DNA from: Antedon mediterranea
Taxonomy: Eukaryota > Echinodermata > Crinoidea > Comatulida > Antedonidae
Assembly (NCBI RefSeq): GCF_964355755.1
Contig: NC_092677.1
Coordinates: 24,708,101-24,772,100 of the forward strand
Direction: 5' to 3'
Length of the DNA: 64,000 bases
The notes under the pieces are model-generated. The model worked only from the letters and a program-made list of their open reading frames with translations, had not been told where the DNA came from and did no database searches. A program made the translations under genes and the position numbers. Of this stretch, positions 1-64,000 are shown one piece after another; the stretch's first letter is position 1; each line of letters opens with the position of its first letter.

Positions 1-287
1 TAAAATTTAGGTTGCATAATTTCCAGGTATGTACGTATACATATTATAGCTAAAAACAAATACTCTGTCCTTAAGTTTTTTAGGATAAACTCAAACCCGT
101 TTTGCTCATTTACTAAAATCTACATTTTTTTAGATAATGCATTTTCATAAATCTGGGCAGAAATCTACGGGAGTAATTGTAAAGGTCCTATTTGCTGCAG
201 CTGGTAAGTATTTCTTTTCTGGCTTATAAGGCGTAAATGAGCGTTCCATAGGCGTCTTATAAACTAATGAATAGAACAAGAACTTAC

Positions 288-980
288 CTTCATAACACCT
301 TAATTTTACAAGACGGAAACAGAACGGATCGATATACAACTTCTGCTTACAGTACTTCAGACTATCTTCAGATCCATTACATGTAAAGTCAACTATGTAG
401 TGTAAAGAACTGTCTGACTCGTAGTCGCTGTACAATTGATAGCCATTTGAGTATCCAAGCTGCCTACAAGCTACTTGTGAGTTTTCACCTGTCCAATCAG
501 TTATGCAAATTTGACTCCATTCCCCTTGTCCTTCATATGTTATTTCTAACCGACCGATATTCGATGAATTTCCCGGGGAATCTCCAATAAGACGTAATGA
601 ATAATTTAATAATTGCTCTTCATCTAGACCAATAAAATTCAATACATTAACAGTTTAGGCTACAAACATACGCTTCAACACATTTGTTTTTAATTCCCTC
701 TTTCACCGTGCCCTCTAAGGTTAGCTCCACTAGGAAGCAAAACCATGGAGGAAAATGTTTTTCTCCTTCATTGAAAGTAACAACCCACAAGCGAGTATTC
801 AGAATAGCTATATGCCTATTATTATAAGAGTATTAAATGTATATGATTGAGTTTTGTTCCTCGAAATTGATTGGGCAAAATCATATCATCACTGAATTTA
901 TTTCTATAGGCCGTACATTATTTACCTGAGGTAACCAAAATGATACACGACAAGGCGATTGTCCCTCTAAACAGAAGCAT
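288..980 (-). CDS. SRCR gene 1, 5' part (signal peptide + first SRCR domain; runs off the left edge)
   Basis: The coding exons seen are 926-980 (signal peptide MLLFRGTIALSCIILVTS, donor after phase 1) and 288-623 (one SRCR domain, 112 codons, tag acceptor, GAAG|gtaag donor). The exon encodes the usual SRCR landmarks: NIGRLEI, GEWSQIC, VACRQLGY, FTCNG and a final LRCYE, with six cysteines. A short 5'UTR piece starts at the acceptor near 995. Further SRCR and membrane exons are expected at lower coordinates outside the window, by analogy with genes 2 and 3. The SRCR exon is almost the same as the first SRCR exon of gene 2 (12865-13194). Predicted to be an extracellular recognition domain; the ligand is unknown. 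Confidence 0.82.
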
Positions 981-1242
981 CTTTCACAAATATGTCTGAA
1001 ACAAAATTAAATCGAACAAATGTAGTCTATTATAATTCAAGTATGTTAATATCTATCTATCCATGGAAGATCTATCTTTATCTATCAATCTATCTCTTTA
1101 CTAAAAGGTACTTCTATACTGTTACTTTAGTACATTCTTTCCAAAGTCCCAAATTTGTGTAGCAAAACAGAACAGTTGATCAAATTGACACTGTCAGATT
1201 CAACCTTTCCTCGTTTAATATGAAAACGATCAACTTACTTAC

Positions 1243-1305
1243 CGATGTTGTCTATAATGATCCTATCTAAGTTGTGATACGGGTTCTTATTAGACCAGAT
1301 TTATA
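1243..1305 (-). promoter_or_regulatory. TATA promoter and 5'UTR exon of gene 1
   Basis: On the minus strand a TATAAAT box lies at 1305-1299. About 30 bases on there is a plausible start region, followed by a very strong donor (cg|gtaagtaag) whose exon side ends at 1243. That donor would splice to the acceptor at about 995, just before the signal-peptide ATG. The same arrangement occurs at 13807-13869 and 22795-22857. The exact start site is inferred. Confidence 0.5.
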
Positions 1306-1739
1306 GTTGTATGTTGTGTAAATCATGCACGTCATCACTTTTACCTTGTACTTGCATCCTGTTGATTATTTTCCATTGTGTCCTTTTATTATATTATTTA
1401 CCATCAAACCTGTCATGACGCATTTGGGAATTAAATAAATTCTTGATGGAAATATAAACCCGTACATAACCATTTATTGTATTCTCTATTTCATAAACCT
1501 CTGAAATTTAAAATCCGGTATTACATTTCAAAACAGAATTTAAGTATCAAACACTTGAAAAGTTAAGAATCACTCCGTCATACTTTCCACCAACATTTAA
1601 TAATCTTCAAATTTCCTTTCCTAATCTAAATATTCATTTTTGGCAAATTGCCAAAAATAACCATGAGCGAATTCATTCACAGTGGCAATCATGTTCACAG
1701 GACAAACATATACACAAGATACTCTGCATAAACAAAATA

Positions 1740-1925
1740 TTGACCAGGTCTTTAAGAGTAGAGTTTAGTCACAGTCATGAGAACAAATCCGGACATCTGA
1801 AGGGAATTGAACCAAAGATCCTGGAATTGGTAGCCGAGCATATTAACCACAAAGCTACAACTACACTCCAAATATGTTTTTTTAAACTTTATTTTTTCCA
1901 GATTTTAGGTAAGATGTTACGTAAA
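1740..1925 (-). repeat. tRNA-derived SINE head
   Basis: Read on the minus strand, this stretch has an A-box-like tagctttgtggttaa followed about 40 bases later by a B-box-like ggttcaattccc, the usual internal pol III promoter of a tRNA-derived SINE. Copies sit at the same place at 14304-14490 and 23290-23480. A 62-codon open frame on the plus strand is a by-product of the repeat. Confidence 0.5.
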
Positions 1926-2119
1926 TAAATTTGGATAACGCAAAGTCTGTCTATTTGAAAAGGTGCCAATTCCATTTCTGAAAATACCATCTTTTTTTTT
2001 CTCCATAAAATATAAAATATCAAAATAATACATTAAAATAAAAGAGCAATATTGTGATTAAGAAAAACATGCATCCAAAATTAACCCATAAAAGAAAAGT
2101 TCGTGCTTTTGAAATGTCT

Positions 2120-2500
2120 GTTTCATTTTAGGCTCCGTTGAACTGTCTTTCACAGGCGATTGCACGAAAGGTGGTGGCGATGATTCATATACAGATTTCA
2201 ATTCTACGCCTTATCTCATAACAACATCGTATGAAGGAGGAGGAATGTCTTGAGAAGATTCCGGGTCTTGAGAAGAGCGAGGGTCTTGAGAGGCGCAAGG
2301 GTTTTGAGACGCGCCAGAAGAGGATGAAGTTGCTGAATTATCATTGGTTTGGTACTCAGCTCATTTGTTAACTACTCCTCTACGATAATTTTCTTCTGCT
2401 GACGTAGGCCTACATTTCGTCCTGCATAATAGACAGACGAAACAGCACAAGCAAAGGGGAGAGTATATCATAACCATACAAACAAAAACGAATCATCGTC
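2120..2500 (-). pseudogene. Decayed membrane/PPxY tail exon (copy 1)
   Basis: On the minus strand this is recognisably the last exon of an SRCR gene. An acidic DDDDD stretch is followed by a hydrophobic, cysteine-rich segment, then SSSSGAS and SQNPCAS-like repeats, and finally a tail with PPPSYDVVM and PPPPFV. It lacks the usual tag acceptor, and the frame is closed by TGA at 2361-2363 and TAA at 2211-2213. The intact relative is the last exon of gene 5 (27348-27727). It lies between gene 1 and the end of gene 2 and is probably the remnant of a lost gene copy. Confidence 0.7.
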
Positions 2501-2774
2501 ATCATCCCAATCCCAACTTCCTTACTTGGTTTTATTAACTTGTTTATTGGCATAATATAACATTTTGTAATTTTATCGATCTAGTTTGATCTTTCTAATC
2601 ATCTTAAAAGCCTAATAAAAAAAACTTCAAATAGGTATACCATGTGTAACAATTGTTGATATAGTAAGTTTATATAGGAAAAAATGGGCAGAATAGTAAT
2701 CTATCCGTATGGTAGACCTACCCCGTAAACTATACTTTATGTGTATCCGATACAATACACTTATGCACATTATA

Positions 2775-3600
2775 CCAATGTGTGACATATTTATATCTGT
2801 AATTAGTTGTGCTACCCAATATTTATAATATGTAGCACACACTACGTGCATGTCATCCTACCAAAATACTATCCTTTTAATTAATGTGTAACATATTTAT
2901 ATCGGTAATTAGTTGTGCTACCCAATATTTATAATAGGTAGCACACACTACGTGCATGTCATCCTACCAAAATACTATCCTTTTTATTAATGTGTAACAT
3001 ATTTATATCGGTAATTAGTTGTGCTACCCAATATTTATAATAGGTAGCACACACTACGTGCATGTCATCCTACCAAAATACTATCCTTTTTATTAATGTG
3101 TAACATATTTATATCGGTAATTAGTTGTGCTACCCAATATTTATAATAGGTAGCACACACTACGTGCATGTCATCCTACCAAAATACTATCCTTTTTATT
3201 AATGTGTAACATATTTATATCGGTAATTAGTTGTGCTATCCAATATTTATAATAGGTAGCACACACTACGTGCATGTCATCCTGCCAAAATACTATCCTT
3301 TTAATTAATGTGTAACATATTTATATCGGTAATTAGTTGTGCTACCCAATATTTATAATATGTAGCACACACTACGTGCATGTCATCCTACCAAAATACT
3401 ATCCTATTTTATAATGTGTAACATATTTATATCGGTAATCATTTGTGCTACACACACTTATGTGCATGTCATACAAAAATACTATCCTTTTTGTTATTGT
3501 GTAAACTATTTATATCCGTGATGTGTTGTGCTACCAACATCTATAATGGGTAGCACACACTCATGTGAAATATTATCAATGTGTAACATATTTATATCGG
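2775..3600. repeat. 106-bp tandem satellite, about 6-7 units
   Basis: A unit of about 106 bp, recognisable by tgtgtaacatatttatat, repeats from about 2779 to 3480 (phases at 2885, 2991, 3097, 3203 and so on), with a degenerate unit to about 3600. Each unit holds an inverted repeat, gtgctacc facing ggtagcac across about 14 bases. The corresponding place in the other duplicate (15330-15665) has only about 2-3 units, so the array changed length after the duplication. Confidence 0.85.
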
Positions 3601-3910
3601 TAGGCCCTACTTAGTTGTGCCCACTATTTTAGCGCCGTGCCTTTAGGAGGACGGAGGAGACTGTATCACGCGGAAGCTTATACTAATTACTACGGATGAA
3701 AACATGGGTATTTGGAAACTTGGTGACCCGCCTATTATACAAGATGATGTTGTCATCTAATTAGAAAAATTTACGATCAACCTGAATGCCTAAGTCATTA
3801 TAAACACATTTGGGTAATTGGTTTATGCCCTAGGTTAAAAAGTTCAACAGTCACGCTAAGCCAGGCTCCGGTCGATAATGACGTATTTCTCTTCTTGCCG
3901 CGGTGGCATA

Positions 3911-4850
3911 TTAGGGATATTTTGGTTCAGGTTTTTCAAAAGCGCCGAATTTGGTATACAAGTTGCCCACCCTATACAAATTCAATTTTTGATGGGCGCC
4001 AACCCCTTGGGTCACCTAATTTGCATAATTTAAAGGAGATATTTTCGCGAGTTGCTTTTTAGGTCAAAATGTTCAGAACATAAACATTCCTCTTTACTCT
4101 AATAAAGTATTTTGGTAAAATTACCGGAAGTACCCTTTTTAACCTTTGACATGTTTTTCAGGCAAATTACCATATCTCATTATTTGGTTGGCATGGAAAC
4201 TTTATTTTGGTGCAGATTGTTCAAAATATATACCGTATGTTACTATTCTGCTTAATAGAATATTTTTCCAAATAGAAAATAGTAAATAGAAGTGTTTATG
4301 TTGAATATTTTGACACCTAAATCAACTCTCTATGTAGTAACTCTAAGTGGTTTTATAGATATCAAAAGATATCAAACTTAATGCAGTTGGCAATTGCACC
4401 TTAAAGGCCAAAGGCGTACTTCCGGACATTTTTTGAATAAAATGTTTCATTAAACTGAATTGTAACAAATATATTCTGAACAATTTGGCACCAAAATAAA
4501 CTGTCTATTACAACTGTTTACTGAGATATGCTTTCAAATATTGGTCAAGGGTTAAAAATGGTACTTCCGGTCATTTTTTTCAAAAATACTTCATTATACT
4601 AAAAAGGAATGTTTATGTTCTGAACATTTTGACACATAAATTAACTCTTTATGACAAGCAGTTTTTCAGAGATATAGAGTGTTTAAGCGAAAATATCCGC
4701 CAGTTTAAATTATGCAAATTAGGTGATCCAGGGGGTCATTTTGCTTGGCGCCCTTAAAAAATTGAATTCGTAGATGGTGGGAAAATTATATATACCATTA
4801 ACATATACCAAATGTTGTGCTTTCGGAAGAAACTGAACCAAAAACCCTTA
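3911..4850. mobile_element. Long inverted-repeat (fold-back) element forming the 3' flank of gene 2
   Basis: The two ends are inverted copies of each other over more than 200 bases: gatattttggttcag at 3915 faces ctgaaccaaaaacccttatt near 4832, and cacctaatttgcataattta near 4012 faces taaattatgcaaattaggtg near 4705. The interior carries diverged repeats built around tggtacttccggtcattttt. No coding capacity is seen, so it is a non-autonomous element. It starts 9 bases past the stop codon of gene 2, so the 3'UTR of that gene must come from it. A sister copy occurs at 15957-16843. Confidence 0.7.
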
Positions 4851-4858
4851 TTTCAGCC

Positions 4859-7800
4859 CTAACAACCGCCTCCATCACCGCCTCCACCACCGCCTCCATA
4901 ACCACCTCCATAACCACCTCCACCAGGCGTGCTCATTCTTCCTGCTGGTGAAGTAATTCTCTTATTGCTTACACAGGCGAAAAAGATAGCGACAGCGAAG
5001 ATACAAATACCAGTACAAATACTAATAATTATACTAACAATTCCACTATTATAACCGTCACAAGTATCCAAGCAATCTTCATCAGAAAAAACGTCATCAT
5101 CATCATTCAATTCTAGGAATAAAGGGGATATTATATATTGTGAATACAGTTGATATTAAATGGCTGTCAATCAATGAATGTTGGTATTAAATGATTTCTA
5201 TCACTTCAAATACATCCGTTATATCATGGAGATATAATTGTTACACTCATAACATACTCTGTTGAAATTTTCCGTTTGGCTTTTTTTTTTATTATTATAA
5301 ATATGACACAACAATGGGTGTTTTTGTTTTGTTTAAAGATGTACTTTACAACTTTATTGCACAGGTAGCCTAAATGTCTATTATATATCTGTGGACCTAT
5401 AATATATCTTAGTGATTTGGATTTTCTGATGCCCACCGTAATTTACCATTTTCGGACAGCGTTCCATAGGCGTCTTATAAACTCATGAATACAACAAGAA
5501 CTTACCTTCATAACACCTTAATTTTACAGGACGGAAACAGAACGAATCGATATACAAATTCTGCTTACAGTACTTCAGACTATCTTCAAATCCATTACAT
5601 GTAAAGTCAACCTTGTAGTTTAAAAAACTGTCTGACTTGTAGTCTTCGTACAATCGCTCGCCTCTTGAGTATCCAAGCTGCCTACAAGCTACTTGTGAGT
5701 TTTCACCTGTCCAATCATTTATGCAAATTTGACTCCACTCCCCTTCATACTTTATTTCTAACCAACCAATATTTGATAAAGGATCCGAGGAATATCCAAT
5801 AAGACGTATTGAATAATTTTGCTCTTCATCTAGACCAATAATATTCAAAAACCATACATTAAAAGAAAAATCAATTGAAATAACATTTCTTTAAAATTCC
5901 CTCTTTCACATTTTTTTTACTCCGTGCCCTCCATAAATGCTGTTCCCACTAGGACGCCAAACCAAGTAGGAAACTGTTTTTCCCCTTCAAGTAAAACACG
6001 CAAGTAATTTGACAAACCACACGCGAGTGGTCAGAATAGCTATGCCTACAAGAGTATTTACTATTAAATGTACTAATAATACAGCATCAATGATGTTTTT
6101 GTGGTAAGAAAGAAATATTGAAATAATAATAATAATTGTTATTAGGCCTATACACATATTGCCTGCTTAGAGGTTAAATATAAGATTTGACATCCCGAGG
6201 GAATGATAATATTTCCTCGAACAAAATATCATTCCACGAGGGATGTAAAATCATATATTTTACCGATAAAAAAGGCGATCTGCTGGGTCGGGTAGCTAGA
6301 CTAGGCCTCCTTGTTTGTACGGTATAACAATAAGCGTGCCTAGACACCTTACCTTGCGAAGAAAAATATACAGATAATTACTAGTTAATGATTCCTTGCA
6401 ATAAAATATTCACTTAGGCTTAGGTCGTTTAAATTAACAGAAGAATTTTCATCAATAAGCCTACAATAATAATAATTAGGTAGGCCTAGGCCTAGGCCGA
6501 AAAAATAATAATTCGTCTTCTCTTCGAGCCGAATCACCGGATGTTCAGCGCGCCGTGAGTACCAGGTTACTACCGTGAGTATTGACCAATCACAAACAGT
6601 ATTTCGTCGCGTCTATAGAGAGGGCCAATAACAATAAATAGTTTAGTTGATTATTTTCTTCAAGCAAGTTGCGTGGCGCAGCGGGTAAAACGTTGTCTTG
6701 TGATGATGTGGACCAATTTTCGGGAGTTCAAGTCTCAGTAGATGACTTTTGCTTATTTATCGCCAAACGCGAGTGTTGCAACACGAAAATTACACAGTCA
6801 ATATCATCGTACTCGAGAGTTTACTGGATGTTTAATGACAGGGACGCGAAAATTACTCAGTCAATATCATCGTACTCGAGGAAATATACGATTAGTTGGG
6901 ATGATTAATCTACAAGAAGGAATTACCTAAATTTTGACCTCTTAAAAAGTAAATCATTATAATACGATTTCCATTATACACTTATACATATTATAGCTAA
7001 AAAAAACAAAGTTTTTCAGGATAAACTCAAACACGTTTTGCTCATTTACTCAAATCTACATTTTTTTTAGATAATGCATTTTCATAAATCAGGGCAGAAA
7101 CCTATTATTGTAAACGTTGTTTGCTGCTGGTGAAGTATTTCTCTTCATGTCGGGATGGCTAATACAGGCGTAAATGGGCGTTCCATAGGCGTCTTATAAA
7201 CTAATGAATACAACAAGAACTTACCTTCATAACACCTTAATTTTACAGGATAGGAACAGTACCGATCTGTATACAAATTCTGCTTACAGTACTTCAGACT
7301 ATCTTCAAATCCATTACATGTAAAGTCAACCCTGTAGTGTAAAGAACTGTCTGACTCGTACAATCGCTCGCCTCTTGAGTATCCAAGCTGCCTACAAGCT
7401 ACGTGTGAGTTTTCACCTGTCCAATCATTTATGCAAATTTGACTCCACTCGCCTTCATACGTTATTTCTAACCGACCAATATTTGATGAATGTTCCGAGG
7501 AATCTCCAATAAGACGTATTGAATAATTTTGTAATTGCTGATCAGCTAGATCAATAACCATACATTAAAAGAAAAATAAATTGAAATAACAGTTTACAAA
7601 CACACGCTTCAAAACATTTCTTTAAAATTACCTTTTTTACCTTTTTTACGCCGTGCCGTTCCCATTAGGACTTTAAAAATAAATCATTATAGTAAAAGTT
7701 ATGTTGCATAATTTCTATGTATGCACTTATACATTATTATAGCTAAAAAACAAATACTATGTCCTTAAGTTTGTTAGGATAAACCCAAACACGTTTTGCT

Positions 7801-10800
7801 CATTTACTCAAATCGCAACGCGACTCTACAACTCACTATGTCGGTCGGTTGGTAAACACTAACTTGAGCACGCGACTGCAGCTATGTATATGACCTTGTT
7901 TGTGATAATGCCTTTTCATAAATCAGGGCAAAAATCTAAGTGAGTAATTGTAAAGGTCCTGTTTGCTGCTGGTGAAGTATTTCTCTTCTTGTCGGGGTGG
8001 CTTATAAGGTGTAAAAGAGCGTTCCATAGGCGTCTTATAAACTAATGAATACAACAAGAACTTACCTTCATAACACCTTAATTTTACAGGATCAAAACAG
8101 TGCCAATCGTTATACAACTTCTGCTTACAGTACTTCAGACTATCTTCAAATCCATTACATGTAAAGTCAAACCTGTAGTTTAAAGAACTGTCTGACCAGT
8201 AGTTGTTTTGCAATTGATAGCCATTTGAGTATCCAAGCTGCCTACAAGCTACTTGTGAGTTGTCACCTGTCCAATAAGTTTTGCAAATTTGACTCCATTC
8301 CCCTTCATACTTTATTTCTAACCAACCAATATTCGAGGAATATTTCGAGGAATCCCCAAAAAGACGTATTGTATAATTTTCAAACTGTTGTTCATCTAGA
8401 CCAATTAAAATGCAATAACCATACATTAAAAGAAAAACATTGAAATAACAGTTTACAAACATTATGCTTCAACACATTTCTTTAAAATTCCCTCTTTCAC
8501 CTTTTTTTTACTCCATAATGTTGTTCCCACTAGGACGCAAAACCATGGAGGAAAATGTTTTTCCCTTCATGGAAAAAACGTAAAGTAATTTGACAAATCA
8601 CACGCGATTAGCTAGAATAGAATGCCTACAAGAGTGGTACTAATACAACATTACATTGATTTTTTTTTCTGTGTTAAGAAAGAAACATTACAATTATAAT
8701 AATAATTGTTATTAGTATAATTCAGTATCAATAAGATATTGTATCTACTATTTTTTTTGTAAATGCTGAAAATAAAAAAATAATATTTACTGCAAATGGA
8801 TAGAAAATAATGAGTTTTCGTACATAGTTTATACTGTTAATTCTTCCCCATCCCACCCCTCCAACACCCCTCACCTCACGATAGATTGTTTTGTGTTATT
8901 ATGTGTTGGATTGTATACATTCAAAGAAAGAAATAGAAATAGAAATAATGCCTTTTGTTAAACCATGTGTTGTTATTAGTTGGGATGATTAATCTACAAG
9001 AAGGAATTATCTAAATGTTGACCCCTTAAAAAATAAATCATTATAGTAAAAGTTATGTTGCATAATTTCCATGTATGCACTTCTACATATTATAGCTAAA
9101 AAAACAAATACTCTGTACTTTCCCGTTTTGTTCATTTACTAAAATCTACATTTTTTAGATAATGCTTTTTCATAAATCAGGGCAGAAATCTACGGGAGTA
9201 ATTGTAAAGGTCCTGTTTACAACTGGTGAAGTATTTCTCTTCTTGTCGGGGTGGCTTATACAGGCGTAAATGGGCGTTCCATAGGCGTCTTATAAACTAA
9301 TGAATACAACAAGAACTTACCTTCATAACACTTTAATTTTACAGGACGGAAACAGAACGAATCGATATACAACTTCTGCTTGCAGTACTTCAGACTATCT
9401 TCAGATCCATTACATGTAAAGTCAACCTTGTAGTTTAAAGAACTGTCTGACTCGTAGTCGCCGTACAATTGATAGCCTCTTGAGTATCCAAGCTGCCTAC
9501 AAGCTACTTGTGCATTTTCAACTGCCCAATCCCTTATGCAAATTTGACTCCACTCCCCTTCATACTTTATTTCTATCCGACCAATATTCGATGAATTGTC
9601 AGGGGAATCCCCAAAAAGACGTATTGAATAATTTCCGAATTTCTGTTCATCTAGACCAATAAATGCAATAACCATACATTAAAAGAAAAATAAATTTAAA
9701 TAACAGTTTACAAATATACGCTTCAAAACATTTCTTTAAAATTCCCTCTTTCACCTTTTTTTTTTTACTCAATACCCTCTATAAATGTTGTTCCCACTAG
9801 GACGGAAAACCGTGGAGGAAAATGGTTTTCCCCTTCATGGAACCACAAGCCAGTAGCCAGAATAGCTATATGCCTACAAGAGGTACTAATACAACATCAC
9901 ATTGATTTTTGTATGGTAAGAAAGAAATATTAAAATAAAGCTCACTATGTCGGTCGGTTGGTAAACACTAAATTGAGCACGCGACTGCAGCCATGTATAT
10001 GGCCTTGTTTGTGATAATGCCTTTTCATAAATCAGGGCAGAAATCTAAGTGAGTAATTGTAAAGGTCCTGTTTGCTGCTGGTGAAGTATTTCTCTTCATG
10101 TCGGGATGGCTAATACAGGCGTAAGTTAGCGTTCCATAGGCGTCTTATAAACTAATGAATACAACAAGAACTTACCTTCATAACACCTTAATTTTACAGG
10201 ATAGGAACAGTACCGATCTGTATACAAATTCTGCTTACAGTACTTCAGACTATCTTCAAATCCATTACATGTAAAATCAACCCTGTAGTGTAAAGAACTG
10301 TCTGACTCGTAGTCGCTGTACAATTGATAGCCAATTGAATTGAATCCAAGCTGCCTACAAGCTACTTGTGAGTTTTCATCTGACCAGGAAGCAACTCCCT
10401 GATCTGACCAATCAAATAAGCACATTTGACTCCACTCCCCTTCATACTTTATTTCTAAGCGACCAATATTCGAGGAATATTCCGAGGAATCTCTAACAAG
10501 ACGTATTGTATAATTTTCAACTTGCTGTTCATCTAGACAAATAAAATTAAATAACCATACATTAAAAGAAAAATAAATTGAAATAACAGTTTACAAACAT
10601 TTGCTTCAACACATTTATTTAAAATTCCGTCTTTCACCTTTTTTTACTCCATACCCTCTATAAATGTTGTTCCCACTAGGACGCAAAACCGTGGAGGAAA
10701 ATGGTTTTCCCCTTCATGGAAAAAACGCAAGTAATTTGACAAACCACAAGCCAGTAGCCAGAAAATATATGCCTACCAGAGTATTATATGTACTAATCTA

Positions 10801-13544
10801 ACATAACATTGATATATTTTTTTGTGGTAAGAAAGAAATATTAAAATAATAATAATAATAATTGTTATTAGTATAATTCAGTATCAATAAGATATTGTAT
10901 CTACTATTTCTGTGTACATGCTGATGGATAATAAAAAAATACTATTTACTGCAAATGGATAGCAAATGATGAGTTTTCGTACATAGTTAATACAGTTCTA
11001 TTAAATACTGCTAAATCTTCCCCACCCCACCCTCCAACACCCCTCACCCAACACTTCTGGGTCAAATAATATTCCCAATTCCTATCACTACTTACGATAG
11101 ATTGTTTTGTGTTATTATAATGTGTTGGATTGTATACATTCAAAGAAAGAAATAGAAATAATGCCTTTTGTTAAATTATGTGTTGTTATTAGTTGGGATG
11201 ATTAATCTACAAGAAGGAATTATCTAAATGTTGACCCCTTAAGAAATAAATCATTATAATAAAATTTATGTTGCATAATTTCCATGTATGCACTTCTACA
11301 TATTATAGCTAAAAAACACATAATCTCTCCTTCAGTTTTTTAGGATAAACTCAAACCCGTTTTGCTCAATTACTAAAATCTACATTTTTTTAGATAATGC
11401 CTTTTCATAAATCAGGGCAGAAATCTACGGGAGAAATTGTAAAGGTCCTGTTTACTACTGGTGACGTATTTCTCTTCTTGTCGGGGTGGCTTATACAGGC
11501 GTAAATGGGCGTTCCATAGGCGTCTTATAAACTAATGAATACAACAAGAACTTACATTCATAACACTTTAATTTTACAGGACGGAAACAGAACGAATCGA
11601 TATACAACTTCTGCTTGCAGTACTTCAGACTATCTTCAGATCCATTGCATGTAAAGTCAACCTTGTAGTTTAAAAAACTGTCTGACTCGTAGTCGCCGTA
11701 CAATTGATAGCCTCTTGAGTATCCAAGCTGCCTACAAGCTACTTGTGCGTTTTCAACTGCCCAATCCCTTATGCAAATTTGACTCCACTCCCCTTCATAC
11801 TTTATTTCTAAGCGACCAATATTTGAAGAATTTTCCGAGGAATCTCCAATAAGACGTATTGTATAATTTTTAAATTGCTGTTCATCTAGACAAATAAAAT
11901 TCAATAACCATACATTAAAAGAAAAATAAATAGAAATAACAGTTTACAAACATACGCTTCAAAACTTTTCTTTAAAATTCCGTCTTTCACCTTTTTTTAC
12001 TCAATACCCTCTATAAATGTTGTTCACACTAGGACGCAAAACCGTAGAGGAAAATGGTTTTCCCCTTCATAGAAAAAACGCAAGTAATTTGACAAACCAC
12101 AAGCTACTAGCCAGAATATATTTTTTTGTGGTAAGAAAGAAATATTAAAATAATAATAATAATAATTGTTATTAGTATAGTTCAGTATCAACAAGATATT
12201 GTATCTAATATTTCTGTGTAAATGCTGATGGATAATAAAAAAATACTATTTACTGCAAATGGATAGCAAATGATGAGTTTTCGTACATAGTTAATACAGT
12301 TCTATTAAATACTGCTAAATCTTCCTCACCCCACCCTCCAACACCCCTCACCCAACACTTCTGAGTCAAATAATATTCCCAATTCCTATCACTACTTACA
12401 ATACATTGATTTGTGTTATTATAATGTGTTGGATTGTATACATTCAAAGAAAGAAATAGAAATAATGCCTTTTGTTAAATCATTTGTTATTATTAGTTGG
12501 GATAATTAATCTACAAAAAGGAATTATCTAAATGCTGACCTCTTAAAAAAAACATTATTAAAATAAAATTTAGGTTGCATAATTTCCAGGTATGTAGGCC
12601 TACGTATACATATTATAGCTAAAAAACAAATACTCTGTCCTTAAGTTTTTTAGGATAAACTCAAACCCGTTTTGCTCATTTACTAAAATCTACATTTTTT
12701 TAGATAATGCCTTTTCATAAATCAGGGCAGAAATCTACGGGAGTAATTGTAAAGGTCCTGTTTGCTGCTGGTAAGTATTTCTCTTCATGTCGGGGTGGCT
12801 TATACAGGCGTAAATGGGCGTTCCATAGGCGTCTTATAAACTAATGAATACAACAAGAACTTACCTTCATAACACTTTAATTTTACAGGACGGAAACAGA
12901 ACGAATCGATATACAACTTCTGCTTGCAGTACTTCAGACTATCTTCAGATCCATTACATGTAAAGTCAAACCTGTAGTGTAAAGAACTGTCGTAGTTGCT
13001 GTACAATTGATAGCCATTTGAGTATCCAAGCTGCCTACAAGCTACTTGTGAGTTTTCACCTGTCCAATCAGTTATGCAAATTTGACTCCACTCCCCTTGT
13101 CCTTCATATGTTATTTCTAACCGACCGATATTCGATGAATTTCCCGAGGAATCTCCAATAAGACGTAATGAATAATTTAATAATTGCTCTTCATCTAGAC
13201 CAATGAAATTCAATACATTAACAGTTTAGGCTACAAACATACGCTTCAACACATTTGTTTTTAATTCCCTCTTTCACCGTGCCCTCTAAGGTTAGCTCCA
13301 CTAGGAAGCAAAAACATGGAGGAAAATGTTTTTCTCCTTCATTGAAAGTAACAACCCACAAGCGAGTATTCAGAATAGCTATATGCCTATTATTATAAGA
13401 GTATTAAATGTATATGATTGAGTTTTGTTCCTCGAAATTGATTGGGCAAAGTCATATCATCACTGAATTTATTTCTATACATTATTTACCTGAGGTAACC
13501 AAAATGATACACGTCAAGGCGATTGTCCCTCTAAACAGAAGCAT
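4859..13544 (-). CDS. SRCR gene 2: membrane receptor with seven SRCR domains (876 aa)
   Basis: Nine coding exons: 13490-13544 (signal peptide MLLFRGTIALTCIILVTS), seven SRCR exons 12865-13194, 11556-11885, 10176-10532, 9321-9650, 8066-8395, 7225-7545 and 5506-5829, and 4859-5112 (membrane segment and tail). All introns are phase 1 with tag or cag acceptors, and the lengths sum to 877 codons including the stop. SRCR domains cover residues 19-792, each with six cysteines. The last exon gives an acidic stalk (LNDDDDVFSDED), a membrane helix at about 816-840, a basic NKR stop-transfer and a short glycine-rich tail ending in Cys, with no PPxY motif. The third SRCR has an extra insertion around WSDQGVAS. 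The second SRCR exon ends in T instead of G, turning the junction codon from Asp to Tyr. A cell-surface pattern-recognition or adhesion receptor is inferred from the family. Confidence 0.85.
5880..7200. other. Long intron of gene 2 between its sixth and seventh SRCR exons
   Basis: No exon is seen here. The stretch holds AT-rich sequence, an aggcctaggcct-rich patch near 6480-6500, a tRNA-like SINE head at 6665-6745 and, after it, two near-identical copies of a 44-base motif (ttactcagtcaatatcatcg type, around 6795 and 6855). The right end from about 6960 is again the common repeat-unit intron. Confidence 0.6.
6665..6745 (+). repeat. tRNA-derived SINE head in a gene 2 intron
   Basis: The plus strand reads gtggcgcagcgggtaaaacg followed by ggagttcaagtctca, which match the A and B boxes of a pol III tRNA-type promoter at normal spacing. 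The rest of the tRNA fold is not kept, so a SINE head is more likely than a working tRNA. Confidence 0.5.
7806..7905. repeat. Dispersed ~90-bp repeat (tatgtcggtcggttgg family)
   Basis: The motif tatgtcggtcggttgg plus gagcacgcgactgcag marks a repeat of about 90 bp. It occurs here, at 9937-10012 and at 26137-26228. Both copies inside gene 2 lie in the shortest repeat units (spacings of 841 and 855 bp between SRCR exons), so those two units share a common origin. What the repeat derives from is not known. Confidence 0.6.
9937..10012. repeat. Second copy of the ~90-bp cggtcggttgg repeat
   Basis: It nearly matches 7806-7905 and 26137-26228. In this copy it directly replaces the normal intron sequence of the SRCR repeat unit, giving an intron of only about 525 bp. 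Confidence 0.6.
10176..10532 (-). other. Unusual long SRCR exon of gene 2 (third domain)
   Basis: This exon is 357 nt against 330 for its neighbours but stays in frame. The extra residues lie between the first and second conserved cysteines, where FDWSDQGVASWSDENS replaces the usual NDWTGENS. The segment looks like a small internal duplication of the W-S-D stretch. The first conserved motif is also changed (GEWSQMC). All six cysteines remain, so the domain could fold with an enlarged loop. Confidence 0.8.
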
Positions 13545-13806
13545 CTTTCACAAATATGTCTGAAACAAAATTAAATCGAACAAATGTAGTCTATTATAAT
13601 TCAAGTATGTTAATATCTATCTATCCATGGAAGATCTATCTTTATCTATCAATCTATCTCTTTACTAAAAGGTACTTCTATACTGTTACTTTAGTACATT
13701 CTTTCCAAAGTCCCAAATTTGTGTAGCAAAACAGAACAGTTGATCAAATTGACACTGTCAGATTCAACCTTTCCTCGTTTAATATGAAAACGATCAACTT
13801 ACTTAC

Positions 13807-13869
13807 CGATGTTGTCTATAATGATCCTATCTAAGTTGTGATACGGGTTCTTATTAGACCAGATTTATA
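13807..13869 (-). promoter_or_regulatory. TATA promoter and 5'UTR exon of gene 2
   Basis: Minus-strand TATAAAT at 13869-13863, with the strong donor gtaagtaag beginning at 13806. The splice partner is the acceptor at about 13560, 15 bases before the signal-peptide ATG at 13544. The block is nearly identical to the promoters of genes 1 and 3. Confidence 0.5.
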
Positions 13870-14683
13870 GTTGTATGTTGTGTAAATCATGCACGTCATC
13901 ACTTTTACCTTGTACTTGCATCCTGTTGATTATTTTCCATTGTGTCCTTTTATTATATTATTTACCATCAAACCTGTCATGACGCATTTGGGAATTAAAT
14001 AAATTCTTGATGGAAATATAAACCCGTACATAACCATTTATTGTATTCTCTATTTCATAAACCTCTGAAATTTAAAATCCGGTATTACATTTCAAAACAG
14101 AATTTAAGTATCAAACACTTGAAAAGTTAAGAATCACTCCGTCATACTTTCCACCAACATTTAATAATCTTCAAATTTCCTTTCCTAATCTAAATATTCA
14201 TTTTTGGCAAATTGCCAAAAATAACCATGAGCGAATTCATTCACAGTGGCAATCATGTTCACAGGACAAACATATACACAAGATACTCTGCATAAACAAA
14301 ATATTGACCAGGTCTTTGGGAGTAGAGTTTAGTCACAGTCATGAGAACAAATCCGGACATCTGAAGGGAATTGAACCAAAGATCCTGGAATTGGTAGCCG
14401 AGCATATTAACCACAAAGCTACAACTACACTCCAAATATGTTTTTTTAAACTTTATTTTTTCCAGATTTTAGGTAAGATGTTACGTAAATAAATTTGGAT
14501 AACGCAAAGTCTGTCTATTTGAAAAGGTGCCAATTCCATTTCTGAAAATACCATCTTTTTTTTTCTCCATAAAATATAAAATATCAAAATAATACATTAA
14601 AATAAAAGAGCAATATTGTGATTAAGAAAAACATGCATCCAAAATTAACCCATAAAAGAAAAGTTCGTGCTTTTGAAATGTCT

Positions 14684-15064
14684 GTTTCATTTTAGGCTCC
14701 GTTGAACTGTCTTTCACAGGCGATTGCACGAAAGGTGGTGGCGATGATTCATATACAGATTTCAATTCTACGCCTTATCTCATAACAACATCGTATGAAG
14801 GAGGAGGAATGTCTTGAGAAGATTCCGGGTCTTGAGAAGAGCGAGGGTCTTGAGAGGCGCAAGGGTTTTGAGACGCGCCAGAAGAGGATGAAGTTGCTGA
14901 ATTATCATTGGTTTGGTACTCAGCTCATTTGTTAACTACTCCTCTACGATAATTTTCTTCTGCTGACGTAGGCCTACATTTCGTCCTGCATAATAGACAG
15001 ACGAAACAGCACAAGCAAAGGGGAGAGTATATCATAACCATACAAACAAAAACGAATCATCGTC
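14684..15064 (-). pseudogene. Decayed membrane/PPxY tail exon (copy 2)
   Basis: Duplicate of 2120-2500 at an offset of 12,564, with the same two in-frame stops (TGA at 14925-14927, TAA at 14775-14777) and the same missing acceptor. The exon was therefore already dead before the segment duplicated. It lies between the end of gene 3 and the promoter of gene 2. Confidence 0.7.
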
Positions 15065-15329
15065 ATCATCCCAATCCCAACTTCCTTACTTGGTTTTATT
15101 AACTTGTTTATTGGCATAATATAACATTTTGTAATTTTATCGATCTAGTTTGATCTTTCTAATCATCTTAAAAGCCTAATAAAAAAAACTTCAAATAGGT
15201 ATACCATGTGTAACAATTGTTGATATAGTAAGTTTATATAGGAAAAAATGGGCAGAATAGTAATCTATCCGTATGGTAGACCTACCCCGTAAACTATACT
15301 TTATGTGTATCCGATACAATACACTTATG

Positions 15330-15665
15330 CACATTATACCAATGTGTGACATATTTATATCTGTAATTAGTTGTGCTACCCAATATTTATAATAGGTAGC
15401 ACACACATACGTGCATGTCATCCTACCAAAATACTATCCTATTTTATAATGTGTAACATATTTATATCGGTAATTAGTTGTGCTACCCAATATTTATAAT
15501 AGGTAGCACACACTTATGTGCATGTCATCCTACCAAAATACTATCCTTTTTGTTATTGTGTAAACTATTTATATCCGTGATGTGTTGTGCTACCAACATC
15601 TATAATGGGTAGCACACACTCATGTGAAATATTATCAATGTGTAACATATTTATATCGGTAGGCC
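15330..15665. repeat. Short version of the 106-bp satellite
   Basis: Contains about two full units of the satellite seen at 2775-3600, again with the facing gtgctacc and ggtagcac arms. The array length difference explains most of the shift in offset between the two duplicated segments. Confidence 0.8.
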
Positions 15666-15956
15666 CTACTTAGTTGTGCCCACTATTTTAGCGCCGTGCC
15701 TTTAGGAGGACGGAGGAGACTGTATCACGCGGAAGGTTATACTAATGACTACGGATGAAAACATGGGTATTTGGAAACTTGGTGACCCGCCTATATATAC
15801 AAGATGATGTTGTTATCTAATTAGCAAAATGTACGATCAACCTGAATGCCTAAGTCATTATAAACACATTTGGGTAATTGGTTTATGCCCTAGGCTAAAA
15901 AGTTCAACAGTCACGCTAAGCCAGGCTCCGGCCGCGGTGGCATATTATTGGAGTCG

Positions 15957-16843
15957 GTTAGGGATATTTTGGTTCAGTTTTTCCAAAAGCGCCGAATTTG
16001 GTATACAAGTTGCCCACCCTATACAAATTCAATTTTTGATGGGCGCCAACCCCTTGGATCACCTAATTTGCATAATTTAAAGCGGATATTTTCGCGAGTT
16101 GATTTTTAGCTTAAAATGTTGAGAACATAAACATTCCTTTTTACTCTAATAAAGTATTTTGGTAAAATTATCGGAAGTACCATTTTTAACTTTTGACCTG
16201 TTTTTCAGGCAAATTATCATATCTTATTATTTGGTTGGCGTGGAAACTTTATTTTGGTGTCAGATTGTTCAAAATATATACCGTATGTTACTATTCTGTT
16301 TAATAGAAGATTTTTCCAAATAGAAAATAGTAAATAGAAATGTTTATGTTCTGAATATTTTGACACCTAAATCAACTTAATGCAGTTGGCAATTGCACCT
16401 TAAAGGTTAAAGGCGTATTTCCGGATATTTTTGGATGAAATTTTTCATTAAACTGAATAGTAACAAATATATTCTGAACAAATTGACACCAAAATAAACT
16501 GTCTATGACAACGGTTTACTGAGATACCGTATGCTTTCAAATATGGGTCAAAGGTTAAAAATGGTACTTCCGGTCATTTTTTTCAAAAATACTTCATTAT
16601 ACTAAAAAGGAATGTTTATGTTCTGAACATTTTGACACATAAATTAACTCTTTATGACAAGCAGTTTTTCAGAGATATAGAGTGTTTAAGCGAAAATATC
16701 CGCCAGTTTAAATTATGCAAATTAGGTGATCCGGGGGTCATTTTGCTTGGTGCCCTTAAAAAATTGAATTCGTAGATGGTGGGCAAATTATACCATATAC
16801 CAAAATTGGTGCTTTCGGAAGAAACTGAACCAAACACCCTTAT
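15957..16843. mobile_element. Long inverted-repeat element, sister copy, 3' flank of gene 3
   Basis: Partner of 3911-4850 with the same inverted ends, for example gatattttggttcag near 15963 facing ctgaaccaaacacccttatt near 16825. It is about 50 bases shorter inside. It begins 8 bases beyond the stop codon of gene 3, so the transcript end of gene 3 should also fall in this element. Confidence 0.7.
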
Positions 16844-16850
16844 TTCAGCC

Positions 16851-19800
16851 CTAACAACCGCCTCCACCACCGCCTCCATCACCGCCTCCACCACAATCTC
16901 CCCCACCACCTCCATAACCACCTCCACCAGGCGTGAACCTTCTTCCTGCTGGTGAAGTAATTCTCTTATCGCTTATACAGGCGAAAAAGATCAAGAGAAA
17001 AGCAAAGATAAAAATAATAATAAAAATAATAATAACTTCAGTAATTCTACTACTATAACTAATACTAGTAGGCCTACCACTAGTAGTAGATATACTAGTA
17101 TCCAAGTAATCTTCATCAGAAAAATCGTCATCATCATTCAATTCTAGGAATAAAGGGGATAAAATATATTGTGAATACAGTATGAATACATATTAAATGG
17201 CTGTCAATCAATGCATGTTGGTATTAAAGGATTTCAATAACTTCAATACATCCGTTACATCCTGGAGAAATAATGGTTACACACATTACATCCGGGTGAA
17301 ATTTTCCATTTGGCTTTTTTTTAATTATTATATGACACAACAATGGGTGATTTTGTTTTGTTAAAAGATGTACTGTTACAGATTAACTAACTTTATTGCA
17401 CATGGTAGCCTAAATGTCTATTATATATCTATGGACCTATAATATATCTTAGTGATTTGGATTTTCTGATGCCCACCGTAATTTACCATTTTCGGACAGC
17501 GTTTCCATAGGCGTCTTATAAACTCATGAATACAACAAGAACTTACCTTCATAACACCTTAATTTTACAGGACGGAAACAGAACGAATCGATATACAAAT
17601 TCTGCTTACAGTACTTCAGACTATCTTCAAATCCATTACATGTAAAGTCAAACCTGTAGTTTAAAGAACTGTCTGACCAGTATTTGTTTTGCAATTGATA
17701 GCCATTTGAGTATCCAAGCTGCCTACAAGCTACTTGTGAGTTGTCACCTGTCCAATAATTTATGCAAATTTGACTCCATTCCTCTTCATACTTTATTTCT
17801 AAGCGACCAATATTCGAGGAATATTTCGAGGAATCCCCAAATAGACGTATTGTATAATTTTCAAATTGCTGTTCATCTAGACAAATAAAATTCAATAACC
17901 ATACATTAAAAGAAAAATAAATTGAAATAAGAGTTTACAAACATAAGCTTCAACACATTTCTTTAAAATTCCCTCTTTCACCCTTGTTTACTCCATAATG
18001 TTGTTCCCACTAGGACGCAAAACCATGGAGAAAAATGTTTTTCCCTTCATGGAAAAAACGTAAAGTAATTAGACAAACCACACGCGATTAGCTAGAATAG
18101 AATGCCTACAAGAGTGGTACCAATACAACGTTACATTGATTTTTTTTTGTGTTAAGAAAGAAACATTAAAATTATAATAATAATTGTTATTAGTACAATT
18201 CAGTATCAATAAGATATTGTATCTACTATTTATTTTTGTAAATGCTGATAATAAAAAAATAATATTTACTGCAAATGGATAGCAAATAATGGGTTTTCAT
18301 ACATAGTTTACAGTTCCATAAAATACTGTTAATTCTTCCCCACCCCACCCCTCCAACAAACACCCAACACTTCTGAGTCATCACTACTTACGATAGATTG
18401 TTTTGTGTTATTATGTGTTGGATTGTATACATTCAAAGAAAGAAATAGAAATAATGCCTTTTGTTAAACCATGTGTTGTTATTAGTTGGGATGATTAATC
18501 TACAAGAAGGAATTATCTAAATGTTGACCCCTTAAAAAATAAATCATTATAGTAAAAGTTATGTTGCATAATTTCCATGTATGCACTTCTACATATTATA
18601 GCTAAAAAAACAAATACTCTGTACTTTCCCGTTTTGTTCATTTACTAAAATCTACATTTTTTAGATAATGCTTTTTCATAAATCAGGGCAGAAATCTACG
18701 GGAGTAATTGTAAAGGTCCTGTTTACTACTGGTGAAGTATGTCTCTTCTTGTCGGGGTGGCTTATACAGGCGTAAATGGGCGTTCCATAGGCGTCTTATA
18801 AACTAATGAATACAACAAGAACTTACATTCATAACACTTTAATTTTACAGGACGGAAACAGAACGAATCGATATACAACTTCTGCTTGCAGTACTTCAGA
18901 CTATCTTCAGATCCATTGCATGTAAAGTCAACCTTGTAGTTTAAAAAACTGTCTGACTCGTAGTCGCCGTACAATTGATAGCCTCTTGAGTATCCAAGCT
19001 GCCTACAAGCTACTTGTGCATTTTCAACTGCCCAATCCCTTATGCAAATTTGACTCCACTCCCCTTCATACTTTATTTCTAAGCGACCAATATTTGAAGA
19101 ATTTTCCGAGGAATCTCCAATAAGACGTATTGTATAATTTTTAAATTGCTGTTCATCTAGACAAATAAAATTCAATAACCATACATTAAAAGAAAAATAA
19201 ATAGAAATAACAGTTTACAAACATACGCTTCAAAACTTTTCTTTAAAATTCCGTCTTTCACCTTTTTTTACTCAATACCCTCTATAAATGTTGTTCACAC
19301 TAGGACGCAAAACCGTAGAGGAAAATGGTTTTCCCCTTCATAGAAAAAACGCAAGTAATTTGACAAACCACAAGCTACTAGCCAGAATATATTTTTTTGT
19401 GGTAAGAAAGAAATATTAAAATAATAATAATAATAATTGTTATTAGTATAATTCAGTATCAACAAGATATTGTATCTAATATTTCTGTGTAAATGCTGAT
19501 GGATAATAAAAAAATACTATTTACTGCAAATGGATAGCAAATGATGAGTTTTCGTACATAGTTAATACAGTTCTATTAAATATTGCTAAATCTTCCCCAC
19601 CCCACCCTCCAACACCCCTCACCCAACACTTCTGAGTCAAATAATATTCCCAATTCCTATCACTACTTACGATAGATTGTTTTGTGTTATTATAATGTGT
19701 TGGATTGTATACATTCAAAGAAAGAAATAGAAATAATGCCTTTTGTTAAATTATGTGTTGTTATTAGTTGGGATGATTAATCTACAAGAAGGAATTATCT

Positions 19801-22537
19801 AAATGTTGACCCCTTAAGAAATAAATCATTATAATAAAATTTATGTTGCATAATTTCCATGTATGCACTTCTACATATTATAGCTAAAAAACACATAATC
19901 TCTCCTTCAGTTTTTTAGGATAAACTCAAACCCGTTTTGCTCAATTACTAAAATCTACATTTTTTTAGATAATGCCTTTTCATAAATCAGGGCAGAAATC
20001 TACGGGAGAAATTGTAAAGGTCCTGTTTGCTGCTGGTAAAGTATTTCTCTTCTTGTCGGGGTGGCTTATACAGGCGTAAATGAGCGTTCCATAGGCGTCT
20101 TATAAACTAATGAATACAACAAGAACTTACCTTCATAACACCTTAATTTTACAGGGTGAAAACAGAGCGGATCGCTATACAAATTGTGCCTACAGTACTT
20201 CAGACTATCTTCAGATCCATTACATGTAAAGTCAACCCTGTAGTGTAAAGAACTGTCTGACTCGTAGTCGCTGTACACTTGATAGCCTCTTGAATATCCA
20301 AGCTGCCTACAAGCTACTTGTGAGTTTTCACCTGTCCAATCGTTTATGCAAATTTGACTCCATTCCTCTTCATACTTTATTTCTAAGCGACCAATATTTG
20401 AAGAATTTTCCGAGGAATCTCCAATAAGACGTATTGTATAATTTTTAAATTGCTGTTCATCTAGACAAATAAAATTCAATAACCATACATTAAAAGAAAA
20501 ATAAATTGAAATAACAGTTTACAAACATTTGCTTCAACACATTTATTTAAAATTCCGTCTTTCACCTTTTTTTACTCCATACCCTCTATAAATGTTGTTC
20601 CCACTAGGACGCAAAACCGTGGAGGAAAATGGTTTTCTCCTTCATGGAAAAAACGCAAGTAATTTGACAAACCACAAGCCAGTAGCCAGAAAATATATGC
20701 CTACCAGAGTATTATATGTACTAATCTAACATAACATTGATATATTTTTTTGTGGTAAGAAAGAAATATTAAAATAATAATAATAATAATTGTTATTAGT
20801 ATAATAAAGTATCAATAAGATATTGTATCTAATATTTTTGTGTAAATGCTGATAATAATAAAAAAATACTATTTACTGCAAATGGATAGAAAATGATGAG
20901 TTTTCGTACATAGTTAACACAGTTCTATTAAATACTGCTAAATCTTCCCCACCCCACCCTCCAACACCCCTCACCCAACACTTCTGAGTCAAATAATATT
21001 CCCAATTCCTATCACTACTTACGATAGATTGTTTTGTGTTATTATAATGTGTTGGATTGTATACATTCAAAGAAAGAAATAGAAATAATGCCTTTTGTTA
21101 AATTATGTGTTGTTATTAGTTGGGATGATTAATCTACAAGAAGGAATTATCCAAATGTTGACCCCTTAAGAAATAAATCATTATAATAAAATTTATGTTG
21201 CATAATTTCCATGTATGCACTTCTACATATTATAGCTAAAAAACACATAATCTCTCCTTCAGTTTTTTAGGATAAACTCAAACCCGTTTTGCTCAATTAC
21301 TAAAATCTACATTTTTTTAGATAATGCCTTTTCATAAATCAGGGCAGAAATCTACGGGAGAAATTGTAAAGGTCCTGTTTGCTGCTGGTAAAGTATGTCT
21401 CTTCTTGTCGGGGTGGCTTATAAGGTGTAAAAGAGCGTTCCATAGGCGTCTTATAAACTAATGAATACAACAAGAACTTACCTTCATAACACCTTAATTT
21501 TACAGGGTGAAAACAGAGCGGATCGCTATACAAATTGTGCCTACAGTACTTCAGACTATCTTCAGATCCATTACATGTAAAGTCAACCCTGTAGTGTAAA
21601 GAACTGTCTGACTCGTAGTCGCTGTACAATAGATAGCCTCTTGAATATCCAAGCTGCCTACAAGCTACTTGTGAGTTTTCACCTGTCCAATCGTTTATGC
21701 AAATTTGACTCCACTCTCCTTCATACTTTATTTCTAAGCGACCAATATTTGAAGAATTTTCCGAGGAATCTCCAATAAGACGTATTGTATAATTTTCAAC
21801 TTGCTGTTCATCTAGACAAATAAAATTAAATAACCATACATTAAAAGAAAAATAAATTGAAATAACAGTTTACAAACATTTGCTTCAACACATTTATTTA
21901 AAATTCCGTCTTTCACCTTTTTTTACTTTTTACTCCATACCCTTTATAAATGTTGTTCCCACTAGGATGCAAAACCGTGGAGGAAAATGGTTTTCCCCTT
22001 CATGGAAAAAACGCAAGTAATTTGACAAACCACAAGCCAGTAGCCAGAAAATATATGCCTACCAGAGTATTATATGTACTAATCTAACATAACATTGATA
22101 TACTTGTTTGTGGTAAGAAAGAAATATTAAAATAATAATAATAATAATTGTTATTAGTATAATTCAGTATCAATAAGATATTGTATCTAATATTTCTGTG
22201 TACATGCTGATGGATAATAAAAAAAGATATTTACTGCAAATGGATAGCAAATGATGAGTTTTCGTACATAGTTAACACAGTTCTATTAAATACTGCTAAA
22301 TCTTCCCCACCACACCCTCCAACACCCCTCACCCAACACTTCTGAGTCAAATAATATTCCCAATTCCTATCACTACTTACAATACATTGTTTTGTGTTAT
22401 TATAATGTGTTGGATTGTATACATACAAAGAAAGAAATATAGATACATTTATTTCTATACATTAATTCTTGATCGACATTACCTGAGGTAACCAAAATGA
22501 TACACGTCAAGGCGATTGTCCATCTAAACAGAAGCAT
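16851..22537 (-). CDS. SRCR gene 3: membrane receptor with four SRCR domains (555 aa)
   Basis: Six coding exons: 22483-22537 (signal peptide MLLFRWTIALTCIILVTS), SRCR exons 21482-21811, 20131-20460, 18827-19156 and 17547-17876 (110 codons each), and 16851-17143. All junctions are phase 1 and the sum is 556 codons with the stop. SRCR domains span residues 19-458 with six cysteines each. The last exon encodes an acidic, Ser/Thr-rich stalk, a helix at about 495-517 (IIIFIIIFIFAFLLIFFAC), a DKR stop-transfer and a glycine-rich tail ending in Cys. The third SRCR exon shares the odd T|gt donor junction of exon 11556-11885 in gene 2. The fourth looks like a fusion of the fifth and seventh SRCR exons of gene 2. 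Predicted surface receptor; ligand unknown. Confidence 0.85.
17547..17876 (-). other. Chimeric SRCR exon in gene 3
   Basis: The upstream intron and N-terminal half (YQLQNKYWSDSSLNYRFDF) match the fifth SRCR exon of gene 2 at 8066-8395. The C-terminal half (QNLYIDSFCFRPVKL), the downstream intron and the actcatgaat variant match the seventh at 5506-5829. The switch lies in the shared tract about 17600-17660, so recombination inside the exon kept a whole domain. Confidence 0.7.
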
Positions 22538-23640
22538 CTTTCACAAATATGTCTGAAACAAAATTAAATCGAACAAATGTAGTCTATTATAATTCAAGTA
22601 TGTTAATATCTATCTATCCATGGAAGATCTATCTTTATCTATCAATCTATCTCTTTACTAAAAGGTACTTCTATACTGTTAGTACATTCTTTCCAAAGTC
22701 CCAAATTTGTGTAGCAAAACAGAACAGTTGATCAAATTGACACTGTCAGATTCAACCTTTCCTCGTTTAATATGAAAACGATCAACTTACTTACCGATGT
22801 TGTCTATAATGATCCTATCTAAGTTGTGATACGGATTCTTATTAGACCAGATTTATAGTTGTATGTTGTGTAAATCATGCACGTCGTCACTTTTACCATG
22901 TACTTGCATCCTGCTGATTATTTTCCATTTTGTCCTTTTATTATATTATTTACCATCAAACCTGTCATGACGCATTTGTGTATTATATAAATTCGTGATG
23001 GAAATATAAACCCGTACATAACCATTTATTGTATTCTCTATTTCATAAACCTCTGAAATTTAAAATCCGGTATTACATTTCAAAACAGAATTTAAGTATC
23101 AAACACTTGAAAAGTTAAGAATCACTCCGTCATACTTTCCACCAACATTTAATAATCTTCAAATTTCCTTTCCTAATCTAAATATTCATTTTTGGCAAAT
23201 TGCCAAAAATAACCATAAGCGAATTCATTCACAGTTGCAATCATGTTCACAGGACAAACATATACACAAGATACTCTGCATAAACAAAATATTGACCAGA
23301 TCTTTGGGAGTAGAGTTTAGTCACAGTCATGAGAACAAATCCGGACATCTGAAGGGAATTGAACCAAAGACCCTGGAATTGGTAGCCGAGCATATTAACC
23401 ACAAAGCTACAACTCCACTCCAAATATGTTTTTTTAAACTTAATTTTTTCCAGATTTTAGGTAAGATGTTACGTAAATAAACTTGGATAACGCAAAGTCT
23501 GTCTATTTGAAAAGGTGCCAATTCCATTTCTGAAAATACCATCTTTTTTTATCTCCAGAAAATACAAAATATCAAAATACAACATTAAAATAAAAGAGCA
23601 ATATTGTGATTACGAAAAACATGCACCCAAAAGTGGTATT
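22440..23640. repeat. Third copy of the signal-exon/promoter/SINE block
   Basis: This block matches about 900-2060 and 13460-14620, covering signal exon, intron, 5'UTR exon, promoter and SINE. Beyond about 23640 the match is interrupted by some 540 bases that hold the 23750-24048 exon, and it resumes at about 24180 in the tail exon of the broken gene. Confidence 0.85.
22795..22857 (-). promoter_or_regulatory. TATA promoter and 5'UTR exon of gene 3
   Basis: Minus-strand TATAAAT at 22857-22851. A start site is expected near 22825 (around the atcacaac stretch), and the strong donor gtaagtaag begins at 22794. It splices to the acceptor at about 22553, giving a short untranslated leader before the ATG at 22537. 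Confidence 0.55.
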
Positions 23641-23749
23641 GGCTCAGATTACAACTTGTTAAACATTTTTTTAATTAAACAGCGTCACATAACAGTTTTA
23701 TTTGTTTTCAAAACTACGGTCTATGCCTGTCAACATTCCATTCAATGTT

Positions 23750-24048
23750 CTAGATAATAGAAACAACTTCTCTCAGCATATCATTTTCTGATTCGGGATT
23801 ATTTTTGCCTTGATATAAAGACGATTGTGAATAAAGGTGTGGCATTGATGCAATCACAGACTTTATTCTATCGTTTAATATAACAGACGCATCTGAGAGA
23901 GGAACAACTGTTTTAGTAGGGAAAACTGGAGCAAAAATATTTTCTACTAGTGAATCATTTCTCTTTTTCATGCTATGACTTAGGCAGCAGGCAATAATAG
24001 GCGAACATATAGCCAGTAGATAACAGCCTTCAAAGCAATCACTAACGC
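23750..24048 (-). CDS. Possible spare membrane/tail exon (unrecognised)
   Basis: A minus-strand frame opens at a phase 1 acceptor (cattctttgag|GC at 24048) and runs 99 codons to a stop at 23750. It starts with a cysteine-containing hydrophobic stretch (YLLAICSPIIACCLS), followed at once by basic residues (MKKRND) and then a hydrophilic tail of about 73 residues. This is the pattern of a single-pass membrane exon, and the phase is right for splicing from any SRCR exon here. It lies within DNA absent from the two other copies of the block. The tail matches nothing I recognise and has no PPxY motif. It could be an alternative last exon of the broken upstream gene, an orphan, or chance. Confidence 0.35.
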
Positions 24049-24154
24049 CTCAAAGAATGAAGCAATATCACCTTATTATCATATAGAAAACTATAGTAAT
24101 GTTAAGATTAAAAATGATATTAAAAGTTAGCTCCGGGTATGATGTTTCTAATGT

Positions 24155-25327
24155 TTATATTTTATTTTCTGCTATGAAAAGGAAAAGTTCGTGCACGAAA
24201 GGTGGTGGCGGTAAGTCATATATAGTTTTCAATTTTACGCCTTCTCTCATAACAACATCGTATGAAGGAGGAGGAATGTCTTGAGAAGATTCCGGGTCTT
24301 GAGAAGAGCAAGGGTTTTGAGACGCGCAAGGGTTTTTAGACGCGCAAGGGTTTTTAGACGCGCAAGGGTTTTGAGACGCGCCAGGGTTTTGAGACGCGCA
24401 AGGGTTTTGAGACGCGCAAGGGTTTTGAGACGCGCCAGGGTTTTGAGACGCGCCAGAAGAGGATGAAGTTGCTGAATTATCATTGGTTTGGTACTCAGCT
24501 CATTCGTTAACAACTCCTCTACAATAATTTTCATCTGCTGAAGTAAGCCTACATTTCTTCCTGCACAATCCATATACGTAACTGCATAGTAGACAGACGA
24601 AACAGCACAAGTAAGGGGTAGAGAATATCATAACCATAAAAACACCTGCTACAACAAAAGATTCATCAGAATCATCGTCATCATCATTTAATTCTGTAAT
24701 ATGAATAAACAGGATAATAATTGTGAATAAATTACTTTGAATTCATTAATTAATATTCATGAATATTGGTATAAGGGGGTGTTTAGTGGTATCAGGCGGT
24801 GTCTAGTAGGACCTTTAAACCTTATGGATTGACATAACTTTTTAGAGACAGAATATCGCTGTAAGTCCCTTCTGGTTTCTATTTTATGTAAACTTCTATG
24901 GGCCGCGCGTCGGGTTCGTTCTCTGCTGTCCACTCATAAACGAATTTAATTCCATAAATGTCGTTTAAGTTAGTTAGTCAAAACTTCAACCTTAAAAATC
25001 ATCAGTACCTCCAAAACACTTCAATTTTACAGGACTGGTTGTCATACAAATGCTGCTTGCAGTCCTTCAGACTATCTTCCAATCCATTACATGTAAAGTC
25101 GACCTTGTAGTTTAAGGAACCATCTAGCACGGCGTAACTGTTCAATTGAGAGCCATTTGAGTACCCAAGCTGCCTACAAGCTACTTGTGAGTTTTCACTT
25201 GTCCAATCATATATGCAAATTCGACTTCACTCGCCTTGGTACTTCATTTCTAACCGACCAATATTCGATGAATTTCCAGAGGAATCTCCAATAAGACGTA
25301 ATGAATAATTTTCCAATTGCTGTTCAT
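24155..25327 (-). pseudogene. Broken SRCR gene (SRCR exon + membrane/tail exon)
   Basis: The SRCR exon is 25009-25327. The conserved Trp of GEW is a stop (TGA, 25227-25229), the exon length of 319 breaks the phase, and the last conserved cysteine is replaced (KIEVFW in place of the KLRCYE motif). The tail exon starts at an intact acceptor (24693) with LNDDDDDSDES and a hydrophobic cysteine-rich segment, then stops at TGA 24500-24502. Past that stop the same frame stays open through SQNPCA repeats and a PPxY-like tail (PPPSYDVVM, PPPPFV) to 24155. No signal exon is seen upstream. Gene 5 shows what the intact version looked like. Confidence 0.75.
24301..24457. repeat. 18-bp minisatellite in the broken tail exon
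   Basis: About nine units of gggttttgagacgcgcaa with small variants. On the minus strand each unit encodes six residues, SQNPCA or a close variant, and the length of 18 keeps the frame. The matching place in the decayed exons at about 2290-2330 and 14855-14895 has only two or three units, so the array expanded in this copy. Confidence 0.9.
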
Positions 25328-25429
25328 CTAGACCAATACAATTCGATAACCATACATTAAAAGAAAACAAAATATTAAAACGACAGTTTACAAACATAAG
25401 CTTTAACACATTTGTTTTTTAACTTCCTC

Positions 25430-27340
25430 CCTCTTTCACCTTTTTAGTCCGTGCCCTCTATAAAGGTTGGTTTCTTAGGGCGAAAAATGCAAATTGACAT
25501 ACCGGCACAAGCGGGTAACCATAGCTATACTGGAGAGTTAAAACGTATATGAGTTTTGTTTGCTATAAAATAGTAACCCTTGCAACAACATTGATAATAA
25601 TCGCAGTTATTTGTGGTCTTTTGCAAAACCCGGAGCTGCCCTTTAATTATGAATATATTTTTATTTCTAGACATAATATGCATGGGCCTCGAAGGATGTT
25701 GGCTAAAAATTTTAAACTGAACTTGAATTGACATAGGGCCTACACATCCTATCCTTGTTGAACGATATGGTTCATTGATGTGGGCTGTCGTGAGTAAATT
25801 ACTCATCGATACCTGGCACAACCTTTAAATGAATAGGACGGATAAAGGCATGCGAGAGATGGCAACAAACCGTCTAGGTAAAACACGTGTTCAACAAACC
25901 GTCCAGGAAGAAGAACCTTTTAAAAAGACGTGTTTGAGTATACAAACTAGTTACCAATTCGTCATGGTATTCTACCTACAGGCACACGTAACAGAAATAG
26001 CATTCAACTATAGATTAAAAAAATATCAAAACTTTGACAAGAACACATATTCCTACCTTATACCATAGGCCAAAGGCTGCATTCTCAAACATTGCATATT
26101 TCAGGTAAGACGTCCAGCTTCATTTCATTTTTAGTCGCGTGCAACGTGACTCTACAGCTCACTATGTCGGTCGGTTGGTCGGTATACACTAACTTGAGCA
26201 CGCGACTGCAGCCATGTATATGGCCTTGTTAAACATCACGTATCTTATTCAACCACATAAAAGAAAAAATGAGTGGACAACCCCCCCCCCCCCCTCTCCC
26301 CCCCCCCCCCCAAATGGGGGGAAAAGATATATTTTTTTTAATTAAAAAAAACGGAAATGGGTTCTTAACCTCTCTCTCATACACAATGCAATCATGGTGT
26401 TATTAATATTTCTATATGATATTCCATCATCTAGTCGAATCTCTGTGCCATTATTTGTCTAATATATTATTACATAGGCAGGTTTCTGATACGACATTAT
26501 GGTATCTATCAGACTATAACCTAACTCAACCTTCCATGATACAGCAATAACATGTGAAACCTACGGGATACTGTATTGCGGACATTTCCTATTGCACTGG
26601 ACAATGTTCTCGTATGTGGGGATACAGTACTATAAATCGGGTGCAAAGTTGGTGATGATAATTTGTTTGTCATAATGATAATACTGACGATTGATATTAT
26701 GAAATAATGTTTGGAATGATTGACTGATGAAGATAGTTTAGGTCTACCGTGATGAAGATAGTGAGTAATGTTAATATAATAATTATATTGTACATTGGTT
26801 TCTGAATCATGTGTCCGCATTGGTTAAAATATGTCACATGATGTTCCTCATCACGTGTTCTGTAAATAGTTATTATTTCACTCTTCTTGGACTATATCAA
26901 TCCAAACATATTCTACTTATTAGTATTGTATATTAATTTTATTATTCAATAAATCGGAATAATCCAAAAAAGTCTTTACTTACAAATAGTGAATTCAATC
27001 TAAAAGAAAAACACATACAAAAAGAGGAATTAATTTGCAAAATATAGTTACAGCAATAATTTTGTTTAGGTATTTCAGATGATTTTGGAAGACATGGGCC
27101 TTCCTCTCCACTCTGAATTTAGAAGGGGTATACAATAAGGAAGCACATTACTAATGTAAATGGCAACACCATTACAAATATTCGTTCTGTCCAGCAGAAA
27201 AAAAGTAAATTTAAAATACCCAAGGGATTTAAGATTTTTGTCTGCTGTTAGTCATGAGAAATGTCATTTTTGCTTCTTAACCACCAAAGGAAAAGTTCGT
27301 GCTTATTGAAATTTATGTTTCATTTTAGGTTACCATATTT
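25430..27340. other. Gene-poor stretch between gene 5 and the broken SRCR gene
   Basis: No convincing exon is seen on either strand. The stretch holds the third copy of the ~90-bp cggtcggttgg repeat (26137-26228), a poly-C tract (26280-26312) and AT-rich DNA. Short open frames on both strands overlap each other and lack splice or domain support. A signal exon for the broken gene would be expected here but was not found. Confidence 0.5.
26280..26324. repeat. Poly-C tract with possible G-quadruplex on the minus strand
   Basis: Two long C runs separated by a short tct break are followed a few bases later by a run of six G. The minus strand therefore has several adjacent G runs, which could form a G-quadruplex, and the C runs can also pair with the following Gs. 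The tract is also liable to sequencing error. Confidence 0.7.
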
Positions 27341-27347
27341 CTTGTTT

Positions 27348-30128
27348 TTATACAGGTGATTGCACGTAAGGTGGGGGCGGTGAGTCATACAAAGATTTGA
27401 ATCTATCATCTTCCATAACAGAAGCGTATGACGGAGGAAGGTCGTGAGAAGGGCCAGGGTCTTGAGAATAGAACGATGTTGCTGAATCCTCATTGGGTTG
27501 TTCAGCACCTTCATTGACAACTCCTATAGGACGAGTTGTATTTACATTATTTGCTGAAGTACTTCTATTGCGGCACAGACAGGCGTAACAGCAACAGTAA
27601 AGGCCAAGGAGTATCAGAAAAATTATAACAATTATAAATCCATTAGAAAAAAGTCCAACACCATTGTCAGAGAAATCATCGTCGACAAAATCGTCATCAG
27701 AACCATTTTCATCAGAATCACGTAATTCTATAATGTTAATTGTGAATACAGTATAATTAATTTGAATTTTTACGGATTCAATTCTACAAAATATTGCTAG
27801 TCATTTATGTTTAAAATTTAAACTATAAACCTGAAAAATACTTCAATTTTACCGGATGGTGGCAGTGTCGGTTGTCAGTTAAATGCAACTTTATCACTAA
27901 GACCAAATATAGACATGATAATGTCATATCACCACCATATTTGACAACATCACATTTTTTGTGTCAAACTAGTGTAGACAGAGCTTTAAATATATTCATT
28001 TACGTCACGGAACTATCAACTCATAAGTGGCTTACCTTTATAACATTTTAATTTAACAATAAAACAGTACGGATCGTGATCAAAATGCTGCTTGCAGCCC
28101 TTCAAACTATCTTCAAGTCCATTACACGTAAAACTAACTTGGTTGGAATCGTCTGGCTTGGAGTAGCCGTACAATTGCTCGCCTCTTGAGTATCCAAGCT
28201 GCCAACAAGCTACTTGTGAATTTTCACCTGTCCAATCATTTATGCAAATTCGGCTCCACTCTCCTTGATACTTTACTTCTAACCAACCAACATTCGAGGA
28301 ATAATCTCCAGTAAGACGTAATGAATAGTTTGGAAATTCTTGATCTACACTATCTTCATATTCATCTAGATAATAGAATCACGATACATTAGAAAAATGC
28401 AAATCTACATAACAAGTATTATTATTTTAGTTCCTGATAGCATACCTTTTTGAGATTGATTCTTCTCGATATTAACCTAAAAAATTACCCTTCTTTAGTT
28501 CGCGACAATAATTCAAAATTATGCCCGTAGGCCTACATTGTGATTTACTGTACTCTACCACTCTATAGCATTCTCCAGAAACGTTGACATTTTCACAACC
28601 ATATTTTATTTCCTTTGGAATCACATGGTTTACCGCAAGCCTAACTTTATACACTAACCTGAACATATGAAACGAACTTTAAAGTCACTACACTTCCTGT
28701 TTGGCTGGTCCACATTTTTACATTTGAGGCCCGAAGAAGCGCTACAAGTAACATCCTCTCCAGTTGCAGTGTAAGGCAATCCACTAGCAGTCTGACATTC
28801 GATAGCTGTTGGATTTTCACACATTTCATCGGGATACTCCTAGAAAATGTAACAGAAAAGGTTCTTTCTCCCAACAAATGTAGTAGAGCCTACATTAATG
28901 AGATTTTGTCAAGTCGTCCAGTGACAAAAGAAGGAAGAAGATTTACAAAAAATATCAATTTAGGCCCTAGTTACATAAGGGGCCATCTTACTGCAGTAAT
29001 TGCATTTTGTTTACTCTTTAACCGGTTTATGAAATTATTTAGCAGCTTTTTGGGTGTAACCATACACACTATTTCTTGCCGTTAATTGCAGTAAAAAATG
29101 TTACTGCATTAGAATAATTTTGACATGATCCCTCGAATCATTTGAACCCTGTAATCATGCTTCAAGTGTAAATTAAGCAAAGCAAACTATTGATTTCATT
29201 AAAAAAGAACTGTTATTTTAGATGGACAGAATGTACTTACGCCGTACAAATCACTAACAGTCTCAAAATCGCCAATGTAGGTTGGATCATCGTAGTTAAA
29301 CCACCGCGTCCACTGGCCTGCAATGTAAATTCAATGTAAATACCAATAGGCCTAGTAGAATTATGTTGATAATCATATTGGGGTAGGGTTTTTTTGATCG
29401 TCTGGTTTGTCGTTTTGATCTTCTGGTTTGTTTTGATCGTCTGGTTTGTTTTGTTTTGATCGTCTGGTTGTTGTTTTGATCGTCTGGTTTGTCGTGTTGA
29501 TCGTCTGGTTTGTTGTTTTGATCGTCTGGTTTGTTTTGATCGTCTGGTTGTTGTTTTGATCGTCTGGTTTGTCGTTTTGATCTTCTGGTTTGTCGTTTTG
29601 ATCGTCTGGTTGTTGCTTTGATCGTCTGGTTTGTCGTTTTGATCTTCTGGTTTGTTGTTTTGATCGTCTGGTTTGTTTTGATCGTCTGGTTGTTGTTTTG
29701 ATCGTCTGGGTTGTTCTTTTAATCGTCTGGTTTGTTCTTTTGATCGACTGGTTTGTTTTAATCGTCTGGTTTATTGTTTTGATCGTCTGTTGTTTTGATC
29801 GTCTGGTTTGTTGTTTTTATCGTCTGGTTTGTGGTTTTGATGGCTGGTTTGTAGTTTTGATCGCTGGGTTGTTTTGATTGTCTGATTTGTTGTTTTGATA
29901 GTCCGGTGTGTTTTGATCGTCTGGTTTGTTTTGATCGTCCGGTTTGCATGTTTGTCGTGTCATATCATGTACAAATATCTCATTTTGTCAAAAGACGTTT
30001 TTTAAATAGTATAATTATTAATTAATTATTAAGAACTTATTGACATATTATTTGCTGATCTCTCTACCTGAAGTAACTGAAATGACAAATGACAACAAGA
30101 TAATAATTGTCAACCTCGATGGACACAT
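27348..30128 (-). CDS. Gene 5: WxxW-SRCR membrane protein with a PPxY tail (342 aa)
   Basis: Five coding exons: 30068-30128 (signal peptide, residues 1-20), 29241-29317 and 28659-28839 (together residues 21-106), 28036-28365 (SRCR, 107-216) and 27348-27727 (217-342). The lengths sum to 343 codons with the stop. The second domain has the mucin/CILP WxxW pattern: QWTRWFNYDDP, IGDFET, then YPDEMCENP, IECQTASGLPY, GEDVTCS, GLKCKN and KVRFIC. The SRCR has six cysteines but reads CWQLGY where others have CRQLGY. An acidic stalk precedes a helix at about 247-266. The cytoplasmic tail ends in two PPxY motifs, PPSY (314-317) and PPPY (334-337), sites known to bind WW domains, for instance of NEDD4-type ligases. 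Receptor turnover by ubiquitination is inference. A 5'UTR acceptor lies at about 30145. Confidence 0.85.
27885..27988. mobile_element. Partial MITE in the last intron of gene 5
   Basis: The right end gtgtagacagagcttta and the inner catatcaccaccatattt match the MITE family found four times at 57-61 kb. The left terminal repeat is missing or too diverged to see. Confidence 0.6.
28489..28644 (-). other. Possible cysteine-rich cassette exon in gene 5
   Basis: A 156-nt open stretch lies between a phase 1 acceptor (tgtataaag|TT) and a phase 1 donor (AAGG|gtaatt). It encodes 52 residues with four cysteines (CENVNVSGECYRVVEYS, SQCRPTG, NYCREL). It sits only 14 bases after the donor of the preceding WxxW exon, so it cannot be spliced to that exon. 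It could only replace the two WxxW exons by joining the signal exon directly. The acceptor has a poor pyrimidine tract, so it may be a chance open frame. Confidence 0.25.
29385..29955. repeat. ~20-bp minisatellite in the first intron of gene 5
   Basis: Around 28 imperfect copies of ttttgatcgtctggtttg (16-20 bp) run for about 570 bases. The left part is regular and the right part more decayed. The minus strand gives an artificial open frame of NNKPDDQ-type repeats, which is not counted as a gene. Confidence 0.9.
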
Positions 30129-30149
30129 CTTTCAGAAAAGAGCTCTGTA

Positions 30150-30830
30150 AAAAAATTGAACAAGTTAACACAATCAATTTCTTATTTCAGAACCTTATTT
30201 CAAATCGAATATCAAAATTAATGAAAAAATAACACGATTTAAAATACTTTCTGCTTAAATACATGATTGATTTAATGTTTTAATGTTTACGAACATTGTT
30301 AAAAAATAACATTTTAGAAGTAGTTCCATCCACACTGTAAAACATACATATTTTATAAGTACCAAATTAATAAAGTGCAAAACATAGGTACAATGTGGAC
30401 TAATCAGGCTTGACGTTTTCAAATTCAACAAGGTCCATAGTTGGTGCTCCCTGATACATTACGGAATAAACTTACGCAAGTCTGTCTTACGTGGTCTTCT
30501 AATACAAAATGTTAACAGTTTCAATGACGTTTGCTGGTCTATTTATTGAGAATGAGTATATATTTCGAATAATATCATCAGGAACTAATGTCCTTATTTG
30601 TTATGTTGTACAATTTATTTCATTTTACCTTGTATCATTGCGATGGTGGTACGCTACCAATTGTGTTCCTTTTGTTATCTCTTTTCTTGTTACATTGAAC
30701 TTGTTACGGGTCAGTAAAATAATCAAAAAGCATCAAATAAATTCAATCAATCAATCAATAAAATGCCATTTTCTATGGAAACTATAGTAAATCGTGAAGT
30801 ATTCTAATAAAGGCTTACTTAAAAAATCCG
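30150..30830. other. Upstream region of gene 5
   Basis: No coding exon is supported. A 92-codon plus-strand open frame at 30509-30787 is hydrophobic and reminiscent of the end of a degraded element, as it ends in an aatcaatcaatcaat run, but it has no recognisable domain. The gene 5 promoter should lie here; a minus-strand TATAAAAT at about 30350 is the only candidate seen. Confidence 0.35.
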
Positions 30831-30831
30831 G

Positions 30832-31121
30832 TAAGCTTGGTTTCCGCAAAGCAAGGACTTACGCGCACCAATTTGACCAATCACGATGCGCGAATCATTG
30901 GAACTCTCGCTTGTGATTGGTTAACACACTTGCGTTACGTCTACGTCGTTGCATCTAAAGCTTAGTTCCCACTAGAACGTAACGCAAGGACGTAAACGCA
31001 ACGCAAGCATTTTAACCAATGACAAGCGAAGTTATAGACAGTTAGCAATCACAAGCGAATAAGCCATCGCTTGTGATTGGTCAATTTACTTGCGTTGCGT
31101 CGCCAGTGGGAACCACGCTTA
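30832..31121. mobile_element. Two adjacent MITE copies (ttgcgttacgt family)
   Basis: The second copy (30958-31121) has terminal inverted repeats: aagcttagttcccactagaa at the left and a matching gtgggaaccacgctta at the right. Its interior has further inverted blocks around cgcttgtgattggt. The first copy (about 30832-30957) is similar but lacks one end. Fragments of the same family occur at about 31690-31780 and 41365-41480, at matching places beside genes A and B. Confidence 0.7.
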
Positions 31122-32154
31122 AATGTATTACCGTACCCTTTAAACTGTTATCTACACATCGGTCCAAAATCAATACATTCTCGTAATGTTCAATGTTAAA
31201 ATAAAAAAAAAATTAAATTAATTAAAATTATTCCAAAATGACAAGAACATAGATAGACAAATATTCAAATATTATTTAAATATAAATTAGAAAATGTTAT
31301 TCTTTCCTGGTATAATTTAATACATAATTAAATTGATAGTCTTAGTAAAGTAAACTGTTATTCAACGGAGATAACAGATAAATTAAGAACGGCTACTAAT
31401 AGCTACAACTTAGTTCACTACTATATAGATACATTGTTTATTTCTATGATTCTACCAAATAATATTTCAATTTATGATTATTACATTAATATTGTTAATA
31501 TCATTATTACTAAAAACACCAGTCAGTCATGTTGTAATGCAATTAAAATGCTACGATTAAAAGTAGGCATATTGCTAAGACACACATTGCAAAAGATAAT
31601 GTAACCCGTTGAACAGCAATGTGTTGAAACGAGACAAAGACAGGCATGAAGGCGCCTTACACTTTTATGTACCCACTAGCGCATAGTCTCTCTAAAGACG
31701 CAACACAAGCGAGTTGACCAATGACAAGCGACTGTTCGAATAATCCGTCGCTTGTGATTGGTCAACTCGCTTGCATTTTTAGAAACAAAAGCTTAAGCAA
31801 AAAGTAAACAATGCATACAATTAGATTATATGATCATCACTAGGCAGTTTAAAATTTCTCTCAATTAAAATTATTTAATATAACAATTAAATTTTAATAT
31901 TAAAACTAAAAAATTAAACCAAATATATTTTTTACATGATTAATAAAGAGATATGTTATCAAATAAATGTTAAACTATATTCGATACATTTAATATTTAC
32001 ATCCACACAAACAATCTCAAAGAAACTAAAACATCTAAATAAAAACATACCCTTGATAACATTGTATTAAAATGAATATATAATGCACATATTACTATAT
32101 AGTTTAATTTATCAATATATAAAAATTACATACAATTATCACTAATGTTAATTT

Positions 32155-32450
32155 TTTATGTACAAAAGTTATAGTTTATATATAAATGTTAATGCATATT
32201 CATGATTGTTATTGCATATATGCATGAATATTAATGCATATATAAGATTGGTAATGCATATGCAAGATTGGTAATTCATATGCATGATGTTAATGCATAT
32301 TCATGATTTTTATTATTGCATATACAGTATGCATGAATATTAATGCATATATAAGACTGGTAATGCATATGCATGAATGTTAATGCATATTCATGATTGT
32401 TATTGCATATATGCATGAATATTAATGCATATATAACCGTGAATAAGTGC
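32155..32450. repeat. AT-rich array of atgcat-containing units
   Basis: Irregular units of 20-30 bp of the type gttaatgcatatgcatgaat repeat through this stretch, with a remnant beyond the hairpin at 32970-33030. A matching but shorter array lies at 41870-42010 and 42150-42220 in block B. Confidence 0.8.
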
Positions 32451-32479
32451 ATTTTGTAGGATTGTAGATAATAAATAAA

Positions 32480-32968
32480 TCATTTTGTTTGACAAATCCA
32501 AAGGAAATTACTCACATTCTTTAGCTTTCGCCATCTTGGCTGATGGCTTGATCACAAGTGATCCGGTCCACTACTACTTCCTGGAAATCTGTTGTTATTG
32601 TTTCTAGGTGACGTCATACTTTTTCGTAGCAGTGATGTGTATACGTGATCGAGATATACAGCCCCTTCGTCGATTGGGATGGGGCAAAAATTCTTGACAG
32701 AGACTCTAACCCATTCAAGCGTAGAATCAGAGAGGCAATCCAAATCAGAAAGAGGGGGACTAACGCAATCAACCGCGACGAAGGGGCTGTATATCTCGAT
32801 CACGTATACACATCACTGCTACGAAAAAGTATGACGTCACCTAGAAACAATAACAACAGATTTCCAGGAAGTAGTAGTGGACCGGATCACTTGTGATCAA
32901 GCCATCAGCCAAGATGGCGAAAGCTAAAGAATATGAGTAATTTCCTTTGGATTTGTCAAACAAAATGA
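32480..32968 (+). mobile_element. Penelope-like retroelement 3' end in a head-to-head hairpin
   Basis: Two arms of 193 bp each (32480-32672 and 32776-32968) are inverted copies with about one visible mismatch, around a 103-bp spacer. From the spacer into the right arm the plus strand encodes the end of a Penelope-type GIY-YIG endonuclease: DWDGAKILDRDSN, KRRIREAIQIRKRG, NRDEGAVYLDHVYTSLL, then a basic, Ser/Gly-rich C-terminus. The left arm is the same C-terminal part in reverse orientation. Inverted, 5'-truncated copies are typical of Penelope-like elements. The near-perfect arms imply recent insertion; block B shows no hairpin here. Confidence 0.7.
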
Positions 32969-33049
32969 TGTATTTAATGCATATATAAGATTGGTAATGC
33001 ATATGCAAGATTGGTAATGCATATGCATGAATGTAAATTGGATCTAAAT

Positions 33050-34290
33050 GTTTATTTATCGCTGTATGTGTTCTCCACATAAAATGTTTTTATACATTTT
33101 AAAAAAATATATAAATATTACAAATAACCACCAGTTATTTCTACAATATATATAAAATACATATTGTTTAATGTAAGGTATTTCAGCCTATTTACAAATA
33201 ACCTAGTTATCACCCTCATATTCTACCGTTTATAAAACTTACTAATTAACCCTGAGAACAATGGGATTCTACAAGAATAATAATACGATACCTACAAAAT
33301 AACTACTACTACTGATTTATACAGGTTTTACACATTTCTTTCTAAAATTGTTTATAATAACGTTAAATATATCTTAATATGACAAAACTAATTTGATACA
33401 CGATTGCCGAATTTATTTGAATAATTGCTCCTCCCTCCTTGATTAAATGCTCCTCCCTCCTCAAATAAAAGTACAAATAGAACATCGTTTGGAATAAACC
33501 CCCACCCCACTCCTCAGGACATTTATTCGAATAAATATGGTATACATATATGTATTAAATATTAGTATTCATTTAGCAATTTGTGAATGTCCATAATTGT
33601 TGACTAAAATAAGTCTTTTTATCCAATTGATTAATTTGAGGATCTTTAATATGGTCTACATCATCATTATGAAATACTTTTTATTCAATTATTAGTAATA
33701 TCAATTAATCTACTACAAACGCTAAATAAATAATATATAGGTTTCAATTTTATCCTAGAAATAGTTTCCTGCAAATAAAAGCACGGCTTTGTAAAAAAAA
33801 AATTAAAATAGACACTTTAAAATGGAAGGAAACGTGTTAAAACAACAGGCTGCAGATCTAAAGTTTAATAAATGTTTTTACAAAATTAGAAGGGAATAAA
33901 TTTTACAAAGAAGAGTACAGATGCTGGACTACAAGAAGTTGGAAATACTAAAAGCACACACACACCCACACGATTAAACAATATAATTACATAAACAATT
34001 ACAAAAAGATACGCGGGAAGTTAATTAATTGGAAGAGAAAACAAACAGGAGGGACCTATAAAGGTTTCTCAGTAAAATCTTTGTATTGGAATGTGAACAT
34101 AAACTACTTTGGATAAACATGCGTACATTCATGTATTTGGAATTTCTTAAGCCTGGTTTCCATAAAATTGATACGCTGATAAACTTGTGAGGCAATCAAC
34201 TTTCAACGAATCAGCTTGCCATCCTGTCATCACGGATTCCAATGCAATAGAGCAATATGTAAAGCGATTTGTTGAAAAGTTTAACTAGAA
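33050..34290. other. 3' flank of gene A
   Basis: AT-rich, with no exon seen. Much of it from 33530 on matches 42590-43250 downstream of gene B, including the stretch cttaagcctggtttccataa just past the stop codons. It should contain the gene A polyadenylation site, which I could not place with confidence. Confidence 0.5.
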
Positions 34291-34295
34291 GTTTC

Positions 34296-37200
34296 TTAAC
34301 CATAGGTAATATGGTTTGGATTTGTTGAGTAGTAAGAAGGTGGAGACTGTGAGTAATCTGGGGGAGGTGTCTCTAATGAAGATTTGTATTTATCCGGATC
34401 GTCCATAACGGCAGTGTACGACGGTGGAAGGTCTTGGGCAGGGGGCGCCGATGGTGATGTTGGCACGTTTGTGGTAGGTTGTAACTCAACGCCAGCATTT
34501 TCAGGTTGGGCTGTAGTATCATTATTTTCTGCCGGTGGTGGACTACTCTTCTTCTTGCGGCATAAACAAGCATAACACCAGTACAAGCCAACGATCGACC
34601 CAATCGTAATACCTGCAATAGCGCCACCAGATAATCCTCCTGTCATATAAAGATTTGAATTAATGCACTTGTATAATTTATATTAATACCTATATATTGG
34701 TAAATTGGTAATGTGATTTTCATTTCTCTTTAGAAATCGCTGAATGAAACTTATCCATGGAACGAAATACATTTTGATAACCACTGTTAGCTCAGTGAAT
34801 AAAACGTGTGACCATTGATGGATGTACGGTCAATTTGATTCCGCAAATGTTTGATTGAAGCTTCTGTTTGGCTGTTTCACTTTACGGTTTGATTTAGCTC
34901 TTCCTTATTTGTATCTCCATTTAGATCTTTTAGAATCCCATATGATAACTCATTTTTCAGTAATTTACATTTTTGGATTAATATATAATTATTAATATTC
35001 TTTCTTACCTGAATGTTTACATTTTACAGCAAAATCTGAAAAATGGGAACATGATTCATACGTATTTTCATAAGATTCACAATCGCTTAGATTTTCATCG
35101 TAATCGTCACAATTAAAGGTGATTTTGTGAATTGGCGATTCATCAACTTCAAACGTGTTGTAATTGTAAACATTTGTCGTCTCACCACCGCCTTGGTATC
35201 CTAGTTGCTTGCAAAGAGTTTCGGTCTCAAGCTCACCCCAATCATAAGCACATACTGTTCCCCAAACACCGTACAAGAATACCTGTACTATTCCTTCATT
35301 GACGATATCATTTTCGTACTGCCCTACCAATTTTGCATCCAGGTGATTATAGTGTTGATCTAGTAAACAACAAAATAATATAGCTCATGTAAAAAATTAA
35401 TATTTAAAAAAATAAAAGATACCCATTTGCGACCCAAGGACATTACTTTTTTAATGACGTGAATCAAGATGTACATCATAAACTGGGTCAATATTTTTAC
35501 AGTAGAGAGACTAAATTGACCACTCTCAATCATTATGTTATCAATCAATCATTAAATTACTGCTCTACAGTACGTTTTTTTAAATGTATTTATCTGTATA
35601 ATTAACATTTTGTCTAGATTAATTGCATGAATTTTGTATGGAATAATATTTATAGCATTAAGATTCACTCAACCATGACAGTTTACATACTTGTTGCGTA
35701 TACTGAATACACATGCAATGATTAATATATTAAACTAATCTATGCCAGGCTAGCAAGATGTGAGGCCTAACTAGAAAAGTACAGTATATACAGGCTGTGT
35801 GATGTTTAAATAAAGTGTTATAAATAAAATATTAATGTTTTTATAATTTCTATCAATAAAAACAGTCGCTGCTGTAGGAGGAATGCATGTGTGCAGCTTG
35901 TCTCACACAGCAGAGTTCCTCACACAGCCATGGCTTTGTTTTGTTGTTAAATTGCACCTTCAATGTAAGCAAATTATGACATCATCGGTCATTTTAAGCG
36001 TACATAAAATCCATGGAACGTAAAACAGAGGTTTTCCAATGTATGATCTTACCTTCGTTTGTACATTGTAATTTAACAGTATCATAACAAAAATATTTCG
36101 TCTGCGGATTATTATGGCAGTACATCAAACCACTTTCATATCCATTACAGGTAAATTCAACCTCATAGGATGAGTAACCATCACTTATTTGGTAACCATT
36201 CACCAATTCATCACTTCTTTTGTAGCCAAGCTGCCTACACGCTACTTCAGAATTTTCGCTTGTCCACTCATCATTGCAAAGTATTGTCCACTCTCCTCTA
36301 TATAATACCTCTAACCGACCAACGTTTGAGTAAATTCCATCAACTAGACGGATTGAATATTCTTCCAAACCAGGATCAACTATATTTATAACAAAAGAAA
36401 TATTTCATATAACACCTAAAAATAGTTAATTGCATGAGAACAAACTGATTCATAGGAAGTTGAACAAATTTCAATTTCTACATAATATGTATGATTTAGT
36501 TGCAAAACGCAGAAGTTTGAGGCCCTTGGTTTAGGGACACTAAGTGGTCTTCTAATGCTAGAAGCATTGGGCGTTTTTTTGCCTTTTTCGACATATTTTA
36601 GTGTCCTTTTTTTCTCAGAGTCCTGCTTAGAAAGCCCTCATTACAGCTGGGGCCCCTGGGTGTATGATACATGCATGTTATCAAAGGATATCCTAGTACA
36701 AGGTAATGAGAGATGGCACTGAGATGGTGAAGAATACTTACGAACCTTCAGAGCACGCCAAAGACACATCTTCACTATGGCTGCAGTCATGTGATCTAAT
36801 TGTGTTATATGTACACATATAAAGCCTAGCCTCATCACCATCGCATTGCACTTCATCTAAAATAATCGACTGATACTCAGATCCAACATAGCTGTCTGAA
36901 AGCAAATAATTCTCAGGTGGGCCGAAACCTAGTTCCCGACATACCACTTGGGCGTCTGGTGAGTTCCAGCTATCATCACAAACTGTTCCCCATTCTCCGT
37001 TATGGTATACTTCAAGGCGTCCTTCATTGTCTGAAGGTCCACCAGTTAGTCGAATTTCAAAAACTGTAATAAAAAAAAAAGATAATAAAATATGTTGCTG
37101 AACTACTTTCATCATCCTGATATTATTTAAAGAAAAGTGAATCGAGTACACATCAGCCTAATTTAAAACAACACTAACTCACATGATTGGCTTAAATATG

Positions 37201-37447
37201 GTAGTGATATGACATCATCATGTCCATATATGGGCACATCACATTTTGTTTGTCACATTAAGTTTGATAGTGTAGACAGAGCTTAATGCATGTTTTAAAG
37301 ATAAGTGTGATTGTGTACAGAATGGTGACAACATTGTTTGTGTAGGAAGTTAAGGCCTTTACAAAAAAAAAATATTAATTATTAAACTTTACCTGAATAA
37401 ACTGAAATGATAAGTGATAAAGTGAGTGCCACTCGCAATAGTAGCAT
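34296..37447 (-). CDS. SRCR gene A: three-SRCR membrane protein with a PPxY tail (464 aa)
   Basis: Five coding exons: 37393-37447 (signal peptide MLLLRVALTLSLIISVYS), 36746-37063 (SRCR1, residues 19-124), 36053-36379 (SRCR2, 125-233), 35009-35359 (SRCR3, 234-350) and 34296-34639 (351-464). All introns are phase 1 and the sum is 465 codons with the stop. Each SRCR has six cysteines. SRCR1 is closest to the common consensus (VFEIRLTGGPS, GRLEVYHNGEWGTVCDDSW, VVCRELGFG). A glycine-rich GLSGGAIAGITIGSIVGLYW helix is followed by CYACLCRKKK and a proline-rich tail with PPSY (422-425), PPDY (443-446) and PPSY (450-453). The SRCR1 donor must be the weak gttcgt, because using the nearby gtaagt would bring in a stop. 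Surface receptor with WW-domain partners is the inferred role. Confidence 0.88.
34785..34870 (+). repeat. tRNA-like SINE head in the last intron of gene A
   Basis: The plus strand has gttagctcagtgaataaaac followed after about 30 bases by gtcaatttgattccgc, matching the A and B boxes of a tRNA-type promoter. The stem halves do not pair as a complete tRNA, so it is read as a SINE remnant. Confidence 0.45.
37185..37286. mobile_element. Partial MITE in the first intron of gene A
   Basis: It contains aaatatggtagtgatatgac and ends in gatagtgtagacagagctta, the right end of the MITE family found at 57-61 kb. In block B the corresponding intron holds the split pair of ends at about 50525 and 52454. 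Confidence 0.7.
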
Positions 37448-38224
37448 CTTCTTTTGAGATAATCTGAAACAAAATTTTAAATTTAATATTTACACATTAT
37501 TCACAATTACATTTACAATATTTAATAATAGTATACCTATAGGTAAATTTAGTAATTTTTTTAATTGATTAATTACACATTTATTCACAATTCACAATTT
37601 TTAATAAATTTAGTATACCAAAAGCGAATGAACACCATTTTATACAATATTAAAATAGGCCTAGAACTTTTTTTTTTAAATTTTGAAAATCATTAAGTGT
37701 ATACAGTACTACTTAAATACTAGCTAGTGATGGCTTTCACTTTTGATAAAGATTAACATCATAAACAAGGCAACTGAAACCTGTCATACGTACTTGGCCT
37801 ACATCTACAGCAAGTTTTTTTTTTATTGTATTGTACTACTGCATATAGGCTAGGCCTTGTTTAGTTTTTGTTACAATTTTTTTTAGCTTTAACAACTAAG
37901 TTGTAGAATAAGTTTATTTAGAATTTGATTGTAATTGTATTGTCTAATGACCTTTTCAGCCCAGGCCTACGTATATAAAAGCAAGCACATTAACGGGTAG
38001 GCCCGATATCGGCTTCTGCTGTCTCCTTGTGTCAGTCTCTCTGCTGCCCTTTCCGATACGACAGGCCTAGCTAGAGTACTTACTAGAGGGATTACTAGGC
38101 TAGTTATACTCTAGCCTAGGCCCTATGTACACGTAGTGGGCTAACCCGTCTACATACTAACTAATACTATTTTATTAATACTGTAAAAACATAATTATTT
38201 AGGCTAGAATGGCAAAAGTAGTGG

Positions 38225-38345
38225 TAATAAATAGGCTAGAAATACCAGAAAAAGCGGTTCCTTATTTATATGTCGTCTCGAGAGAGCAGCAGCAGCGGCA
38301 CAGCGTTTCCAATAGCAATGGCGCCCTCTATTATGGCAAACTTTA
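38225..38345 (-). promoter_or_regulatory. Candidate promoter of gene A
   Basis: On the minus strand a GC-richer stretch with a CCAAT-type element and agggcgccatt leads into TATAAATA at 38270-38263. The same order (gcgccatt, then a CATAAAAG TATA-like box at about 53329) is kept upstream of gene B at 53320-53390. The leader exon would splice to the acceptor at about 37464, just before the ATG. The matching donor was not identified. Confidence 0.4.
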
Positions 38346-38349
38346 GTCA

Positions 38350-40770
38350 TAATATTAACACATGTGAGTTTACATCATCACTGTCTAATAATAACTATGA
38401 CGAGACATTAATCAAATCAATATTTTATTAAAATCTGCATTTTCAGTTTCATTACTTTATTCATAACAGTTTGTTACAAATTCATCGATTCAACAAGGAT
38501 TTGGTCCCGGATTTTATATATTTTCGTATTGTTTCAAATGTAAAATATGAATATAGACCTACATGGATTGAATATTATTTAATAGCCGACAGAAATGGTT
38601 GTATCAGGTATAGCCGGAAAAACGGATGTTACAATCCGTGCGGGATATTAAACTATGTCATAGATTATCTCATAACCTCCTTTTTTTGGAAGACATAACA
38701 AATGGCTCTTGTTTTTCCAAATGTTGTAAGCAAGTTTCCAAGTAAATAAATCTATATATAAATTACATACGGGAAAAATTCGGTAAATCGTGCGTTACTT
38801 CTAGAATTTTTACTCGATGGTATATATATAAAGTAAAGTTGGTTCATCGTTCCTTCTACGGTAAATGTTTTTAATAGCTGGAAATTATTATTAAAGCTCG
38901 GGTACAGCATCATAACGTTGAAGACAAATGATTTTCTTAAAAAACATATTTTGATAAGATTTAATTCACGTTTATACAAACGTATTGCTTAGCGATGAAT
39001 GAAACATTCCAATCTCTCTCTCAGTAAATTTTGGTATAACACACAAGTAGGTAAATCTATGGGCCTTTGGGGGATAAACTTAAAACCTTTGACAATAAAT
39101 ACATAAACCATTTTGTATCACCATTTGAAGTGCAAATGTCTTACTGTGAGTGTGTGGGTACTGTTTAAACACATTATACAAATAAACGTTATTACTAACA
39201 GTTGCTTCTCAACGTTAATTGTAATTAATTAATAATTACAAAAAATATAAACGTAGTAGTGGTGTATCCTTACAAGTACTTTACTATTTCAATCAACTAT
39301 GACAGTGACAGTATTAAATCGCAAATGTTTTACTGTGTTTAGTGGTACATTTTATCGTATTAAACATAAAAACAAATATTAGGTTGTTACGAATGAAGAA
39401 TATATTTTAAAATGGTTCCTCTTTGCACCCATTCTTTTGACCATCTTTCAACCCTAATGTTACATACAAAACACAAATTGGGTTTGTTTAAATTTGACTC
39501 AAGTAATTCTCATTGTGCTAATTTTTAGTTGACTACATAATCCGTGTCTATTTATTCGTTCCTCCTGCAAACGACTTTATTATAGTCCTGCGCTACGTAC
39601 ATTTGCAATTCCCGAAATTACTGTGTATTTGGGAACCATCTGTGGGCACGCGTACCATCTAGTAAATAGTAATTCCTTATTGCGACTTATTGCGTCTCAA
39701 TTAAATACTACCGGTACTGATATCCACATAAATGCTGCCATTCAATTGTGTAGAATCGATCCTCGTCATTTTATAGCTTTCAAAGAAAAACAATAAATTA
39801 TATACACAGTACTGTATAATGGCGGTCTTTACAGTACTGTATTTCTAGTGGTAAACAATCTCTGTTCAAGCAGCCACTGGGTTGTCAAAGGCCTATGTGT
39901 TTTAAAAGTAGTCCGGTTGAAACCTAACTGTACTGGTGGCTACGGCCAGCTGTTTATTGAACAGCACATTCGTGTACTCGACATTTTATACCTTTTTTTT
40001 TCGTCTTTGTGTTGCCCTGGAAAACCACCCAGAAGGTTAAGTATCAGCGTCTAACTTCTAACTCATAGTATTGTAACAGTGTCGTTCGGTATTTACAAGG
40101 TCGAGTACGTCCTCCTTCGTTCACGTCCTGACCATACTAACTTGTATTGCTTTGAAAAGCCCGCCATACCTGACGTGGCATGCGTCATCACGCGATTGGT
40201 CGAACCACGGTTAATAATTTACATAATGGTTAAATCCGTCTTGTTATGGTTCCACTAATGCAATAGGCCTACTACGTATTAATACTATTAATTTATATTA
40301 TTAAATTTATATATATATATCTCCCGCCTCTCGTTAAAATGCAAATTCTCCCGATATGTTGAATAAACCAAAATAATCTCCAGATATATAAATATATTTA
40401 TCAATTTTAATATTTTAATATTGATACAGGAATAGACAACATACTACTATTGGTCTGTATAATGTTTATAACACATTCATGCATGGAATAATAAGTGGAA
40501 TAATGAGTTGCCAGCGCATGTTTTGCCTTCAGCACGCATTATTGATGCCAACATTTATATTTATTTTTAAAAGTAGACATATTTCCTTTTCATTTAATTT
40601 ATTCGACCAATAAACATATACAGAACAGAAACAAAGCAGAATGGTCAGGGGCAACTAAAGCAAAACAATTACTATAACTCAAAGAGTCAGTTTCCCCTTA
40701 AAAAACATCAAAATACAAAAAATATTGCACCAAGTAAAACATTTGTACAAGCTTAATAAATTTAAAAAGT
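38350..40770. other. Upstream region of gene A
   Basis: No gene is supported. Patches at 38440-38540 and 39840-40560 match 53450-53530 and 53690-54780 upstream of gene B. Open frames at 38471-38698 and 39848-40054 are not kept between the two copies, so they are not counted. A taatatatatatat patch occurs near 40310. Confidence 0.5.
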
Positions 40771-40773
40771 CTC

Positions 40774-41115
40774 TTAATACTCAAAATTAGTATAAGGGAT
40801 CGGTACATAAATATACAAAATTAATAGATTAATAATCAGAAACAGCATCTCTTTCAGTGAGGTAATGTCGGAAAATGTTAAAAAGACCTGAACTGCTGAA
40901 TTTCTTACATCATCAGGAAAAACAGACCACATACGTGGAAATAGATTGACAGGAGAATTACTAAAGGCTGTGGTGCCAAGATATACTCTGCAAAAGATAA
41001 TGTAACCTGTTGAAAAGCAATGGGTTAAAATGAACAAAACGAGTGAAAAAGCACTCCCCGATCTGCTTGGCATGAAGGCAGGCGCATTACACATTTCATT
41101 TACAAATCTACCCAC
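40774..41115 (-). mobile_element. Probable non-LTR retrotransposon 3' fragment
   Basis: A 113-codon minus-strand frame contains GTTAFSNSPVNLFPRMWSVF and then PDDVRNSAVQVFLTF and SLKEML, which resembles the loose C-terminal pattern of LINE reverse transcriptases (aromatic-W-x-x-P-x-x-[IV]-R, followed by a FK..LK-like end). A more decayed copy sits at about 31560-31680 at the start of block A. Only a fragment is present. Confidence 0.35.
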
Positions 41116-42019
41116 TTAGCGAGTATTTTGACGAATCACCACAGGATGGATCAGAACTGTCGACAATGACAATGATTAATTTATCGACCCTTTCAGGGTA
41201 TGAAAGAACATTCTTTCAACCTTATACACATAACTAAACACTTCCAGACATAAATATTTTGGTCTTATACAGCAACATCTAACTAAAACAAATAAAAAAT
41301 TGTGTGCATAAATTTAGCTAAGTTTGAGAGTTTTTTTTTGGATCTGGTATTAAGTAATAGATAATAAGTCGCTTGTGATTTGTCAACCTACTTGCGTTAG
41401 GCCTACACAAGCGAGTTGACCAATGACAAGCGACTGTTCGAATAATCCGTCGCTTGTGATTGGTCAACTCCTTGCATTTTTAGAAACAAAAGCTAAAGCA
41501 AAAAGTAAACAATGCATACAATTAGATTATATGATCATCACTAGGCAGTTTAAAATTTCTCTCCATTAAAATTATATAAAATAAAAATTAAAGTTTAATA
41601 TTAAAACTAAACCAAATATATTGTTTACATGATTAATAAAGAGATATGTTATCAAATAAATGTTAAACTATATTCGATACATTTAATATTGATATTCACA
41701 CAAACAATCTCAAAGAAACTAACAAATCTAAATAAAAACATACTCTTGATAACATTGTATTAAAATGAATATATAATGCACATATTACTATATAGTATAA
41801 TTTATCAATATATAAAAATTACATACAATTATCACTAATGTTAATGTACAAAAGTTATTGTTTGTGTATGAAATATTAATGCATATGCATAATTGTTATT
41901 GCATATTTATGAATGTTAATGAATATGCATGAATGTTAATGAATATGCATGAATGTTAATGCATAATTATGCATGAATGATAATGTATATATGCATAAAT
42001 GTTAATGAGTATATAATAA

Positions 42020-42150
42020 TAATTCATTCTTATATAGCGCATATAAGCAAGCTCTCAATGCACTGAACATTATTACCCCAGTCATTTTTTGGATCAAACA
42101 CGTATGGAAACATACTCCCATGCAGCTAGTAATCAGCGCAAAGTTGAAAG
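42020..42150. repeat. Interspersed repeat with ttatatagcgcatat
   Basis: This stretch (ttatatagcgcatataagca, tctcaatgcactgaacatta, ccccagtcattttttggatc) splits the atgcat array of block B and is absent from block A. It resembles the 3' tails of SINE or LINE families that share ttatttataaagcgc-type ends, like the one at 61800. Confidence 0.5.
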
Positions 42151-42224
42151 TTAATGCATATATGCATGAATGTTAATGCATATTCATAAATAATAATGCA
42201 TATATGCATGAATGTTAATTTGAT

Positions 42225-43250
42225 CGGAATGTTTATTTGTTAAAAAAAATGTTTTTATACACATAGAACATCGTTTGGAATAAACTCTTTTCCCCTCCCC
42301 TCCCCCCCCCCCCCACCAAATAAATAAACGCCCCACAAATTGCACATATCCACAATATATTACTTATATTTAACATTTATATTTGTAGTAGAATTCATAA
42401 TCTACAATTCAACAACAATTTGAAACAATTTTTACTGTATTTTATCACTTTTTGATAATTGATTGTGCTGAACTTTTTCAAATTTAGGGAGAATTTATTT
42501 GATTATACATGTTACCATATTACGCTAACAAAAATAAACGCCGCTCTCAAATAAACGCCCATCTAAAAACCCTCCTGAACAGTAATCACCTCAGGGTATT
42601 TATTCGAATAAATATGGCATACATATCTTGTATTCAATATTAGTATTCATTTAGCAATTTGTGAATGTCCATAATTGTTGACTAAAATAAGTCTTTTTAT
42701 CAAATTGATTAATTTGAGGATCTTTATAATGGTCTACATCATCTTTATGAAATAATTTTAATTCAATTATTAGTAATATCAATTAATCTACTACAAACAC
42801 TAAATAAATAATATATAGGTTTCAATTTAACATAGAAATAGACATCGTTTCCTGCAAATGAAATCACCACTTTGTAAAACATTTAAAATAGTATGTATTG
42901 GAATGTGAAAATAAAATACATGTATGGAATGTATTTGGAATTAATTAACTTTTTTTAACCTGGTTTCCATAAAATTGATACGCTGATAAACAAAGGGACC
43001 TATAAACATTTCTCAGTAAAATCTTTGTACTGGAATTTGAACATAAACTACTTTGGATAAACATACGTACATTCATGTATTTCGAATTTCTTAAGCCTGG
43101 TTTCCATAAAATTGATAAACATGTTGAGGCAATCAGAAAGGCATTAAACCAATTCAACTTTCGAAGAATCAGCTTGCCATCCTGCCATCACAGATTCCAA
43201 TGCAATAGAGCAATACGTGAAGCAATTTGTTGAAAAGTTTAACTAGCAGT
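42225..43250. other. 3' flank of gene B
   Basis: AT-rich, with a C-run at 42290-42315 and no exon. The stretch cctggtttccataaaattga occurs twice (about 42960 and 43095), so part of the flank has been duplicated locally. Confidence 0.5.
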
Positions 43251-43253
43251 TTC

Positions 43254-46200
43254 TTAACCATAGGTAATATGGTTTGGATTTGGCGAGTAGTAAGAAGGTG
43301 GGGACTGTGAGTAATCTGGGGGAGGTGTCTCTAATGAAGATTTGTACTTATCTGGTTCGTCCATAACGGCAGTGTACGACGGTGGAAGGTCTTGGGAAGG
43401 GGCGGGGGGTGCCGATGGTGATGTTGGCACATTTGTGGTAGGTTGTAACTCAACGCCAGCATTTTCAGGTTGGGCTGTAGTATCATTATTTTCTGCCGGT
43501 GGTGGACTACTCTTCTTCTTGTGGCATAAACAAGCATAACACCAGTACAAGCCAACGAACGACCCAATCGTAATACCTGCAATAGCGCCACCAGATAATC
43601 CTCCTGTTATATAAAGATAGAGATACTAATCGATTCATTTGTTTATCATCATTAAAATGTATAATATATACGAATTAGGATTCGTTTTATTTGTTTTTTT
43701 GTTTTTTGTTCATTTACATTTTTGTTCATTTCATTTCAATTTTTTTTGTTTAGTTTTGTAATTACATTTTTTGTAATTACATTGTGGTCTAGTTTTGATT
43801 TTTAGCTTAAAGTGGTGATACTTAATAATTACACATGTCGCGGATTCGAACACGAACGTACTAAGCATTGATATCAATGACCATGGCGTTTTACTCAGAG
43901 ACAAACTGTGACATAACATGGTCGCTGAGACGTCAAATTACTGCTATATTTTACCTTTTTATCCTTAAATTTCAGGAAAGTGACATAGCATATCGTTTAT
44001 CAATAAACATCAGTGTGCCAAATGTGAGCACGTACCGTTCAGTGGTTTTGGAGGAGATACGTAAAATACGCAAAAAATTTAGTAGCATTAATATATAAAT
44101 CCAAAGGCAAATAACTGAAAAAATGACAATGCTGTGGGTATCAGTGGCTGGATCTCAATGGATACAAAAAAAAAGCGAAAAGCTAAATCAAAACGATAAA
44201 GTAAAACAGCCAGAAAAGTTAGCAGAGCTTTCGGGCAACACTAGCCCTTCATCAGTGCAAGTGAATTTGGATAACGTCATAGTATAAGAGCTGGCAAGTG
44301 CTGCCTGGGTGGACAGGAATAAAAGAAATACAACAAAAGGAGACAGGGTGGAGTCTGAATAAGAGTAGAAAACAAAGAAGGTAGCTTGGTAGAGATATAA
44401 ACAATTTTGGAATGAAACTAAAAAACAGCTTAAATGGTAGCATTAATATATAGACATTGTTTCGTACCTTTTTTACATTTTACAGCAACATCTGAAGAAT
44501 GTGAACAGTAATACGCAGGCTCAGATTGACAATCACTTAGTAGATGATGGTCATAATCCTGATTACAATCAAAGGCTACTGAGTGAACTGGTCGGTCATC
44601 AACTACAAATGTATTGTAATTGTAAGCCTCTATCATCTCACCACCGCCTTGGTATCCTAGTTGCTCGCAAAGAGTTTCGGTCTCAGGCTCACCCCAATTA
44701 GTAGCACACATCTTCCCCCAAAGACCGTATAAAAATACTTCTACTATTCCCTCATTGGTGTTATCATCGTACTGTCCCACCAATCGTGCATCCCCATGAT
44801 CATAGCTTTGATCCTCTGTAGAAAGAACAAATTTAAGAGCCATTGTCTGTAAAAATCAAAGATTTGGTGGCAGATGTAAAAAAATGGATTTCTCTCAAAT
44901 TTTTACCATGAATAGACATTTCAATAAAAAGCATATCTACAACATTCATTTTAATTTTTAGCCTCCGTTTCCATGACAACGGTCAATTATCCAAATTTTG
45001 ATGTTTTTGCCATTTTTCACAGATTTTCTATAGTGAAAAAGTACAAACTTGTATACTTATTTTAACCAAAAATACTTACAGTATACAGTTTTTGTTTATA
45101 GCAGTGTAAACAACATGTATTATGTTCCATTTAATGTAGAAAAAAAATAAATTACAAAATGGAGTTTGGTTGATACCATTATTTTAAAAAGGGGTGTTTT
45201 TTAAAAATATTTTTTTTATAAAAGTATACCTCATAAACGTACCTATAACTTCCAAAGTGGTGTTTTTAAATCAATGAGGTTTTTTAATTTGATAGTAAAT
45301 AGGTGTCTAAACAATAATCACGAAAAAAACACTGGGGTAAATTTCGTACATAGGTTTTGTGTTGCCAAGAAAATACAAAAAATATAACAAAATATCAACA
45401 AACAAAACACATGAAACACAATTTAAATATGGCTAATCCAATAATAAAATGTATATGTGGCTTGTCATAATGCTACTAGAGTCATACGAATAGTTTAGAT
45501 AAAATAGGAGAATGTGTTGCCAGGTTTATTTCAATTAATTGCCAGAAAAACAGTATTTTGCATTGAAATATTTAGTTGATGGCAAATAATGTTAAACTTG
45601 GAAATAATTGCGTCAATGGTTTTTATAAATTTTTAAATCTATTTTGTGTAAAGAGATACAGAAAGACCTCCAAAAAAATCTGACCTTGTAAATAGGTCAT
45701 TTGAGGTCAAAAGGGGTCAGAATGCAAAACAGGACAGGTCCCCACTTTACTACAACTATTAATGTTTGATCAAAATTTACAGGATAGTTCATAACAATTC
45801 TCAACAATTTTCATATTTTACCTATAGTGTTACCTTAACAACCATTTCTATGTGTAACTAAGGAAAGTAATTTTTTTTTTAAACGTAAAAAATGGCGTTT
45901 TTATAAATACAAAGAATTGATTGCATTTGTAATTTTTCTCAATTTTACTTCTACTGCATTCCATTAATGACAAACTTGACCTTGTAAATTCATTCATTTT
46001 GAGGTCAACATTTTACCATAGTAACTGTTTCTATGTGAAAATTTCAAAAAAATAAGGGGTTTTTCAAAAATACAAAACATTTTTTCTACATAGTTTTACA
46101 TTTCTACTTTTTGCCAAATTTACTTTAAATACTGAATCCCAATAATCTCAGAAAGAAAGTCTTGACGAATCTGAATAAAGGTAAAAAAATTACCTTTAGT

Positions 46201-49200
46201 GTTATCTTAAACCTGTTTACGTAACTAATGATATTTAAAAAAAAATTAAATATGGAGTTTTCATGAAAAAAAAAAATTACATATTGAGGTCAAATGACAT
46301 CAACATTTTACCTATAGTGTATTGTAGCAACTGTTTCTATACGTAACTAAGTACAATATTTTTAATATGGGGTTTCATGACTACAAACAATTGATTACAT
46401 AGCTTTACTACCTTTTCCCAAATTTACTTATCTACTGAATCCCAGAAAATGTCTGACCTTGTGAAAGGGTCATTTGTTGGGTCAAGTTATGTCAAAATGT
46501 ATTATTTATGTTATCTTAGAACCTGTTTCTATGCATAACTAAGGATAATTGTTTTTTTTAAATACAGTTTAACCTCCCGTAAGTGGCCACCCTCGGGACC
46601 TGGAAAAGTGGCCGCTTATAATTGTAGGCCTATTATTATTTATAATCAGGTGGTTTAGTATTTTTTAGCATTTTCAGACAAATTTTAAAAACTTTTATCA
46701 TATGAAAAAGGGTCGGTCAAAATCTGTGTAGTTTTCTCATCTCTTCACAGTAATGTTTTTAAAACCTCTTCAAAATAAAGCTAATATATAAAGAAATACA
46801 ATAAACAAGCACCTCTAATTCATAGGTTCATGCAATAAGTATCAAATTTTTCGATTGGCCGCTTACAAAAAATCTCATTTTTTGTATAAAAAGGTGCCCC
46901 AGCTGCTTACGGTAAGCACCAAATGCACTAATTAGATAGGAAGAACAAACAGGCTTTTCAAAGTGCGTCCGTTATAAGGGAGGTGGCCGCTGTAAATAAA
47001 ATATGGGGTTTTCATGAATAAAAATAATCACAGAAGAAAGTGCTTACGAATATGACCTTGTGAAACGGTAATTTGAAAATGCAAATAAGGCATGCCTGCT
47101 AATAATCTACAAATTTAAATTTGTATAAGATAAATATGCAAAATCTAAAGAATATCTCAATTTTAGTTACCATAGTAACTGTTGCTATGTATAACTAAGA
47201 GAAATTAAATAATTATCAGATAATTATTAATTAATAATTTATACTGAATCCAACCATCACAGTAAAAAAATATAGAATTTAAAACCAATATTTAATAATA
47301 AAGTGTGATATTTTACATGCTGACCTTAAATGAAATGAAATTTCAAATCAGGGCTTCAATATTTGTTATGTAGCATTAACATACCATGAGTATATCATTG
47401 ACTTTTGATTGGTTCTATTTTGGGGAGGGGAAAGTGGTGGATCCAGGACTTTTAAATAGTTAGGGGGTTGAAGGCGAGGGTCTAAAAACTTAACTTTATG
47501 TCCTATCTTTTGCATTGCAATTTTTAACTTGGGGTGGGTGGGGGCTTGGAGAAAAGGAGAGGGGGTGGGATGGAGGAGTTTGAATCCGTCTATTCATTAA
47601 GGCGATAGCAGCGGCAGTGTGGGTGGTGCTTGAATGCATGCATTTGACACTCTATAGTGGATGATCGACCAAAGTGTTGCAGTTTATCTTTTTGTGGTTA
47701 TAGTCGGGGTGGGGGAGGGGCGGAGGGAGGGTGGTAGTCGAAAGTGGTGGTGGATGGGCATGTGGGATCTGCTTAGGTTAGTAAATAAAAGAAGTAAACA
47801 AATGAAAGAGGAGCTTCAAAATAAGAGAGGAGTAATCTGTTGCAAAGATTAAAATTCACAACGATCTGATAATTTATTCAAATTTCCAGAGGATATAACC
47901 TATAAAATGACATTAAAACTGGGAATTACAGAATCTATAATTAAAAATTATTTTTTTTCTCACAACACAACTAGAACTATATAAAACATTAAGAATTTTT
48001 CTGACCAATGAGTTTCAAATCAAATAATCAAAGAAAATAAAATGTTTTTACTAATATACCATGTTTTTTTTTTATAAAAATGCCTATGTTTCTCGCAACA
48101 CTGCTTGTAGATTTTAAATTTACCCCAGTATTTTATTTTAGAAATCAATTATTAAACATTAGAACTACCTATTTGTAATAAATCAGCTAAAAAAATACAC
48201 CACTTTGGGCGTTATGGTGAAGTAAAGTTTAGTTGCATTGAACAATTTTAAAAAAGTGAAAAACACCCCTTTTTAAATAAATGGTATCTCCCAAAGTATG
48301 AAATAAAAAAAAAATAAAAAAGTTTGAAACAGGTAAACAATGCATTGTTATTATGCATACACTAATTATTTTTTATAATTAAATGAACAAAACAAAAATA
48401 TCGTTCATCAAAGTAGTACCAATATCCATTTTAAAAAACCTTAATAAAGGACAAAATTTGTCAAAAACACAAATTTGGCCGTTGCCATGGAAATATACAT
48501 GTGAAAAAAAAAATACTTCATATTTGATTTCTCTCAACACATATATAGCCATGTGCAAAATTTGAAAGAAATCCATTTTTTTGAGTCTGCCACTCTTTTT
48601 GATATTTCTTTGATTCTTACAGACAACGGCTCTTAACTACTTAAATTTTGGAATATGCTAGAATGCGACATCTGGTTTGCTATTTCTATATTAGATAGCA
48701 CAGTCGAACCACTGCTTTGGGACACCCCTACTCAGGAAAAAAAACACTATTAAAATGACAAATGATTAGCAGGAGCAATACATACATTTAACTCTCAATG
48801 AAACAGCCTGTCATACATTAAAATGTTGTGTGGTTCACTATTTCTATTCTTCTTTGCATCGAGGACTTTTTGCCTACATAATACGATTCAAGCTAACAAC
48901 ATATTATGTTTTAACTCTACGGCCAACACTCTTTTCAGGGGACACCCCTATTATGAGGATGCTTTGTTGGGTTTTAAAGGAGCTGTTATAGTGTATACTG
49001 CTTCCAAGTTCAATGTGTGTCACTCATTCTCAAGGATGTGATTATGCTAAGTGGAAGCTTCCAATTTATTGTTTACATTTTCATTCAGCCTAATTTAAAA
49101 CAACACTCACAACAATCTCTTGATTATGTAAGGGTTTCTTTATTTCTCCTAACCTTTCTTTTTTCTATTTTGATCAAATATCAAAGATTCAAGTTATTCT

Positions 49201-52200
49201 AGTAACGTTAGTAGCTTACCTTCATCTGTACATTGTAATTTAACAGGTTTATCACAGTAATAATAATATTGTTTAGTAGGAGTACAGTCCTTCAAGTGAC
49301 GTTCATATCCTTTACATTCAAATTTGAACTTATAAGAGTAATAGCCGTTACTTATTTCGTTACTAAACGCCAATTCATCACTTCCATGGTAGCCAAGCTG
49401 TCTACAGGCTACTTCAGCGCTTTGTCTTGACCAATAACCATTGCAAATTCGGCTCCACTCTTCATTTTGGAATACCTCTATACGACCAACGTTTGGGTAA
49501 ATTCCATCAACTAGACGAATTGAATAACTGCTCTCTGTTTTATTAAAATAAAATATGATTGGACAGTAACAGTAAATTGCAAGAACACATTGATACATAC
49601 TGTACATATGTAGGACGCTGAACAAATTTAAAATAGGCAGTGCTTATGGCAGTGTTTATTTATTCAATTTTTCAATACAAAACAAATATAAAAGGCAAGG
49701 AAAGACCAAACAGGTGCTAAACACCTATGCTAGTTGGTCAAACCAGAACAGAGCATAGAAATAAACCAAAAAAAAAAAATGTTCTATAATTAAAGAAGAA
49801 AGTGACCAACTACCAAATGGTCTCTAATTCTAGGGGCATTTTCGACATATTTTAATGCCCTTTTTTCCCTTCAAGCTTGCTCAGGAGGTCCTCATTACCT
49901 CTGGACCCCTGGGTTAAGCCAGTGAGTGCTCACAGCTGTTACACCAATGCTTATGGGACCAACCTATTGATGTCTGTATAATACAGTATGTACATGTTAT
50001 CAAAGGATATCCCAGTACAAGGGGATAAGAGATGGCACTGGGATGGTGAAGAATAAGTACGAACCTGCAGAACATTCCAAAGATACATCTTGCCGATGGC
50101 TGCAGTCATGTGGAGTTGTCCTAGATGTACACATATAAAGCCTTGTCTCATCACCATTGCATTTCACGTCATCTAACACAATCGGCTGATACCAAAATCC
50201 ATCGTAGCCATATGAAAAAAAATAATCCACAGGTGGGCCGTAACCTAGTTCCCGACATACCACTTGGGCGTTCAATAAGTTCCAGCCATTATTACAAACT
50301 GTTCCCCATTCTCCATTATGGTATACTTCAAGGCGTCCTATATTGTCTGAAGGTCCACCAGTTAGTCGAATTTCAAAAACTGTAATAAAAAAAAAGGTTA
50401 TAAAATATGTTGCTGAACTATATTCACCCATCCTGATAATATTTAAAGAAACGTGATTTGTGTACACGTCAGCCAAATTTAAAACAACACTAACTCACGT
50501 AGTAACCGGTACATAGTATTTTGTAAAGCTCTGTCTACACTATGGGTATTGACAAACTGCAAGCCATGGATTCATTGGAGTCAGTGGCGTCGGCCCACGT
50601 TAATTGCAATTCAAGCGAGTCAGTAAGTGTAACTGCACTATTGTACCAAAAGTGCGAGGCACCATAAAACATATTAAATAATTTAATATAAATTAGTACG
50701 TTCATATGAAACATTAGAGAGGAGTAATTATAAAATAAAATCATTATTGTATGTTATGTTGTTCTAAACATACCCTACTACAGTCAACTCTCCCAATACC
50801 GGACTCTCCCAAAACCGAATTCACGAAAAACCGGACTTTTTTGGAGGGCCCAATTTGTCCCTATTCTAAATGTACTGTAATTTATTATGAAAACCGGAAT
50901 ACCCAATTCCGGACAAATTATGAAGTACAAAACACGAAAATTAGCGTCTGAAAACCGGACTGACAGTTAAAAAACTCCACTCCGTTAACCCACGAGGCGG
51001 CAATTGCTTTGTTGCGTATCGAACTGCGGTGGGCTTTTTCACATCGAAGCGCTATGTCTTAATGTCTATTGTTTTTAGCAGGGAGTTGTTAACAACTCCC
51101 TGTTTTTTAGCATATGAATTGTTTTTTAATAAAGTTCAATTTACATTCCACTTTGTGTCTTTGTTTTGTTTAAATTATTGTTAAATTCACAATTGCAATA
51201 GGACTTTAAAAAGGAATGTTTCACTAAAAATGTGCATCATTATAAATTTAGAAATCATTATGGCAAAACATAAATGGAATGAACTTGACTTAACTAGTGT
51301 TAATAAACTTTGAAATGTTACCAATTAATTATTGTGTCATTATTGCTTGGCTCGTTTACCTAATCAATTTTCATCATTGCTATCAAATTACGTCAAAATA
51401 AAGTAGCTTAAAAAACATGTGGTCTAGGTGTGGGCGTTTTTATTTGATTATGACACCTCTGCACATGCGCATCAATCAAAGCCCTTCACCCATGCTGCTG
51501 CTAGCTAGCTCACGAAAAACAATAAACAGACCGAAATTATGTTCACCGTACGTACGTACGTAGGCCTTTTTGCCGTTAAAAACACATTGAGAAACAATAA
51601 TTTACTATTGTAACATGTTTTATTGGTACAGTAAATAATGTAACTTTTAAAAGGGGTAAATTGAATTAGCTTAATATTAATAAAGTAGGCCTAGGCCTAT
51701 CAGTATTTATTTAATTAAAACTAGATTGACACAATCATAGCCTAGCCCTAGGCCTTCCCTACGCTAGGAGACCGTACCGGGCAGCATTCGGACCGGTGAT
51801 TCAAAGCATTTTCAGTGACAACGTGATGACTTTAAAAATATGTTTTCAGGAAACCGGACTTTCGAAAAACCGGAAAATATATGCCCGCCCAAGGGTGTCC
51901 GGTATTGGGAGAGTTGACTGTACTACTGAAATAAAGTCCAGCCTGCCTGCTGCATGCTCCCTTCTTGTTGGTCTCGCTTGTAGTTATTTTTTTCAAAATG
52001 TTCCCCGCCGGCCCACCACACAGCCCAGGCCTAGTCTAGCCCCTAATACAATATAGGGCTTCCTACTAGATGATATTTTGTTGAAAAAAATACATTTCAC
52101 AAGACTTAGATTTAAAATATCTGTAATCTACTGTATTCGTCCATTGACAGCGTTGATAAAGAAGCTACTGCTAGGCCTAGACCGTACTAGGCATACAGCG

Positions 52201-52605
52201 AATAGCCGTCTCTACTCCGGCGGGCGGGCTACAGTATACTATAGGGCCTAGGCTAGCTAGCTAGGCTTCTTAGACGGTGACCAGGCACCACCTAAAACTA
52301 ACTGTAAACATCGAAGTCGCATCTGGATATTCGAAATTGTTAACATAATTACATTAACGGTAGGTACACACAAATATTAACAAAGGCTTATTATTATTCG
52401 AAGGCTCGCACTTTTGTTGTCACAGAAAGCTTTATAGTGTAGACAGAGCTTTACCTACGACAAGTGTGATTGTGTACAGAATGGTGTGACAACATTGTTT
52501 GTGTAGAAAGAAGGCCTTTACAAACAAAAATATCAATTATTAATCTTTACCTGAATAAACTGAAATGATAAGTGATAAAGTGAGTGCCACTCGCAATAGT
52601 AGCAT
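43254..52605 (-). CDS. SRCR gene B: three-SRCR membrane protein with a PPxY tail (460 aa)
   Basis: Paralogue of gene A with the same five-exon plan: 52551-52605 (signal peptide identical to that of gene A), 50065-50379 (SRCR1, residues 19-123), 49220-49534 (SRCR2, 124-228), 44468-44815 (SRCR3, 229-344) and 43254-43603 (345-460). Phases are all 1 and the sum is 461 codons with the stop. SRCR1 reads GTVCNNGW where gene A has GTVCDDSW. SRCR2 is rich in Tyr near its end (QYYYYCDKPVKLQC). The membrane/tail exon is much more alike between A and B than the SRCR exons, with PPSY (418-421), PPDY (439-442) and PPSY (446-449). The gene is stretched to over 9 kb by transposons in introns 1 and 3. Diverging ectodomains over a constant signalling tail would suit paired recognition receptors; that is inference. 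Confidence 0.88.
43830..43905 (-). repeat. tRNA-derived SINE head in the last intron of gene B
   Basis: On the minus strand gtgttcgaatccgcgacatg matches a B box, and the upstream tctgagtaaaacgccatggt region stands where the A box should be. The downstream 100-200 bases show no further SINE structure that I can identify. Confidence 0.35.
46564..46994. mobile_element. Non-autonomous pogo/Tigger-like element nested in the TTAA element
   Basis: Terminal inverted repeats: tacagtttaacctcccgtaa at the left faces a degenerate gggaggtggccgctgta at the right, flanked by TA. Internal blocks repeat gtggccgcttat. TA target and cagtt/aacctcccg-type ends are characteristic of the pogo/Tigger branch of Tc1-mariner elements. 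There is no transposase. Confidence 0.6.
47640..47850. other. G-rich stretch inside the TTAA element
   Basis: The region 47410-47770 is rich in ggtgg and gggg runs (such as ggggtgggtgggggcttgga), unlike the AT-rich surroundings. A 63-codon plus-strand frame here (47661-47852) is a by-product of that composition and is not called as a gene. Confidence 0.4.
50525..52454. mobile_element. MITE-ended 1.9 kb composite in the first intron of gene B
   Basis: The left edge, aaagctctgtctacactatg, and the right edge, tagtgtagacagagctttac, are the two terminal inverted repeats of the 57-61 kb MITE family, but they lie about 1.9 kb apart instead of about 150 bp. Between them is a complete pogo-like element (50779-51922) plus about 650 bases of other DNA. 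Either a MITE was split by a later insertion or this is a longer element with the same ends. Confidence 0.5.
50779..51922. mobile_element. Non-autonomous pogo/Tigger-like element
   Basis: The ends are tacagtcaactctcccaata and its inverse, tattgggagagttgactgta, a perfect inverted repeat of more than 20 bases bounded by TA. Inside, several accggact and aaaaaccgga blocks repeat near both ends. Length is about 1.14 kb with no transposase frame. Part of the interior (51420-51800) is unrelated, aggcctaggcct-rich DNA. Confidence 0.75.
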
Positions 52606-53314
52606 CTTCTTTTGAGATAATCTGAAAAAAATAAAAATAAATGTGTAAGTTTGGGAATTTTTTTAATTGAATATTTAAACATTTAATATTCACAATTACA
52701 TTTACAATATTTAATAGCATACCAAAAGCGAATGAACACCATTTTATACTATACTGTCTGTTGCAAAAATCATGGAACTAGCTCTGGAAATATTGAAATA
52801 GCCTAGGCCTAGGCCTAGAACTTTTTAGGCTAGACTAGTTTAGTTTTGTTAAACTTTTTTTAGAGTGATCAAATAACTTATTTTTATTATACTTGCTTGT
52901 TGTAGCTAAACTTGAAGTTGTAAAATAAGTTTATTTAGAATTTGATTGTAATATTGTATAGGCCTAGGCCTAGTTAGTCTGATATTTTTGCAGTACATAA
53001 CCTAATTATTTTCAGCACAGGCCTACATAAGAAGTAAGCACATTTAATTAACGGGTAGGCGCAGCACGATATCGCCTTTTGCTGTCTCCTCTCGTCAGTC
53101 GTTTTGCTGCCCTTTTCGATACCCTACTACTAGGCCTAGGCCTAACTAGGCACCAGACTCTAGGCCATATGTAACACGTAGTAGGCTAACCCGCCTACAT
53201 ACTAACTAACACTATTTTATTAATACTGTCCTAATAATGTACAAACATAATAATATTTAGACTAGCATGTCAAAAATAGTGGTAATAATAGGCTAGACAT
53301 ACCAGAAACGGCCG

Positions 53315-53395
53315 TCCCTTTCTTTTATGTCGAGCTGAGCAGCATAACATAGCGGTTCCATTTGTAATGGCGCCCTCTATTTTTACATCATCACT
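53315..53395 (-). promoter_or_regulatory. Candidate promoter of gene B
   Basis: Minus-strand agggcgccattacaaatgg followed by the TATA-like CATAAAAG at 53329-53322, in line with the candidate promoter of gene A at 38225-38345. The box is weaker here (CATAAAAG against TATAAATA). It is placed by comparison only. Confidence 0.35.
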
Positions 53396-55283
53396 GTCTA
53401 ATAATAACTACCTGTATTAATATTATATCTGCATTTTTAGTTTTCATTACTTTATTCATAACAGTTTGTCACAAATTCATCGATTCAACAAGGATTTGGT
53501 CTTGGGTTCGGTATATTTTCGTGGTGTTTTAAATGTTAAAAAAATGAATAGGAATATGAATTGATCCTCGTCATTAATTATTTATAGTTTTGAAACAATA
53601 TTATTGTCAATTATAAATTATACACAGTATATGGCAGGTCTCACACAGTTAGGCACAAGAAATAACGTGGTGCGGTTTTCGCAAGAAAAGGAAACAATCC
53701 CTGTTCAAGCCACTGAATGAAACAAGGCCTCTATGAAAAACTGGTCAGGTTAAAACATACCCGAGCAACCGTATGCACATACGTATGCACAACCGTATGC
53801 ACATCCTGTGCACATTCGTGTAGGCCTACTCATTTAATGCCTTATGTTCTTCCATTTTTCGTATTGTGTGGCCCTGAAAAACCACTCAGAAGGATACCGT
53901 ACGTTTCGGCGTCTAACTTCCAACTCATAGTAACAACAGTTTGTCTATTATCGTTTGGTAGGCCTATTTACAAAGTCTGGTTGAGTACGCCCTCCTTCTT
54001 TCACGTCCTGGCCATACTAACATGTATTGCTTTGAAAAACCCGCCACACCTGACGTGGCATAATGCGCCGTCGCGCGATTGGTCGAACCACCAAGGTTCG
54101 CAATTTACATAATGGTTAGATCCGTCTTGTTATGTTTCCACTAATGCAATACGTTTCCCCGTACGTTTCGTATAATAAGTTTACCTCCGCCATGGAGATC
54201 GTGTAATCGATCGTGTCTGTTTTGTTTGTTAGCAGGATTACTCAAAAAGTTATTGTAAGATCTTTACCAAAATGAAAATACAGATAGATATTATGTGGTC
54301 AAGGACCATTCCATTAAATTTTGGAGGCAAATCTGGACTATGGAGGTATTTATACCTCCATGATCTAGATCACTTCTTAATATTATTTTTCAAACCTGCT
54401 AGATAGGACAGAATTTTCAAAAGCCGGCGAGCAGTTAAAGTAACAAGTAAAAACTGAATATGCATTTTCTCGAGAACTACTTGTCTAAAAAAGTTCATTT
54501 TTGTACAAGAGGCAAGAGGTATAATTGTTGCTTTGTAATTTAAAAAAAACATAATTTGATTCAATGTACAGGTTTTTTGATATGAGTAGTTTAAAAAAAC
54601 CTATTTCTTTTCAAATTCACTGGTTTGTAATTTCCACTAATTTATTATACTCCGAATATTGATACGGGAATAGAAACCATACTGATATCGGTCAGTATAA
54701 TGTTTATAATCCGTTCATGCATTGTTTAGTAAGTGAAATAATGAGTCGCCAACGCATTTTTGAGGCCAATATTTTTAGGTTTTTCATAGCGCCCTCTATG
54801 GTTTTTATAGTATTATATCACCCTCTATAGTTTCATAAAATCTCCCAAAATTTAATTTTCCAAGTTGGGAGGTCTGACATCCCTAGCTCAGCAGACTGTC
54901 CTGTTAAAAACCGTTGTTGGGCTCTTAGCGGCTTAGTTACTTAACCGAGAAAGTTGGTTCCTGGGCCACCAAAGTTAGCGGTAAAATGTGCAATGAAATC
55001 GACTTAACAGGGTAAATAACTAAACGTGATAATTGTCATTTTCATAATCATTATAATAATGAAATCATGTCATATACTAATAATTATATAGACAGAAATA
55101 ATTCACATGAATATCTTTATTTTGACATTAAGGACACAATTATATCTGACAATGGATTTACAATCATTTATCCATCGTCCCAAAAATCATATAAAATACC
55201 ATTATTTCGATAATCTGTACATTAGAGATGCTACAGCTTGCTCTCTATAATTAAAATAGTATAGCATATATCACAGTGTTGCT

Positions 55284-56411
55284 ATAGTATCATACTATAT
55301 AGTATCATACAATAGTATCATACAATAGTATCATACAATAAATCATACAATAGTATCATACAATAGTATCATACAATAGTATCATACAATAGTATCATAC
55401 AATAGTATCATACAATAGTATCATACAATAGTATCATACAATATTATCATACAATATTATCATACAATAGTATCATACAATAGTATCATACAATAGTATC
55501 ATACAATAGTATCATACAATAGTATCATACAATAGTATCATACAATAGTATCATACAATATCATTCTATAGTATCATACAATAGTATCATACTATAGTAT
55601 CATACAATAGTATCATACAATAGTATCATACAATAGTATCATACAATAGTATCATACAATAGTATCATACAATAGATCATATTATATAACACCTATATAA
55701 ATTCCTGTCATTTGATTGGACGAATGTGGGTCACATGGCGTGCAATAGTACGCACTATTCAACGATCGTTAAATAGTACTTTTTGAAACATTTTTGTGTA
55801 CGAAAAAAAAACGTCTAGATGTTATATAAAACAAATAATGAATGTTTTGTATTCGTGTAATGGTACAAATAATGGCACTTGGTGAATGATGAAAGGTTAT
55901 ATCAACTCGGCTTTGCCTCGTTGATATAACCTTTCATCATTCACCTCGTGCCATTATTTGTACCATTGCACTCATAAACATTCATTATTTGTATACTATA
56001 GTATCATACAATAGTATCATACTATAGTATCATACAATAGTATCATACAATAGTATCATACAATAGTATCATACAATAGTATCATACAATAGTATCATAC
56101 AATAGATCATACTATAGTATCATACAATAGTATCATACTATAGTATCATACAATAGTATCATACAATAGTATCATACAATAGTATCATACAATAGTATCA
56201 TACAATAGTATCATACAATAGATCATACTATAGTATCATACAATAGTATCATACAATAGTATCATACTATAGTATCATACAATAGTATCATACAATAGTA
56301 TCATACAATAGATCATACTATAGTATCATACAATAGTATCATACTATAGTATCATACAATAGTATCATACAATATTATCATACAATGTTATCATACAATA
56401 GTATCATACTA
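55284..56411. repeat. 13-bp minisatellite (tagtatcatacaa), about 60 units in two arrays
   Basis: Two arrays of tagtatcatacaa, about 55284-55680 and 55997-56411, are separated by about 315 bases of unrelated hairpin-forming DNA. A variant unit, tagtatcatacta, is partly self-complementary. The same unit on both sides suggests that one array was split by an insertion. Confidence 0.95.
55680..55995. mobile_element. Hairpin-forming insertion within the minisatellite
   Basis: Two fold-back parts are visible. In the first, tattatataacacctata near 55680 faces tagatgttatataaaa near 55820. In the second, about 72 bases from 55837 (aatgaatg through gttatatcaac) are matched in reverse by gttgatataac through cattcatt, ending at about 55988, around an 11-base loop. 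A MITE or MITE pair that inserted in the array is the simplest reading. Confidence 0.7.
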
Positions 56412-57085
56412 TAGAATCTGGGATTAGAAAGGTTCTGTCACAATAAATTTAATTTTAATTTACCCAATGCTATCTAACGATAGTAGGTTGGTATACACCC
56501 TCTGCCCCATTCACTACTAGCTTTAGTAGTGTATGACATGTATTTTGTCTACAATATGGTATAGGAAAATATTGTAATACATAGTACAACTACTGCAGTG
56601 TGCTGCCATGTCCATTGCCACAGAAACATTAAAAACTACACACCTCTGAAACAATTTCTGCTATGCATGTTCATCAGAACTGACTAGACTATAGATGCAA
56701 TAGTTTACTAATAATTTTAGGATTCATTATTCCTTCATTTTCCAAAGCTCCTTCAATTATCACCAAATATGCGACATATTTACATACTAAATAATTCCTA
56801 TTTGAATTATAAGAAAATAAAATTAATTACACATCATATTTTGTCCTCCAGTAGAGGATATATTTTGTAATAAACCTTTTTGTTCGTGTGCCTTAACTAT
56901 TAAATCGTGTGCTAAACATAATTGGTTTAAGGTCCTTTTCACACGAATGTGATTCACATAATTATTTTTGGCTTAGGATTTATACAATGTTTCTTAAGAA
57001 CAAAATCATAACAATTAAATAGCACATTTTTCATTTTGGAAAATAACACTTATGCAAACTGAGTTGTCTGGTTACACGTAATATA

Positions 57086-57211
57086 AAGCTCTGTCTACAC
57101 TATCAAACTACCAAATATGGTAGTGATATGCTTAGATATGGTAGTGATATGACATCATCATGTCCATATATGGGCACATCAAATGTTTTTTGATAGTGAA
57201 GACAGAGCTTA
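57086..57211. mobile_element. MITE, copy 1
   Basis: It starts with aaagctctgtctacactatc and ends with tgatagtgaagacagagctt, which are terminal inverted repeats. The interior holds aaatatggtagtgatatg twice and catatatgggcacatca. TA-like flanks are seen. There is no coding capacity. Confidence 0.8.
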
Positions 57212-57519
57212 AGGTCTCTAACTAAAGACCATCAGTGTGGTTTAATTTGAAATAAATACAAAGGTCAATATTAGTTTATTCTACACCAGAACTGCTACAG
57301 ATTACTAAGATTAACAGTTTTTGGTTGGGGACAAAAATTAGTATAATTCTATTTTCTTAAGCTAAATACTTCTTAAATTAAATGTTTTTGGGAGTCAGGA
57401 AATAGTACAGTAGTTTTCAAACATGACCATAAAAGGTCCAGTAAAGTCATTTAATCGAGAACACCAACAGTTAATATGCAATTCAAGGCTTTAAAATTTT
57501 ATTTTAATGATCTACAGGG

Positions 57520-57605
57520 CATGTGTCCCACAATTTCCCCCACAATGCAAATTACCCCCACAATGCAAATTTCCCCCACAATGCAAATTTCCCCCACAAT
57601 TCAAT
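57520..57605. repeat. Short minisatellite carrying ATGCAAAT octamers
   Basis: About four to five units of cccccacaatgcaaattt (18 bp). Three of them contain a perfect ATGCAAAT, the octamer recognised by POU-domain factors. The plus-strand frame reads PPQCKF repeats, but nothing supports coding. Confidence 0.8.
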
Positions 57606-58094
57606 ATTCCCATAATGCCATATTCCCAGAATACAAAGATGGATTTCAAATCTAAAGAACTGAAATATGTCAACCCATATATTTACGTGCGAAAATTAAT
57701 TATACATATTTTAAAAATTCACATTTACATACATTGACTTATATTAGAGAATATTTGATAATCCTGTTGAGTAATTTAGTAGTTATTAATAGGTGAAATC
57801 AATAAACATTATTGTAATAATTAGGCTTTAAGTCATTCATTATTGATCGGATTTTAATCAATAAACACTAACGACGTCGTTCTTATTGAGTGATTGTCAT
57901 TGCTAATGGAGCGTTCCAATGTTGGATTTACAGGCCGTCCTAATGGACCTGAAAGTGGTTCAAATGATTATCGCCCAAGCCATGGGATGTATATTGCTAA
58001 ATCCCTACTAACAAAATTTTATTATTCAGTTATGTTAAGAAATAATCAATTAAATATGTCCTTATTCCTTAAAATCTTGAAATAATTACCAGTT

Positions 58095-58335
58095 TAGGGT
58101 TTTTAACGTACTGTTTAGGGTTTAAATCTATGTAAAGGGTGAGTCCCGTGTTCTCTGAACGTAGGGGAATGAGCTGTTAGGAGCTCATTGTACTACGCCT
58201 CGGCATTATGTGGTAGGGTGGCCAGTTCCTTTCCACACCGCCTTTTTTCTCCCTAGTATTTTCAACCAGGTACTTATTTTACAGCTGAGTGGACTGGGAG
58301 TTGTCGGGCATTGAACTCGGGTCTATCTATGTATA
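58095..58335. repeat. Probable SINE-type repeat
   Basis: The block has a bipartite structure ending in accaggtacttattttaca, gctgagtggactgggagttg and cattgaactcgggtc; the last piece resembles a B box on the plus strand. It stands out by base composition from the AT-rich flanks. There is only one copy in the window. Confidence 0.35.
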
Positions 58336-58766
58336 TCTGTAATATTCTGTATAGTAGTAGATGTAAAATTTGTGGCATTACATTAAAGTAAAATTGCTCC
58401 TTTAGCACACCCCTAATCAGGGGACCCTTTATTATAGGGACATCCCATCAAGGGGGTACATTCCACAGAAACAAACGAGGGGCAGTGTATTTTTTATCAC
58501 TACATCAAATTACACTCCAATATGGGAACACTTCGTCTCAAAAGTGTACACATCTAGCTCGTGTGCACTTTAAAGAACCTAGTACATCTTTCGAGACGAG
58601 TAGGGGGTTACCCCGGTGTGTTAGTACATCACAGCCACTGATCACCAACTGGGCCCTCTGGGAGACCAGTCTTTGACTGAAGAGGTTACCCAGTATAAAT
58701 ATATATTTCAATCAAAAAGGTGTTCAATTAACAGGGGTTCAATTGTAGTTAAGAAATAAGTAAACT

Positions 58767-58927
58767 AAAGCTCTGTCTACACTATCAAACAAGTTCGACA
58801 AAAAAAAGTATGTGCTCAAATATGGTGGTGATATGCTTAAATATGCTAGTGATATGACATCATCATGTCTATATATGGGCACATCACATTTTTTAGTCAC
58901 AAAGTTTGATAGTGTGGACAGAGCTTT
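58767..58927. mobile_element. MITE, copy 2
   Basis: Terminal repeats aaagctctgtctacactatc and tgatagtgtggacagagctt enclose the same interior as copy 1, with an added acaaaaaaaagta stretch. Length is about 161 bp. Confidence 0.85.
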
Positions 58928-59567
58928 ACCGCTAATTAAAGTACTATTATATTCAGTTGTTGATGCCCCTGGTACTTAATGTGAGATAGCCATGTATTCA
59001 ACAAAAGCATATGGATGATTAAAGTATAAAGATATTTTATCTCTACAATCAAAGATAACCTATAACAGTATTTATATTTTTTCAGAGATACATTATAACT
59101 ATCTGAAGAGTTAAAAATAGCAAATAAAATAATGATTTATAAAAAACTTAAAATATGAGGCCTAAAAATTATATAAATACTACGCAAAAAAGTAGCACAA
59201 ATATTGTAGCAAATTCATTCAATGTGACCGGTAGCATGTAGAAAATTAAGCAATGTTGTGAGATCAAAATTGTTTATATCACACAAACAGAATGACCTGT
59301 AGCAAAGCAGATTGCAAACAATCGTGAACAACCTCATTCAATAAACTTATGGATCATCATGTCAAAATTATTCTAGATTACTGCAGTAACTACTTATTTT
59401 ACTGCAATAATGCATGATTTTAATTTGTTTATGAGGCAGCCGCTGCAATAAACAGTGTGTATGATTGCCCCAAAAAAATTCTTGCAAAATAATTTAATAA
59501 ACATGTTAAAGAGTAACAACATGTAATACTGCAGTAACTGCAGAAGAATCATTTTGACATGGTGTCT

Positions 59568-59944
59568 TAAGCCGATTTTCCACTAGGCGAATTTGTTTGC
59601 GTGAATCAAAAGCGTCATGCTCTGCGCATGCGTATTCTAGTTTCTGTCTGTCATACTCCCTTCTGCGACGAATTCTAGTTCCTTTAGTTTTCGCTTCAGC
59701 GAAATTTACTAGTTCGAATTGTTTCTACTTTTTGCGAAGCGAAATATTGCGCCACCAATCAGAGCTCATGAAATGAGCTATGACGCTTTCATGAGCACTC
59801 ATGCGAATCGAAATGCTCAGCAACCACGCGAGGAACATGAACGTCGCAGCTATTCACTCATGTAGTGGAAAGAGAGTAGGCGATTTTTTTCTCTTCGAAA
59901 CGTTGGATTCGCGCGAACAAATTTGCCTAGTGGAAGCGGTAAAC
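59568..59944. mobile_element. MITE with ttccactaggcgaatttg ends
   Basis: The left end, gattttccactaggcgaatt, faces the right end, aaatttgcctagtggaagcg. The interior is richer in GC than the surroundings and has inverted blocks around tcgcttcagcgaa. Length is about 375 bp with no open frame of note. It resembles the class of elements at 30958-31121 (cactag near the ends) but differs in sequence. Confidence 0.7.
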
Positions 59945-60080
59945 TCAAGGAAGCGGTAAACTGAGACTCGTATCTATCTTCTAATATAAAAGATAAACTG
60001 GCCATTTGAAGACTCCCATTTAAATTTCTGAACTCTACAGTAATACAGCAAGATTCTTATAATGTGCGTCAATATATAAC

Positions 60081-60246
60081 TTAAGCTGTCTACACTTTAT
60101 GTGACAAAAAAAGGGATGTGCCCATATATGGATATGATGGTGTCATACCACTATATATAACCATATTTGTGCATATTGCTATCATATTTGGGCAAATCAC
60201 TACCATATTTTGTCAATTTAGTTTGATAGTGTAGACAGAGCTTTAT
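60081..60246. mobile_element. MITE, copy 3
   Basis: The left end is shortened (ttaagctgtctacactttat) and the right end, gatagtgtagacagagcttt, is intact. The interior carries catatatggatatgatgg and several accatattt blocks. It lies about 130 bases beyond the stop codon of the TOX-family gene, so it is probably part of its 3'UTR. Confidence 0.8.
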
Positions 60247-60375
60247 AGTCAAATTACAGTGACTGGAGAAAATATGAATTTTTGGTTGGGGGAGAAGATC
60301 TGCTGTTAAATCTATGTACAAAAGAACTTAGTACTACGATGGATGTTCTCTGCAGGATTGGTGAGTTGTGATTGG

Positions 60376-62785
60376 TCACTTCACCGTGTGTGCCATTGAT
60401 GCATTTGTAGTGGATGCCGCCACCCATGCTGTAAAGACATCCCTGTAATGAGAAGACAACACGAAAACAATTAAAAACTATTCTTTTTATAAATTTGTTT
60501 AAAATATTAACAAAGTGGATCAGAAATCACAATTGAATACAATTGCCATTTTTGATTGGCAAACATTTGGACTTTTAAAAATTTAAATGGTAATGGTAAA
60601 ATCCCTGATGCCAAAGTTCTCAATCAAATAAGACAATTATAATAGATTTTAAAAGAAAAAAATAAATAAATCTATACAAATTAATATTAAGATATGAATA
60701 TTATCAGTTCTCTATATTTCTCTTTTGAAATTTTTTTATGACTACTGATAAATTTGAATGTAAATTAATCTTTAAATCAATTTTTCACACTGTATATGGG
60801 CACATTTATATATGCATTATGAAAAAAACACAATTTTTTTAAATTCAAATGACAGCATGCAACATAGTCACAGATTATGGTATCTAAAAAATTGTATATT
60901 AAGCTCTGTTTACACTATCAAACTTTATGTGACAAAAAAATGTGATTTGCCCATATGAATGTCATATCACTACCATATTTGGGCATATCATTACCACATT
61001 TGGGCACATCACACCTTTTTTGTCAAACTAGTTTGATATTGTAGACAGAGATTTATATATATTTATATACTGTATGTACCATTTTTTAAACACATAAATA
61101 TTTATTCCATTTTCACAACAGAATTTGCACAATCAAGTAAAGTTGAAATCACAATTACAAAAACGCCACACAGCTTAAAAAAAGTGTATTGAAGATGAAA
61201 ATGATGCCCAATAAATGATAAAATGGATCTTCATTCTGTGCCTGTAATGTTTATACAGAACTTGTATATGTTTTAATAATGTATACAGAAAAATGAAACA
61301 AAAGTAGGAAGAGCCCATAAAAGACAAATAAAAAAGGAAATTACTAAAGAGATCTTATGACAATATTTACAAATATACCAACTCACAACAGCTAGCAAAA
61401 CAGAGTTACATAAATGACAGAATTTACTATAAATATACTATAAAAATGTAACATTTTTTTCTAAATCATATATTGAATAATTTACAAGAAAAACCATTTG
61501 TAACTATAAACAAAAATATGCAAAACAACACATTACCCATCATGCAAATGACGTGACAACATCAACTAATGTTGAACATGCAGCATCAACATATCTACAC
61601 AGAGAACGCAAGTAAGAATCTTACCTACAATGACTAACAACGCACTCGTTACTGCAGTACTCGTTGTCCCACTCCGGTGAGATGATTGCTGGTTTATTGC
61701 ATCCGCTACGTGTGCACATCGCAGCTGATAAACCGTTTGAGCCAACACCCTGCTAGAAAAAATTATATTGTTTTATTCGGTTCTTATTCATTATTATTAA
61801 TTATTTATAAAGCGCCTTTCAAGAAGATCAAAGCGCTGTGTACAGAGAGATTAACAGAAACCCCAACAAAATTAAAAAGCTACTTAGGGAACAAAAACGT
61901 TTTGAGATGTTTTTTAAAATGACAATGAGAACATGGAGCCTGTCGAATATCTAAAGGGATGCTGTTCCAAAGTTTTGAGCTATGGACAGAGAACGTACGG
62001 TCGCCAAAAAAATTATTGTAGCAGGGACAGAAAAGCGTAAATTTTCGATGGATGATCAATAAATATTGAGAAAACATACCAGGAGCTTAAATAGCTTATT
62101 TCAATCGGTCCTAGCAAAAAATGTATGTAATATTAAGGTGTCCCTTTAACAGAGGTTCTATTGTTCAATAGGGGAGGAGTTAATAATAGATTACTGTACC
62201 ATTTGTGACATCATCATTGGGTCACCAGGTAATTGTTGATAGCTCATTGGTGGCATTGGAGCACCAATCGGATTCTGTACCATATGAGGATGCATGCCCT
62301 GTTGTGACATCGACACAGCTCCCGACATATTGTGTGGTGGCTTTGGTGCGATGATCCTCGGCATTGAATGAGGAGGAAGGGCCGTCGTGGGTGACAATGA
62401 TACTTTTTTTTGTTTCGTGGGTGATTTTTCTGCTTCGACTTGATCTACCGCAGCCTATAAGATTTAACATAGAATATTTTAGCTAAATTAAAATCTCATT
62501 ACATTTTTTTTTATTCAAAACAAAGTGGAATGCAAATAATGTCTAGTTTTTAACTCACAAATTTTTTCTGTAATCATTTAAATTTTACATTGTTTCAAGT
62601 TAAATGAACAAAACGGGTTTTTCATAATATGTATCGACAAAGGGTAAAATATTTAAAACGTGGTCTGATGATTAGAAAACATAAATAATGAAAAGCATGG
62701 ATACCTTTGAAACAAGACTAGCTCTATATGCTGCCAATTTCTTTAAATATTCTTTCTTAGCAACTTCTGTTCTCTGTTTGTAGGC
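60376..62785 (-). CDS. TOX: TOX-family HMG-box protein, C-terminal part (runs off the right edge)
   Basis: Four coding exons: 62705-62785, 62200-62454, 61625-61749 and 60376-60442 (stop TGA at 60378-60376), about 175 residues. The first encodes the end of the HMG box, [20 protein letters not shown] then RASLVSK, a TOX-type signature. The second is a Met/Pro/Gln-rich region with MPRIIAPKP, also conserved in TOX proteins. The third and fourth encode a conserved C-terminus: [27 protein letters not shown] and [13 protein letters not shown], most like TOX3/TOX4 by memory of those families. TOX proteins are nuclear DNA-binding transcription regulators. The rest of the HMG box and the N-terminus lie beyond 64000. 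Junction phases are 0, 0 and 2. The third exon has a tandem tagcag acceptor. Confidence 0.9.
60900..61055. mobile_element. MITE, copy 4, in the last intron of the TOX-family gene
   Basis: It begins taagctctgtttacactatc and ends gatattgtagacagagattta. The interior shares gtcatatcactaccatattt and gggcacatcacac with the other copies. Length is about 156 bp. Confidence 0.85.
61760..62080 (-). mobile_element. LINE 3' end in a TOX-gene intron
   Basis: A minus-strand frame (62077-61880) ends in [20 protein letters not shown] then [19 protein letters not shown], the typical C-terminus of a non-LTR retrotransposon reverse transcriptase (LWN-x-[IL]-P, IR, FKK-LK-FLF). It is followed by a 3' tail with ttataaataattaataat and aagcgccttt read in reverse. 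The copy is 5'-truncated. Confidence 0.75.
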
Positions 62786-62789
62786 CTGA

Positions 62790-63611
62790 AAAGTAAAACG
62801 AAAAAATAATATTAAAACAGAACAAAGAACAACAGTTTTTACATTTTCATTCTTTCATATTCTGAATTCAATATTTGAAATGAATTGCACAATACAGATG
62901 ATTAGAAAATGTCATAATAAATCAAAGTTGTCGCGCATGAATGAACATTTCCCAGAATGCAATATCAAATGATTGATTATGTTGCAAACATTACTACGAT
63001 TGATTGAAAGGTTATGAGTTGAACGTTCTTTTCCCGTCAGTAATGATCAAAACATATCTTGTTTCTGACGAACATGTATTTACAAAGCGGCAGTATTGGA
63101 GGCATTTAATGAAGTACTTACTTCATGTATGTTAACGTAGCCAACCTGTTCGCGATAGTATACAGATAACTTGATATGTTACGTAATTAATGTAATCCAA
63201 CAGGGAAATGTCATATATGTCAACAGTGATGCTTGTACAAATGGAAAGTAAAAAGAATACTATACACAAGCCAAACTTTAATGAAGTTTTAAAAGTTTGT
63301 TATCAACAAAATCAAGAAAAACGGTTTTAGGTATTAGTAGCACGCACTCTTGCGGTTTAGGCTGCCTGGTGCGTAAAACTGTGAACAGACCTAATAAGGT
63401 GTTTGCTTATACCATTACCAGAATATTTGTTTAGGTCCAAACATTTCCAAATTCTTTTTTACCATTCAAAGAATAAAAAAACAGAATATTTGGAGATCAG
63501 ACAAATTACTTTTTAAGCATTTTATCGTGTTTTAAGTTTTTTTGCAATAATTTGTGTGTATTCTATGTATTAATTTTTGTTTATATTTTAATGTTCATTG
63601 CCTAATGTGTT

Positions 63612-63643
<32 letters not shown>

Positions 63644-64000
63644 TCTGTTTTTATCGTACTAATAATTGCCAACCTTTAAGAAGAATTTATATTGTTATTT
63701 TATTATGATAATGGACAAAATAAAGCTTTTCAGTATTAAAGATGTATTGTCTCCCAAAACATGAAAAATGAAGATTAATTAAATCAGACTTTGAATATGT
63801 TATTTTGTAATTTTAATAAAGTTAATCACTTCCATAGGTAAAAAAAAACGAAAAAAAATATACCATTTTAGTTAAACAACTCCCGTAGTTTATTAGTGTT
63901 AAATTTATTGAAAACTATAAACTATATTAACTTTTGTTATACACAGTCATTTCTTTTCCTTTGTTTGCAGTTTTTGCTGGGCTTTCAACTCCTGATTGTA
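62790..64000. other. Intron of the TOX-family gene up to the right edge
   Basis: The next upstream TOX exon (the earlier part of the HMG box) is not found here, so this is an intron. It is AT-rich, with a (TA)n run at 63611-63637. At the edge, ttcctttgtttgcag followed by tttttgctggg looks like a plus-strand splice acceptor, and its reverse gives a short Gln/Lys-rich frame. Neither can be judged without the next bases. Confidence 0.5.

Follow-up and report, generated by a model that had tools for sequence, protein, structure and literature searches.

Whether SRCR receptors that differ in their ectodomains share one homologous cytosolic tail, and what such a tail would do for them, is the question raised by a stretch of 64,000 nucleotides of the Antedon mediterranea genome (C8:24708101-24772100, hereafter the window), which was analysed together with the genome as a whole (354 Mb, 18 contigs). 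The genome gave no COX1 match, and its large sialyltransferase set (at least 150 matches, with 142 of 221 candidates scored) suggests a deuterostome. To our knowledge, signalling and ligand disposal are mostly unknown for the numerous SRCR genes of animals in which the set is expanded. An earlier note on the window had claimed that three of its genes, referred to here as A, B and C (gene 5 of that note), end in alignable tails carrying PPxY motifs.

The PPxY tail and its gene models

The window contains six matches to the pattern PPxYxxVM (CCNCCNNNNTAYNNNNNNGTNATG), every one of them on its minus strand, whereas 100 shuffles gave a mean of 0.00. Three of these sites lie in the tails of A (43385), B (34427) and C (27437), and the other three (24271, 14804 and 2240), which the earlier note did not list, belong to decayed copies. 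The tail letters quoted in that note are correct, i.e., LPPSYTAVM and LPPSYASVM, DKYKSSLE and DRFKSLYD, and PPPDYSQSP and PPPPYVQSP, as is its count of two or three PPxY per tail (three in A, three in B, two in C). Models of the three genes were built from splice signals and reading frame, with the signal and membrane parts taken from hydropathy only:

52551..52605, minus strand: gene A exon 1, predicted signal peptide MLLLRVALTLSLIISVYS, phase-1 donor (hydropathy; identical to B exon 1)
50065..50379, minus strand: gene A exon 2, SRCR 1, weak donor G/GTTCGT (Pfam SRCR E 1.4e-26)
49220..49534, minus strand: gene A exon 3, SRCR 2 (Pfam SRCR E 2.6e-16)
44468..44815, minus strand: gene A exon 4, SRCR 3 (Pfam SRCR E 1.1e-14)
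43254..43603, minus strand: gene A exon 5, predicted membrane segment followed by the cytosolic tail, which contains LPPSYTAVM, PPPDY and PPSY (model, motifs)
37393..37447, minus strand: gene B exon 1, predicted signal peptide, the same as that of A (model, exon identity)
36746..37063, minus strand: gene B exon 2, SRCR 1 (Pfam SRCR E 7.2e-30)
36053..36379, minus strand: gene B exon 3, SRCR 2 (Pfam SRCR E 4.2e-16)
35009..35359, minus strand: gene B exon 4, SRCR 3 (Pfam SRCR E 5.6e-17)
34296..34639, minus strand: gene B exon 5, predicted membrane segment, then PPxY tail (96.8% identity with A exon 5)
30068..30128, minus strand: gene C exon 1, probable signal peptide MCPSRLTIIILLSFVISVTS, weak phase-1 donor GTAGAG (model)
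29241..29317, minus strand: gene C exon 2, first part of the WxxW domain (model; Mucin2_WxxW on the spliced protein)
28659..28839, minus strand: gene C exon 3, second part of the WxxW domain, phase-0 junction (model and Pfam)
28036..28365, minus strand: gene C exon 4, the only SRCR of this gene, position-2 lineage (Pfam SRCR E 1.7e-13; tree)
27348..27727, minus strand: gene C exon 5, acidic stalk, predicted membrane segment, then tail containing LPPSYASVM and PPPPY (model, motifs)

Each of these five-exon models is free of internal stops, and the introns are in phase 1 throughout, except for the phase-0 intron within the WxxW domain of C. The model of A, whose whole spliced protein gives three Pfam SRCR matches, requires a 4.4 kb intron ahead of SRCR 3 in addition to the weak donor following SRCR 1. 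In C, Mucin2_WxxW (PF13330) is matched over profile positions 1-88 of 88 with E 2.6e-23 and 83 bits, the cut-off being 22.4. The signal exon of C at 30128 was preferred because the other candidate, MIINIILLGLLV..., enters the WxxW exon's acceptor in a different frame and was rejected. In all three predicted models, the signal peptide, SRCR and membrane segment are followed in frame by the tandem-PPxY tail. A feature of NEDD4-family ligands, i.e., PPxY inside a predicted cytosolic tail, is present with a topology taken from hydropathy.

Comparison of the tails in six genes

A protein search of the genome with the tail exon of A returned eight matches from eight candidates, A itself included, all on the contig of the window (C8). 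The weaker matches to this exon were gene F, with E 0.02, and a pair of decayed copies, with E 0.16. Three relatives lie outside the window:

C8:24.697 Mb: gene D, SRCR and PPxY tail (partial model)
C8:24.84 Mb, plus strand: gene E, signal peptide, three SRCR and tail (open five-exon model with consistent phases)
C8:27.248 Mb: gene F, three SRCR and tail (open four-exon model with consistent phases; no signal exon found around this position)

A search with the tail exon of D matched C (2e-27), A (5e-17) and B (7e-17), and by BLAST the tail of F matched B with E 2.4e-5, A with just 2.84 and gene E with 5.69. When the six tails are aligned, PPSY is present in 6/6 and PPPxY in 5/6, gene E having one motif alone and ending EIEPPSYDVAVKT...; a single membrane segment followed by [LP]PSYxx(hydrophobic) and then by PPxY is found in A, B, C, D and F, and not in E. 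By eye, each of the six tails has a lysine 5 to 11 residues beyond its first PY tyrosine.

The number of PPxY motifs exceeds the mean of residue shuffles of the cytosolic tail in all six genes (uncorrected P: A 0.0013, B 0.0006, C 0.002, D 0.0004, E 0.037, F 0.002), the six being paralogues and therefore not independent of one another. With PPxY masked, the similarities of A-C, A-D, C-D and A-F were matched by none of 2000 shuffles; as many as 1480 of 2000 shuffles were as good for A-E, 524 for C-F and 887 for D-F, all of which are chance-like, and E-F, with 64, was not significant either. These results place A, C and D in one homologous set, to which F is joined via A, and the A-C comparison upholds the homology claimed for the tails of A, B and C. 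For the tail of E, homology is presumed from where the exon lies, the membrane segment with GLSGG and the one motif.

Lineages of the ectodomains

In a tree of 26 SRCR rows, the position-1 domains of A, B, E and F form one group (96/85) and the position-3 domains another (94/84). The SRCRs of C and D (93/92), with 12 array SRCRs (100/99), adjoin position 2 of B (81/82), and these together sit within a group including A2 and F2 (94/90), in a tree that drew a long-branch warning, F2 and E2 included, and in which position 2 overall is not one group. The placement of the C and D domains in the position-2 lineage suggests that the two genes look like domain-loss products, C with a gained WxxW, rather than unrelated borrowers of the tail. 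A model of unrelated ectodomains given a shuffled tail was rejected as stated, since the SRCRs of C and D group beside position 2 of B. Thus, the earlier description of the ectodomains as otherwise different holds for their composition (three SRCR domains each in A and B, a WxxW domain and a single SRCR in C), but not for the SRCR of C, which groups with the position-2 lineage of A, B and F. Judged from their domain sequences, the receptors are paralogues with apparent gains and losses of ectodomain exons.

The 26.1-bit SRCR cut-off is exceeded by A1-A3, B1-B3, C, D and the first SRCRs of E and F. SRCR group A is characterised by six cysteines and two exons, and group B by eight cysteines and one exon. 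The SRCRs of this cluster mix these traits, with six cysteines in 26/26 trimmed rows yet a single exon per domain in the models. A membrane-anchored ectodomain made purely of SRCR repeats, which is a class I trait, is predicted for A, B, E and F, and C adds WxxW. CD163, CD5, CD6, WC1 and the echinoderm SRCR expansions likewise have repeated SRCRs, and C differs from them by its WxxW; we know of no PY tail in any of these.

Decayed tails and array genes lacking PPxY

The window also holds decayed copies of the tail exon, and array genes in it and elsewhere have tails of another kind:

24155..24742, minus strand: decayed membrane-and-tail exon of gene 4, second motif PPPPF (in-frame TGA at 24500-24502)
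14700..15098 (limits approximate), minus strand: decayed exon of the PPxY tail, lying downstream of array gene 3 (in-frame stops)
2136..2540 (limits approximate), minus strand: decayed exon of the PPxY tail, lying downstream of array gene 2 (translation as in the 14.8 kb copy)
16854..17192, minus strand: membrane exon of array gene 3, Gly-rich tail without PPxY (translation)
4862-5155: membrane exon of array gene 2, Gly-rich tail without PPxY
L010:6101-6448: membrane exon of a further array gene, Gly-rich tail without PPxY

The TGA of gene 4 falls between the membrane segment and the tail, and its SRCR exon (25005-25418) likewise carries an in-frame TGA. The decayed exon downstream of array gene 3 retains PPPSYDVVM, with PPPF as its second motif. 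The stalk and membrane part of the Gly-rich exons at 16854-17192 and L010:6101-6448 match the exon of D with 46% identity (E 6e-7 and 3e-5, respectively).

A constant tail behind variable heads

Exons 1-5 of A and B are 100, 85.7, 77.0, 80.2 and 96.8% identical, respectively. Their 150-base flanks are 59-69% identical around SRCR 2, SRCR 3 and just upstream of the tail exon, 79-91% at the signal exon and SRCR 1, and 93% on the 3' side of the tail, all of which are values that carry no random baseline; the figures for the signal exon and SRCR 1 indicate that the sameness of A and B extends beyond the exons. The last tract of similarity starts 15 bases 5' of the tail exon, the preceding 150 bases being 65% identical, and continues 3' beyond the stop codon as far as the compared stretch reaches, a pattern expected from gene conversion or from selection limited to the exon.

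Between A and B, the tail has dN 0.015 and dS 0.122 (dN/dS 0.12), versus dN 0.237 and dS 0.347 (dN/dS 0.68) in the ectodomain. The low dS of the tail suggests that its identity is partly the result of recent homogenisation, for which we infer gene conversion as the source, and the low dN/dS suggests selection as well. In 6/6 pairs among A, C, D and F, the 16 PY codons have a dN of 0.03-0.23 versus 0.46-1.26 in the tail linker, a comparison of few sites in blocks chosen for their conserved motifs; over the whole tail, dN/dS is about 0.4-0.6 for C-D and A-C. That the tail is a passive proline-rich segment, the same from gene to gene through recent exon duplication or conversion and without function, is highly improbable: the near-identity of A and B even at synonymous sites does reflect recency in part, and three tails of the window have decayed while array genes manage without PY, but the low tail dN/dS, the better conserved PY codons and the retention of DLPPSYTNVI...PPPAY in F, 2.5 Mb distant, all speak against it.

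Distribution of the tail in the genome

For the genome-wide search, the variable positions of PPxYxxVM were narrowed mostly to Ser/Thr. This pattern gave 14 matches, versus 6 for a reversed-pattern control, with 7 of the 14 inside the cluster. The proposal that all PY matches are SRCR tails was rejected, as five of the seven matches outside the cluster (L013, L014, L016, L018, L019) sit in open tails, with two PPxY each, of genes that showed no SRCR within the few kilobases read; one of the five tails follows a Methyltransf_FA domain. The remaining two (L015 and L017, with open frames of 25 and 28 residues) look like chance matches.

Ten ends of other SRCR clusters, drawn from the SRCR matches of the genome and including one with 5000 of its 7801 bases masked, were then compared. 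A membrane threshold of 1.8 missed the controls A and B, and 1.4 finds 6/6 controls and 0/10 opposite strands. A membrane segment followed by one PPxY was found at 1/10 ends, without LPPSYxxV, in a scan that is blind to tails on a separate exon. Judging by these ten ends, the PY tail is not general among the SRCR genes of this genome.

No SRCR family with a PY tail was found described in the open-licence papers searched, and PPxY goes unmentioned for coelomocyte SRCR in the available parts of PMC5119243 and PMC13409769. Since this comparison covers open-licence literature only, the novelty of the family is provisional.

Known proteins with similar tails

According to the accessible sections of PMC5578492, the PRRG (proline-rich Gla) proteins carry an extended LPxY motif and then PPxY, and PRRG4 binds NEDD4; Comm, whose essential motif is GLPSYDEAL (Comm1), also binds NEDD4, and yet its sorting of Robo at the midline works without NEDD4 binding, which implies that a PY tail need not work via NEDD4. 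As far as these sections describe them, PRRG and insect Commissureless are single-pass proteins with an extended LPxY plus PPxY, and the PRRG order of LPxY then PPxY is that of the tails described here, whereas in Comm additional PY motifs precede LPSY. Their ectodomains also differ from the SRCR and WxxW found here, being a Gla domain in PRRG and short in Comm, and the likeness described here is one of layout. No Gla domain was matched by Pfam in A or C up to E 0.1.

WBP1/WBP1L and Shisa are relatives of CYYR1 (STMC6-type membrane adaptors). The available part of PMC11399591 describes CYYR1 as having a signal peptide, a Cys-rich domain, a membrane segment and three successive PPxY that recruit WWP1, where loss of one PPxY has barely any effect and loss of pairs drastically abolishes binding. 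On that description, CYYR1 shares with the SRCR genes the signal peptide, membrane segment and serial PPxY, and the ectodomain differs. The tail of C gives matches below the Pfam gathering thresholds to WBP-1 (E 3.7e-5, 24.8 vs. 28.1 bits) and CYYR1 (E 7.5e-5, 23.6 vs. 31 bits), and neither profile has a listed match to the tails of A, D, E or F. Membership in the WBP1/CYYR1 family or the yeast RCR family was rejected, as the Pfam scores were weak and sub-threshold. A similar extended PY motif, PPxYxxL, is given for the ENaC C-termini in the part of PMC2582799 available, but ENaC is a channel and an unrelated protein.

Proposed function and alternatives

The reading that we prefer, and hold to be reasonably probable, is that the genes encode paralogous single-pass SRCR receptors with diversified ectodomain exons and a near-constant last exon, whose tail recruits a NEDD4-family ligase. 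The extracellular exons would diversify (three SRCR; WxxW plus SRCR; SRCR alone), and the last exon, with the membrane segment and tandem PY tail, would be kept almost constant. DLPPSYxxV and the following PPPxY would be ligands for the WW domains of a HECT ligase of the NEDD4 family, in the manner of PRRG/Commissureless and CYYR1, and the ligase would ubiquitinate either the receptor, for which the lysine past the first PY tyrosine is a candidate, or the bound cargo. Receptor and ligand would then be internalised and sorted to lysosomes. It is likely on this analysis that the receptors recruit a NEDD4-family ligase at the membrane, and they probably steer captured ligands into ubiquitin-controlled sorting. 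For the tails, we infer WW binding, the identity of the partner, ubiquitination, the trafficking outcome and an immune role.

Four loci of the genome have matches to both WW and HECT, namely C8:7.12-7.13 Mb (four WW), C11:5.67-5.68 Mb (two), C1:16.53 Mb (two) and C1:38.24 Mb (one). A reading at C8:7.12 Mb showed two of the four WW places.

These loci leave 16 of the 25 WW matches among those listed outside them, in keeping with an alternative in which the tail binds WW proteins other than the NEDD4 family (MAGI, YAP, WWOX or dystrophin-type) and the receptor serves in scaffolding or adhesion and not in endocytosis. The PY motifs of PRRG4 also bind MAGI proteins, according to the accessible sections of PMC5578492. 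However, PY motifs spaced in tandem, the first of which has a hydrophobic residue at +3, are reminiscent of known NEDD4 ligands, and we regard this alternative as unlikely.

Second, the conserved tyrosine could belong to a YxxV endocytic signal for AP-2, with the prolines incidental and no ubiquitin ligase involved, which we consider distinctly improbable. The AP-2 consensus is YxxPhi, and YTAV (A and B), YASV (C and D) and YTNV (F) match it with valine. However, the two prolines ahead of the tyrosine, for which AP-2 has no need, are invariant in 6/6 tails, gene E reads YDVA, which was counted against an AP-2 signal, and the residues after PPPxY (SQS in A and B, VQS in C and D, TNL in F) fit YxxPhi in F only. 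The AP-2 and WW-ligase readings can both be true at once.

Beyond the recruitment of a NEDD4-family ligase, we advance tentatively, as a doubtful extension, that the genes form a family of variable heads and a constant tail, in which conversion and purifying selection would hold a PRRG/Comm-type double-PY tail and the cargo of any head would enter the same NEDD4-type sorting. If this were true, a PRRG/Comm-like adaptor system would have been put to use in recognition. A tail with the docking layout of ubiquitin-ligase ligands would connect SRCR recognition with ubiquitin-dependent trafficking in a directly testable way, and one cluster offers a natural comparison for it, between PY-tailed and Gly-rich-tailed paralogues.

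Membrane exons and repeats of the SRCR cluster

In the array genes, the further SRCR genes of the cluster, the PPxY tail of the final membrane exon is replaced by a Gly-rich tail (GGGGYGGGGG...), as read from the sequence in three exons:
Window 4862-5155, minus strand, array-gene membrane exon with Gly-rich tail
Window 16854-17192, minus strand, array-gene membrane exon with Gly-rich tail
L010 (locus with one more array gene) 6101-6448, minus strand, array-gene membrane exon with Gly-rich tail

The window also contains a segmental duplication, and the decayed PPxY-tail exons, i.e., the copies with in-frame stops 3' of array genes 2 and 3, sit inside the duplicated DNA. Self-comparison in 300-base stretches showed 99-100% identity at spacings of 12564-12571 and 94% identity at a spacing of 12047, with a third copy (98%) of one stretch at 22679. 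The duplicated pairs and other repeats are:
Window 419-1426 and 12990-13990, segmental duplication pair
Window 3911-4210 and 15958-16257, segmental duplication pair
Window 2664-3599, 106-base units repeated in tandem, with seven registers that are 60-97% similar to the reference copy
Window 29376-29990, low-complexity DDQNNKP-like repeat between the signal and WxxW exons of gene C, with all three minus frames open across much of its length

Other loci

A Met/Pro-rich open frame on the minus strand (window 62194-62454), for which no Pfam match was found up to E 0.01, may be exonic sequence belonging to an adjacent gene. Genome-wide, the sialyltransferase (PF00777) set is very large, with at least 150 matches; among the matches listed, clusters lie on C7, C9, C5 and C1, among other contigs.

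PPxY tails beyond the LPPSYxxV-tailed SRCR genes

At one SRCR cluster end (L021, G000:C8:27375500-27383200, minus strand), a membrane segment is followed by a tail built of repeated PLEYLPQPGIT-like units, one PPEY among them. Two PPxY motifs apiece were found in other open tails of the same genome (L013, L014, L016, L018 and L019, on contigs C1, C2, C8 and C9). Upstream of the L016 tail lies a Methyltransf_FA domain (PF12248, E 3.5e-18), so tails of this kind are not confined to SRCR genes.
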